A stretch of 40,032 bases of DNA from a virus: positions 1-40,032 of IMG/VR virus record IMGVR_UViG_3300025087_000177, one strand, 5' to 3'. Of the stretch, positions 1-40,032 are shown piece after piece (the first letter of the stretch is position 1; every line of letters starts with the position of its first letter). Position numbers and translations under genes: made by a program. A model generated the notes under the pieces. That model searched no databases. It was not told the origin of the DNA and was given only the letters and a program-made list of their open reading frames with translations.

Positions 1-123
1 AATGCTATATACAATAAAGTTTTTAAAAGAAAAATGTATTCAGCAATAGAAATAACAATAATTATTTCATTAATTTTAACTGTTGTTTTATTAATTAAAT
101 TGATTATTAAAAAGAATAAATAA
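1..123 (+). CDS. C-terminal end of a small membrane protein (partial)
   Basis: The first frame is open from the first base of the window to a TAA at 121-123, giving about 40 residues whose real start may lie upstream. An ATG at 34 would give a 29-residue protein. The visible part is one long hydrophobic stretch (Ile/Leu/Val/Thr rich, about 20 residues) followed by a Lys-rich tail (LIIKKNK), the pattern of a single membrane-spanning segment with a positively charged cytoplasmic end. It lies 24 bases before the methyltransferase gene. Its function cannot be told; phage-like small membrane proteins in this position are usually uncharacterised. Confidence 0.45.
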   Translation, partial: NAIYNKVFKRKMYSAIEITIIISLILTVVLLIKLIIKKNK

Positions 124-147
124 ATATACAATTTATACATATAAAAA

Positions 148-1350
148 ATGGAAAAAATAAAAATTGAATATATCCCAATAAATGAAATAATTCCATATTC
201 TAAAAATCCAAGAAAAAATGAGAAAACAGTAGATATTGTTGCAAAATCTATAAAAGAATTTGGTTTTAAGAATCCAATAATTTTAGATAAAAATAATGAA
301 ATAGTAGCTGGTCACACAAGATTAAAAGCAGCAATCAAATTGGGACTAACAGAAGTTCCAATAATCTGGGCAGACGATTTAACAGAGAGCCAAGTAAAAG
401 CATATCGAATAATGGATAATAAATCAATGGAATATGCTGAATGGGACTTTGAATTATTAAAAACCGAATTAATAGAATTAAGGGATTTAAATTTTGATTT
501 GGATTTAACAGGACTCCACGAAGTAGAATTAGATAAATTAATACCAGACAATTTAGAAGAGCCAGAATTGCCAGATGTAACTAAACCAAAATATAATGTA
601 AAATTAGGGGACATATACCAATTAGGAAATCATAGACTAATGTGTGGTGACGCAACTAATGAACAATCAGTGACGCAACTAATGAACAATCAGAGGGTAA
701 TATTGATGGTAACGGATCCGCCATATGGTATTAATTATGATGCCAATCGGAGAAATGAAACTGGGGTTTTTGAAGGTAATAGAAGTATTGGGAAAGTATA
801 TAATGATAATAGAGCTGATTGGACAGAGGCATATATTTTATTTAAGGGAGATATTGCATATATTTATCATGCAGGAGTTAAGTCTGGAGAAGTGCAATCA
901 AGCATAGAACGTGCAGGATTTCATATAGTTAGTCAAATAATTTGGGTTAAACCCCACTTTGCTTTTTCAAGAAACGATTATCACGGTGCACATGAACCGA
1001 TTTATTATGCCGTGAGAAAAGGTAAAAATCATAACTGGCAAGGAAGTAGAAAGGAAACCACTATTTGGGAAATAGCTGGAATGAATCCGATGGGAGGATC
1101 TAAAGATCCCGCTGATGAAAAATCAGGGCATAGTACACAAAAACCAATAGAATGTATGAAAAGACCAATTAAAAACAATTCTAAAGAAGGAGATATAGTT
1201 TATGACCCGTTTGGGGGTTCTGGAAGCACACTTATAGCTTGTGAACAAACAAATAGAATATGTTATATGATGGAGATTGACCCATTATATTGTTCAGTAA
1301 TCATAGAACGCTGGGAAAAATTTACTGGAAAAACAACGGTTAAATTATAA
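148..1350 (+). CDS. ParB-like domain fused to a DNA methyltransferase (beta-class N6-adenine/N4-cytosine type)
   Basis: A 400-residue protein. Residues about 5-110 are a ParB/Srx-like domain with the ParB box GHTRLKAA at 55-62. Residues about 150-395 are an amino-methyltransferase with the catalytic motif DPPY at 190-193 preceding the SAM-binding motif DPFGGSGST near the C-terminus, the order of beta-class enzymes. The family methylates exocyclic amino groups of adenine or cytosine, and viral members can protect DNA from host restriction or mark DNA for packaging. Its place directly before the terminase genes is common for this fusion in tailed viruses. The start ATG follows an AT-rich leader with no clear Shine-Dalgarno site. 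An out-of-frame 23-bp tandem repeat lies just before DPPY. The target sequence cannot be predicted. Confidence 0.93.
   Translation: MEKIKIEYIPINEIIPYSKNPRKNEKTVDIVAKSIKEFGFKNPIILDKNNEIVAGHTRLKAAIKLGLTEVPIIWADDLTESQVKAYRIMDNKSMEYAEWDFELLKTELIELRDLNFDLDLTGLHEVELDKLIPDNLEEPELPDVTKPKYNVKLGDIYQLGNHRLMCGDATNEQSVTQLMNNQRVILMVTDPPYGINYDANRRNETGVFEGNRSIGKVYNDNRADWTEAYILFKGDIAYIYHAGVKSGEVQSSIERAGFHIVSQIIWVKPHFAFSRNDYHGAHEPIYYAVRKGKNHNWQGSRKETTIWEIAGMNPMGGSKDPADEKSGHSTQKPIECMKRPIKNNSKEGDIVYDPFGGSGSTLIACEQTNRICYMMEIDPLYCSVIIERWEKFTGKTTVKL
648..693 (+). repeat. Perfect 23-bp tandem direct repeat inside the methyltransferase gene
   Basis: Bases 648-670 and 671-693 are identical, each starting TGACGCAACTAATG. 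Because 23 is not a multiple of three, the copies are read in different frames, as DATNEQS and then VTQLMNNQ. Both peptides fit what is usual between the CGD and DPPY motifs of this family, and the spacing looks normal, so the gene appears intact. Confidence 0.9.
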
Positions 1351-1379
1351 ATATAAAACAATATTAAATAATATCAAAA

Positions 1380-1763
1380 ATGTGGAAAATAAGACCAAAT
1401 AAATTTTTAAAGGCATGTAAAGATTCAGCAGGAATAAGAAGTATTATCGCCAAAAAACTAGATTGCAATCCATGTAATTTAACTCAATGGCTCAAAAGAA
1501 ACCCAGAATTTCTTAAATATATTGAAGAAGAACAACTTAAAGTAGTAGATAAATCTGAAGCGGTAATAATTCAAGACATAAATAACAATAATGTTGAAAC
1601 AGCCAAATGGTTTTTAACCAAATCTAAAATGGGTAGAGAAAGGGGATATGGAGAAAAAATAGAACATGAAAACTCATTCAAAGGAGATAATATTAAATTA
1701 ATAATTGAACGTTATAATGGAAATTCGAGTACAACTAAGCCGGAAGCAGGAAACAGCGTTTAA
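1380..1763 (+). CDS. Terminase small subunit (TerS-like)
   Basis: A 127-residue protein with an N-terminal helix-turn-helix-like region (about 8-45, including a CNPCNLTQWLKRNP segment) followed by an acidic helix and a motif of the form NVETAKWFLTKSKMGRERGYGEK at about 62-85, recurrent in phage small terminase subunits. TerS recognises the packaging site on viral DNA and stimulates the large subunit. The gene lies directly upstream of the large subunit and overlaps it by about 47 bases, which supports the assignment and implies translational coupling. Sequence similarity in this family is low, so the call relies on the motif and the position together. Confidence 0.75.
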   Translation: MWKIRPNKFLKACKDSAGIRSIIAKKLDCNPCNLTQWLKRNPEFLKYIEEEQLKVVDKSEAVIIQDINNNNVETAKWFLTKSKMGRERGYGEKIEHENSFKGDNIKLIIERYNGNSSTTKPEAGNSV

Positions 1764-3090
1764 TTATTTAATAGACAACGAAACAACAGAGCTGTTTTAT
1801 GGAGGGGGGGCAGGAGGAGGGAAATCCTTTCTTGGTTGTTTTTGGCTTGTTTACTGTTGTTTAAAATATCCTGGAACAAGATATTTATTAGGTAGAGCAA
1901 AACTTAAAACATTAAAAGAATCAACACTTCTAACTTTATTCAATGTTATAAAAATATTCAATCTTAAACGAGATAAAGATTGGACAATGAATATGATGGA
2001 GGGAGCAATTCATTTTAGAAATGAATCCTCTATTTATTTAAAAGACTTATTCTTATATCCAACTGACCCAGAATTTGATAGCTTAGGTTCAACAGAATAC
2101 ACTGGGGCGTTTGTTGATGAAGTTTCAGAAATAACAAAAAAAGCTAAAGATATAGTCGCTTCAAGGATTAGGTATAAGCTAGATGAATATCAATTAATAC
2201 CAAAACTATTATTAGCAAGCAATCCATCTAAAGGATGGGCATATCAAGACTTTTATAGGCCCGCAATAGAAAATAGATTATTAAATCATAGAAAATTTGT
2301 CCCGGCTTTAGTAGGAGATAATCCATTTATGACTATTCACTACCAGGAAAACCTATTAAAGCTAAATGAGAAATCAAAGCAAAGACTATTGTATGGTAAT
2401 TGGGAATATGATGATGATCCTAGTTCTTTATTTGAATATAATGATATACTATATTTATTTGAAAATGCTTTAATCGAACAAGGTAAAAATTATTATATTT
2501 CGTGTGATGTTGCTAGATTGGGAGATGATAAAACAGTAATATGTGTCTGGAGGGGATTGGTTATAATTGAGTTAATTGAACGAAGCAAGCAAACAACAGA
2601 TCAAACAGAAAGAGATATAAGAAGTTTAATGATAAAATATAATGTTCCTTTATCCAATGTGGTTGTAGATGAAGATGGATTGGGGGGAGGAGTAGTAGAT
2701 CATTTAAAGTGTGCTGGTTTTGTCAATAATTCAAGAGCATACAATCCAATATCTATAAATAAACAGCAATTAATTAAATATAATTATGCTAACTTAAAAA
2801 CACAATGTTACTTTAAATTAAGCCAATTAGTAAAAGAAAGAGCAATCTCTATTAAATGTAATCTTTCAACAGAAGTAAAAGAAAGAATAATAAGCGATTT
2901 AGAACAAATAAAAGAAGAGGGCGCAACTAAAACCGGAACAGATTTTATAGAGAGAGAAGGAAAACTAACCATTTTATCTAAAGAAGATATTAAGAAAAAC
3001 TATGGAAAATCTACAGATTTTGCAGATGCATTAATGATGAGAATGTTATTTGAAATAAAACCAAAATATAAACCACACATAGCAATTTGA
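1717..3090 (+). CDS. terL: Terminase large subunit (ATPase-nuclease packaging motor)
   Basis: This is the DNA packaging motor. With the ATG at 1717 it has 457 residues; a TTG at 1705 in the same frame is possible but less likely. The N-terminal ATPase has a Walker A motif GGGAGGGKS at 29-37 and a Walker B-like acidic motif FVDEVSE near residue 134. The C-terminal RNase H-like nuclease shows acidic motifs in CDVARLGDDKT, VVVDEDGLGGG and the terminal STDFADALMMR. Length and motif order fit PBSX/T4-like terminases with an N-terminal ATPase. It overlaps the end of the small subunit gene and is followed by the first copy of the late promoter. Confidence 0.95.
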   Translation: MEIRVQLSRKQETAFNYLIDNETTELFYGGGAGGGKSFLGCFWLVYCCLKYPGTRYLLGRAKLKTLKESTLLTLFNVIKIFNLKRDKDWTMNMMEGAIHFRNESSIYLKDLFLYPTDPEFDSLGSTEYTGAFVDEVSEITKKAKDIVASRIRYKLDEYQLIPKLLLASNPSKGWAYQDFYRPAIENRLLNHRKFVPALVGDNPFMTIHYQENLLKLNEKSKQRLLYGNWEYDDDPSSLFEYNDILYLFENALIEQGKNYYISCDVARLGDDKTVICVWRGLVIIELIERSKQTTDQTERDIRSLMIKYNVPLSNVVVDEDGLGGGVVDHLKCAGFVNNSRAYNPISINKQQLIKYNYANLKTQCYFKLSQLVKERAISIKCNLSTEVKERIISDLEQIKEEGATKTGTDFIEREGKLTILSKEDIKKNYGKSTDFADALMMRMLFEIKPKYKPHIAI

Positions 3091-3096
3091 ATAAAC

Positions 3097-3127
3097 ACTA
3101 TATAAACAAATAATCAATTTATTTAAA
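3097..3127 (+). promoter_or_regulatory. Late promoter repeat, copy 1
   Basis: A 31-bp element beginning ACTATATAAACAAATAATC, with a TATA box near 3099-3106. It is identical to the copy at 5787-5817 and differs at one base from 16578-16608 and at two from 11434-11464. Transcription expected about 25 bases after the TATA box would begin near 3126-3130, just after the conserved block, 20 bases before the portal start codon. Confidence 0.8.
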
Positions 3128-3147
3128 ATAATAAAATATGTATCATT

Positions 3148-5010
3148 ATGGCTTTTTGGAATAAAAAAGAAACAAAAAATACGTATAAACCATATATTTC
3201 TGAATTCCCAAGAACAATACAAGAAGAATTTAAGGGCGAGGTAATGGATGTTTTAAAGAAATTCCCAAAAGAATTAGGTGCCGAACATCCCTTTGATTTT
3301 GAAAAAGTAGAAGAAGCTTATTGCAGAATAGGGATAGTTAGTGCAATAGTAAATGGAATAACCGATAGTATAGTTGGAGATTTTTCTGTTAAATCTAAAA
3401 ATAAAAACATACAGGCGATTATAAATAATCTCATCAAAGAAACAAATTTTCAAACTATTTTAAGACCATGGGTCAGAGAAGCAGTATCAAAGGGAAATGG
3501 ATTTATTGAATTAGATTTAAAGAATTTAAAGTTAAGAGTTATGAATGCAAATAACATGTATGTTTTACGAGACAAGAAATCAAATATTTTAGGATATAAT
3601 CAATTTATTGGAAACTTAAATAGATTAACTCTTGGAACAAATTTATTAATTAATTTTAAGCCAGAACAAATAGCACACTTAGCTTTTAATAAAATACCCA
3701 ATGATCCCTATGGAATTGGAACAATCTGGCCAAATATGGTTACAATAAATTATCTAGCTGGTGCAGAAATATCTTCACATCAATTAATTGAGAGAAAAGC
3801 TGGAGCACCAATACATGTTAAAATAGGCCAGCCGGGCGAGACAGTCCAAAATGCAGATATTGATGATTTTAAATCTAAACTACAATACATGAATCATAAA
3901 ACAGAATGGGTTACAGATGGATCAATTTCAATGGAAGTTTTAGATTTTAAAGACTTAGGAAAGAATATAACAGAAATAGCAAATCATGATATAGAACAAA
4001 TAGCAATAGGAACGGAAATTCCTTTAGTTTACTTAGGTGTAGGAAATATACCAGAAGGATTAGCAATAGCCCAAGGAGAAAAATATCAGCGAAGTATTCA
4101 ATCTAAAAGATTATTAGTGCAATCAGTAATAGAAGAAAAAATATTTAAACCAATATTAAAAGCAAATGGATTAAGCGGAGATATAGAATTTATCTGGGAA
4201 TTACCAGGAGAAGATGAAAAAAATAAAAGATTAACAACCATTTCAAATCAGTTAAGTAATTCTTTATTAAGTGCACCCCTAAGAGCTGCTTTAGAAATAG
4301 AATACGCGACGGTATTAGGATTAGAAGAAGATTTAATAAAAAGTTTAGATACTCCGGATGATGCAAAAGCAAAACAAGAAGAACGAAAAGAAGAAGAAGA
4401 AATAGAACAACCAGAGGTTCCAGGAGCAAAACAAAAAACTCAAATGAAACTATCAGAATCAGAAATCCAAACCATGACAATTCAAGAGTGGGTTAATCTT
4501 AAAGAAATTGCTGGATTTAATTATTCAGATTATTTAATAAGAATATTGGCAAAACTAAGAAAAGATAAATTTGACAGCCTATCTGCAATTACAGAACAAG
4601 ATTTATTTGATGGCTTATTATCTAAGAAAGAAATAGAAAAACTAAGAATTATTTTAAAAGATGGCTTTAGAAAAAATCAAACAATAAGACAAATAGAAGA
4701 AGATATAAGACAAAATATTCCATTAAAGGATAGAATATCTGAAGGAAAGATAATTTTAGGAGCAGAGAGCAGGCCAAATAATATTGCTAGAACAGAAACA
4801 GTAAGATTAGCTAATGAGGGATTAGTTGATTTATATAAAGAAAATAATATTAAACAAGTGCAGTTTTTAGCTGCTGTATCAGATAGAACCTGTGAGCTAT
4901 GTGAGTCTTTAAATGGTAGAATATTTGAAATTGCTAATTTAAACATAGGAGAAAATCAACCACCAATTCATAGTAATTGCAGATGCTCTCTTTTATCAAT
5001 AACTGAATAA
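3148..5010 (+). CDS. Portal protein fused to a MuF/SPP1 gp7-like head morphogenesis domain
   Basis: A 620-residue protein. Residues about 1-400 resemble phage portal proteins: a segment around KIPNDPYGIGTIWPN is followed by the long helices and the EIPLVYLGVG region common in portals. A charged linker (about 405-440, rich in Lys and Glu) leads to a C-terminal domain whose last 75 residues carry DRTCELCESLNGRIF and PPIHSNCRC, the Cys/His signature of the MuF minor head protein family. The portal forms the ring through which DNA enters the capsid; MuF proteins help head assembly and may be injected. In most phages these are separate genes, although fusions are known. A late promoter precedes it, and the next gene starts on its stop codon. 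Confidence 0.9.
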   Translation: MAFWNKKETKNTYKPYISEFPRTIQEEFKGEVMDVLKKFPKELGAEHPFDFEKVEEAYCRIGIVSAIVNGITDSIVGDFSVKSKNKNIQAIINNLIKETNFQTILRPWVREAVSKGNGFIELDLKNLKLRVMNANNMYVLRDKKSNILGYNQFIGNLNRLTLGTNLLINFKPEQIAHLAFNKIPNDPYGIGTIWPNMVTINYLAGAEISSHQLIERKAGAPIHVKIGQPGETVQNADIDDFKSKLQYMNHKTEWVTDGSISMEVLDFKDLGKNITEIANHDIEQIAIGTEIPLVYLGVGNIPEGLAIAQGEKYQRSIQSKRLLVQSVIEEKIFKPILKANGLSGDIEFIWELPGEDEKNKRLTTISNQLSNSLLSAPLRAALEIEYATVLGLEEDLIKSLDTPDDAKAKQEERKEEEEIEQPEVPGAKQKTQMKLSESEIQTMTIQEWVNLKEIAGFNYSDYLIRILAKLRKDKFDSLSAITEQDLFDGLLSKKEIEKLRIILKDGFRKNQTIRQIEEDIRQNIPLKDRISEGKIILGAESRPNNIARTETVRLANEGLVDLYKENNIKQVQFLAAVSDRTCELCESLNGRIFEIANLNIGENQPPIHSNCRCSLLSITE

Positions 5011-5177
5011 TGGAAATATTAAATGATATAGAATGTGAAAAGTGCAAAGTAAAAGCACAGCCCGGAATAGTAATAAGCAGATTAAATAAAATGTGGATAT
5101 GCGGGAGATGTTTAGTTAATCTTCAAGAAAAAATAGACAAGTTAAAAAAGGAGATATTAATAGAAGAATGCCAATAA
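5010..5177 (+). CDS. Two-CXXC zinc-ribbon miniprotein
   Basis: A 55-residue gene whose ATG overlaps the portal stop codon (TAATG) and whose end overlaps the next gene by ten bases, so it is tightly packed in the late operon. It carries CEKC at residues 9-12 and CGRC at 31-34, a spacing that fits a small zinc ribbon, followed by a Lys/Glu-rich helix (about 39-55). Nothing identifies its partner. Its position between portal and head genes suggests a structural or assembly role, but a nucleic-acid-binding role is equally possible. Confidence 0.7.
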   Translation: MEILNDIECEKCKVKAQPGIVISRLNKMWICGRCLVNLQEKIDKLKKEILIEECQ

Positions 5178-5485
5178 TAATTGATTCAACAACACGCCAA
5201 AGAGTAAGCTATATGAAACACTGCGGAGATATAGTTTATAATAAAGAAGGAGCAGATACAGCTATTACTACGGAAGATGTTTTTATTACTCAGGCAAGAA
5301 AATCTGTTGGATTGACAAGAGAACAGCAGATGTTTGGCGGAATAGGAAATGAATTAATGGGAACAGACGCAGGGATTCTTGGAGCAGAAATAGACAATCT
5401 TACAGAAAGAGGAAATAGAGCAGATACAACAGTTAAACAGCAAGTGCAGGTATATATAGATCTTGGAACTAAAAATAAATCTTAA
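5168..5485 (+). CDS. Hypothetical head-region protein
   Basis: A 105-residue protein, with no family I recognise. The sequence is soluble and mixed, with a Gly/Met-rich middle (QQMFGGIGNELMGTDAGILG, about 60-79) and no membrane segment. It overlaps the zinc-ribbon gene at its start and the next gene at its end, within the block led by the promoter at 3097. It could be a minor virion or assembly component, judged only from position. Confidence 0.6.
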   Translation: MPIIIDSTTRQRVSYMKHCGDIVYNKEGADTAITTEDVFITQARKSVGLTREQQMFGGIGNELMGTDAGILGAEIDNLTERGNRADTTVKQQVQVYIDLGTKNKS

Positions 5486-5795
5486 TACTTTAAATGGACA
5501 GAACAGCTTTAAAACTGAAAAAATTAGTGGTTTTTTAGATGCAATAATTATTGATTCATATTGGAAAATAGAAATAATTATTGAAAGCGAACTTGGTCAT
5601 TTAATTTTTAAAAGAGCAGAACACAAAGGAATAAAGTATTATCCGGTGAGAATAGAGTCTATTCCAAACATAGATGATAGATTTTCTAAATTAGTTAAAA
5701 CAAGCCCCCAGACAATAAATCTCAATGAAAAGTTAATAATTACTGTAATTGGAAAGAAAAATGAAGAAGTAAAACTAATCTTAAGGACTATATAA
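5463..5795 (+). CDS. Hypothetical virion-region protein, TTG start
   Basis: A 110-residue protein that appears to start at TTG 5463, inside the previous gene, because no ATG occurs early in this frame. The sequence alternates hydrophobic and polar residues (DAIIIDSYWKIEIIIESE, then KGIKYYPVRIE), suggesting a beta-rich fold as in virion accessory or neck proteins. Its stop codon lies inside the second late promoter (TATATAAA at 5789-5796), so the end of this operon and the start of the next share bases. Function unknown. Confidence 0.6.
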   Translation: MELKINLNTLNGQNSFKTEKISGFLDAIIIDSYWKIEIIIESELGHLIFKRAEHKGIKYYPVRIESIPNIDDRFSKLVKTSPQTINLNEKLIITVIGKKNEEVKLILRTI

Positions 5796-5817
5796 ACAAA
5801 TAATCAATTTATTTAAA
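5787..5817 (+). promoter_or_regulatory. Late promoter repeat, copy 2
   Basis: All 31 bases match the copy at 3097-3127. The TATA box at 5789-5796 overlaps the stop codon of the preceding gene. The expected transcription start is near 5816-5820, about 20 bases before the protease ATG, the same distance as for the portal gene. Confidence 0.8.
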
Positions 5818-5838
5818 CTAAAAACGATTAATTTTTTT

Positions 5839-6852
5839 ATGCCTTTAACCCAATCTAAAAAAACAAAATTAATTCAGTTAAAATATCAGGCACCAATAAC
5901 ACAAAGCGCCATGATAAATGGAGAATTTTTAATTGAAGGTACAGCACTCAACGCCACTACTACTTCTAATAATCATCGGTTTATACCAGAGGAACTAAGC
6001 TTATCTGCTAATTCTCTTAATGGTGTTCCTCTGTTAGTAGACCACCGAAATGAAGTAAGTGCAATTAAAGGAAGAGTGATATTAGGAGTATTTAATGAAG
6101 CAGAAGAAAAAATTAATTTCAAAGCAAAGGTAAGTGACAAAGAAGTCCAAGAATTAATTAAAAGAGGAGATTTAAATTCAGTAAGCGTTGGAGCAATTGT
6201 TAAAAATTTAGAGGAAGCTGAAGATGGAATTTTGATTCCTAAAGGAATTACTTTTAAAGAATTAAGTTTAGTCGCTGTTCCTGCTGATTCTGGAGCAACT
6301 TTTGGAATAGCGCTAAAAGAAGCATATGAATTAAATCAAGCAGATAAAGATGAAAATAATTGGAAAGACACGGAAGTAGAAAATAAAATAGATGATGAAG
6401 CTTTGGATAAAGATGTAGAAGAAAAACAAAATAAAACTAAAAAAAATATTCAAGAAGAAACACATAAAGATAAAGATATTGATAAAAATATGGAAAAAGA
6501 AAAATGCCCAGAATGCGGCAAAATGATACCAAAAAAAGATATGAAAGACCACATGGAAAAAACACACAAAGAAGAAGAATCACATTCACGTAGTGAAGAT
6601 TTAAATAAAGATGAAAGGGGGTTAAAAGACATGAGTGAAGAAAAGATAGAACAAAACTCTTTAAGTGAACTAGATAAAATTTTAGAAGAAAACAATAAAC
6701 TTAAATTAGAGCTTGCTAAAAAAGAAAGCGAAGAATTAAGAGCTAAATTAAATTCTAAAATTATTATTTCAGAAGAACCTAAAGATGTAAAGGAAGATTA
6801 TCAAATAGTTAGAGGATCCCGTTCTTTCTCAGTTGTCAAAAACAGATACTAA
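5839..6852 (+). CDS. Prohead protease with a C2H2 zinc finger and scaffold-like C-terminus
   Basis: A 337-residue protein. Residues about 20-165 match the HK97/U35-type prohead protease fold: candidate catalytic His69 in LLVDHRNE, Ser114 or Ser116 in DLNSVSVGA, and the family segment KELSLVAVPADSGA at 140-153. It would cleave scaffold and capsid proteins during maturation. A very acidic and basic linker (about 170-215) leads to a C2H2 finger with Cys223, Cys226, His238 and His243. Residues about 255-310 are a Glu/Lys-rich coiled coil, as in delta domains and scaffolds. An internal ATG near 6490, just before the finger, could yield a separate scaffold product. The insert of a zinc finger is unusual. 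Confidence 0.85.
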   Translation: MPLTQSKKTKLIQLKYQAPITQSAMINGEFLIEGTALNATTTSNNHRFIPEELSLSANSLNGVPLLVDHRNEVSAIKGRVILGVFNEAEEKINFKAKVSDKEVQELIKRGDLNSVSVGAIVKNLEEAEDGILIPKGITFKELSLVAVPADSGATFGIALKEAYELNQADKDENNWKDTEVENKIDDEALDKDVEEKQNKTKKNIQEETHKDKDIDKNMEKEKCPECGKMIPKKDMKDHMEKTHKEEESHSRSEDLNKDERGLKDMSEEKIEQNSLSELDKILEENNKLKLELAKKESEELRAKLNSKIIISEEPKDVKEDYQIVRGSRSFSVVKNRY

Positions 6853-6853
6853 A

Positions 6854-7297
6854 ATGCCAATCAATCCATTAGGAGCAGTTATAATTTTTGATGGTGAAAA
6901 TCCAAGGATAATCACCGGAAGAGCTAGAACTGTAATTTCAGGGGGCGATTTCGTTGTAGTATCTGGTGCGGCAAATGCTGTAAGTTCAGGAGCAGATTCT
7001 TTTGTAACAACTGATATTGTTTTAGACATAATCAATAACTCAAACCACGTTAATGGTGTTGCATTACATAATGCAGGATCAAACACTAATGTTTCTTTTG
7101 CTACAAAAGGAGCATACATTGTTAGATCAGCAGACATTATATCTGGAGGAGTTGGAGTTTATGCATTCTCTGGAACAAATCAAGGAGTTAAATCTATGCC
7201 AATAGATATAAGCTATTCTGGAACACAGGTTGGAAGGTGTTTAACACCAGCAGCAAGTGGAACAGCATTGTTTACACTCGTAGACTTTAATTTTTAA
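6854..7297 (+). CDS. DUF2190-like capsid stabilisation/decoration protein
   Basis: With the ATG at 6854, one base after the protease stop codon, this is 147 residues. The sequence is rich in Gly, Ser, Ala and Val in repeated beta-strand-like segments (PRIITGRARTVISGGDFVVV), and it ends GRCLTPAASGTALFTLVDFNF-like, close to the RALEAA-type endings of DUF2190 proteins. That family sits between protease and major capsid genes and decorates or stabilises heads. A TTG further upstream is in frame but would overlap the protease. The position immediately before the capsid gene supports the call. Confidence 0.7.
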   Translation: MPINPLGAVIIFDGENPRIITGRARTVISGGDFVVVSGAANAVSSGADSFVTTDIVLDIINNSNHVNGVALHNAGSNTNVSFATKGAYIVRSADIISGGVGVYAFSGTNQGVKSMPIDISYSGTQVGRCLTPAASGTALFTLVDFNF

Positions 7298-7298
7298 A

Positions 7299-8165
7299 AT
7301 GAGCTTTCAAAAAATTAATGAATACATAAGCACAGCTGATGGAAGTGCCGGAACTTTATTGATTCCTAAACTTATTATGCCAGCTCTAATAGAGGAAGTA
7401 GAAAAAACACTAATTCCAAGAGAACTAGCAGCACAGGTTTGGGGGCCAACGGCTATTAAAGGAAGTTCCTTTACTGTTAATCTAGAAACACCAAGAACAC
7501 TATCAATCAGAGAAGTGGGAGAAGGAGCAGAATCTCCTTTAGATGCAATTTCTTTTGAAACTGTTACATATACTCCCGTTAAATATGGGGTAGCTATCAG
7601 AATTACAAGAGAAATGATTGAAGATTCTCAGTTTGAGCTTTTCCAAAGAAACATAAGTACTGCTGGAAGAAGATTCGCAGAAAATGAAACCAAGCTTATT
7701 TTAACAGCTTTAGATGGAGCTAATACCTCAGTATCTGGCGGAGCCTCTGTTACAATTGCGAATATTACTACTGCAATGCTTAATGTTGAAGATCAAGATT
7801 ATGTTTCAACAGACATATTGTGCGGAAATGAAATTATTTATGATTTAAGAAATATAGATACTTTCGTTGAAGCTAATAAGGCGGGAAATACAGATATGTT
7901 AAATACTGGTTTCCAAGGAACAATCTATGGATTAAGCGTTTATCGTTTTACATCCAGTCCAACAGCAGTCCCAGATTCAACAAACTCTCCAAAGAGAGCA
8001 TATGTTTTCGATAGAAGACAGACTTATGGAATTGCTATTAAAAGAGATCTTACTGTTGAAAACTTCAACCTTCCAACCCATGATATGGAGGGAGCGGTTT
8101 TAACACAGAGGATAGATGTTCAATTGCTTAGAAGCAAGGCTGTTTCAAGGATAACAACAAGTTAA
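7299..8165 (+). CDS. Major capsid protein, HK97 fold
   Basis: A 288-residue protein with features of phage major capsid proteins: an early segment LLIPKLIMPALIEEVEK, a central GESPL-like acidic loop (EVGEGAESPLDAISFE, about 72-87), the strand-rich P-domain stretch VTYTPVKYGVAIRITREMIE, and a C-terminal AYVFDRRQTYGIAIKRDLTV segment. It assembles the icosahedral shell. It follows the protease and stabiliser genes without gaps, the standard gene order. There is no clear separate N-terminal scaffold domain, consistent with scaffold being carried by the protease gene. A T-rich and hairpin-rich stretch follows it. Confidence 0.9.
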   Translation: MSFQKINEYISTADGSAGTLLIPKLIMPALIEEVEKTLIPRELAAQVWGPTAIKGSSFTVNLETPRTLSIREVGEGAESPLDAISFETVTYTPVKYGVAIRITREMIEDSQFELFQRNISTAGRRFAENETKLILTALDGANTSVSGGASVTIANITTAMLNVEDQDYVSTDILCGNEIIYDLRNIDTFVEANKAGNTDMLNTGFQGTIYGLSVYRFTSSPTAVPDSTNSPKRAYVFDRRQTYGIAIKRDLTVENFNLPTHDMEGAVLTQRIDVQLLRSKAVSRITTS

Positions 8166-8168
8166 TTA

Positions 8169-8211
8169 AATTTTTTTATTAGTTTTTTGTTTTTATTTTT
8201 TAGAAAAAACT
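8169..8211 (+). terminator. T-rich probable archaeal terminator after the capsid gene
   Basis: Several runs of five to seven T residues follow the capsid stop codon, the kind of U-tract at which archaeal RNA polymerase terminates. AGTTTTTT at 8181-8188 can also pair with AAAAAACT at 8204-8211. This may be a partial terminator that raises capsid transcript levels relative to downstream genes. Confidence 0.5.
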
Positions 8212-8213
8212 AG

Positions 8214-8259
8214 CCCGCAAGGGATCCGAAAGGATATTCAAAGGGTTTGATACAAACCC
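8214..8259 (+). promoter_or_regulatory. Three consecutive small hairpins upstream of gene 8287, two with GNRA loops
   Basis: CCC-GCAA-GGG (8214-8223) is followed without a gap by ATCC-GAAA-GGAT (8224-8235), then after seven bases by GGGTTTG-ATA-CAAACCC (8243-8259). Two adjacent GNRA tetraloops and a perfect 7-bp stem in an AT-rich genome suggest a folded RNA, perhaps a processing site or mRNA stabiliser. No function is known. Confidence 0.5.
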
Positions 8260-8286
8260 AAATAATTAAATAAAAAACGGAGAAAA

Positions 8287-8757
8287 ATGACAGGATTAGT
8301 AGACGGATTAGGATTTGAAGAACTAGGAGATGCAAGCGACTCAGCGGAAAAGCCAAGTCAGTTAAATATAACAGGAAGTGTTACTAGTGCTAGCCAGATA
8401 AGCGGATTAAATGTATTTTCTCAAGGTTCTGGAACATTTGGAAGAATTACAAATGGAGATGGAGCATTATTCCCAATAGTAAGAAACAGCGGAACATCCC
8501 CAACATTTGGAGCAAGAGTACAGGTTGGAAGTTCTTTAACAGGAGCAGAAGGATTTGGTTCAGCTATATTCAACACCGAATTTGCAAACACACAATACTT
8601 TTGGTCAGCTCAAGTTGGTAGTACTGGCGGGTATTTGTCTGTAGATGCTGGAAGTTGGAATGTAACTGTTAGTGGACCGGCAGGAAGAAATGTGTCTGGA
8701 GTAACATTTAAAGGAGCACCTTCATCACCTTATACTTGGGTAGCAATAGGATTATAG
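8287..8757 (+). CDS. Probable virion structural protein (Gly/Ser-rich, beta-rich)
   Basis: A 156-residue protein with no family I recognise. The composition is Gly, Ser, Thr and Val rich with aromatic residues at strand-like intervals (FWSAQVGSTGGYLSVDAGSW, about 101-120), typical of decoration or appendage proteins. It follows the capsid gene and the hairpin region. GGAG eight bases before the ATG may act as a Shine-Dalgarno site. It may be a head decoration protein or a small fibre; the sequence does not settle which. Confidence 0.65.
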   Translation: MTGLVDGLGFEELGDASDSAEKPSQLNITGSVTSASQISGLNVFSQGSGTFGRITNGDGALFPIVRNSGTSPTFGARVQVGSSLTGAEGFGSAIFNTEFANTQYFWSAQVGSTGGYLSVDAGSWNVTVSGPAGRNVSGVTFKGAPSSPYTWVAIGL

Positions 8758-8786
8758 AAGTAATCTAAACTGGAGAAAATAGAAAG

Positions 8787-9149
8787 ATGGTAAACCCATA
8801 TAGAATAAAAGAATATATATTCTCAGCAGTAAGCATGGATGATGTCGATTACTCTGCAGCAGGAAGTTTATTGACTAAATATACTTCATTTCCAATAAAT
8901 GGAGAAGTATTAAAAGTTAGAACTTCTTCAAATTTTACTGGAAGTGTGATTGTAGGTGTTTCTGGAGGATTAGTGGCAGATGTCTGGACAAACACCTCTA
9001 TTTCCTCTGGAACAGGAAAGATAAATAATATTTCCTTTACAAATAATACAGGAAGCTTTGCAGTTAATGATATAATCAAATTGGTTATAAGCGGTGCTTT
9101 GTCTGGAACAAACACTCTTATCGGACCAGTTTCAATATTATATCGTTAA
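8787..9149 (+). CDS. Probable virion protein, beta-rich
   Basis: A 120-residue protein of unknown family. Alternating hydrophobic strands with Gly/Ser/Thr turns (TGSVIVGVSGGLVADVW, about 51-67) and no membrane segment suggest a beta-sandwich, similar in style to the neighbouring gene at 8287. AGAAAG lies next to the ATG, with a weak GGAG further upstream. It ends one base before the next gene, so the three genes from 8287 to 9519 look like one unit. A decoration, head-fibre or neck role is possible. Confidence 0.6.
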   Translation: MVNPYRIKEYIFSAVSMDDVDYSAAGSLLTKYTSFPINGEVLKVRTSSNFTGSVIVGVSGGLVADVWTNTSISSGTGKINNISFTNNTGSFAVNDIIKLVISGALSGTNTLIGPVSILYR

Positions 9150-9150
9150 A

Positions 9151-9519
9151 ATGGCATTAGATACAATTGGAAGCATTGCAAATTTCATAGCAAGTAGTTT
9201 TACAGAATTACCTAGTGGAATCTCTGGAAATACTCTTTTAATTGTAGATATGGCCAGACAGCACGTTTCTAATTATGTTGGAATAGATATTGGATCTAAT
9301 TCAATTTCAGCGGCTTATGCTCCGGCGATTATAGATTTTGCTAAAGCAGATATAATTGACATGGCAGTTGCGCAAGGAGACGATAGGAATATGTCTCTTG
9401 GAGAAATGTCTATTGGAGGAAATAGTTTATCTACATCAGCAGAGTCTTTTAGGGTTTTAGGTGAAACTAAATTAAAAGCACTCGGCCAAAAAAGGAGATT
9501 TGCCCGCTCATTATCTTGA
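9151..9519 (+). CDS. Probable head-tail connector protein
   Basis: I start this at the ATG at 9151, one base after the previous stop codon, giving 122 residues. The predicted content is mostly helical, with the early segment SIANFIASSFTELPSGISG and the helix DMARQHVSNYVG, resembling the small helical head-tail adaptors that follow capsid genes. Such proteins bind the portal ring and start the neck. The similarity is at the level of size, helical make-up and position rather than a clear motif. The next gene starts inside its stop codon. Confidence 0.55.
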   Translation: MALDTIGSIANFIASSFTELPSGISGNTLLIVDMARQHVSNYVGIDIGSNSISAAYAPAIIDFAKADIIDMAVAQGDDRNMSLGEMSIGGNSLSTSAESFRVLGETKLKALGQKRRFARSLS

Positions 9520-9935
9520 GTTTTAATACCACATTTAGAAAGATATTAGATAAAGCCGGCCAGCATACTAGACTTAGATACTTTAATGAAACTATCGGCT
9601 CAGTATGGGACGACGATGTTTCTTTAGCTATTTCTGGCAATGATCTGTGGGTTACAGGAGTTATATTCCCATTAAATAACTCTAAGGGTTCAGTAGACTC
9701 TCTTCTACTAGAGCAAGGTAAGTTAATAACATCAGATAAAAAGATATTTTTAGCAGGATCTATTTATTTGACTGGTTCTGATTTACAATTAAAAGTCCAA
9801 ATTGGAAGCCCAACAGGAGAGAACTACCAATTAGTTGCTGACGGAGGAACAGTCCAAGAATTCAATGGGATTAATATTTATAAAAGGGCATTCATTAGAC
9901 GTTTAACTAATGGATCGTTGATTGGAGAAGCTTAA
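9516..9935 (+). CDS. Probable head completion/stopper-like protein, TTG start
   Basis: A 139-residue protein with a TTG start overlapping the previous stop codon (TTGA), so translation is probably coupled. The sequence has several beta-strand stretches and a middle LLLEQGKLITSDKKIFLAGS (about 64-83), which recalls small phage stopper proteins. Its place between the helical connector candidate and the gp10-like protein fits that role. There is no diagnostic motif, so the functional label rests on gene order. Confidence 0.5.
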   Translation: MSFNTTFRKILDKAGQHTRLRYFNETIGSVWDDDVSLAISGNDLWVTGVIFPLNNSKGSVDSLLLEQGKLITSDKKIFLAGSIYLTGSDLQLKVQIGSPTGENYQLVADGGTVQEFNGINIYKRAFIRRLTNGSLIGEA

Positions 9936-10301
9936 ATGGGAGTTAAAATAAGTGTCGAGGGGATACCAGAGTTAAAAGAATACTTAAAAAATAAAGTAAA
10001 TAAAATAAAATCAAAAGAACAAATGGGTTTAACTAAAGCAGCTTTATTTATGCAAGGAGAAGTTAAATCTAGCATAGCAGGACAAAGAGCAGAACCAACA
10101 AGTGTTGATACTGGTAGATTTCTTAACTCTGTAGATATTAATATAGGTAAGATAGATGCAATTATATTCTCAGATATTCCATATGCTAATCATTTAGAAT
10201 ACGGAACTACTAGAATAAAACCAAGATCCCATTTTAGAAATTCTAAAGCAAGAAATCAAGACAAAGTAATAGAAATAATCGAAAAGGAAATTAAATCATG
10301 A
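9936..10301 (+). CDS. HK97 gp10-like tail/head-tail completion protein
   Basis: A 121-residue protein matching the HK97 gp10 family: an N-terminal strand and helix with GIPELKEYLKNK, a helix with KAALFMQGEVKSSIA, then VDTGRFLNSV and the signature PYANHLEYGTT.IKPRSHF near residues 87-106. These proteins join the tail to the connector in siphoviruses and myoviruses. The start is directly after the previous stop codon. Length and motif order are normal for the family. Confidence 0.85.
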   Translation: MGVKISVEGIPELKEYLKNKVNKIKSKEQMGLTKAALFMQGEVKSSIAGQRAEPTSVDTGRFLNSVDINIGKIDAIIFSDIPYANHLEYGTTRIKPRSHFRNSKARNQDKVIEIIEKEIKS

Positions 10302-11392
10302 AAGATGGATTAAAAACTGAAGAAGAAAATATTGGAAAGATTAAAGTAGACCAAATAATATTAAGCACAAATCCATTTAATAATTATGTTCTTACTTCTG
10401 ATTCTGAAGGAAATGCAACTTGGGCGGTTAGTGATGGGGGAGTAACTGCACACAATCTTTTAAATAATCTTGATTATGCTTCAGCTGGGCATGCGGGCTT
10501 TAGCCCCGATACACACGATCATGGAACTGGAACAGATAGCAATCTTGTTAAATGGAATACTTCAACAACCTTAACAAATTCAAATATAAGCGAAGACGCC
10601 ACTAATATAACTATTGCTAATAGGGGATTGATTGTAGATATTTCAACCTTAATAGTAGATGATATTAACCATAGAGTGGGAATAGGAACAGCAACACCAA
10701 CGTCTAAAATAGATGTAGACGGCGGTGGTGTAATAGATTTCTTTGGTGGCAGATTTAATCTCGATGGTGATGCTGGAACACTTAGTATACTCGGATTGAC
10801 GATGTTAGCTAATGATAATGCTAATTTCTTTACTGGTAAATTGATAGTAAATAATGTCACTGGAGTAACTACTATATCGGATTTATCAGCTACAGCTTCT
10901 GCTTTAACTTTAGAAAAAGACCAAAATGCCGTTACTCAATTTGGAATTAGAAATACAAGTGCAGGAGCATCTACACTATCAACATTAAAAGTAGACAATG
11001 GCACTTATGCAGGCGATGTTTTGATGACTGGTACCGGATATACTGGATTTCCCAATAGTTTTGTTATTATTACAGATGCAGTTGGCGGAATGGTATTAGA
11101 AAGTGATGCAAGCGATATGTATATTGAAACAGTGCAAGAGGTTGACGGCAATGGATTTAATGTCAATATAACAGCTTCAGATGGTTTTGATTCTGGAATA
11201 ATAGCCAGAAATGGTGGAAATATTAATTTAACGGCGGGCTTAGCAGTAAATGGAGGAACTAATGGAGGAATTAAAATACCAGTTATAAAATTCGGGGCAA
11301 CACAGGCAGGAGCTGGAGCAGCAGCAAACGAACCGTGGAAAACTTCAGGCCATGCAACATTGCCAGATAACGTACTTTTAATAGGAGTATAA
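10298..11392 (+). CDS. Fibre-like or receptor-binding structural protein
   Basis: A 364-residue Gly/Thr/Asn-rich protein. It has a His-containing segment AGFSPDTHDHGTGTDSNL (about 67-84) and, near 130-140, a VDDINHRVGIGTATP motif often seen in trimeric fibre and tail-spike stems. The rest is repeated beta-strand-like sequence. Such proteins bind host surface structures. Its ATG overlaps the end of the gp10-like gene. Fibres usually lie after the tape measure and hub, so a place between head-tail completion genes is unusual; it may be a head or neck fibre. It ends the block started by the promoter at 5787. Confidence 0.65.
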   Translation: MKDGLKTEEENIGKIKVDQIILSTNPFNNYVLTSDSEGNATWAVSDGGVTAHNLLNNLDYASAGHAGFSPDTHDHGTGTDSNLVKWNTSTTLTNSNISEDATNITIANRGLIVDISTLIVDDINHRVGIGTATPTSKIDVDGGGVIDFFGGRFNLDGDAGTLSILGLTMLANDNANFFTGKLIVNNVTGVTTISDLSATASALTLEKDQNAVTQFGIRNTSAGASTLSTLKVDNGTYAGDVLMTGTGYTGFPNSFVIITDAVGGMVLESDASDMYIETVQEVDGNGFNVNITASDGFDSGIIARNGGNINLTAGLAVNGGTNGGIKIPVIKFGATQAGAGAAANEPWKTSGHATLPDNVLLIGV

Positions 11393-11523
11393 AAAATAAA
11401 TGTTTTATTACTTCTATCTATGGGAATTGGATAACCATATAAACAAAAAATCAATTTATTTAAACAACTTAAGTATATTATCTTTAGCTGCAAGCGAGCA
11501 GTTAAAAATCCAAGCGAGGAAAC
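11393..11523 (+). other. Intergenic leader with late promoter copy 3 and a small hairpin
   Basis: This 131-base gap holds the promoter repeat at 11434-11464 and, downstream of it, a possible CTGC-AAGCGA-GCAG hairpin and two copies of AAGCGAG just before the next gene. The leader from the expected transcription start to the ATG is about 60 bases, longer than for copies 1 and 2. I see no coding sequence in it. Confidence 0.6.
11434..11464 (+). promoter_or_regulatory. Late promoter repeat, copy 3
   Basis: Aligned without gaps to 3097-3127, it matches at 29 of 31 bases (changes at positions 3 and 15). TATA box near 11436-11443. It would drive the tail genes from 11524 onward. Confidence 0.75.
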
Positions 11524-11964
11524 ATGGTAGCAGAAGCAACGTTTGTCAGAGACATATTATATTTTATAAAGAATGACTTATCTAGCAATATAACCGATCC
11601 AATTAGCTCTACACGCAAAGGGGCAAGCGCATTTGTAATGACTAGCTATCCTCAACGGGAAACGCAATATCCTTTAATAACAATTAAGTCAATAAACTAT
11701 AAAGCAAAGAGGTCCGGAATGCAGATCGATTCTATGGATATGACCATTACATTAGAGGTAAGAATCTGGGCTAGAAATGTCAAGGAAAGAGATAGTTTAT
11801 TTACTGATTCATTTAATAGGTTAAGAAACATTCAATTCTCAGCTAATGGTTCTGTAGACAATAATCTTCACGATTTTAATTTAAACAGTGCGGTTGAAAT
11901 AGATGAGGATGATGTTAAAAGCAAAGTAATGGAGGTTGCTTATCAGTTCTTTGATTTCACATAA
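11524..11964 (+). CDS. Probable tail terminator protein
   Basis: A 146-residue protein. The layout resembles small tail terminator or neck proteins: an N-terminal helix (FVRDILYFIKNDLSSN), a strand with PLITIKSINY, the central MDMTITLEVRIWARN (about 75-89) and a helix DSLFTDSFNRLRNI. Tail terminators cap the tube and join it to the head. It lies just before the tail tube gene, where terminators normally are. The start codon is close to GAGG in the leader. Assignment by fold-like pattern and gene order. Confidence 0.6.
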   Translation: MVAEATFVRDILYFIKNDLSSNITDPISSTRKGASAFVMTSYPQRETQYPLITIKSINYKAKRSGMQIDSMDMTITLEVRIWARNVKERDSLFTDSFNRLRNIQFSANGSVDNNLHDFNLNSAVEIDEDDVKSKVMEVAYQFFDFT

Positions 11965-11980
11965 TTGAAAGGAGGTTAAA

Positions 11981-13009
11981 ATGACAAGATACATTTCAGA
12001 TCAAAATAAAGTAGTTTTGTTAATGGAAAGCGGGACTTATGGCAGAGCTATGAGTGCAACACCCGGATCTAGATGGCCAGGTCAAGTTCAAGAACATACA
12101 ATAGATTATTCTGAAGGAAAAATTGAAACAAGGTATTTAGGAAATCTATCTAGATCTTATGGAACATTTGTAGATGGACCAATAGATTCTAAAGGAACAC
12201 TTAGTATGAACCCACAAAATTTAATTTTATTCGCACATGCAATAGGGTCTGTAACAGAAACAGATGCAGTAAGCACTAAAACTGTAAGAGTAAGTGAGAT
12301 TAACTCAGATATAATACAAAATCCATGGATCTCTGGAACAAGCAAGTCTACAACTTTGCCATTCAGCTTTACTTTAGAAGATTCAAAACAAGCTGCAGGA
12401 ACTGGAAGAAATTTCACTAGAACTATTAAAGGATGTGTTATTGATAATGCTACTTTGACTTTTGCGCAGGGAGAAAAGGCAGTTTTAGATGTAGATTATG
12501 CTGCTCAAAGTGTTGCACATAGTTCCGGCACTACAACAGCAATAACTGCTCAAACAGTAAAACCATATATTTGGAATAATGCAATATTGACAATGTTTGG
12601 AAGTGAAATTAAGCAAACTAAAGAAGTAAGTTTAGGGGTTGCTAATAATTTAGAAGTTCCACATTATGTTAATGGTTCAAGAGTAATAGCTGAACCATTT
12701 GCACAGAATAGAGATTATACATTAAGTGTAACCGCAGACTTAGATTCTACTTTAGGAAAAGCAATCTATGAAGAGTTTTGGACAGGAGGAAGTTCTTTTA
12801 ATGCAGTCTTAGATGTAAATCAAGATGTTGCTTTAGTTGGAAGTCAGCACGCGAATATAGTTATGTCTGGGTGCAGAATAACTAATTTTGAAGCTCCAAG
12901 TCCTCTTGAAGGGATCAATGAGTTAACTCTTGAGATAAGGCCGCAAAATGTTTCAGCTACTATTTATGATAATGTTTCCGTAGGATCTTATAATCCCTAC
13001 GGAGCATAA
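11981..13009 (+). CDS. Major tail (tube) protein
   Basis: A 342-residue protein resembling phage tail tube proteins: it begins with the tube-like segment MESGTYGRAMSATPG (about 15-29), continues with long amphipathic beta-strands, and ends with INELTLEIRPQNVSATIYD (about 314-332). Subunits stack to form the tube through which DNA passes. A strong Shine-Dalgarno sequence (AAGGAGG, six bases before the ATG) suggests high expression, as expected. It is followed directly by the chaperone and tape measure genes, the conserved tail order. Its length suggests an extra domain beyond the core tube fold. No sheath gene is visible, so a siphovirus tail is more likely than a contractile one. Confidence 0.8.
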   Translation: MTRYISDQNKVVLLMESGTYGRAMSATPGSRWPGQVQEHTIDYSEGKIETRYLGNLSRSYGTFVDGPIDSKGTLSMNPQNLILFAHAIGSVTETDAVSTKTVRVSEINSDIIQNPWISGTSKSTTLPFSFTLEDSKQAAGTGRNFTRTIKGCVIDNATLTFAQGEKAVLDVDYAAQSVAHSSGTTTAITAQTVKPYIWNNAILTMFGSEIKQTKEVSLGVANNLEVPHYVNGSRVIAEPFAQNRDYTLSVTADLDSTLGKAIYEEFWTGGSSFNAVLDVNQDVALVGSQHANIVMSGCRITNFEAPSPLEGINELTLEIRPQNVSATIYDNVSVGSYNPYGA

Positions 13010-13024
13010 TTATAAGGAGGAAGT

Positions 13025-13264
13025 ATGAACAAAACAATCAAGGTTGGAGAAAAATCTTTCGTGGTTAGAGAACTATTAGCTGTAGAACTAGACGATATTA
13101 ATTGGGATGACAAAAAAGAAGCCCTTAAGAAACAAGTCATTATCTCTACAGGAATAAGCGAGCAGGAATATAGTTCTTTAACTGTAAAGGAAAGATTAGC
13201 AATAGTAAGAGCTATTAATGAAATTAATGGTTTTGAAGATTTTCAGGGTTCCCAGCAGAAGTAA
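13025..13264 (+). CDS. Tail assembly chaperone, short form (G-like)
   Basis: A 79-residue protein with an SD-like AAGGAGG just before its ATG. It starts with a small strand-rich region (KTIKVGEKSFVVRELLAVEL) and continues as helices (RLAIVRAINEINGFEDF). Its size and position between the tail tube and tape measure genes are those of the lambda G protein, which binds the tape measure during tail assembly. The second half of the pair is the -1-frame extension described separately. The two products are normally made in a fixed ratio. Confidence 0.75.
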   Translation: MNKTIKVGEKSFVVRELLAVELDDINWDDKKEALKKQVIISTGISEQEYSSLTVKERLAIVRAINEINGFEDFQGSQQK

Positions 13265-13413
13265 GTGAGTTTGAAAATAGATTAAGAATCTGCGAGTACT
13301 TTCACTGGGATCTTGAAGATATAAACAAGCTTACTATTCGAGAATATAATTTAACAATCAGGTATATAAATAAACAAATTAGAAAAATGAATAAAAAACA
13401 TGGCAGAAGGTGA
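13025..13413 (+). CDS. Tail assembly chaperone, long form by probable -1 frameshift (GT-like)
   Basis: The -1 frame, blocked by TGA at 13234-13236, is then open to TGA at 13411-13413 and encodes a sensible helical domain: PAEVSEFENRLRICEYFHWD then LEDINKLTIREYNLTIRYIN and a basic tail. This is the T-type extension seen in tail chaperones. The slip must fall in 13237-13262. The best site is GAT TTT CAG, where the Phe tRNA on TTT (13241-13243) can re-pair with TTT one base back (13240-13242), giving a product of about 129 residues. There is no canonical XXXYYYZ heptamer, so the exact site is uncertain. The extension overlaps the tape measure start by 14 bases. Confidence 0.65.
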
Positions 13414-14644
13414 AATAGCAATATTAATTAAGCTTGTCGATGAGATGAGCGGAAAACTTAAAAATATAGAACAAAATGTAGAACAATTAGGCAGTAAGAC
13501 AGAAAAAACAAATAAAAATTTAGCTGATTCTTTTACTAAAGTTCAAGGAGCAATGCTTAACTTAGGACAAGTAGCGCAGGGTGTACACAATATTTTTGAG
13601 ACCTATCAAAATAGAACTAGAACTTTAGAAAACGCTCAAGATAGATTAGAAAATGCAAACATACGTCTAAAAAAATCATTCCAAGATGTAGCGGCAGCAG
13701 AAAAAAAGTTAATAGATATTGAAAAAGATCACATACGAGATGCTTTAACTTTAGAAAGAGCACAACTAAGATTAAAAGAAGCACAATATGAATTAAATGA
13801 AATGGTTGTTAATGGAGTTACTGGAGGTTTTGCTTATGAAGAACAACTTTTAGCAGTTAAAGAAGCAGAAATGGATGTCATAGATGCCCAAGATTTATCT
13901 AAACAAAAGACACAAGAAATAGTAGAAGCAAACCAACAATTAAGAGATGCCCAAGATAACATTATTATTTCAACTAATAATGTAGAAAGAGCTCAAAGAG
14001 GATTAGAAAAAGCAACAGGAGATTTAAAGTGGTCATATTTAGACATGGGAGTTCAAACTCTTTCTGTTGCAGGAAACCTATCTGTTTTATTAAAAAATAT
14101 CGGTCCATTAATTGGAGAAGGGGGATTTGGAGGATTACTTACTAAAGGTAGAGCAACAGCATTGATGATTGGTGCACCAGAAGGAGGACTGATAGTTTTA
14201 TTTGGAGCTTTAAGTGTGGCAGTTTATGCGCATGCAAAATCAATTCAGGCTGCGGCACAAGCATACGATGAGTTAGGCAAAGATATGGATGATGTTATGG
14301 CAAAAACAACGGGGATGAGAGGAACAAGAATAACTGAAATGCCAGCAAATGTGCCAAAAGGAACAAAGATAGATCTTGGTCCTGGAGGAATTCCCACAAC
14401 TACTAAAAAAACAGAAATAAAACCAAGTGCAAATCTTTCTAAATTATTAGGTAGTTCAAAAAAAGTTAAAGATGCCATCATTCGTCCCAATGGACAAATA
14501 ATAGAAACAGACCCAAGAGATACTTTAATCGCAACACAAAATCCCGGCGGAATGGGTGGACCAAGCGAAATTGTAGTTAAAATAGACTCAGAAGTAATAG
14601 ATAGAATCCTATTAAGTAAATTTAATAAAAAGGTAACAGTATGA
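13400..14644 (+). CDS. Tape measure protein (short)
   Basis: A 414-residue protein. Residues about 1-215 are long, charged helices rich in Ala, Glu, Lys, Gln and Asn (coiled coil), and about 245-275 form a hydrophobic stretch (LIVLFGALSVAVYAHAKS), as in tape measures. The remainder is Gly/Pro-rich. It sits right after the chaperone pair, as expected. Tape measures set tail length; at roughly 0.15 nm per residue it would give a tail near 60 nm. It is much shorter than most tape measures (over 700 residues). No peptidase domain is visible in it. Confidence 0.8.
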   Translation: MAEGEIAILIKLVDEMSGKLKNIEQNVEQLGSKTEKTNKNLADSFTKVQGAMLNLGQVAQGVHNIFETYQNRTRTLENAQDRLENANIRLKKSFQDVAAAEKKLIDIEKDHIRDALTLERAQLRLKEAQYELNEMVVNGVTGGFAYEEQLLAVKEAEMDVIDAQDLSKQKTQEIVEANQQLRDAQDNIIISTNNVERAQRGLEKATGDLKWSYLDMGVQTLSVAGNLSVLLKNIGPLIGEGGFGGLLTKGRATALMIGAPEGGLIVLFGALSVAVYAHAKSIQAAAQAYDELGKDMDDVMAKTTGMRGTRITEMPANVPKGTKIDLGPGGIPTTTKKTEIKPSANLSKLLGSSKKVKDAIIRPNGQIIETDPRDTLIATQNPGGMGGPSEIVVKIDSEVIDRILLSKFNKKVTV

Positions 14645-16200
14645 TTCAAGCAAAATTTACAATTAATAATGTAGATTTTAGAAACTTTACATTTATGGAT
14701 ATTTCTAAATCTATGTCTGAATATGAAACAAGTTCAAGTTTCGTTATTCAATTAGATTCTCCATATGGAAGACATAAATCAGATTTTACTGTTGGAAATG
14801 AGATAACTATTTTTGCAGATAAAGATGCAAGTCCAACAACAAAAATATTTACTGGAATAATTGAAAAAGTAAGTTTTTGGGGACAAGAGAATTCACAATC
14901 TTGCATTATTTCTGGAAGAGATTATACAGCTAGACTACAAGATATTACTGTTCAGCCGATTGTTTATACAAATTCAGAAATAAGTACAATAGTAACAAAT
15001 ATAATTAATAATGAAATAAATGGAATAACTACAACAAACGTAGATGTTACTACAACGACTTTAACAAGAATAGCATTTAATCACCATTCTGTTTATGAGG
15101 CATTAAAACTTTTAGCTGAACTCGCCGGTTTTATATTTTATATAGATGAGAATAAGGATCTGCATTTTGAAAAAAGGCAAACAATTAGTTCTGGGCTAAT
15201 TATTAACAACACAAACATAATTAGAATGCCGTCATATAATACTACTAAAGAAGGAATGTTTAATTCAATTTGGGTATATGGAGATAAGCGAAAGGTTGGT
15301 GAACGAGAGATTTTAGTTGGTAATGGAGGAAGTGTTTTTACACTAGTCAGTCGCCCGCACGACACAGAAGTTCTTTACTTGGGCAGTATTCAGCGAGGAG
15401 GAGTTTATCAAATGAATATAATTCCTACTTCTGGTATTAGGTATCTTGTTAATTTCTATGATAGGCAATTAATATTTGTTTCTGGGACAGATTTGGGATA
15501 TGACGCAACACCTCCAAATGGAGGAAGCATTTTAATTAATTATAATAGAGATGTTCCAATAATAAAGTATGGCCAAGATTCATCAAGTATAGCAATGTAT
15601 GGCATGAAAGAAAAGATTATAGATGATAGATCAATAAATGATCCTAATACCGCTGAAAAAGTGCTTCAAATAGAGCTTCAAAAAGCAAATCCTTTCAGAG
15701 GAATAGAGGCAATAATTAAAGGATGGTTTACACTTAATCCTGGAGATACAGTGGATGTGGTATTAGATGATTTCAACTTAAATGAAACAGGAATTAGTAT
15801 TTTAGATATTAGCTATTCATTTAATAGACAAACACAGCAATCTGAACAAGTTATCAAAATAAGGCTAGATAAAAAGATAAAGGATATAACAGATGAGATT
15901 GCTGATATTAGAAGCAGGATCGATAAAATAGAGTCTCAAAACAGGCAAGCTTCAGATATACTACCAAGGCTTCAATTAGGTGTTGGAAGCATGTTAATTG
16001 TTGGAAGTTATTGGGCAATTTTGACTAGTTTTGTTACTGGAAGCCAATATCATTTATATGATACAAACTTTATTTCACCAATCAATCCATTTCACTTAGC
16101 TAGTGGAGAAAATCAAGGATATTTGGCTGGAAGTTATACTGGAAGTGCTCAAGCATTTACAGGTTTTGCTGTTCAACAAAGTGGAGGATATAATTACTAA
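14641..16200 (+). CDS. Tail hub/baseplate protein (gpD/gp27-like)
   Basis: A 519-residue protein overlapping the tape measure stop codon. Residues about 1-190 resemble the hub fold of gpD/gp27-like tail tip proteins: an early domain with VGNEITIFADKD, IFTGIIEKVSFWG and SCIISGRDYTARLQD, then SVYEALKLLAELAGFIFYID and DLHFEKRQ. Family proteins start the tail and carry the cell-puncturing or adhesion parts. A short coiled coil (RSRIDKIESQNRQASD, about 424-439) leads to a Gly/Ser/Tyr-rich C-terminal region, possibly an attachment domain for fibres. No lysozyme domain is visible. Confidence 0.8.
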   Translation: MIQAKFTINNVDFRNFTFMDISKSMSEYETSSSFVIQLDSPYGRHKSDFTVGNEITIFADKDASPTTKIFTGIIEKVSFWGQENSQSCIISGRDYTARLQDITVQPIVYTNSEISTIVTNIINNEINGITTTNVDVTTTTLTRIAFNHHSVYEALKLLAELAGFIFYIDENKDLHFEKRQTISSGLIINNTNIIRMPSYNTTKEGMFNSIWVYGDKRKVGEREILVGNGGSVFTLVSRPHDTEVLYLGSIQRGGVYQMNIIPTSGIRYLVNFYDRQLIFVSGTDLGYDATPPNGGSILINYNRDVPIIKYGQDSSSIAMYGMKEKIIDDRSINDPNTAEKVLQIELQKANPFRGIEAIIKGWFTLNPGDTVDVVLDDFNLNETGISILDISYSFNRQTQQSEQVIKIRLDKKIKDITDEIADIRSRIDKIESQNRQASDILPRLQLGVGSMLIVGSYWAILTSFVTGSQYHLYDTNFISPINPFHLASGENQGYLAGSYTGSAQAFTGFAVQQSGGYNY

Positions 16201-16577
16201 TGTTTAATAATTTTGGAAAACAACAAGCAGCATATCTATTGGGAAGTGATTTATCTAATCAATATATAAGATATATTGGAATAGGCACAGGCAGTGCCGC
16301 AGTTTTAACAACAGATACAACTCTAGCAACTGGAAGCGAAAAAAAGAGAATTGAAATAACCGGAAGCCCAAACTTTATAACAGCAAGAAAGGTTACACTT
16401 CAAGCAGATTTTAATTCTATTCAAATGTCAGGATTAACGATTATGGATTTTGGATTATTTCATCAAGCATCTGGAACAGGATTTCCTGGAAGTTTGTGGT
16501 TAAGAGAAGGATTTGGAAGTGTGGTTTTTGATGGAACAAATGAGCTTCAAATAATATCAGCATTAGAAGTTTTATAA
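16200..16577 (+). CDS. Probable tail tip or fibre-associated protein
   Basis: A 125-residue protein whose start overlaps the hub stop codon. It begins FNNFGKQQAAYLLG and has short Gly/Thr/Ser-rich strands (IRYIGIGTGSAAVLTTDTTL, about 23-42, then LTIMDFGLFHQASG), a pattern I associate with small phage tail-tip proteins of unclear function. I cannot assign an activity. It ends immediately before the fourth late promoter, so it closes the tail transcription block. Confidence 0.55.
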   Translation: MFNNFGKQQAAYLLGSDLSNQYIRYIGIGTGSAAVLTTDTTLATGSEKKRIEITGSPNFITARKVTLQADFNSIQMSGLTIMDFGLFHQASGTGFPGSLWLREGFGSVVFDGTNELQIISALEVL

Positions 16578-16608
16578 ACTATATAAACAAAAAATCAATT
16601 TATTTAAA
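16578..16608 (+). promoter_or_regulatory. Late promoter repeat, copy 4
   Basis: Matches 3097-3127 at 30 of 31 bases (position 15 is A, as in copy 3). The TATA box lies near 16580-16587 and its first base directly follows the stop codon of the tail-tip gene. It would drive the fibre and appendage genes from 16631. Confidence 0.78.
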
Positions 16609-16630
16609 AAGAAAATGGAGTTAATATAAT

Positions 16631-17182
16631 ATGCCAACAGCTGAAGGAGTATTCCCAAAAATAGGAAACGATCCCATATATGCAAGTGAGGTGAACAAAT
16701 TTGGAAGAGGAAATACATACTTTTTGGGTGGTTCTAATTTTATCTGGGTTGGAAGCACTGCTGCGGGAAGTGATGTTGGAAGTTTTGTTATAGGGGCGGG
16801 AAGTTTATCTGATCCATGCATAATAGAAATAAGGGGAATTACTAGTAAAATTGGGGCAAATCCAACAAATGATAGCTTTGGATATATTAGTATTTCTGGG
16901 GCAGAAGATTCCGGACAATTAAGACATCTTAGTTTGGGGGATGCTCAGTGGTTTGGTATGTATGCTACCGGGATATTGGGTTCTCCGGGTTATATTAACT
17001 CATATTATGGAAATACAAGCACCGCAGCAACTTCCGATGTTCGCGTAAACACTAAAATTTTTAATATTTTTCCAAATTCAGGGTTAGTTATACACTTTGG
17101 AATAAAACACAACGCCGGAAATTCTTTAGGTTCTGCTACTTGGTTAAATACAGATATTACCATAGGAAGAAGATCATTTTAA
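16631..17182 (+). CDS. Probable fibre/receptor-binding structural protein
   Basis: A 183-residue protein, unrecognised as a family. It is Gly/Ser/Ile rich with repeated strand-like units (VGSFVIGAGSLSDPCIIEIR, about 56-75) and aromatic residues in a mid-part QWFGMYATG, consistent with a beta-sandwich or jelly-roll at a fibre tip. It is first in a run of similar small structural genes, so an appendage role is likely. It uses promoter copy 4. Confidence 0.55.
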   Translation: MPTAEGVFPKIGNDPIYASEVNKFGRGNTYFLGGSNFIWVGSTAAGSDVGSFVIGAGSLSDPCIIEIRGITSKIGANPTNDSFGYISISGAEDSGQLRHLSLGDAQWFGMYATGILGSPGYINSYYGNTSTAATSDVRVNTKIFNIFPNSGLVIHFGIKHNAGNSLGSATWLNTDITIGRRSF

Positions 17183-17204
17183 AACAAAACTAATAAAAAT
17201 TATA

Positions 17205-17375
17205 ATGGCAAACGAAAAAAAAGCCTACGATTGGAAGAAAACAGCAAAGAAAGTTGGAATAGATGTTGCAGTGGTAGTCCTTAGCGGACTAATAGCATTG
17301 TGGCAAAACAATCCTTATTACTTTGCTTTAGTTCCAGTACTTAAGGCAATTTTAGATATAGTAAAACATTACTAA
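17205..17375 (+). CDS. Small membrane protein, holin-like
   Basis: A 56-residue gene between fibre genes. A charged N-terminus (MANEKKAYDWKKTAKKVG) precedes a hydrophobic segment (IDVAVVVLSGLIALW, about 19-33) and a second, weaker hydrophobic/aromatic segment (YYFALVPVLKAILDIV, about 38-53). Such a layout of one charged end and two short membrane segments is common for holins, which open the host membrane at the end of infection. The fibre region is a usual holin site in bacteriophages. There is no sequence motif for the class, so a membrane anchor is an alternative. Confidence 0.5.
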   Translation: MANEKKAYDWKKTAKKVGIDVAVVVLSGLIALWQNNPYYFALVPVLKAILDIVKHY

Positions 17376-17380
17376 ACATA

Positions 17381-17650
17381 ATGGCAGAAGCAATAATCGA
17401 TGGCCTTGGTTCTGGCTATCTGATGAAGATTAATCAAGATGGAAGTCTTAATATTAGTGGAACTTTTAATGTAACTTTGCAATCAGACCCCGATAGAGCG
17501 TTTAAACTTGAATATATTGTTTCTGGAACATCCACAGGAGTAACTGGAAGCTCAATAGGAAGTATTATTAGATATGAGGGAGCTGGATCGCTAGTGCAGG
17601 TTCTTACATGGTCAAATAAATTGGTGACCAATATTGGTTCGTGGGTTTAA
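17381..17650 (+). CDS. Small structural protein
   Basis: An 89-residue protein without a known family. It begins MAEAIIDGLGSGYLMKINQD and continues with Ser/Thr/Gly-rich strands, like the N-terminal attachment part of phage appendage proteins. It starts five bases after the holin-like gene and ends one base before the next gene. It may be a fibre-associated or decoration protein; the short length and beta-rich composition are the only evidence. Confidence 0.5.
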   Translation: MAEAIIDGLGSGYLMKINQDGSLNISGTFNVTLQSDPDRAFKLEYIVSGTSTGVTGSSIGSIIRYEGAGSLVQVLTWSNKLVTNIGSWV

Positions 17651-17651
17651 A

Positions 17652-18368
17652 ATGGACATTCCGCAACACCTAATTGAACATGCAGTATTAGACTTAAATG
17701 GAGTTTATTTAAAATTAGACGCTACTAATTCTCCAATAACAGGTTTATTGATCATAAATGTCCCAAGTGCTTCATCAACTAATAGAATTTTAGATTTGCA
17801 GGTTGCTGGTTCAACAAAATGGTATCTTCAGGAAAATGGCGCGAGTGCATGGACAAATAATGTTACAATGTCCAACGGCACAGCAATTAACACCTCGTCT
17901 AACGGAACCCTCTATTTCTGCAATACTGCAACAACTGGAACAGGAGATAAAACAAAGATGTCTGTGGGCGGGGGAACCTCAACATCTTCATCCGGAACAA
18001 TAGTAAGCTTTACAATAATCCCCACATATAATCAGACAGGAACCTGCGCCAATACAGATTTATTAATTAAAAGAACTGAGACTGCTGTCGGCTCTGGAAC
18101 ACAATTATTAATAGATGCCCAAGTGGGCTCAACATCAAAGTTTAATGTAAATAATACTGGAACAATAACTATTATCGGGGACTTAAATCATGATGGATCA
18201 AACATTGGTTTTTTTGGCACAGCACCGACAGCTAAATCATCAGCCTATACAATAACAAACCCAACAACAAATAGAACTTATGATGCAAACTCAACCACAA
18301 TAAATGAGCTGGCAGACATAATGGCAACATTAATAAATGATCTGCAGGCATATGGACTAATAGGATGA
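17652..18368 (+). CDS. Tail-fibre-like protein
   Basis: A 238-residue protein counted from the ATG at 17652, just after the previous stop codon. Its first part is a short attachment segment, followed by low-complexity Ser/Thr/Asn/Gly beta repeats (about 50-175) as in fibre shafts. The C-terminal FFGTAPTAKSSAYTI and the final helix ELADIMATLINDLQAYGLI resemble the conserved end of many phage fibre proteins. It would recognise or contact the host surface. Its stop codon overlaps the next gene by four bases. Confidence 0.65.
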   Translation: MDIPQHLIEHAVLDLNGVYLKLDATNSPITGLLIINVPSASSTNRILDLQVAGSTKWYLQENGASAWTNNVTMSNGTAINTSSNGTLYFCNTATTGTGDKTKMSVGGGTSTSSSGTIVSFTIIPTYNQTGTCANTDLLIKRTETAVGSGTQLLIDAQVGSTSKFNVNNTGTITIIGDLNHDGSNIGFFGTAPTAKSSAYTITNPTTNRTYDANSTTINELADIMATLINDLQAYGLIG

Positions 18369-18919
18369 CATTACTTGGAGAAATAAACACAGCATCAGGA
18401 ATCATCAGAAATGGGTATGAGTTAATCGAAGAAATAAGTATTACGGCAGACACAAGCGCACAAGACTTCACTTCAACAATAAGCCATCCAGGATATATAA
18501 TTGAAGCAAATTTAGTCAATCTTACATCAGCCACCCAATCATATGTTTTAAGAATGAATGTTGGGAGTGTTGTTTCAACAAGACAAATACTTTATGGTGC
18601 ATCTACCACTGTTTCAGCTGGATTAGCTACAAATAACGCACTAGCGCAAGTAGGTGCCAGTGGCACAAGCAACGCCAATAATTGTTGTTTGACTATTAAA
18701 ATACCATGGATTGGCTCCTCACTAAGAAATAGATTTATTACATCAGAATCAACGCATGTTTTGACTACTAATAATTGGCCAGAGATTGCTAATACAGTGT
18801 GCCATATAACTACCCCGGCAATAGGCTCAGCTATTACTAGTTTGGGATTAATGTCGGCCGCGGCAAATGGTATCGGTTCAAATTCACAGCTAAGGCTCTA
18901 TGGACTAGTAAATAAATAA
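18365..18919 (+). CDS. Probable structural/appendage protein
   Basis: A 184-residue protein with no recognised family. The composition (Ser, Thr, Ile, Ala) and alternating strand pattern, for example YVLRMNVGSVVSTRQILYG at about 60-78, fit a beta-sandwich fibre tip or carbohydrate-binding-like fold. Two adjacent cysteines (NNCCLTIK) occur mid-sequence. It overlaps the fibre gene at its start and the small gene at 18919 at its end, forming a tight unit. Confidence 0.5.
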   Translation: MTLLGEINTASGIIRNGYELIEEISITADTSAQDFTSTISHPGYIIEANLVNLTSATQSYVLRMNVGSVVSTRQILYGASTTVSAGLATNNALAQVGASGTSNANNCCLTIKIPWIGSSLRNRFITSESTHVLTTNNWPEIANTVCHITTPAIGSAITSLGLMSAAANGIGSNSQLRLYGLVNK

Positions 18920-19101
18920 TGGCAACAATAAACTTGGATTTAACTGCAAAGGAAGAAGAACTTTTGAATAAGTTATTTACAAAGAAACAACTAAACGAGT
19001 TTCTGGAAATAAGTATTAGGGGACAGATTGAACAGCACATAAGAAGCAATTTGGGTGTTACTGAAGCTGATATTCAAAAAGCAATAGACTCTCTAAAATA
19101 G
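18919..19101 (+). CDS. Small helical protein
   Basis: A 60-residue protein with an A/T-rich start codon that overlaps the previous stop codon. It is predicted to be helical throughout, with charged and leucine-rich stretches (KEEELLNKLFTKKQLNEF, about 11-28), and ends with VTEADIQKAIDSLK. Such proteins in tail regions are sometimes fibre chaperones or DNA-binding, but I cannot say which. No membrane segment. Confidence 0.5.
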   Translation: MATINLDLTAKEEELLNKLFTKKQLNEFLEISIRGQIEQHIRSNLGVTEADIQKAIDSLK

Positions 19102-19109
19102 ATAATTAT

Positions 19110-19127
19110 ATATACTTTAAAGTATAT
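19110..19127 (+). promoter_or_regulatory. Perfect 18-bp palindrome upstream of gene 19142
   Basis: ATATACTTTAAAGTATAT reads the same on both strands and lies 14 bases before the ATG at 19142, inside an AT-rich block with TATA-like sequence. It is the size and form of a dimeric repressor operator, or of a TATA element shared with an operator. No second copy was noticed. Confidence 0.4.
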
Positions 19128-19141
19128 GTATTCATATAAAA

Positions 19142-19336
19142 ATGAGTGAAATAATCACGGAAAAACTAAAAAGACAAGAAGAGTTAATCAATAAAATTAT
19201 TCAACAGGTTAATGAGTTAGATACTAAACGTCGTGATCTTATACAAGAGGGTGTGGAGCTACAGGGCTCGATTAAAACACTTAAGGAATTATTGAATGAA
19301 AAAGAAACTGATGGGCCTGTTAAGCCTACTATTTAG
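19142..19336 (+). CDS. Small coiled-coil protein
   Basis: A 64-residue protein that is one long helix rich in Glu, Lys, Gln and Leu (KRQEELINKIIQQVNELDTK, about 10-29) with heptad-like spacing, so it is probably a dimeric or trimeric coiled coil. Its end overlaps the signal-peptide gene by about 40 bases. Short coiled coils beside lysis or appendage genes may be spanin- or chaperone-like, but there is no membrane anchor here. A promoter/operator-like palindrome precedes it. Confidence 0.5.
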   Translation: MSEIITEKLKRQEELINKIIQQVNELDTKRRDLIQEGVELQGSIKTLKELLNEKETDGPVKPTI

Positions 19337-20051
19337 TTTTCCTTTAATAGCTAACGCAGGCGAACAAAAGACTGTTAAGGAAGAAAATATAGAGAATTCT
19401 ATATATGATATTTATGATAGATCTGATGAAAACAAGCCGCAATACTTTTTCGCTAAAACATGGGGTAATCAAAAAGTAGATGTTGAAAAATACCATGCAG
19501 ATTTAGCATTGGATGGAGTTTATTTTAATGGGCGAAAGGAAAGATATTCTGTTGGTGTAGGATTTGTTAGAAGTCAAAAAATAGATTTAAATCCAGTTAA
19601 AACAAGGTGGGCGAGCATGGGACCAATTAACTCATTTATAATAAACTTGCCCGGATACAATCTAACAGAACAAGAACACAGACAGTATTATATTGGATTC
19701 TTTGAAATGAGATATAGGCCGTTAGAATATACCCTAAACCCCAAATATGCGGACAATCTTCAAATTGAGGGTGCAGTTGAAACTGGCTTAGGAATAGCCG
19801 GAACAGTGCTGCACCGCTGGAAAAACTATACTATTGAAATAGACAATCAGGATAAGAAATCAATTACTAATCCAGCAGAATACATGTTTGCTAGAGGAAG
19901 CCCTTATGCTTTAACGAGCATGTTAATTAAAATTGGAATAATAAGAGTTCAGGGAGATGTTCAGTTGGAAACAAGAGGACACAAAGATATTGGAAAAAGA
20001 AATTTTACTTATTCGCCAAGATCTTTAATTAGTGTGGGGGTTGAGTTATGA
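19296..20051 (+). CDS. Secreted beta-rich protein with a Sec signal peptide
   Basis: A 251-residue protein. Residues 1-21 are a typical Sec signal peptide (MKKK, then a Leu/Phe core, then ANA before Gly-Glu-Gln). The mature part alternates charged loops with hydrophobic strands, for example YSVGVGFVRSQK and YYIGFFEMRYRP, and ends SLISVGVEL, reminiscent of a membrane or secreted beta-barrel. I do not recognise the family. Exported virus proteins can modify the cell surface or bind host receptors. An outer-membrane barrel would not suit an archaeal host, so this is the main tension in the host call. The start overlaps the coiled-coil gene. Confidence 0.55.
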   Translation: MKKKLMGLLSLLFSFPLIANAGEQKTVKEENIENSIYDIYDRSDENKPQYFFAKTWGNQKVDVEKYHADLALDGVYFNGRKERYSVGVGFVRSQKIDLNPVKTRWASMGPINSFIINLPGYNLTEQEHRQYYIGFFEMRYRPLEYTLNPKYADNLQIEGAVETGLGIAGTVLHRWKNYTIEIDNQDKKSITNPAEYMFARGSPYALTSMLIKIGIIRVQGDVQLETRGHKDIGKRNFTYSPRSLISVGVEL

Positions 20052-20278
20052 TTGAACAAATTGTTTTGAGAATTGAGTGGATACTCTATGATAAAAAGAA
20101 ATTTGAATACCTGTGTGATAAAATAGATGAACTCAAAGAAATAGAGATACACCAATTAAAACACTTTAATAAATTAGAGTATGATAGAGTTTATGGGGAA
20201 TACTTGAGTTTGTTTGAAAAACACCCAGAGAGTATTTTTAAATATATTCGAAAAAGAGATGGAATAATATCTGAATAG
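20048..20278 (+). CDS. Small charged hypothetical protein
   Basis: A 76-residue protein whose start overlaps the end of the secreted protein gene by four bases. It is helical with many charged and aromatic residues (KKKFEYLCDKIDELKEIEIH, about 16-35, and YGEYLSLFEKHP). It has one cysteine, no membrane segment and no motif I recognise. It closes the long gene run; the next 378 bases are non-coding or regulatory. Confidence 0.45.
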   Translation: MIEQIVLRIEWILYDKKKFEYLCDKIDELKEIEIHQLKHFNKLEYDRVYGEYLSLFEKHPESIFKYIRKRDGIISE

Positions 20279-20291
20279 AAACATTTATAAA
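20278..20291 (+). promoter_or_regulatory. Archaeal-type promoter in the intergenic region
   Basis: GAAACA (BRE-like) is followed by TTTATAAA at 20284-20291. Transcription should begin near 20312. No gene follows for over 150 bases, so a non-coding RNA or an untranslated leader is likely to be made from it. Confidence 0.7.
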
Positions 20292-20311
20292 CCTAAAAAT
20301 AATAAGATTAT

Positions 20312-20400
20312 TGAGCTATCGTACGTTATGTATCTAAGAACGCCTACTTTTGGGGCGTTCTTCTATTTTATGCCCTTATATACCTGGGCATATATATATC
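20312..20400 (+). ncRNA. Possible small RNA with two hairpins
   Basis: Downstream of the promoter at 20278, AAGAACGCC (20336-20344) pairs perfectly with GGCGTTCTT (20354-20362) around a nine-base loop, followed by a T-rich stretch. ATGCCC (20370-20375) pairs with GGGCAT (20386-20391). The ends of the RNA are guesses from the promoter and the pyrimidine-rich run after 20400. It could be a small RNA of the virus or just a terminator for the upstream operon. Confidence 0.4.
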
Positions 20401-20440
20401 CTTTTCTCTTTTGTTGATTGTAAGAACCTTTTGGTGATAA

Positions 20441-20485
20441 ATAGAAATATTTATAAACTATTGATATTATTATAATTATAATATC
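20441..20485 (+). promoter_or_regulatory. Second promoter with an inverted repeat over the start site
   Basis: AGAAATA followed by TTTATAAA at 20450-20457 predicts transcription starting near 20480. GATATTA (20463-20469) and TAATATC (20479-20485) form an inverted repeat around nine bases, covering that start site, as expected for an operator where a repressor would block transcription. The first recognisable gene starts at 20657, leaving a leader of about 175 bases, which is long for archaea. Confidence 0.55.
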
Positions 20486-20486
20486 T

Positions 20487-20656
20487 ATGGATAAGAATAA
20501 ACCAAGATATTAAGTTCAATAAACTACCATTTACCTATAAAGGTAAAAAATATCAAAAAATTAATTATTTTGAAGATAGATCTTGATTTTAGATCCTGAG
20601 AACTTCAATTTTAGTTAGAAATATAATAATTAAAATTAATAAAAAAACACAAGAAC
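20487..20656 (+). other. Unusual leader before gene 20657, perhaps a degraded or frameshifted small gene
   Basis: An ATG at 20487, at a leaderless distance from the promoter, opens a frame of only eight codons. The +1 frame from 20491 to TGA at 20584-20586 reads like protein (FNKLPFTYKGKKYQKINYF) but has no start codon. A TTTACC-TATAAA-GGTAAA hairpin lies at 20530-20547. This could be a broken small gene or a structured leader. Confidence 0.25.
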
Positions 20657-21013
20657 ATGGATAACCAAGTCACACTGCAGAATAATTATAATAATATTAA
20701 TACTTCTAATCCAAATATTTTTGGTAAAAGAGACAGCATTTGGAAGACCATAGAATTTTTTTACAATGCACAAAAAAACAAGCTGATCGGACTAACTTCA
20801 AACGATGTCCGAGAAGCACACAGTAAACTATTTAGAATTCATCCCCAGATGATTGTTTTACATTTATTAAGATTAGAACGAGAAAAAGTAATACAAATAA
20901 CCGCAGAAAATCTTGGAAAAACAAAGAGAATGAAAATGTACCAAATAACAGACTATGGAATTTGGATATTTGAAAATGGAAAAAACAATCAAACTAACGG
21001 AGCGAATATTTAA
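20657..21013 (+). CDS. Winged-helix DNA-binding protein
   Basis: A 118-residue protein. After an Asn-rich N-terminus (about 1-22), residues about 28-105 have a winged-helix layout: helix with WKTIEFFYNAQ, turn GLTSNDVREAHSKLF, recognition helix HPQMIVLHLLRLEREKVIQI, then a wing with MKMYQITDYGIWIF. It is likely a transcription regulator that acts in the early region. The next gene's ATG lies inside its end, so the two are co-translated. The inverted repeat at 20463 would be a candidate for autoregulation. Confidence 0.7.
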   Translation: MDNQVTLQNNYNNINTSNPNIFGKRDSIWKTIEFFYNAQKNKLIGLTSNDVREAHSKLFRIHPQMIVLHLLRLEREKVIQITAENLGKTKRMKMYQITDYGIWIFENGKNNQTNGANI

Positions 21014-21152
21014 TGTAAAATGTAAATTCTGTGGAAGAGCACAGAAAATGGCAATAAGAAAGTTATTAATAACTAACTCAATTAAAACTTGTGTCTACTG
21101 CGGCAAGAGATTTAATGTATATAAAAATGTAAATGACAACCAATTAGCATGA
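20976..21152 (+). CDS. Zinc-ribbon protein (2 x CXXC)
   Basis: A 58-residue protein with KCKFCG and TCVYCG, each a CXXC knuckle separated by about 22 residues, so a small treble-clef or zinc-ribbon domain. I choose the ATG at 20976; another in-frame ATG at 20955 lies inside the upstream gene. It may bind nucleic acid or other proteins. Its TGA overlaps the ATG of the next zinc gene. Confidence 0.65.
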   Translation: MEKTIKLTERIFNVKCKFCGRAQKMAIRKLLITNSIKTCVYCGKRFNVYKNVNDNQLA

Positions 21153-21313
21153 CAATAAAAGAAATACCAAACAAATGTGTTTGCTGTAAAACACCCAAAA
21201 AATACCTAGACGAAAACGAATTATGTATTTTTTGTGTTCATGGATATGGAGGATCATACACCAAAAAGGCAAAAGTAAACGAAGAGCCACTACAAAACAA
21301 CAAAAAGAAATAG
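21149..21313 (+). CDS. Zinc-binding miniprotein (CVCC/CIFC)
   Basis: A 54-residue gene that starts on the stop of the previous one (ATGA). It contains CVCC near residues 10-13 and CIFC near 26-29, followed by a Gly-rich turn and a basic tail, so a compact zinc knuckle is plausible. It is not recognised as a family. Two zinc genes in a row directly after a regulator suggest they serve in host takeover or regulation, but that is a guess. Confidence 0.6.
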   Translation: MTIKEIPNKCVCCKTPKKYLDENELCIFCVHGYGGSYTKKAKVNEEPLQNNKKK

Positions 21314-21365
21314 AATGAAAAACATACTGATTTAGATCCCTCTTACGCCCCAATAAATCAAAAAG

Positions 21366-21379
21366 GAAACATTTATAAA
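21366..21379 (+). promoter_or_regulatory. Archaeal-type promoter before gene 21431
   Basis: GAAACA followed by TTTATAAA at 21372-21379. Transcription should start near 21400, about 30 bases before the ATG at 21431. The 117 bases between the genes at 21313 and 21431 hold no other gene. Confidence 0.7.
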
Positions 21380-21430
21380 CTATAATTAATTAATTAAATT
21401 ATTAAACAAGGCAATTATTAAATCCTTAAA

Positions 21431-21688
21431 ATGATACAACATACAAGCAGACAAGCATACTATGAAATAATAGACAGTCTGGGGCATAAACAAAAGATGG
21501 TTTATGAGGCCCTAATAATTCTAAAAAGTGCAACAAACCTAATGATTGCAAAATATTTAAACAAACCAATAAACACAATCACCCCAAGGTGTTTTGAATT
21601 AAGACAATTAAAATTAGTTGGTGTAGATAAACAAGAAGTAGATCCAAACACCAAAAGAAAAGCAATCTACTGGAGATGTGTAAAATGA
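21431..21688 (+). CDS. Winged-helix DNA-binding protein
   Basis: An 85-residue protein resembling winged-helix regulators: helix QKMVYEALIILKSATNLMIA, recognition helix PINTITPRCFELRQLKLV and a wing with KRKAIYWRCV. It is likely to control host or viral transcription. It is transcribed from the promoter at 21366 and its TGA overlaps the start of the next small gene. Confidence 0.7.
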   Translation: MIQHTSRQAYYEIIDSLGHKQKMVYEALIILKSATNLMIAKYLNKPINTITPRCFELRQLKLVGVDKQEVDPNTKRKAIYWRCVK

Positions 21689-21804
21689 ATTACACAAAAC
21701 TACAAGAAGCAATCAGAGAATTAGAAGAAAACAATAGAAATAAAGAATCAACAAAAAAATATATTCAAATAATGAAAGAATTAAAAATAGAAATACTCAA
21801 ATGA
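21685..21804 (+). CDS. Very small helical protein
   Basis: A 39-residue protein, overlapping both neighbours by four bases (ATGA). It is a single charged helix (QEAIRELEENNRNKESTKKY). There is no family. The exact end-to-start overlaps with both neighbours argue that it is translated. Confidence 0.5.
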   Translation: MNYTKLQEAIRELEENNRNKESTKKYIQIMKELKIEILK

Positions 21805-22322
21805 AGCAAATTAATTTATGCTCACAATGTGGAAATCCATTAGATGACGGATTCTGCTTAAATTGTGCAATTAAACAAGAGGCAACTATAAGACCTCAGG
21901 AGAAAACAATGGAAAAACAAAACACACAGGGAAAGATAAACGCTATAAGTGTTAATAAAGGAAGTGTGCTGATAGACATAGGAGATGGCGAAAAATGGCT
22001 ATATGTGGCAGATAATGTAAAGCCATTTATTGGAAAGCTGAAAAAAGGTGAAGCAGAACTTCAAATAATTGGAGACAAGATTGTCTTCATTAGAAACATT
22101 GGTTTGGTTACTGGACCAGTTGAAAGTAAATACATAAAGAAAGAATACAGTTCCGACGCAATAAAACAAATGTCGGAGCTAAAGAACCATACAAATGCAA
22201 GAGTAAGCGCCCTAACCTGTGCAAAGGACATTTGTATAGCAAGAAGTGAGACTTCAAACGAGCAAGTAGTTAATACTGCTCTAGAGTTTTTGAAGTTTAT
22301 AGAAGATGGGAAAGTTTTATGA
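21801..22322 (+). CDS. Zinc-ribbon plus OB-fold-like protein, possible ssDNA-binding protein
   Basis: A 173-residue protein. An N-terminal zinc ribbon (LCSQCG and FCLNCA, about 6-22) is followed by beta-strands typical of an OB fold (about 45-110: KINAISVNKGSVLIDIGDG then KIVFIRNIG). The C-terminal helices carry ALTCAKDICIAR and VVNTALEFLKFI. Zinc-ribbon/OB/helical arrangements occur in phage ssDNA-binding and replication helper proteins. The order fits, though no single motif proves it. It overlaps the neighbouring genes, placing it in the early operon begun at 21431. Confidence 0.6.
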   Translation: MKQINLCSQCGNPLDDGFCLNCAIKQEATIRPQEKTMEKQNTQGKINAISVNKGSVLIDIGDGEKWLYVADNVKPFIGKLKKGEAELQIIGDKIVFIRNIGLVTGPVESKYIKKEYSSDAIKQMSELKNHTNARVSALTCAKDICIARSETSNEQVVNTALEFLKFIEDGKVL

Positions 22323-22509
22323 GATTGGAGGATATATACAAAAAGTATGGGATGATGGAAACATCACCTGTACTTGTCCTCATGGAACAATCTATGGAAA
22401 GAATTATAAACAAGGAGGCACTATCTGTAAGCACATACGACAGATATTAATTAATAAAAATGAGCCTAAACCCAGAGAAAAGAAAACTATTAGAAAAATT
22501 TATAAATAA
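22306..22509 (+). CDS. SWIM-type zinc finger protein
   Basis: A 67-residue protein with CTCPHG and CKHI, the CXC...CXH pattern of the SWIM zinc finger (about residues 22-43). SWIM domains bind DNA or proteins. It overlaps the zinc/OB gene by 17 bases and the next gene by 50, so it is part of a compact early operon. A basic tail (EPKPREKKTIRKIYK) suits nucleic-acid contact. Confidence 0.65.
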   Translation: MGKFYEIGGYIQKVWDDGNITCTCPHGTIYGKNYKQGGTICKHIRQILINKNEPKPREKKTIRKIYK

Positions 22510-22669
22510 CCAATGTGAACAATGCAAATTGAAATTTCCAGCATTGGAAGCGCATAGAATAAAGAGAGGAAATATGGGAGGAAAATACGAACTTAGAAAT
22601 ATTAAAATGATATGTAATAAATGCCATAAATTAATTCATCATAACGAACCAGGAACAAATATAAAATGA
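22460..22669 (+). CDS. HNH endonuclease, short
   Basis: A 69-residue protein with CEQCKLKFPALEAHRI and an end ICNKCHKLIHH: two CXXC knuckles and His residues in the HNH (treble-clef beta-beta-alpha) arrangement with an Asn before the second knuckle. Small HNH enzymes nick or cut DNA and in tailed viruses may act in packaging or as homing endonucleases. The start overlaps the SWIM gene; the next gene's ATG overlaps its stop codon. Nothing indicates homing sequences around it. Confidence 0.65.
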   Translation: MSLNPEKRKLLEKFINNQCEQCKLKFPALEAHRIKRGNMGGKYELRNIKMICNKCHKLIHHNEPGTNIK

Positions 22670-22881
22670 AACCAGCATCAAACTGCGGAAAATTGCCATT
22701 TGATTTAAGCGAGAATAGGGTATTTTATCCAGAAGGATTTTTTTATCCGCAAGAAGATGTAAAAGAATTTATAAGATTATTGAAAGAAGAATTAGACAAA
22801 AAGAAAGATTGGAGTAATTATGAAGATAAAGATGAAGTTGTATATTTTATAGATAAACTTGCAGGAGAGAAATTAAAATGA
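22666..22881 (+). CDS. Hypothetical protein
   Basis: A 71-residue protein of unknown family, probably helical in its second half (DVKEFIRLLKEELDKKKD). The first half has aromatic residues (FYPEGFFYPQ). It overlaps its neighbours by four bases each side, so it is translationally coupled within the operon. Confidence 0.5.
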   Translation: MKPASNCGKLPFDLSENRVFYPEGFFYPQEDVKEFIRLLKEELDKKKDWSNYEDKDEVVYFIDKLAGEKLK

Positions 22882-23258
22882 AAAAAGATAATAATTGGCT
22901 GAAAATTCCAAAGTTAGGAATAGAAGTGCAAAAACACGCGCAATTTGAAAAAGTTTTGTTAAAAGATATAGTTGTTCCAAGGGGCTTGAAATTAATTGAT
23001 ATAAACATATTTTTTCATTTAATTAACAATTATAAAAATGAAATACCAGACTGGAAAATAAAGATAGATGAAGCAATAATTCATCCAATATTAAAAGAAA
23101 GAAAGAAATATCCGTTTTATAATTTGTGGTTTGGCAGTCTTGGCAGTAGGTCTATCCTGAATGGTGGCAGGTACCTGGACTGCGGCAATCTGTCTCGTTG
23201 GGTGCGATTTTATAGAAAAATGAAAAATGTTAATAAACATACCAAAATAAGATGTTAA
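22878..23258 (+). CDS. Hypothetical protein of a type found in archaeal viruses and mobile elements
   Basis: A 126-residue protein. Features are a start VVPRGLKLIDINIFFHLINN (about 32-51) and a mid segment ILNGGRYLDCGNLSRWVRFY with several conserved-looking Gly, Asp and Cys residues. I have seen sequences of this style in archaeal plasmids and viruses but cannot name a function. The base composition of 23130-23210 is richer in G and C than its surroundings. Confidence 0.45.
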   Translation: MKKDNNWLKIPKLGIEVQKHAQFEKVLLKDIVVPRGLKLIDINIFFHLINNYKNEIPDWKIKIDEAIIHPILKERKKYPFYNLWFGSLGSRSILNGGRYLDCGNLSRWVRFYRKMKNVNKHTKIRC

Positions 23259-23320
23259 AAGAACAAAAGGTTAATATTCCTAATATTATACGAAATATGA
23301 TTTTCCCAATAGAAAGATGA
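23252..23320 (+). CDS. Possible 22-residue translation-coupling gene
   Basis: An ATG at 23252 opens a 22-codon frame (MLKEQKVNIPN and on) that ends with TGA overlapping the ATG of the cytosine methyltransferase (ATGA), and itself overlaps the stop codon of the preceding gene. This exact linking suggests translation, perhaps only to couple ribosomes to the methyltransferase, rather than a functional peptide. Confidence 0.3.
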   Translation: MLKEQKVNIPNIIRNMIFPIER

Positions 23321-24333
23321 AAAAGATAAAAATTTTTGAAACATTTGCTGGATATGGTGGAGGTAGTTTTGCACTCAAAAAAGTAGAAATACCATTTGGG
23401 TGTGTAGGATATTCAGAAATACACCCATTACCTATAAAGTGTTATGACAAAAACCATCCAAATATAAAAAACTATGGAGATATTAGTAAGATTAATTTTA
23501 ATGATATTCCTGATTTTGATTTATTAACTGGTGGTTTCCCTTGTCAAGATGTTAGTTTTAATGGGAAACAAGATTTAAAGAAAGGTAGAACTATTCTTGT
23601 TTTTAATCTAATTGAATGTTTAAAAATAAAGAAACCTAAATATTTCTTATTTGAAAATGTTGCAGGTATTTATTCCAACAAATTTAAAGACTTCTTATGG
23701 GCTGTTGTTTTACAATTTTCTAATTGTGGTTATAATGTTTATCATACTATGTTAAATAGTTCACAATATGGAGTAAAACAAAATAGGGATAGAGTTTGGT
23801 TTGTTGGAATAAGGAAAGATATTCAATTTAAATTTAGGTTTCCAGAACCAACACATTCAAAAATAAATCTTATAACTGTTGATGGAAAAAATGGAAAGAT
23901 TAAAAACAAGAAACAACAATCTGACAGGGTTTATTTATTAAGTTCTGGAATATCTTGTTTAACTCATAGTTTTAGTAAAAGAATGGTTTTTGACGGAGAA
24001 AAGACAAGAGAACTTACAAAAAATGAATATTGTAGATTTATGGGTTTTGAAGATGGAGAAATAGATGTTTCAGATTTATCTACAAATCAAGTAAGTTCTC
24101 TTATGGGTAATGGATGGGATGTTAATTTAGCTTCAAAAATTTTTAAGAATTTATTAGAGAATTGGGAAAATCATACTCAAGCAAATCCTACGGATTTGTC
24201 GTTTAATAAGGATTTAACGGAATTTAACTTGTTAAATTCCCAAATAACATTTAACCGCTTCACTTCGTTAAATCCTGATATTAAACTCAACGCCCCAAAA
24301 TTTGTTCCTATATATAGTGAGGTAAAATTTTAA
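23317..24333 (+). CDS. DNA cytosine-5 methyltransferase with an extra C-terminal tail
   Basis: A 338-residue C5 methyltransferase: SAM-binding motif FAGYGGGSFAL (10-20), catalytic Cys76 in FPCQDVS, ENV at 113-115, QNRDR at 155-159, and the C-terminal MGNGWDVNLASKIF near 267-280. It would methylate cytosine in viral DNA, likely to evade host restriction. The target domain is short. The normal fold should end near residue 285; residues about 289-320 are encoded by strong inverted repeats (24182-24275) and look like an addition. No partner nuclease is seen. Confidence 0.9.
   Translation: MKKIKIFETFAGYGGGSFALKKVEIPFGCVGYSEIHPLPIKCYDKNHPNIKNYGDISKINFNDIPDFDLLTGGFPCQDVSFNGKQDLKKGRTILVFNLIECLKIKKPKYFLFENVAGIYSNKFKDFLWAVVLQFSNCGYNVYHTMLNSSQYGVKQNRDRVWFVGIRKDIQFKFRFPEPTHSKINLITVDGKNGKIKNKKQQSDRVYLLSSGISCLTHSFSKRMVFDGEKTRELTKNEYCRFMGFEDGEIDVSDLSTNQVSSLMGNGWDVNLASKIFKNLLENWENHTQANPTDLSFNKDLTEFNLLNSQITFNRFTSLNPDIKLNAPKFVPIYSEVKF
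24182..24275 (+). repeat. Nested inverted repeats in the 3' end of the methyltransferase gene
   Basis: CAAATCC (24182-24188) pairs with GGATTTG (24192-24198) around a three-base loop. GGAATTTAAC (24219-24228) pairs perfectly with GTTAAATTCC (24231-24240). GGATTTAACG (24210-24219) pairs perfectly with CGTTAAATCC (24266-24275). A further ATTTAAC at 24249-24255 can pair with GTTAAAT at 24267-24273. This resembles a small palindromic mobile element inserted into the coding end. Confidence 0.7.
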
Positions 24334-24415
24334 TGACTATCGGTTTTGGTATAATGGCAATAGGGGATGCAGGATAATGGAATCTAGAAGAGATATGAGG
24401 AAAAAAGAGAAATGA
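24333..24415 (+). other. Two tiny chained reading frames between methyltransferase and peptidase genes
   Basis: Immediately after the methyltransferase stop (TAATG), ATG 24333 reads 14 codons to TAA 24375-24377, and ATG 24377 reads 12 codons to TGA 24413-24415, which overlaps the ATG of the peptidase at 24412. The chained stops and starts suggest coupling, but no homology supports these as genes. The first includes hydrophobic residues (GFGIMAIGDAG). Confidence 0.2.
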
Positions 24416-24717
24416 AAAATCTTGAAATAACAGTTAAGGATATAGTTGAAATTATAGCTAATGGATATAGTATAGAAACTATCAGGTTTGTAATAGATAA
24501 CTCCACAGATGGAATACTTCTTGGTGTGTGTATGGATGACGGCAAAAAAAGAGAAATACTATTAAATGAAGATATAAACATAGAAGATCGCAGAGAAGCA
24601 ATCATCCACGAATTTTTACACGCCAAATCATTTGTTTATGGTAAAAAATACTCAGAAAGAGAAGTAAAAACAAACGCAAAAAGAATTTACAATGCCATAT
24701 ATAGCAAAAACAGATAG
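24412..24717 (+). CDS. Small zinc metallopeptidase-like protein (HEXXH)
   Basis: A 101-residue protein with HEFLH at 66-70, the zinc-binding HEXXH motif on a central helix, following a strand-rich half (EILLNEDINIEDRREAII). Minimal HEXXH proteins of this size occur in phages; some resemble ImmA/IrrE-type regulators' proteases or archaemetzincin fragments. A third zinc ligand may be in the final helix but is not obvious. Substrates are unknown: cleavage of host or viral repressors is a hypothesis. The end overlaps the next gene. Confidence 0.6.
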   Translation: MKNLEITVKDIVEIIANGYSIETIRFVIDNSTDGILLGVCMDDGKKREILLNEDINIEDRREAIIHEFLHAKSFVYGKKYSEREVKTNAKRIYNAIYSKNR

Positions 24718-24955
24718 GATATTCTATGAACCAGAATTAAGTAAATTAAAATTTAAAATAGACAAAGATACCAAAAAAGGCGAATTAACTTATTTAATTT
24801 ATTCAATAGCTATAGGATACCTAAATAGAAAAGAAGAATCCTACGAAAACATCTCTAACACAATAAGCAGTTTGATAGATGCAGCAGAGGAATTAAGAAG
24901 AAGAAGATTAAATCCCTATGAGGATAAGAAACTAACACAAAATGAAGACATATAA
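24692..24955 (+). CDS. DUF6899-like phage protein
   Basis: An 87-residue protein matching the pattern of a widespread small phage family: the opening MPYI.K.DR, then GELTYLIYSIAIGYLN, then AAEELRRRRLNPYEDKK and an end of NEDI. The function is unknown; members are all-helical and often lie near nucleotide-metabolism genes, as here. The start overlaps the peptidase gene. Confidence 0.75.
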   Translation: MPYIAKTDRIFYEPELSKLKFKIDKDTKKGELTYLIYSIAIGYLNRKEESYENISNTISSLIDAAEELRRRRLNPYEDKKLTQNEDI

Positions 24956-25307
24956 AGTTTATATTGCCGGGAGATTAACAGATACAACAGATAAGTATAT
25001 AATTAACGTAAGAACAATGATATTAGAAGGAAAAAAAGTTAGAAATGCTGGATTTAGTGTTTACATTCCAGCTTTAGATTTTTTATCTGGTGTGGTTACG
25101 GGTGAAAGAAAATATATGGATTATTTTAATAATTCAATAGAGTGGTTAAAAGTAAGTGATGCTGTTTATATTATAGATAACTATATGGCAAGCAAAGGAA
25201 CAAAAGAGGAGATAAATATGGCTAAACGATTAGATATACCAATATTTTTTAACTTAGAAGATTTAATAAAATGGAAAAATAAACAAGATGATTTGCTTAT
25301 AAGATGA
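24942..25307 (+). CDS. Nucleoside 2-deoxyribosyltransferase-like protein
   Basis: A 121-residue protein beginning KVYIAGRLTD, the typical strand-turn of the nucleoside 2-deoxyribosyltransferase/DUF4406 group, and later DAVYIIDNYMASKGTKEEIN (about 68-87), which has the Gly-rich and Glu positions of the family. These enzymes exchange bases on deoxyribosides or act in nucleotide salvage. The catalytic residue cannot be fixed without alignment. It overlaps the DUF6899-like gene and the MazG-like gene. Confidence 0.7.
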   Translation: MKTYKVYIAGRLTDTTDKYIINVRTMILEGKKVRNAGFSVYIPALDFLSGVVTGERKYMDYFNNSIEWLKVSDAVYIIDNYMASKGTKEEINMAKRLDIPIFFNLEDLIKWKNKQDDLLIR

Positions 25308-25495
25308 CAAACGAAATAATAAAAACTCAAAAAAAGATCCAGAAATTAGCATTTAAACGAATGGAAATTGGCCAGAAGAAATATGGCAAATTTTCACACC
25401 TAAAAAGAGATATGAACAAGGAAATACTTGAAGAATTAGTGGATGCAAGGAATTATATAGACTTGTTAATTGATAAATTAGGATTAATAAAATGA
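25304..25495 (+). CDS. Short MazG-like/NTP pyrophosphatase-like helical protein
   Basis: A 63-residue protein with EILEELVDARNYIDLLI (about 40-56), close to the EEXXD pattern of all-alpha NTP pyrophosphatases, preceded by a basic KKYGKF segment. Short versions of MazG-like proteins are common in phages and may hydrolyse non-canonical or excess nucleotides or serve as regulators. The domain here is minimal, so catalytic activity is doubtful unless it oligomerises. Confidence 0.5.
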   Translation: MTNEIIKTQKKIQKLAFKRMEIGQKKYGKFSHLKRDMNKEILEELVDARNYIDLLIDKLGLIK

Positions 25496-26256
25496 TAAAT
25501 GGACAACAAAAATTAAATACTGAAAAATTTAATGCAGATAAGATTACGTTAGTACCATTTGGAGATAATCATTTAGGTTCAAAATTTTGTGATTTAGATT
25601 TATTAAAACAACATATAGATTGGGTTTATAATTCAAAAGATACTTATGCATTATTTATGGGAGACAATATAGATGCTGGAACAAGAGATTCTGTTGGAGC
25701 AAGTGTTTATGAACAAACAGAAATAATAGATGCACAAATGGAAGAATGGCAAAATTTAGTAAAACCTTTAGTTGAAAAAAATAAGATAATTGGAACACAT
25801 TCAGGAAATCATGAGTATAGAGTTTATAAGTCAACCGGAATAGATATATGCAAAATAATGGCTAAATCTTTAGGAATAAAATATTTTGGTTGGAATATAA
25901 TTAATTACTTTAAAGTTGGAAATCAAAATTATACCATCTTTTCTGGCCATGGTTCTGGCGGTTCAAGACTTCCACACACTAAAATAAAAGCAGTTTTAGA
26001 TAGAATGAATATGGCAGATGCAGAGATTTACTTAATGGGACATCTTCACGCACTAGATCATCATGTAAGACAATTTTATCATTTAGATAAAAAGAAAGGA
26101 ATAGTAATAGAAGCAGAGAAGCATTTTGTTTTATGTGGAAGTTATTTAAATCATTGGGAATCTTATGGGGCTCAAGCAGGTTATGAATTACTTAAAAAAG
26201 GTTCACCAAAAATTAAATTATCTGGAATAGAAAAAAGAATAAAAGTGAGTATATGA
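25492..26256 (+). CDS. Calcineurin-like metallophosphoesterase
   Basis: A 254-residue protein with the ordered motifs of the family: GDNHLGS (24-30, normally GDXHXG), MGDNID (56-61), GNHEYR (105-110), a GHG-like segment (SGHGSGGS) and GHLHALDHH. These residues bind two metals and cleave phosphomono- or diesters, including nucleic acids and nucleotides. It overlaps the MazG-like gene by four bases. A role in DNA processing or nucleotide clearance is likely, but substrate is not visible in the sequence. Confidence 0.85.
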   Translation: MINGQQKLNTEKFNADKITLVPFGDNHLGSKFCDLDLLKQHIDWVYNSKDTYALFMGDNIDAGTRDSVGASVYEQTEIIDAQMEEWQNLVKPLVEKNKIIGTHSGNHEYRVYKSTGIDICKIMAKSLGIKYFGWNIINYFKVGNQNYTIFSGHGSGGSRLPHTKIKAVLDRMNMADAEIYLMGHLHALDHHVRQFYHLDKKKGIVIEAEKHFVLCGSYLNHWESYGAQAGYELLKKGSPKIKLSGIEKRIKVSI

Positions 26257-26567
26257 GAATAAAAGCAGTTTTAATTAAAAACAAACAACCAGAAATATTT
26301 TATATAAATATTGATAAACATAATAAACAGATAGTTAAAGCAAAATTAATGCTGGTTTTTTTAGAAATAAGAAGAATATTAATTAATTATAAAATAGAAC
26401 AAAAAATCCGCGGCATTTCAATACCCATAGACAAAACAATAAGAACCCGTTCAAAAATTGGAGCAAAAACAAAAAAAATAAAAACCTGTTTTCAAGAACA
26501 TTTAAATGAATTAGTAAAAGCCAGGAAAACAATCTTAAACTCACTGCACTTAATAAAAGAAATATAG
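26253..26567 (+). CDS. Basic hypothetical protein
   Basis: A 104-residue, strongly basic protein (many Lys, Ile and Arg), with a central TIRTRSKIGAKTKKIKTCF and a helical C-terminus. It could bind nucleic acid, but there is no known motif. It overlaps the phosphoesterase gene by four bases and ends immediately before a new promoter. Confidence 0.45.
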   Translation: MRIKAVLIKNKQPEIFYINIDKHNKQIVKAKLMLVFLEIRRILINYKIEQKIRGISIPIDKTIRTRSKIGAKTKKIKTCFQEHLNELVKARKTILNSLHLIKEI

Positions 26568-26580
26568 AAACATTTATAAA
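26567..26580 (+). promoter_or_regulatory. Promoter for a leaderless transcript starting at 26603
   Basis: GAAACA followed by TTTATAAA (26573-26580). Transcription is expected about 25 bases on, where the GTG at 26603 lies, so the mRNA would have little or no leader. This opens the downstream island. Confidence 0.75.
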
Positions 26581-26602
26581 TTGATTAATTATTTATATAA
26601 TC

Positions 26603-26842
26603 GTGGGAACATTCAAAGAAGCATTTAAAATACGAAAAATAACTGTTCCAAATTCAAAAAGGAAATATTCTAAAGGAATGCATGGAATATCTATACCCAG
26701 AGATATTGCCATTTTTTATGAAAATATTTATTTCTCAATAGAAAGAAGTGATGAAAATATTTTATTAAAATCTGGATGTTCTCCCCGACAAATTCCAAAT
26801 TTAGAGGAATATCAATTTGAAGACTGCAGAATAAAAAATTAA
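26603..26842 (+). CDS. AbrB-like DNA-binding protein, GTG start
   Basis: A 79-residue protein with a GTG start at the predicted transcription start. It includes GISIPRDIAIFYENIYFSIE (about 28-47) and SDENILLKSG, reminiscent of the swapped-hairpin AbrB/SpoVT fold common in archaeal regulators, though that resemblance is moderate. A C-terminal extension lacks known motifs. As the first gene from its own promoter, it may regulate itself or the downstream island. Confidence 0.5.
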   Translation: MGTFKEAFKIRKITVPNSKRKYSKGMHGISIPRDIAIFYENIYFSIERSDENILLKSGCSPRQIPNLEEYQFEDCRIKN

Positions 26843-26857
26843 ACAAAATAAAAAAAG

Positions 26858-27346
26858 ATGGGAAAAAATTGGAATATTAAAGATACTTCAAAAATGAGCC
26901 ACCCTGCATGGAATAAAGGTAAAAAGAACCCAGAGTTATCTAAAAGACAAAAAGAAAATAATGTTTCTAAGAGGCCCGAAGTTAGAGAAAAAATGAAAAA
27001 AGCAAAAATAGAATATTATAAAAATGGGGGACATCCCCCAAATTATATTGATGGAAGTTCAAGAAATAGAAAGTATAGATTAAAAGAATGGATAGAAATA
27101 GCAAAGAAAATTTATGAAAGAGATCATTATACTTGCCAAATTTGTAATAAAAAAGGGGAATTATTAAATGCTCATCATATAATTCCTTGGGCAGGAAATC
27201 CAAATTTAATTTTTGATTTAAATAATTTAATTACCTTATGTGTTCCTTGTCATTCAAGAATTCATTTTATTTTAAATAATCCAAGAAAAAAGAAGCGATT
27301 TGGCGAGCTTCAGGGGGTGAAAAATGAGAATAGCAATCTTATCTGA
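26858..27346 (+). CDS. HNH homing-type endonuclease with NUMOD3-like repeats
   Basis: A 162-residue protein. The N-terminus carries NUMOD3-like DNA-binding segments (MSHPAWNKGKKNPEL and KRPEVREKMKKAKIEY). The C-terminus is an HNH nuclease: YTCQICNKKGELLNAHHI, an Asn in LNNLITLC and CHSRIHF. Such enzymes spread by cutting intron-less or gene-less alleles. The end of the gene overlaps the start of the following glycosyltransferase, whose reading frame is broken a few codons later; the two facts may be linked. Confidence 0.85.
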   Translation: MGKNWNIKDTSKMSHPAWNKGKKNPELSKRQKENNVSKRPEVREKMKKAKIEYYKNGGHPPNYIDGSSRNRKYRLKEWIEIAKKIYERDHYTCQICNKKGELLNAHHIIPWAGNPNLIFDLNNLITLCVPCHSRIHFILNNPRKKKRFGELQGVKNENSNLI

Positions 27347-28560
27347 CAGTCCGTTTCTGCCGACGGGCTATTCGTAATTCAAATCAAGCAAAACTACTTT
27401 CTAAATTTTTAAAAGAAAAAGGACATGAAATTCATCATCTCGCAAATGCATATCAAGGACAAACAATTTCTTATGCAAGATTAGAAGATGGAACAGAATT
27501 TAATTATAAGATATATGGCCAAATGTCTCCTTATTTTAATCAAGAAATGAGCCAACTTCTTAAAACAATTAAACCAGATGTTTTTTTAATCTTGCTTGAC
27601 ACATTTATGCTCTTTCCTTGGTTCTTAAATATAGATACTAGCCCATCAAAAACCATCTTTTGGTTTCCTTCCGATGGGGGGGGAGGAATGCCTATTGGTT
27701 GCGAGAATATATTGAGAAAAGTAGATGTTCCCGTAGCAATGGCAAGATTTGGACAAAAACAATGTTTAGATAATTATAATATTAAAACAGAATACATCCC
27801 ACACGGAACAGAGCCAGATAGATTTTATAAACTTTCAGATGATGATAAAATGAAGTTAAGAACAAATTGGGGATTATTAAATAATTTTGTTGTTGGGTGT
27901 GTTGCAAGAAATCAACCAAGAAAAATGTTAGATAGAATGATTAAAAGTTTTGCTTTAATAGCTAAACAAATCCCAGAAGCAATTTTACTATGCCATTTAG
28001 ATCCAAAAGATCCAGCAGCGATATTTGATATATATGAAATGTCTAAACGATTTGATATAGAAAACAGGTTAAGATTTACAGGAATGTCTGCACTTAAAGG
28101 ATTTGATTGGTCTAAAATGAATGAAGTATATAATTTAATGGATGTATTCTTTTTATCAACAAGCGGAGAAGGATTTGGAATACCAATAATAGAAGCAATG
28201 AGTTCAGAAGTTCCAATTATCGCAACAGATTACACTACTACTGAAGAAATAGTAAAGGAAACAAAGGCTGGATTTGGAATTAAGTTATCTGGAACAGAAC
28301 AAACAAATTATTTTGATAAAAACAATAAGGAATATGATCAATTAATTGCCAATGGAACATTAACCGGAAGCTGGATGGTTGAAAGAGGACTGATGGACAT
28401 AAACGATGCTGCTGAAAAGATAGTTTTATTATATCAAAATACAGAATTAAGAAAGCAAATGGGACAAAATGGAAGAAAGGCAGTTTTAGAAAAATATGAT
28501 TTTAATAAACAAATTGGTCCGGCATTTGAAAGACTAATGGAGAAATTATGCAATTCATAA
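27324..28560 (+). CDS. GT4-family glycosyltransferase, reading frame interrupted near its start
   Basis: The coding sequence begins at ATG 27324 (MRIAILSDSPFLPTGY) but hits TAA at 27375. From about 27373 the +1 frame continues the same protein (RNSNQAKLLSKFLKEK, then GHEIHHLAN) through ATG 27523 to the stop at 28560. Skipping one base, such as T27372, restores a GT-B fold protein of about 411 residues. The catalytic region has TSGEGFGIPIIEAMSSE (EX7E motif of GT4) and PHGTEPDRF. It transfers a sugar from a nucleotide donor. A truncated product from 27523 would lack half the N-terminal domain. Possible causes are a true mutation, +1 frameshifting, or a sequencing error. Confidence 0.8.
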
Positions 28561-28802
28561 TTGAGTGGATAATAGACTATTGTTTAGTAATGTTTGCTAT
28601 GTGTATAGACAATATTTTTTGGATTTCAGCAAGCCCAGAATATCCTTTATTTAAAGAAAATAAACCAATAACAATAGACGGAAAAACATATAGTACTAGA
28701 ATAGAATATATTTTTAAATATAGAATTTGGTCTGTTTTAACTCATTGGAGAGACATAATCCCAGCAATATTTACAAGTTTAATACTTGCAGTTTTAACAT
28801 GA
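28548..28802 (+). CDS. Small membrane protein
   Basis: An 84-residue protein with hydrophobic segments at both ends (FIIEWIIDYCLVMFAMCID, about 3-21, and IIPAIFTSLILAVLT at the end), separated by a loop with charged residues. Both termini are probably in or across the membrane. It overlaps the glycosyltransferase stop and the radical SAM start, so it belongs to the island. It could anchor an enzyme or move a lipid-linked sugar, but there is no family match I can name. Confidence 0.55.
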   Translation: MQFIIEWIIDYCLVMFAMCIDNIFWISASPEYPLFKENKPITIDGKTYSTRIEYIFKYRIWSVLTHWRDIIPAIFTSLILAVLT

Positions 28803-30022
28803 TAGAAAACATACTTTTAACAGCTTGTAGAAGTCCATTTTTAGATAATGATAGAATTTATCCTCCATTAGGAATACTTTATTTACACCAAGCAATAAAA
28901 GAAAATTATCCAGATCTTAAAGTATGGGTAACCGATGAGCCAAGCCCAAGACATTTAATCACGGCGGATTTGGTAGGAATAAGCATAATGACTCCTCAAC
29001 GAGAAGAAGCTAAAAGATTATTAAAAGAAGCGCAACACTATAACTATAATTCTATTAAAATTGCTGGAGGCCCACATGTTAAAAATTATATAAAAAGTAT
29101 GATGGGTGAAGATTGGAATTATTTAATTCCAAATGATGGAATAAGAGCTATAAATAAAATAATAGAAAACCCCCAACATAGTAAATTAGTTATTAATGAT
29201 TTTATAAAACCCAAAGAATACCAAAAATTATGGAGAAAGCCGAATAGATTAGACAACAAAGATTTTTTAAACAAATTTAATTATAAACTTAATAATATTA
29301 ATTCTACAACAATGTTAACCTCACAAGGATGTTCAGAACATTGCACTTTTTGCGAAGAAGCTATAAGCCCAATAAGATGGACGCCACTTGATATAGTTAA
29401 AGAAGAACTAAATGACATCGTCAGTTTAGGATATAAAGGAGTTTATATATTTGATGATATTTTTGCGCTATCTGAAAAATATACACAGCCAATAACAGCA
29501 GAATTATATAAACTGGGATTAATTTATCGGTGTAATGGACAAGCTAGAAGATTTAACAAAGATTTTGCAAAATTATTGGGGAGTACCGGTTGTGTAGAGA
29601 TTGCATTTGGAGCAGAATCAGGCAGCCAAAAAATATTAGACACAGTAAGAAAGAAGTGCACAGTTGCCCAAAACTATAATTTTGTTAAACTCTCAAAAAA
29701 AGAAGGAATGAAAGTAAAAGCATTTTTAATGATTGGGCTTCCAGGAGAAACAAGAGAAACAATTAAAGAAACAGAAGCGTTTATTAAAAATTCTGGAATA
29801 GATGATTTTCAATTAGCTATTTATTACCCATACAAAGGAACACAAATAAGAGAAGAAATGGACAATAATAAAGATATAGATTTATTTTTCTTAGGAGAGG
29901 GTTTAGGTGCGTACGGCCAAAAAAATAATCAATCAGAAGCAGTAATTAGAACTAATCAGCTATCACAAGAAGATTTAATAAACGAGAGAGATAGATTAAT
30001 AACTCAATATAAGATAAAATGA
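28799..30022 (+). CDS. B12-binding-type radical SAM protein
   Basis: A 407-residue protein counted from the ATG at 28799 (ATGA overlap with the membrane protein gene). The N-terminal part (about 1-130) resembles a cobalamin-binding Rossmann domain (DLVGISIMTPQREEAK). The radical SAM core has the cluster motif CSEHCTFC (Cys178, Cys182, Cys185), GAESGSQKIL and MIGLPGETRET. Family enzymes methylate or rearrange inactive carbon atoms. In a sugar island this could methylate a sugar or its lipid carrier. The usual DXHXXG cobalamin His is not evident, so cofactor use is uncertain. Confidence 0.8.
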   Translation: MIENILLTACRSPFLDNDRIYPPLGILYLHQAIKENYPDLKVWVTDEPSPRHLITADLVGISIMTPQREEAKRLLKEAQHYNYNSIKIAGGPHVKNYIKSMMGEDWNYLIPNDGIRAINKIIENPQHSKLVINDFIKPKEYQKLWRKPNRLDNKDFLNKFNYKLNNINSTTMLTSQGCSEHCTFCEEAISPIRWTPLDIVKEELNDIVSLGYKGVYIFDDIFALSEKYTQPITAELYKLGLIYRCNGQARRFNKDFAKLLGSTGCVEIAFGAESGSQKILDTVRKKCTVAQNYNFVKLSKKEGMKVKAFLMIGLPGETRETIKETEAFIKNSGIDDFQLAIYYPYKGTQIREEMDNNKDIDLFFLGEGLGAYGQKNNQSEAVIRTNQLSQEDLINERDRLITQYKIK

Positions 30023-31281
30023 ATAAATTAATTGTTTGCATAATGGGGGATAGGTGCAGCAAATTTTTAGATATGTGTTTTAAAAGTGTTTTAGAAGCAG
30101 ATAAAATAATCTTTTGCTGGGGTGAAGAAGATTTATTTACATTAACAAAATATCAAGAATGGAAAGAAAAATATCTAGATAAATTTGAATTAATACAAAA
30201 TAAATTTTGGCAAGACGATTTAACAATGAATGGCAAACAGCGAAATTTCTATCTTAATTATTTAAAGGAAAATTATCCAAATGATTGGGCACTTTGTTTA
30301 GATGCCGATGAAGTAGTTGATGATGAGGGAATAAATAAAATAAAAGAATTTATTAAAACTGCAGAAACGGGAGTTTATTCAGTAAGAATGGAGCACTTTA
30401 TTCAGGACTTGGGCCATGTGGATGCAGCCCAGCAAGTTCACTATGTATTAAATAGATTATTTAAAATAAGTGAGGCAGAAAGCTATCCCGAAGTAGAACA
30501 TCCAACATTAATTCCAAAAGGAGAAGCTGCTGGATTAACAGATTGCACGGCAATATGGCACTTAGCTTATGTTCCTAATTTATGGAGCATAAAAGATAAA
30601 TATGAAAATCATTTAAAAAAATCAAACATCCATACTCCCGAATTTCTTAAATCATGGTATATGGCGCATATTATAGGAACTTACCCCAAAAAACAAATTA
30701 ATTTAATCGATACTCCAAAAGTAATTTTAGATGAATTTAAAATAGATAAAGAAGAAATTTACTTTCAAAACAGAAAAATAGAATTAAAACATCCAATCCA
30801 AGTTAAACAATGGAATGATTATTTTAAACCAAAATCAGTTTTAGATTTAGGCTGCGGCAGGGGGTGTTATTTATACTTCTGGGAGTGGTTCGCGCCAAAT
30901 TCCAATGGAATAGAAATAAGCAAATATGCCGTGAAAAATCAATTTACAAAAGATAGAATATTTTTAGGGGATATTTCAGATGGGTGTTCATGGGACGCCA
31001 TAGGTACAGATTGGGATTTAATAACTTCAATTGATGTATTAGAGCATCTGACAGACGAGCAATTGCAAGATACTTTAATATTAATGAGTCAATATGGGAA
31101 AAGATTTTTATTTTCAATTCCTTTTGTTGGAGATTACAATCTTTCAGATGATAAAACACACAAGCAGTTTAAAACCAAAGAAGAATGGATTAATTTAATA
31201 GAGTCTTTTGGAATCAAAATAAAACCAGCACCAGATAATTGGTTATTTAAAGAACAGATTTTAATAGGAATTAAAGAATAA
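30019..31281 (+). CDS. Family-2-type glycosyltransferase fused to a class I methyltransferase
   Basis: A 420-residue bifunctional protein. Residues about 1-225 are a GT-A glycosyltransferase with a DXD-like LDADE motif (94-98) and the segments CIMGDRCSKF and MNGKQRNFYLNY. Residues about 268-420 form a SAM methyltransferase with VLDLGCGRG near 274-282 and SIDVLEHL. It could add a sugar and methylate it or the acceptor. The ATG overlaps the previous stop codon. The fusion is the feature to note; separate enzymes of both types occur elsewhere in the island. Confidence 0.8.
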   Translation: MNKLIVCIMGDRCSKFLDMCFKSVLEADKIIFCWGEEDLFTLTKYQEWKEKYLDKFELIQNKFWQDDLTMNGKQRNFYLNYLKENYPNDWALCLDADEVVDDEGINKIKEFIKTAETGVYSVRMEHFIQDLGHVDAAQQVHYVLNRLFKISEAESYPEVEHPTLIPKGEAAGLTDCTAIWHLAYVPNLWSIKDKYENHLKKSNIHTPEFLKSWYMAHIIGTYPKKQINLIDTPKVILDEFKIDKEEIYFQNRKIELKHPIQVKQWNDYFKPKSVLDLGCGRGCYLYFWEWFAPNSNGIEISKYAVKNQFTKDRIFLGDISDGCSWDAIGTDWDLITSIDVLEHLTDEQLQDTLILMSQYGKRFLFSIPFVGDYNLSDDKTHKQFKTKEEWINLIESFGIKIKPAPDNWLFKEQILIGIKE

Positions 31282-31722
31282 ATGAATAGAAAATACTTGC
31301 CGGAATTAGCAGAACTCGTAGATAGATTAAGCATAGTTAATTTAAAATCTATTAAATTAGGATGTTTAGATAAAGAAAAAAAAGAAGCATATGAAGCAGA
31401 AGCAAGACTAATTATGTACGACATCAATCTAATTATGCAGGAAAATAAAGATAAAGTTGAAGATTGGGGCAAGCTGATTAGAGGAATTCAAATGGATATG
31501 ATTGCAAATGAGGTTATCTGGGTAAATGAAACTATGGCCAGACAAGCAAAAGACAATCAAAATTACTTATTGCCATTTACTCATTCAGTTAATGCAGTTA
31601 GAATGTTTGGCGGAAATATGATAGCCAGCCAATTAGGAGAAAGAAAAGACTTAAATTCAGATAGATTAAATAGTGAAATTTGCATCCAAAGAGGTTATAA
31701 TTTTTCAGGGTGCTTCACATAA
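31282..31722 (+). CDS. Helical hypothetical protein of glycan islands
   Basis: A 146-residue helical protein with LAELVDRLSIVNLKSIKLG near the start, a pattern I associate with small helical proteins near sugar-modification genes (DUF4254-like), although this match is weak. The remainder is Asn/Met/Ala-rich helix. It begins one base after the fusion gene and ends just before a new promoter. Function unknown. Confidence 0.5.
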   Translation: MNRKYLPELAELVDRLSIVNLKSIKLGCLDKEKKEAYEAEARLIMYDINLIMQENKDKVEDWGKLIRGIQMDMIANEVIWVNETMARQAKDNQNYLLPFTHSVNAVRMFGGNMIASQLGERKDLNSDRLNSEICIQRGYNFSGCFT

Positions 31723-31735
31723 AAACATTTATAAA
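31722..31735 (+). promoter_or_regulatory. Promoter for a leaderless transcript starting at 31759
   Basis: AAAACA precedes TTTATAAA at 31728-31735. The ATG at 31759 lies near the expected start of transcription, so the mRNA would be leaderless. This gives the sugar-nucleotide genes their own transcription unit inside the island. Confidence 0.75.
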
Positions 31736-31758
31736 TATAATTTAATTAATTAATTAAG

Positions 31759-32397
31759 ATGATTAAAGAGGATTTGATTAATTTTGAAAAAGAAGTGATT
31801 GAACAATGGAAAAAAGGAGAAACTTATGGTCCGGTTCATCTATCTGGCGGAAATGAAGAACAATTACCTAAAATATTTAAAAATATAAAAGACAATGATT
31901 GGGTTTTTACAACACACAGATCACACTACCACGCTTTACTAAAAAGTAAAGATAAAAAATGGTTAATGAATGATATTATAGTTAAAGCAAATTCAAGCCA
32001 CATTAATTCTAAAAAGTATAAAATATTTAGTTCAGCAATTGTTGGAGGCAACTTATCTATCGCTTTAGGAACAGCTTTGGCAATTAAATTAAAAAAAGGA
32101 ACAGAAAAGGTTTGGTGTTTTACCGGAGATATGGCAAGTGAAATGGGACAATTTTTTGAAGTAATTAAATATGCATTTTCAGAAGAATTGCCAATTATGT
32201 TTGTCATTGAAAATAACAGTTTAGGATGCGAAACTCCCACAGGAAAAGTTTGGAAAAAATGTTTATGTTATGAAAATATTTATCCAAATGTTATTAGATA
32301 TAATTATAAAAGAATTTATCCGCACTGCGGAACTGGAGATTGGCTGACATTTAAAAAAAAGTTTAAATCAACTGGAGATTATAATGCCTATAAATAA
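31759..32397 (+). CDS. Thiamine-diphosphate enzyme, E1-alpha/transketolase N-terminal-like subunit (short)
   Basis: A 212-residue protein resembling the alpha subunit of 2-oxoacid dehydrogenase E1 or the N-terminal half of transketolase. It has HRSHYHALL (53-61), a GDM...ENN thiamine-diphosphate motif (Gly123, Asp124 and Asn152-Asn153; normally GDG), and YAFSEELPIMFVIENN between. The cofactor-binding motif spacing is near normal. It is about 90-100 residues shorter than usual at the C-terminus, and its partner lies directly downstream. In sugar islands such enzymes move two-carbon units onto keto-sugars. The substrate is unknown. Confidence 0.8.
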   Translation: MIKEDLINFEKEVIEQWKKGETYGPVHLSGGNEEQLPKIFKNIKDNDWVFTTHRSHYHALLKSKDKKWLMNDIIVKANSSHINSKKYKIFSSAIVGGNLSIALGTALAIKLKKGTEKVWCFTGDMASEMGQFFEVIKYAFSEELPIMFVIENNSLGCETPTGKVWKKCLCYENIYPNVIRYNYKRIYPHCGTGDWLTFKKKFKSTGDYNAYK

Positions 32398-32935
32398 TAA
32401 AAAATATCAGGAAAATGTAATTAAAGCAATGGAATTGCTTGGAAAAGACAAGCAAACTATTTTCTTAGGACAAACCATAGTTTATGGTGGTTCTCCAATG
32501 TTTAAGAGCTGCGAGAAAGTTTCAAGTGAAAAAAAAATAGAAGTGCCTGTTTTTGAGAACACTCAAATGGGAATAAGTACAGGATTAGCATTAGAAGGAT
32601 TTATTCCAATAAGTATATTTCCAAGAATAGATTTTTTAATTTGTGCGGCAGATCAATTAGTTAATCACTTAGATAAAGTAGAAGAAATGTCTAAAGGAGA
32701 ATTTAAGCCCGGAATAATAATTAGAACACAAATAGGCAATAAATATCCCTTATATCCAGGAATACAACACTGCCAAGACCACACTAAAGGATTAAAGGCA
32801 ATGTTAAAACACACTTTAGTGATTAAAATAAAAAATGAAAAAGAAGTTATGTCTAATTATAAAATAGCATTAAAGAGAGCTAAACAAGGAAAATCTACTT
32901 TATTAATAGAAGTTCCAACAGGAGCATTTTTATGA
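32384..32935 (+). CDS. Thiamine-diphosphate enzyme, E1-beta/transketolase central-like subunit (short)
   Basis: A 183-residue protein covering only the pyrimidine-binding domain. FENTQMGISTGLALEGF (57-73) contains Glu58, at the place of the glutamate that activates thiamine diphosphate, and ADQLVNHLDK follows. The C-terminal swivel domain of E1-beta or transketolase (over 100 residues) is missing. It overlaps the alpha gene by 14 bases, so the two form a heteromer. Known two-gene transketolases keep the third domain; this pair is among the smallest possible. Confidence 0.8.
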   Translation: MPINNKKYQENVIKAMELLGKDKQTIFLGQTIVYGGSPMFKSCEKVSSEKKIEVPVFENTQMGISTGLALEGFIPISIFPRIDFLICAADQLVNHLDKVEEMSKGEFKPGIIIRTQIGNKYPLYPGIQHCQDHTKGLKAMLKHTLVIKIKNEKEVMSNYKIALKRAKQGKSTLLIEVPTGAFL

Positions 32936-33330
32936 GAGGAGTAATTATTCGCAAAGCAAAAATAATCAATGAAGATGAACGCAGAAAGATAATCAGTATT
33001 TTAAATGGAGAAATCGGAGTAAGAGATATTCATATTTTAGAAATGAAAAAAGGAGATAAAAATGAAAATGGTTTTATTAAGATGCCTTTAGGAAATCATA
33101 AACATTGGTATCCTGAAGTATGCTTTGTATATAAGGGAAAATGTAAATATTGGCTCAAAAACAAAGAAGATGAAACAATGGAGTATGATTTAGAAGAAGG
33201 TGATATTATGTTTAGAGCACCAGAAGTTGTACACACATGTATGTGTACAGAAGATACTATTTTAATTGATGGAGCAAGTGAAGGCTGGATTGAGGACCAA
33301 TGGAATCATGTTCAGGAGAAACTACAATGA
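32932..33330 (+). CDS. Cupin-fold protein (sugar-modifying or metal-binding)
   Basis: A 132-residue cupin with a metal-binding pattern His56, His58, Glu62 and His101 (GNHKHWYPEV and APEVVHT), near the two conserved cupin motifs. Cupins in nucleotide-sugar pathways isomerise or epimerise keto-sugars, or act as sugar 3,4-ketoisomerases. The start overlaps the TPP beta gene by four bases, and the end overlaps the truncated epimerase. The role could be catalysis or binding. Confidence 0.7.
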   Translation: MRGVIIRKAKIINEDERRKIISILNGEIGVRDIHILEMKKGDKNENGFIKMPLGNHKHWYPEVCFVYKGKCKYWLKNKEDETMEYDLEEGDIMFRAPEVVHTCMCTEDTILIDGASEGWIEDQWNHVQEKLQ

Positions 33331-33476
33331 AAATAATGGTATTTGGGGCGGGTGGTTTTGTTGCATCCTATTTAATAAAAGAGTGCTTAAAAAATGGAGA
33401 TGAAGTTATTATTCTAAACTCAGAGAAAGTTGTAAATACTAAAAAGGAGATTAATAAGATATGGCAACATATTTGA
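33327..33476 (+). pseudogene. Truncated NAD(P)-binding epimerase remnant
   Basis: A 49-codon frame starting on the cupin stop (ATGA). It encodes only the first half of a Rossmann fold: MKIMVFGAGGFVASYLIKEC, then a strand VIIL. The following gene begins with a closely similar segment (TGAGGFVASYLI). The two stretches align also at DNA level around 33343 and 33482. It may be left from an ancestral tandem duplication or from recombination between related epimerase genes. Its end overlaps the start of the full gene by 16 bases. Confidence 0.65.
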
Positions 33477-34543
33477 TTACTGGGGCTGGAGGATTTGTGG
33501 CTTCTTATTTAATAGATTTATTATTAAGCGAGAAACACAAAGTAATAGGAACAATAAGATGGCAGGAAGACTTACATAGATTAGATAAGTTTAAAGATAA
33601 TAAAGATTTAATATTAGTTGAAGTTGAGCTTACTGATTTAAGTTCTGTTATAAGATGTATTAATAAACATCGTCCTGAAATAATTTCACATTTGGCTGCA
33701 CAGTCGTGGGTTACAAGTTCTATGGACAATCCTATTTATACCATGAAAAACAACGTAGAAAGTACTCTAAACATACTAGAAGCAGTTAGATTAATAAACG
33801 ATATTCAGAATGCTGATTGGCCGTGCTATGAAAATCCAGATAGTAATCCACATGTTGAACATTATTGTTGTGGTAAAGTAAAATATAACCCACTAATACA
33901 CATATGTAGTAGTTCAGAATTTTATGGCAAAGTAGAAAGAGACGACTTACCCATTACAGAAAACCATAAAGCTAATCCTGGAAATATATATGGAGCGAGT
34001 AAAGTAACAGGAGATTTCCTTGCACAAATTTATGAAAAATATTACGATTTAAGAATATTAATTACTAGAATGTTTACCCACTTTGGCGTAGGAAGAACTA
34101 TGATGAGTGCAGAGAATTACTATACAAAGGAGATAGCTAGATTAGAAAATGAAACTTGTTATCCCGATAGTTTACCTATTGATAAATATGTAATTAAGAT
34201 AGGAGATGAATTGGCTATGAATTCACTTAGAACATGGGCAGATGTTAGAGATGCTGTTAAGAATTATTATACTTTATTCAAAAATCAAAAGACCGGCATA
34301 TATAACGTAAGTGGAGAAACAATCAAAACAATTCAAGAAGTATTAGATTATTTAATAAGTATAAGTAATCTAGACAAAACTAAATTAAAATTTATAGCAA
34401 GTCCAGAATTCATTAGAAAAATAAACGTAGACAAACAAATAGTAGACATAACTAAATTTAAACAAGAGAATGAATGGTCAAATGAAATAACACTTGAACA
34501 AGCACTGACAGATTTATTAAATTATTGGAGAAAAAATGTTTAA
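33461..34543 (+). CDS. NAD-dependent dehydratase, GDP-mannose 4,6-dehydratase-like, with an insert
   Basis: A 360-residue extended SDR with the nucleotide-binding motif GAGGFVAS (8-15), SSSEFYG (150-156) containing the Ser-Glu of the dehydratase triad, and YGASK (177-181) with catalytic Tyr177 and Lys181. Most like GDP-mannose 4,6-dehydratase, it would convert a nucleotide hexose to its 4-keto-6-deoxy form. An insert of about 26 residues (117-142) has Cys and His (Cys122, His131, His134, Cys136, Cys137) and may bind zinc. The 4-keto product is a plausible acceptor for the TPP enzyme. Confidence 0.85.
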   Translation: MATYLITGAGGFVASYLIDLLLSEKHKVIGTIRWQEDLHRLDKFKDNKDLILVEVELTDLSSVIRCINKHRPEIISHLAAQSWVTSSMDNPIYTMKNNVESTLNILEAVRLINDIQNADWPCYENPDSNPHVEHYCCGKVKYNPLIHICSSSEFYGKVERDDLPITENHKANPGNIYGASKVTGDFLAQIYEKYYDLRILITRMFTHFGVGRTMMSAENYYTKEIARLENETCYPDSLPIDKYVIKIGDELAMNSLRTWADVRDAVKNYYTLFKNQKTGIYNVSGETIKTIQEVLDYLISISNLDKTKLKFIASPEFIRKINVDKQIVDITKFKQENEWSNEITLEQALTDLLNYWRKNV

Positions 34544-34718
34544 AAAAAATAATTACTTTTTTGAGTTTTCAGGCGAGTATATACCAAAAGAATACATAAT
34601 AGAATGTATATATGCATCTAACGGAAGTTTGTGTGAGAAAGAATGCGAATTATTTAATCGATGCTGGCCAAACAAATCTAAATTAGAGGAAAAAATAATT
34701 GATGAAGCAACAGATTGA
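34536..34718 (+). CDS. Small cysteine-containing hypothetical protein
   Basis: A 60-residue protein with four cysteines in CIYASNGSLCEKECELFNRC (24-43). The spacing suggests a metal site (C-X8-C-X3-C-X5-C) but no known domain. It overlaps the dehydratase gene by eight bases and the next epimerase by about 17. It may bind a metal or support an enzyme of the island. Confidence 0.5.
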   Translation: MFKKNNYFFEFSGEYIPKEYIIECIYASNGSLCEKECELFNRCWPNKSKLEEKIIDEATD

Positions 34719-35598
34719 TTGGAAAAATAAAAAAGTGCTTGTAACGGGTTCAGGGGGTATGATTGGTAAAGAATTAGTTATTTTATTGAAAGAATTAAGT
34801 GCAGAAGTATTTGAATTTGACATAAAAAGGACATGGACAAGCGATAATTATGATCACGAGTCCATAAACATAATAGACAAACAACTAACAGAAGAAATAT
34901 TTAATCTTTTTAGACCTGAGATAACATTCTCTTTATTTGGCATAAAAGGTAATCCTAAAATGACCAAAGAAAGACCAGCAGATTTTGTTATACCCATGCT
35001 ACAAGGAGATACAAACACAATAGAAGCATGTCAAAAACATGGAGTTGAGAGAATGCTTTATACCAGTTCGATTGCAGTAGAAAATACAGAAACAGATAAA
35101 TATCCCGCTTGGGCAAAGAAAACAGCTGAAACATTAATAGAAGCAATGAGAATACAATATCCCAAAGGAACAAAATATTGTATTGTAAGACCAAGCAACG
35201 TATATGGAAGATTTGATAATTTTAATAATTCAAATAGCATGGTTGTTACTTCTCTAATTTCAAAAGCATTAAAAAACAAAAAATTAATATTAGATAAGAA
35301 AGGAGCAGAACAAATTAGAGACATAATAAACGCTAAAGATGTAGCGAGAGGAATGATTAAATGTATGGAAGAAATGCCAGAAAATCCAGTTAATTTATGC
35401 TCTGGAAAAGAAATAAAAATAAAAGACATTGCAGAAGAAATATCAAAACAATTAAATATCAAAATAGAATATAAAAATTTAAATTTAATTCTTGGACCCA
35501 ATAAGAAAATAATGAAAAATCCATATATTAAATCAGAAATTAGTTTAAGTGAAGGAATAGAAGAGGTAATTGAATATGTTAAAGACCAGAAGAGATAA
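34702..35598 (+). CDS. NAD-dependent epimerase/dehydratase
   Basis: A 298-residue extended SDR. The nucleotide-binding motif is TGSGGMIGKE (near 16-25) and TSSIAVEN holds the likely catalytic Ser. The Tyr-X3-Lys motif is irregular: YPAWAKK puts Tyr five residues, not four, before the first Lys. PSNVYGRFDNF is the usual substrate-binding segment. I chose ATG 34702; an adjacent TTG at 34699 is in frame. It would act on nucleotide-sugars, possibly as an epimerase or reductase. The irregular Tyr could mean altered chemistry or only a loop shift. Confidence 0.75.
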   Translation: MKQQIDWKNKKVLVTGSGGMIGKELVILLKELSAEVFEFDIKRTWTSDNYDHESINIIDKQLTEEIFNLFRPEITFSLFGIKGNPKMTKERPADFVIPMLQGDTNTIEACQKHGVERMLYTSSIAVENTETDKYPAWAKKTAETLIEAMRIQYPKGTKYCIVRPSNVYGRFDNFNNSNSMVVTSLISKALKNKKLILDKKGAEQIRDIINAKDVARGMIKCMEEMPENPVNLCSGKEIKIKDIAEEISKQLNIKIEYKNLNLILGPNKKIMKNPYIKSEISLSEGIEEVIEYVKDQKR

Positions 35599-35893
35599 AA
35601 TAGACAAACATAAGAAATTAAAAGAATGGAGTAAATTAGTCAGACAAAGAGACAACAATAAATGTGTAATATGTCAGACAACTAAATACATACACACACA
35701 TCACCTATTTCCAAAAGAAGCAAAGATGTATCATTATTTAAGATTTGATATAGATAATGGTATAACACTCTGTGCAAGACACCATAAATATAGTTATCAA
35801 ATTAGTCCCCATAAAAATCCAATGATATTTGTAGGTTGGTTAATTCACAATCGTAATGAACAAATAGATAAATTATGGGAGAAAATAAAATAA
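35576..35893 (+). CDS. HNH endonuclease
   Basis: A 105-residue HNH nuclease: CVICQ, then YIHTHHLFP, NGITLC and ARHHK, the order of the metal-binding and catalytic residues. It overlaps the epimerase by about 23 bases. A TTG at 35570 is in frame, but the ATG at 35576 is better. In islands such as this, free-standing HNH genes often move as homing elements. There are two others in the window. Confidence 0.75.
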   Translation: MLKTRRDKIDKHKKLKEWSKLVRQRDNNKCVICQTTKYIHTHHLFPKEAKMYHYLRFDIDNGITLCARHHKYSYQISPHKNPMIFVGWLIHNRNEQIDKLWEKIK

Positions 35894-35894
35894 A

Positions 35895-36587
35895 ATGAGT
35901 ACACACAAATTAATTATTGGATGCCCAGTAAAAAACGATGTTGAGTCATTAAAAGAAATGATAAAAAGCTTGTTAAATTCAACATTTAGTTATGATGAAA
36001 TAGTGTTTGTTTTAGGGAAAAATATAACCAATGAAGCCAATGAGTTTTGTTATAATTTACAAAGAAGGTATAATAAAATTAAAATAATAAACGCAGAAAC
36101 AACAACTTCCCTACATGCATATAATATTTTATTTAAACTAGCTAAAGACTTAAAATCAGATTTAATATTGACTCAAACAGATGTTATTTTTCCTAAATTA
36201 TATAGGCGAGATTGGATTCAGTCAATAAAAGCATTATCTATTCTTTCGGATTGCGGGGCAGTTATACCTCTCAATGGGGGCGGAATAAGCGGGCCAGATT
36301 ATGTTGATGGATTACATTGGATTGGTGGATGGTGCACTTATTTGCCTTATAGAACACTAGAAAAAATATCTGGATTCGACGAAAATTTTCCTAATGGATT
36401 TGGAGTAGATATAGACTTAACTTATCAAATCCTAAATTTAGGATTAAAAATATATCAGACAAATTATTGGGTTGATCACCATATGATGAACGAACGAGCA
36501 CACGACAATAATCCAGAATCAGAAAAAATGAAAAAAGAATCAGCAGAATACTTTAGAAAAAAATGGAAAATTGGAGAATATAAATGA
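35895..36587 (+). CDS. Family 2-like glycosyltransferase
   Basis: A 230-residue GT-A protein. The start LIIGCPVKNDVESLKEMIKS is a typical GT2 opening. DLILTQTDVIF (about 90-100) is a variant DXD. FDENFPNGFGVDIDLTYQI (about 167-185) matches the family acceptor-site motif with its acidic residues, and a His pair (WVDHHMM) follows. It is likely to add sugars to a growing glycan. It begins one base after the HNH gene. Confidence 0.8.
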   Translation: MSTHKLIIGCPVKNDVESLKEMIKSLLNSTFSYDEIVFVLGKNITNEANEFCYNLQRRYNKIKIINAETTTSLHAYNILFKLAKDLKSDLILTQTDVIFPKLYRRDWIQSIKALSILSDCGAVIPLNGGGISGPDYVDGLHWIGGWCTYLPYRTLEKISGFDENFPNGFGVDIDLTYQILNLGLKIYQTNYWVDHHMMNERAHDNNPESEKMKKESAEYFRKKWKIGEYK

Positions 36588-37447
36588 AAGAATGTGTAAT
36601 TTTAATCAATACCTGCAACAGAGCAACAGAATGCTGTTTGTTACTTCAAAGTTTGCGAACTCAAAAATATCAAGATTTTGATGTATTTATTTTAGAAGAC
36701 AAATCTAATATTCCTTTGCCAAACTTTCATTTTTATAATTGTTTAATTACCAGAATGAAACTAGAAAATCACAAAGTATTTTATCGAGAAACACCATTTA
36801 ATTATGGAGTAAGCAAAGCAAGGCAAGAAATAGTTAATTGGGCAAGAGAATCAAATTATAAATTATTTGCTAGATTGGATGACGATGTAATTATTGAATC
36901 AGATTTTTTAAGTAGATTAAAAAAAATAATAAACAAAGGTTATGATTTAGCTAGTGGAGTAACTGCACCAATGATGCTTTCAACGATTAAACGAGACCCA
37001 AAATACTTAAACGGAATAATAAATAGAGTTATTTTAGATGATAATGGAAACTATGTGATGAATGGAGATGATTGCGGAATACAATATAATAAATCTGTTA
37101 TTCTACCGGCACATCATTTCAGAAGTTCCGCAATGTATAAATCAGAAATACACAATAAAGTTAATTATACACCAACTAAATTAAGCAAGCATGGTTTTAG
37201 AGAAGAACAAATTTTCAGTTATAAGCTATTAATGAATGGATATAAAATTGGGGTAGATACTCAAGCAATGGCGTGGCATCAAATTACTCCCAGTGGAGGA
37301 GAGCGGTCATTCGGAGACACGATTGGATTAAATCAACAAGTTTTAGAAGAATTTACTAAAGAATATAAAGAACAATTAAATAAATTATTTATTAAATATA
37401 ATTTTCCAACTAAACAAGAACTAATGAAACAAACAAATTTAAGATGA
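36584..37447 (+). CDS. Family 2 glycosyltransferase
   Basis: A 287-residue GT-A enzyme: opening ECVILINTCNRATECCLLLQ, LFARLDDDVII (about 96-106) as the DXD metal and nucleotide-sugar motif, and FREEQIFSYKLLMNGYKI near 205-222 as the catalytic-base region. It probably transfers a hexose. The start overlaps the previous stop codon. An extra C-terminal helix of about 35 residues is seen. Confidence 0.85.
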   Translation: MKECVILINTCNRATECCLLLQSLRTQKYQDFDVFILEDKSNIPLPNFHFYNCLITRMKLENHKVFYRETPFNYGVSKARQEIVNWARESNYKLFARLDDDVIIESDFLSRLKKIINKGYDLASGVTAPMMLSTIKRDPKYLNGIINRVILDDNGNYVMNGDDCGIQYNKSVILPAHHFRSSAMYKSEIHNKVNYTPTKLSKHGFREEQIFSYKLLMNGYKIGVDTQAMAWHQITPSGGERSFGDTIGLNQQVLEEFTKEYKEQLNKLFIKYNFPTKQELMKQTNLR

Positions 37448-38517
37448 CACAAATAAATATAATCGGTACGATATTTGGTACCTCAGGATATGATTCTCAT
37501 ACCAGGGGGCTCGCCAATGCACTTAATAAGCTCATAGATGTAAGATTATCTGTTCCAAGACCAACTGATTGGGAAAAACAAATTAATGATTCAGAGCTTA
37601 AGATGTTGAAGAGAGAGTCAAAAGAAGAAATTAACTTAATTATTGCTTTACCGCACCAATGGAAACTTTGTACTAATAATTATAGAAACTGGGCATATTT
37701 AATTTGGGAAGGAGATAAAATACCAGAATCATGGATAGAAGATTTATTAAATCCAGATATAGAAAAAATATTTATTCCAAGTAACCATGTTAAAAAAGCA
37801 ATTTTAAATACTACAAAAGATAAAATAATACAAAAAAAATTAAAGATAGTTCCACATGGGGTAGATTTAACAAAATTTTATTCTATGGAAAAACCTAAAA
37901 GATATGATGTCTTTTTGGCAAATAAGGGATTTAGAAACTTAGAAGATAGAGGAGGAATACAATATTTAATTAAGGCATTTATAGAAGAGTTTAAAAAAGA
38001 TGAAGCAGAATTAATTATTAAAATAAATCCCGCCTATGGAATACCAGATTTAAATAAGATAATGCAAGAATTAGGATATACAGAAAATTCTCCAAAAATA
38101 ACTTTTATTGGAAATGCTGTTCCACAAGAAGATCTTGTTAAGTTTTACAATCAAGGAAATATATTTGTAAGTTCAACCAGAGCAGAAGCATTTAATATTC
38201 CTTGTTTAGAAGCAATGGCTTGCGGACTTCCAATTATTACGACTAACTTTGGCGGCCAGACAGATTATTGCAATAAAAAAAATAGTTGGATAATTTCTGG
38301 AGAATTAACAGAAGTAAAGCATGAAATTGAATACGAAGGAATAAAGTGGTTAACACCAGATATAAAGCAATTAAGAAAAGCAATGAGGGATGCAATAGAT
38401 AATCCATTTACAATCATAAATAAATCACAAGAATCATTAAAAACAGCACAAAAATATACTTGGGATAACAGTGCAAAGGAGATACTAAAATGTCTTGGAC
38501 AGACACAAAAAGCGTAG
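37444..38517 (+). CDS. GT4-family glycosyltransferase (GT-B)
   Basis: A 357-residue GT-B enzyme: GTSGYDSHTRGLANALN is the N-terminal loop that binds acceptor; VPHGVDLTKFY is the linker; VSSTRAEAFNIPCLEAMACG (about 239-258) contains the EX7E motif. The family transfers mannose, glucose or N-acetyl sugars from nucleotide donors. It starts with an overlap of four bases and ends by overlapping the methyltransferase. Confidence 0.9.
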   Translation: MTQINIIGTIFGTSGYDSHTRGLANALNKLIDVRLSVPRPTDWEKQINDSELKMLKRESKEEINLIIALPHQWKLCTNNYRNWAYLIWEGDKIPESWIEDLLNPDIEKIFIPSNHVKKAILNTTKDKIIQKKLKIVPHGVDLTKFYSMEKPKRYDVFLANKGFRNLEDRGGIQYLIKAFIEEFKKDEAELIIKINPAYGIPDLNKIMQELGYTENSPKITFIGNAVPQEDLVKFYNQGNIFVSSTRAEAFNIPCLEAMACGLPIITTNFGGQTDYCNKKNSWIISGELTEVKHEIEYEGIKWLTPDIKQLRKAMRDAIDNPFTIINKSQESLKTAQKYTWDNSAKEILKCLGQTQKA

Positions 38518-39203
38518 AAGCAATCAAATATTTAAGAGATCGGTTTCAAGTAAAAGAATTTATTGAAACAGGAACTTTTAAAGGAATAAACGCAAGACGG
38601 CACTCTAAGAATTTTGAAAAGATAACTACTTGTGAAATTAAACAAGAATATTTTAATGATGCAACAAACAATCTTCAAGGATATTTAAATATTAAACAGG
38701 TTTTAGGTGAAAGTCCAATATTCTTAAAAAAAATAATAAATGAATATAAAAAAGAAAAAAGGAAGGATATTATAATTTTTTATTTAGATGCTCATTTTTA
38801 CAATCCAGAACTTCCCCTGTGTAAGAGGTTTGTTGTATTAGATGAATTAAATTCTCTTAAGAATTTTAAAAAAGGAATTATTATTATACATGATTTTGAT
38901 AATGGATTGGGTCACATAATTTATGATGGTATTCCCTTAGGAATGAATATTTTAAAAGAACCGCTTTTAAAAGTAAATAAAAAATTTTATTTCTATACAA
39001 ATACACTAGAGTCATGTAAAATAGTCAAGCCAAAGGTTGAAGAAATAGAAAGGGCCGGATTGATTGCTGATAAAGACACCCTAGAAAACTTAGAGTATGT
39101 GTGGGCATCTCAAATAAAAGCATTTAGAGGAATACTTTATTGCCTTACAGAAAAATTAAACGAAGACGAATTAATTAAATTAGGTTTAAAAATATGGGAA
39201 TAG
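38490..39203 (+). CDS. SAM-dependent methyltransferase-like protein
   Basis: A 237-residue protein with FIETGTFKGINARRHSK (24-40) as the SAM-binding loop, ITTCEIKQEYFN as the second acidic strand, FYLDAHFYNPELPL (about 92-105) and a IIIIHDFDN strand near 130. This pattern occurs in class I O-methyltransferases found in glycan islands. It may methylate a sugar hydroxyl. The start overlaps the preceding GT4 gene by about 28 bases, and the end overlaps the next gene. Confidence 0.7.
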   Translation: MSWTDTKSVEAIKYLRDRFQVKEFIETGTFKGINARRHSKNFEKITTCEIKQEYFNDATNNLQGYLNIKQVLGESPIFLKKIINEYKKEKRKDIIIFYLDAHFYNPELPLCKRFVVLDELNSLKNFKKGIIIIHDFDNGLGHIIYDGIPLGMNILKEPLLKVNKKFYFYTNTLESCKIVKPKVEEIERAGLIADKDTLENLEYVWASQIKAFRGILYCLTEKLNEDELIKLGLKIWE

Positions 39204-39427
39204 AAAAGAATACAAAAACCAAAGAGGAATTAGAAAGAGAGATTCATAAAAAAATTACTATACTGATAGACTTAACCAAAGAAATTCCAATAGAAGGAAG
39301 AGAAAAAAATATAAAAATAATCAACGATATGGCTGAAGATTATCATGCTCTTTTCGGAAAATATTATATTTATAGACAAACCCCAAAAAAAGGAAACTAT
39401 GGAAAAGGAGAATACGGTGACTGGTGA
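39194..39427 (+). CDS. Small helical hypothetical protein
   Basis: A 77-residue protein: a charged coiled-coil-like first half (KTKEELEREIHKKITILIDL) and a Tyr/Gly-rich tail. No family. It overlaps the methyltransferase by ten bases and its stop lies just after the probable start of the SDR, so it belongs to the same operon. Confidence 0.45.
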   Translation: MGIEKNTKTKEELEREIHKKITILIDLTKEIPIEGREKNIKIINDMAEDYHALFGKYYIYRQTPKKGNYGKGEYGDW

Positions 39428-40032
39428 AATAGCAATTATTACCGGCAACAGCCGAGGAATTGGCAGATCGATAAAAGGAAAACTAAGAGAATATGGAGTA
39501 ATAGTCCCGGACATCAGTACCACAGATGGCTATGATTTAGTTGAAAACGGAATTGAAAAATTAATCGAAGTGTTTCCAACAACAGATATTTTAATTAATA
39601 ATGTTGGTGGTGGTGGAAGATGGGGCGAAGACATAGATCCATGGGAATTTGATGAATGGGACAAAATCTATGAAAAGAATGCTGGAATTGCCAGAAAACT
39701 AACGACACACTACCTACCAGGAATGATTGCTCAGGGGTGGGGAAGGATAATCACAATAGCATCTATCTATGGAACAGAGTCTGGAGGACTTCCATGGTTT
39801 ACAATAGCCAAAGCATCACAAATAGCTTTGAACAAAGAATTAGCCAGAAAATGCTATCCCGGAATAACAATTAATACTATTAGTCCGGGTCCAGTCAAGG
39901 ATGCAGGAAAAAGAATAGATGAGGGTATTGAATCAATCGACATAGCAAACCTAGCGTTATTTTTATGTTCAGATTTAGCCAAAAATATTTCTGGACAAAA
40001 TATTGTGATAGATAAAGGTAAGTACACTAGAT
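39417..40032 (+). CDS. Short-chain dehydrogenase, Tyr-to-Phe variant (partial, cut by window end)
   Basis: The frame is open to the window end (205 codons). GTG 39417 has GGAG seven bases upstream; ATG 39399 is an alternative in-frame start. Motifs of classical SDRs are present: TGNSRGIG (9-16), NNVG (61-64), catalytic Ser116 in ASIYG, and PGPV. But the place of the catalytic Tyr has Phe128 (FTIAK, with Lys132). It may therefore be catalytically altered, binding or regulating rather than reducing a sugar. C-terminal SGQNIVIDKG matches the usual SDR end. Confidence 0.85.
   Translation, partial: MTGEIAIITGNSRGIGRSIKGKLREYGVIVPDISTTDGYDLVENGIEKLIEVFPTTDILINNVGGGGRWGEDIDPWEFDEWDKIYEKNAGIARKLTTHYLPGMIAQGWGRIITIASIYGTESGGLPWFTIAKASQIALNKELARKCYPGITINTISPGPVKDAGKRIDEGIESIDIANLALFLCSDLAKNISGQNIVIDKGKYTR

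Follow-up and report, generated by a model that had tools for sequence, protein, structure and literature searches.

A conserved glycosyltransferase frame with exchangeable sugar genes in tailed viruses that probably infect DPANN archaea

Related glycan loci

Viral glycan loci are already known in chloroviruses, cyanophages, and pelagiphages. As described in the parts of the literature on PBCV-1 drawn on here, this eukaryotic giant virus encodes soluble glycosyltransferases, a glycosyltransferase-methyltransferase fusion (A064R), and a GDP-mannose 4,6-dehydratase; its genes are scattered, its glycan has a conserved core of five sugars, some of its antigenic variants carry frame-shifted glycosyltransferase alleles, the glycan structure and the capsid acceptor have been proven, and no TPP pair is reported in those parts (PMC5408694, PMC7826918). 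The host recognition clusters of pelagimyophages, which infect bacteria, consist of glycosyltransferase and deoxysugar genes located beside structural genes and are proposed to change the host surface; they form a hypervariable region, and the sections of the paper used here describe no fixed glycosyltransferase order (PMC7029224). In the cyanophages P-TIM68 and S-SM2 (Kyanoviridae), a TPP enzyme (PHROG 34187) matching the TPPa protein described below at 36-41% lies among nucleotide-sugar and glycosyltransferase genes, but these 190-kb myoviruses of bacteria have it annotated as a single fused ORF with heptose-type partners, and the five-glycosyltransferase frame was not seen in them. In bacteria, PDH-E1-like alpha/beta pairs (AviB1/AviB2, Pau11/Pau12, and KbDH) are located beside NDP-sugar deoxygenation genes; pairs of this kind add C2 branches to keto-sugars in the avilamycin, paulomycin, aldgamycin, and kibdelomycin pathways, and the branching activity has been demonstrated only for bacterial enzymes of this ThDP-pair type (PMC4425429, PMC12247030).

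The DNA analyzed here, hereafter the window, is the whole 40,032-nucleotide stretch of IMG/VR virus record IMGVR_UViG_3300025087_000177, about one third of which is occupied by an island of glycan genes (27324-40031) inside a tailed-virus contig. To our knowledge, the viruses of DPANN archaea, the hosts of which have very small genomes, are poorly known, and nothing on this locus was found in the literature on DPANN virus glycosyltransferases. A preliminary description of the window had considered the combination of genes to be apparently new: this is the case of the fixed frame of five glycosyltransferases around an exchangeable interior, which is absent from the literature found, but not of the components, since the sugar module occurs in an archaeal chromosome and the TPP enzyme in cyanophage islands.

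Gene content of the contig

The terminase, portal, HK97-type capsid, and tail genes of the window are those of a member of the Caudoviricetes. The island carries genes for five glycosyltransferases, two methyltransferases, a B12-type radical SAM protein, a TPP pair, a cupin, a 4,6-dehydratase, and two SDR proteins, and all the enzyme classes listed in the preliminary description for these approximately 13 kb were recovered by Pfam, PHROG, or fold searches. The features are as follows (E-values in brackets).

148-1350, + strand: ParB-domain DNA methylase (N6_N4_Mtase 3e-28, ParB_N)
1705-16200, + strand: Caudoviricetes virion module, with terminase, portal-MuF, protease, capsid, neck, and tail genes (Pfam, PHROGs)
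27324-28560, + strand: GT4a, GT-B glycosyltransferase, first frame gene (Pfam Glycos_transf_1 5e-20)
28548-28802, + strand: small protein of 84 aa, no obvious sugar-pathway role
28799-30022, + strand: B12-binding-type radical SAM protein with the cluster motif CSEHCTFC (Radical_SAM 2.5e-16; B12-binding 1.3e-6, below cut-off)
30019-31281, + strand: GT2-MT, GT2-like glycosyltransferase fused to a SAM methyltransferase, frame gene
31282-31722, + strand: g31282, conserved all-helical protein of 146 aa, partner of the TPP pair
31759-32397, + strand: TPPa, E1-alpha-like half of a TPP enzyme, PP domain, 212 aa (E1_dh 2.4e-20; PHROG 34187 1.5e-45)
32384-32935, + strand: TPPb, E1-beta-like half, pyrimidine domain only, 183 aa (PHROG 34187 1.1e-32)
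32932-33330, + strand: cupin (Cupin_2 7.4e-5, below cut-off)
33327-33476, + strand: 49-aa ORF whose translation resembles only the N-terminus of an NDP-sugar epimerase, a probable remnant
33461-34543, + strand: NDP-sugar 4,6-dehydratase, GDP-sugar type (GDP_Man_Dehyd 7e-51)
34702-35598, + strand: extended-SDR "epimerase", nearest to GDP-fucose synthase (Epimerase 2e-28; Fcl 6e-21)
35570-35893, + strand: HNH endonuclease, probably a homing insert outside the pathway (HNH_2 4.8e-6)
35895-36587, + strand: GT2b glycosyltransferase, frame gene (GT2 5e-4 to 6e-4, below the Pfam cut-off)
36584-37447, + strand: GT2c glycosyltransferase, frame gene (Glycos_transf_2 1.3e-9)
37444-38517, + strand: GT4b glycosyltransferase, last frame gene (Glyco_trans_1_4 3.4e-16)
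38490-39203, + strand: MT2, class I SAM methyltransferase, variable part (fold match 2.5e-7)
39345-40031, + strand: classical SDR, truncated by the contig end (adh_short_C2 7e-24)

The 5' end of GT4a is frame-broken in the window (ATG at 27324, TAA at 27375-27377, main ORF 27523-28560); the gene is full length in four relatives (L085, L090, L091, and L092), where it is 48-61% identical. Breakage of the island genes throughout the relatives was not observed. The N-terminal half of GT2-MT gave a weak GT2 match (0.009) and carries a DAD motif, and its C-terminal half is a methyltransferase (Methyltransf_23 1e-5; PHROG methyltransferase 1e-11). MT2 has no Pfam match. Two HNH endonuclease genes (26858 and 35570) lie at the island and inside it, and inserts of this type vary between relatives. 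No terminal repeats were found on the contig, and the Rfam and tRNA scans were both empty.

The active-site residues of the TPP pair and the dehydratase are conserved. In TPPa, which is preceded by a TATA-like box about 31 bp upstream, the ThDP-Mg motif GD-x(27-28)-N was identified, with D124 and N153 invariant in 10 rows and GDM instead of GDG; in TPPb, E58, which was equated by eye with the catalytic Glu position of E1-beta, is invariant. TPPb is devoid of the third (transketolase C-terminal) domain of E1-beta, the E1-beta matches in the PDB covering the pyrimidine domain only, and the two viral subunits (212/183 aa) are shorter than Pau11/12 (325/345 aa; PMC4425429, PMC12247030). The best PDB match of the dehydratase (1e-49) is the GDP-D-glycero-D-manno-heptose 4,6-dehydratase of C. 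jejuni (7us5), with which it shares the S-S-E...YxxxK pattern; S151/S152/E153, Y177, and K181 are invariant in nine rows, and the (S/T)-x-E, YxxxK, and Rossmann glycine motifs are all present. The catalytic YxxxK of GDP-L-fucose synthase was not found in the "epimerase", which has W137-A-K139 invariant and Pro or Ala four residues before the Lys in 7/7 rows, and in the SDR it is replaced by FxxxK, with F152 and K156 invariant in six rows including the archaeal copy. Since both proteins lack the catalytic Tyr, the reduction steps may not occur as their names imply.

To the preliminary description, these genes also looked like an entire pathway leading from a nucleotide-sugar to the attached glycan. 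The sequence does not support this: among the island genes of the window, none was recognized for a sugar-nucleotidyltransferase, an initiating transferase, a flippase, a polymerase, or an oligosaccharyltransferase, and none of the island proteins shows a convincing transmembrane segment. No RmlC-type C3/C5 epimerase was recognized in the window either.

Conservation of the frame and exchange of the interior

Homologous ORFs occur in the same order, above chance, in independent virus contigs, where they are 36-77% identical and show more divergence at third codon positions than at first and second ones. GT2-MT was found in 24 virus contigs, adjoining the same virion genes, and the order GT4a, GT2-MT, (GT2b), GT2c, GT4b is invariable wherever the flanks are present. 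GT4a always comes first; the position of GT2b in the order is conserved, although some frames do not clearly contain this gene; GT2c is 37-63% identical in the relatives. GT4b occurs in 14 of the 27 records of the capsid-defined group, while the other 13 are short and show no GT4b, one of them beginning with the SDR of the island. Since independent contigs show this order beside the same set of virion genes, the region can be rejected as misassembled or contaminating host chromosome, and the viral carbohydrate island proposed from the window is genuine, conserved in a virus group, and linked recognizably to archaea. In the relatives, the ParB-methylase and terminase genes follow directly downstream of the island as its right-hand neighbors, and the right end of the window therefore probably adjoins its left end; with no terminal repeats, this circular adjacency is deduced from the relatives.

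The genes located between the frame members vary from one virus to another. Besides the window, at least eight relatives (L004, L090, L091, L092, G382 (=L209), G401 (=L104), L101, and L330) have the TPP-cupin-dehydratase module, whereas G381, G383, G384, and others lack it and carry radical SAM, methyltransferase, cytidylyltransferase, or epimerase genes instead. The cupin (28-42% identical in relatives) always follows TPPb where present. An orthologue of the radical SAM protein (49%) occurs only in the record of L004, the radical SAM proteins of the other relatives having diverged (24-32%), and a homologue of the 84-aa protein (64% identical) lies in the tail-gene region of the same record. 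The distances between GT4b sequences track those of the capsid protein (r 0.71, p 0.0005, 15 viruses), with values of 0.50 for GT2-MT, 0.41 for GT4a, and 0.36 for GT2c; those of the module do not follow it (TPPa 0.09, TPPb -0.06, dehydratase 0.11; seven viruses). It is conceivable, though rather doubtful, that the frame is inherited vertically while sugar modules traded with host chromosomes slot into it as in a "serotype" system, so that the particle glycan would differ from virus to virus and contain here a C-branched sugar, for the synthesis of which a miniature TPP enzyme would be responsible.

Host range and cellular homologues

The virus is probably one of DPANN archaea, from the phylum of Pacearchaeota, judging from co-binning, promoters, and shared genes. 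In the upstream regions of the virus group, TATA-like motifs number 38 at positions -30 to -26 as against 7-29 in the other 5-bp bins, and the same bin gave 32 as against 0-7 elsewhere in an archaeal chromosome used as a control, which is the pattern of archaeal promoters. The genome_contigs collection (84,980 species) yielded a single relative of the capsid protein, from a Pacearchaeota MAG, a second viral contig of which carries the glycosyltransferase frame. A Bacteroidota host, suggested by the best named terminase matches (Flavobacterium phage 11b), is disfavored by the archaeal promoters, this MAG, and the archaeal copy of the module. A spacer-like DNA search with the first 20 kb of the window against 371 genomes of the phylum yielded only short AT-rich similarities and the known relative.

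The sugar module was found in an archaeal chromosome as well. In an archaeon of the Candidatus Pacearchaeota phylum (G313), a cellular contig with ribosomal operons carries a single run of MT2, SDR, radical SAM, epimerase, TPPa, TPPb, cupin, dehydratase, and g31282 genes (27-59% against their viral counterparts), with a NUDIX gene inside and no recognizable frame glycosyltransferases, and its module is nested with the viral copies (100/99). The sugar module is thus common to viruses and cells. A 45% copy of MT2 adjoins the SDR in the archaeal chromosome L285. GT2c and GT2-MT, the two frame glycosyltransferases tested, were each present in one of the 371 genomes, on a viral contig, and the frame glycosyltransferases therefore appear to be virus-specific.

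Possible product and target of the pathway

We give about even chances to the reading that the locus directs oligosaccharide assembly in tailed viruses of DPANN archaea by means of a fixed frame and a swappable sugar module, with a virion protein as the likeliest acceptor. The five soluble glycosyltransferases (GT4a, GT2-MT, GT2b, GT2c, and GT4b) would build the oligosaccharide in the host cytosol from nucleotide sugars supplied by the host, and the exchangeable genes between them would make or modify one special sugar. The GDP-type dehydratase would yield a 4-keto-6-deoxy sugar, to the keto group of which the TPP pair would most likely add a two-carbon unit, giving a branched-chain sugar that the cupin, the SDR-like proteins, and the methyltransferases might complete. 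The conserved active-site residues and the C2-branching activity of PDH-E1-like pairs in the bacterial pathways argue for this chemistry; the missing third domain of TPPb and the missing Tyr residues argue against the overall reading. By analogy with chloroviruses, a virion protein that receives its glycan in the cytosol would be the most likely acceptor: soluble enzymes and a glycosyltransferase-methyltransferase fusion, found here as genes, also occur in PBCV-1 in the accounts drawn on (PMC5408694, PMC7826918). The lack of transmembrane island proteins and the absence of GT2c and GT2-MT from the sampled chromosomes of the host phylum point the same way. The broken GT4a of the window counts against the reading as a whole.

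The target might instead be the host surface, the enzymes extending or altering a lipid-linked or S-layer glycan and thereby blocking superinfection or the adsorption of released virions to debris. This has an appreciable chance, well short of even: the sugar module has a homologous locus near other glycosyltransferases in the chromosome of a host-phylum archaeon, so that its product could equally resemble a host surface sugar; rapid swapping of the interior fits receptor escape; and a surface change is the usual proposal for LPS-type gene sets of phages (PMC7029224). Unlike gtr-type seroconversion cassettes, defined by a membrane flippase and a membrane glycosyltransferase, the island has no flippase, initiating transferase, ligase, or membrane protein, and the two tested frame glycosyltransferases have no relatives in the sampled host chromosomes. 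Decoration of the virion would be the likelier of the two. Either target is compatible with the TPP pair being a transketolase-like or heptose enzyme that yields a GDP-6-deoxy-heptose or a rearranged sugar instead of one with a two-carbon branch. The relationship of the dehydratase to 7us5, the phosphoheptose isomerase, kinase, and nucleotidyltransferase genes around the TPP enzyme of cyanophages and large phages, and two cytidylyltransferase-like ORFs in L091 speak for such a product, and the presence of the pair beside transketolases and heptose genes in phages means that another reaction is possible. This alternative is nevertheless on the doubtful side, the pair being PDH-E1-like rather than transketolase-like in sequence and no heptose isomerase or kinase being recognized in the window.

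Two further explanations are very improbable. Sugars on hypermodified bases might protect the viral DNA from restriction, given that the virus encodes two DNA methylases and that one relative has QueE/QueD-like proteins (read by eye), but no base-hydroxylating or thymidylate-synthase-like gene was recognized in the window, and five glycosyltransferases with a dedicated deoxysugar module exceed the DNA-glycosylation sets known to us. The genes might also be degenerating cargo, acquired from a host glycan locus and now being lost, as the broken GT4a, the fragment at 33327-33476, the homing inserts, and the catalytic Tyr gone from two proteins could indicate. The Tyr replacements are, however, common to all aligned copies and hence old and conserved, and in the remaining ORFs, which are unbroken, most of the divergence falls at third codon positions; conservation across independent contigs largely refutes this explanation, which we consider scarcely credible.

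With about a third of a 40-kb virus devoted to making glycans, the surface glycans of DPANN archaea and their viruses may well be a main battleground. A frame with an interchangeable module perhaps enables these viruses to alter either their own glycan coat or the host surface, and viruses with a common frame and different modules are predicted to bear related glycans differing by one residue. The locus also yields a family of miniature TPP enzymes, for which single-sequence scans with TPPa detected only two distant contigs and TPPb and alignment queries did better. Its conserved partner g31282, which has no Pfam match up to E 10 and no PDB fold match at E<=0.001, is predicted by AlphaFold to be a helical bundle (pLDDT 88) and adjoins the TPP pair in archaeal viruses, large phages, and the archaeal chromosome.

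Gene content and genome map

The window is a complete IMG/VR record (40,032 bases), and no terminal repeats were found on its contig. Its gene content is as follows:

148-16,200: ParB-domain DNA methylase, terminase, portal with MuF domain, protease, HK97-type capsid, neck and tail proteins
17-26 kb: Dcm-type methylase, metallophosphatase-like gene, small genes
27,324 to contig end: the reported carbohydrate island

The stretch from 148 to 16,200 is a tailed-virus module. All the enzyme classes which the preliminary description had listed were recovered in the island, including five glycosyltransferases: GT4a, GT2-MT (a methyltransferase fusion), GT2b, GT2c, and GT4b. The second methyltransferase (38490-39203) has no Pfam match, and its structural model (pLDDT 83) matches SAM methyltransferases. 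A premature stop at 27375-27377 interrupts the GT4a frame (27324-27523) of this record, and may be either a genuine allele or an artifact of assembly; the gene is intact in four relatives.

Relatives were collected by scans with the terminase, TPPb (the beta-like half of the TPP enzyme pair), the capsid, and GT2-MT. In the related loci L002, L003, L004, L091, L092, L101, L191, L217, L223, L226, L245, and others, the ParB-methylase and terminase genes are immediately preceded by the island; thus the right and left ends of the window probably adjoin in the genome map. In the record of L104 (G401; L301, L303), the virion module has the opposite orientation to the glycan island, both being intact.

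Conservation of the frame and exchange of the sugar module

GT2-MT is present on 24 contigs, and the order GT4a, GT2-MT, GT2b, GT2c, GT4b is kept in every one of these with flanks present, GT2b not being found in all. The gene content between these frame genes varies among relatives. The TPPa-TPPb-cupin-dehydratase genes are carried by the window, L004, L090, L091, L092, G382, G401, and L330, and partially by L101, the contig of which starts at TPPb. They are absent from G381, G383, G384, and many other relatives; in their place stand different radical SAM proteins, methyltransferases, a cytidylyltransferase, or nothing but an epimerase.

When the distances of each island protein were compared with those of the capsid protein, the capsid was tracked by GT4b (r 0.71, p 0.0005, 15 viruses), GT2-MT (0.50, p 0.016), GT4a (0.41, p 0.03), and GT2c (0.36, p 0.013), but not by TPPa (0.09), TPPb (-0.06), or the dehydratase (0.11), which just seven viruses have, nor by GT2b (-0.04). 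TPPa and TPPb track one another (0.87). These sequence comparisons support different histories for the frame and the module.

Close TPPb homologs occur in six of the 371 genomes of the Pacearchaeota phylum. One of these six, the archaeal genome G313, carries, in a single run, a methyltransferase, SDR, radical SAM, epimerase, TPPa, TPPb, cupin, NUDIX, dehydratase, and g31282 (a 146-residue protein in the window), on a 163 kb contig which also bears ribosomal-protein operons and tRNA genes. In the TPPa+TPPb tree, this chromosomal copy clusters with five viral copies (100/99). As regards the proposal that the same gene order should be sought elsewhere, the frame order was found in viruses (those of the 24 GT2-MT contigs with flanks present), and what the archaeal chromosome holds is the sugar module. 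GT2c and GT2-MT were detected in only one of the 371 genomes, the Pacearchaeota MAG with viral contigs that is described below. This distribution argues that the sugar module is mobile between viruses and cells, and that the sampled glycosyltransferases (GT2c and GT2-MT) look viral. Chromosomes of this phylum (L286, L288, L289, L290) also contain a further TPP pair that has diverged, often beside radical SAM and NUDIX-type genes.

Predicted sugar chemistry

The dehydratase (33461-34543) is nearest to GDP-sugar dehydratases (7us5, GDP-heptose 4,6-dehydratase, E 1e-49) and retains the catalytic residues. The TPP pair is akin to the E1 alpha and beta subunits of pyruvate dehydrogenase, shortened to 212 (TPPa) and 183 (TPPb) residues, the beta half being without its last domain; the residues at the Mg-ligand positions do not vary, and neither does the Glu presumed to be catalytic. 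Fused TPPa-TPPb versions exist in phages (PHROG 34187). Since E1-like pairs in the avilamycin, paulomycin, aldgamycin, and kibdelomycin pathways add pyruvate-derived two-carbon units to keto-sugars (PMC4425429, PMC12247030), we tentatively propose that the viral pair might catalyze the C2 branching of a 4-keto sugar. The conserved, helical g31282, for which no relatives were found in Pfam or PDB, occurs together with the TPP pair in viruses of archaea, in large phages, and in G313.

In the "epimerase" (34702-35598), which is nearest to GDP-fucose synthase, the catalytic tyrosine is replaced by Pro/Ala, and in the SDR (39345-40031) by an invariant Phe. Because these replacements are conserved in all the aligned copies, including the archaeal SDR copy, the reactions of both enzymes are uncertain.

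Acceptor of the glycan

No clear transmembrane segment was found in any island protein, nor was any initiating transferase, flippase, polymerase, or oligosaccharyltransferase recognized in the island. Chlorovirus PBCV-1 likewise relies on soluble glycosyltransferases of its own, one protein in which a GT is fused to a methyltransferase, and a GDP-mannose dehydratase encoded by the virus (PMC5408694, PMC7826918). By analogy, the island enzymes may act on virion proteins in the cytosol, as in PBCV-1. We give virion glycosylation about an even chance, and rank it above a change in the host surface, a rather unlikely reading in which the host would supply the missing initiation, flipping, and transfer enzymes for a surface glycan.

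Putative host and novelty

Three concordant lines, namely promoters, MAG co-binning, and the shared module, point to a putative archaeal host in the Pacearchaeota phylum (DPANN). The virus group shows a TATA-like peak 26-30 bases before start codons, at the same place as in the archaeal chromosome control. The sole capsid relative obtained on scanning the genome_contigs collection (84,980 species) lies in a Candidatus Pacearchaeota MAG with two viral contigs, the second of which has the glycosyltransferase frame. No cellular genes were recognized beside the viral ones on these two contigs, and the MAG link is therefore one of co-binning rather than proven infection. On one viral contig of this MAG (L310:3258-4670), ORFs that by eye resemble QueE and QueD suggest that this relative modifies its DNA with 7-deazaguanine. 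Three near-identical promoter-like stretches (ctatataaacaaa(t/a)aatcaatttattta) at about 3088-3148, 5779-5839, and 16571-16631 precede the virion genes at 3148, 5839, and 16631.

Viral sugar islands have been described before, in chloroviruses as well as in cyanophages and pelagimyophages, and an abundance of nucleotide-sugar genes has been reported for viruses from groundwater (PMC10980836). Two features appear to be new among the papers searched: the constant frame of five glycosyltransferases, into which putative DPANN viruses fit exchangeable sugar modules, and the miniature TPP pair together with g31282 as its partner.

Inserts, remnants, and small ORFs

HNH endonuclease genes occur upstream of the island and within it. 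We treated the endonuclease genes as passengers, because other positions in relatives are occupied by different endonucleases or other inserts. The TPPa/TPPb seam behaves as if it were a preferred insertion point in three relatives (L004's record, G382, and L092), where endonuclease-like or unrelated ORFs lie at L004:540-1109, L300:4443-4847, and L092:7238-8176. The 49-residue ORF at 33327-33476, which overlaps the dehydratase start and is similar only to the start of an NDP-sugar epimerase, is a probable remnant. The small island protein at 28548-28802 has moved, since its counterpart (64% identity) sits among the tail genes of L004's record (L086:16927-17187). An in-frame TGA lies inside the GT4b gene of L101 (G402:C1:4680-5786).
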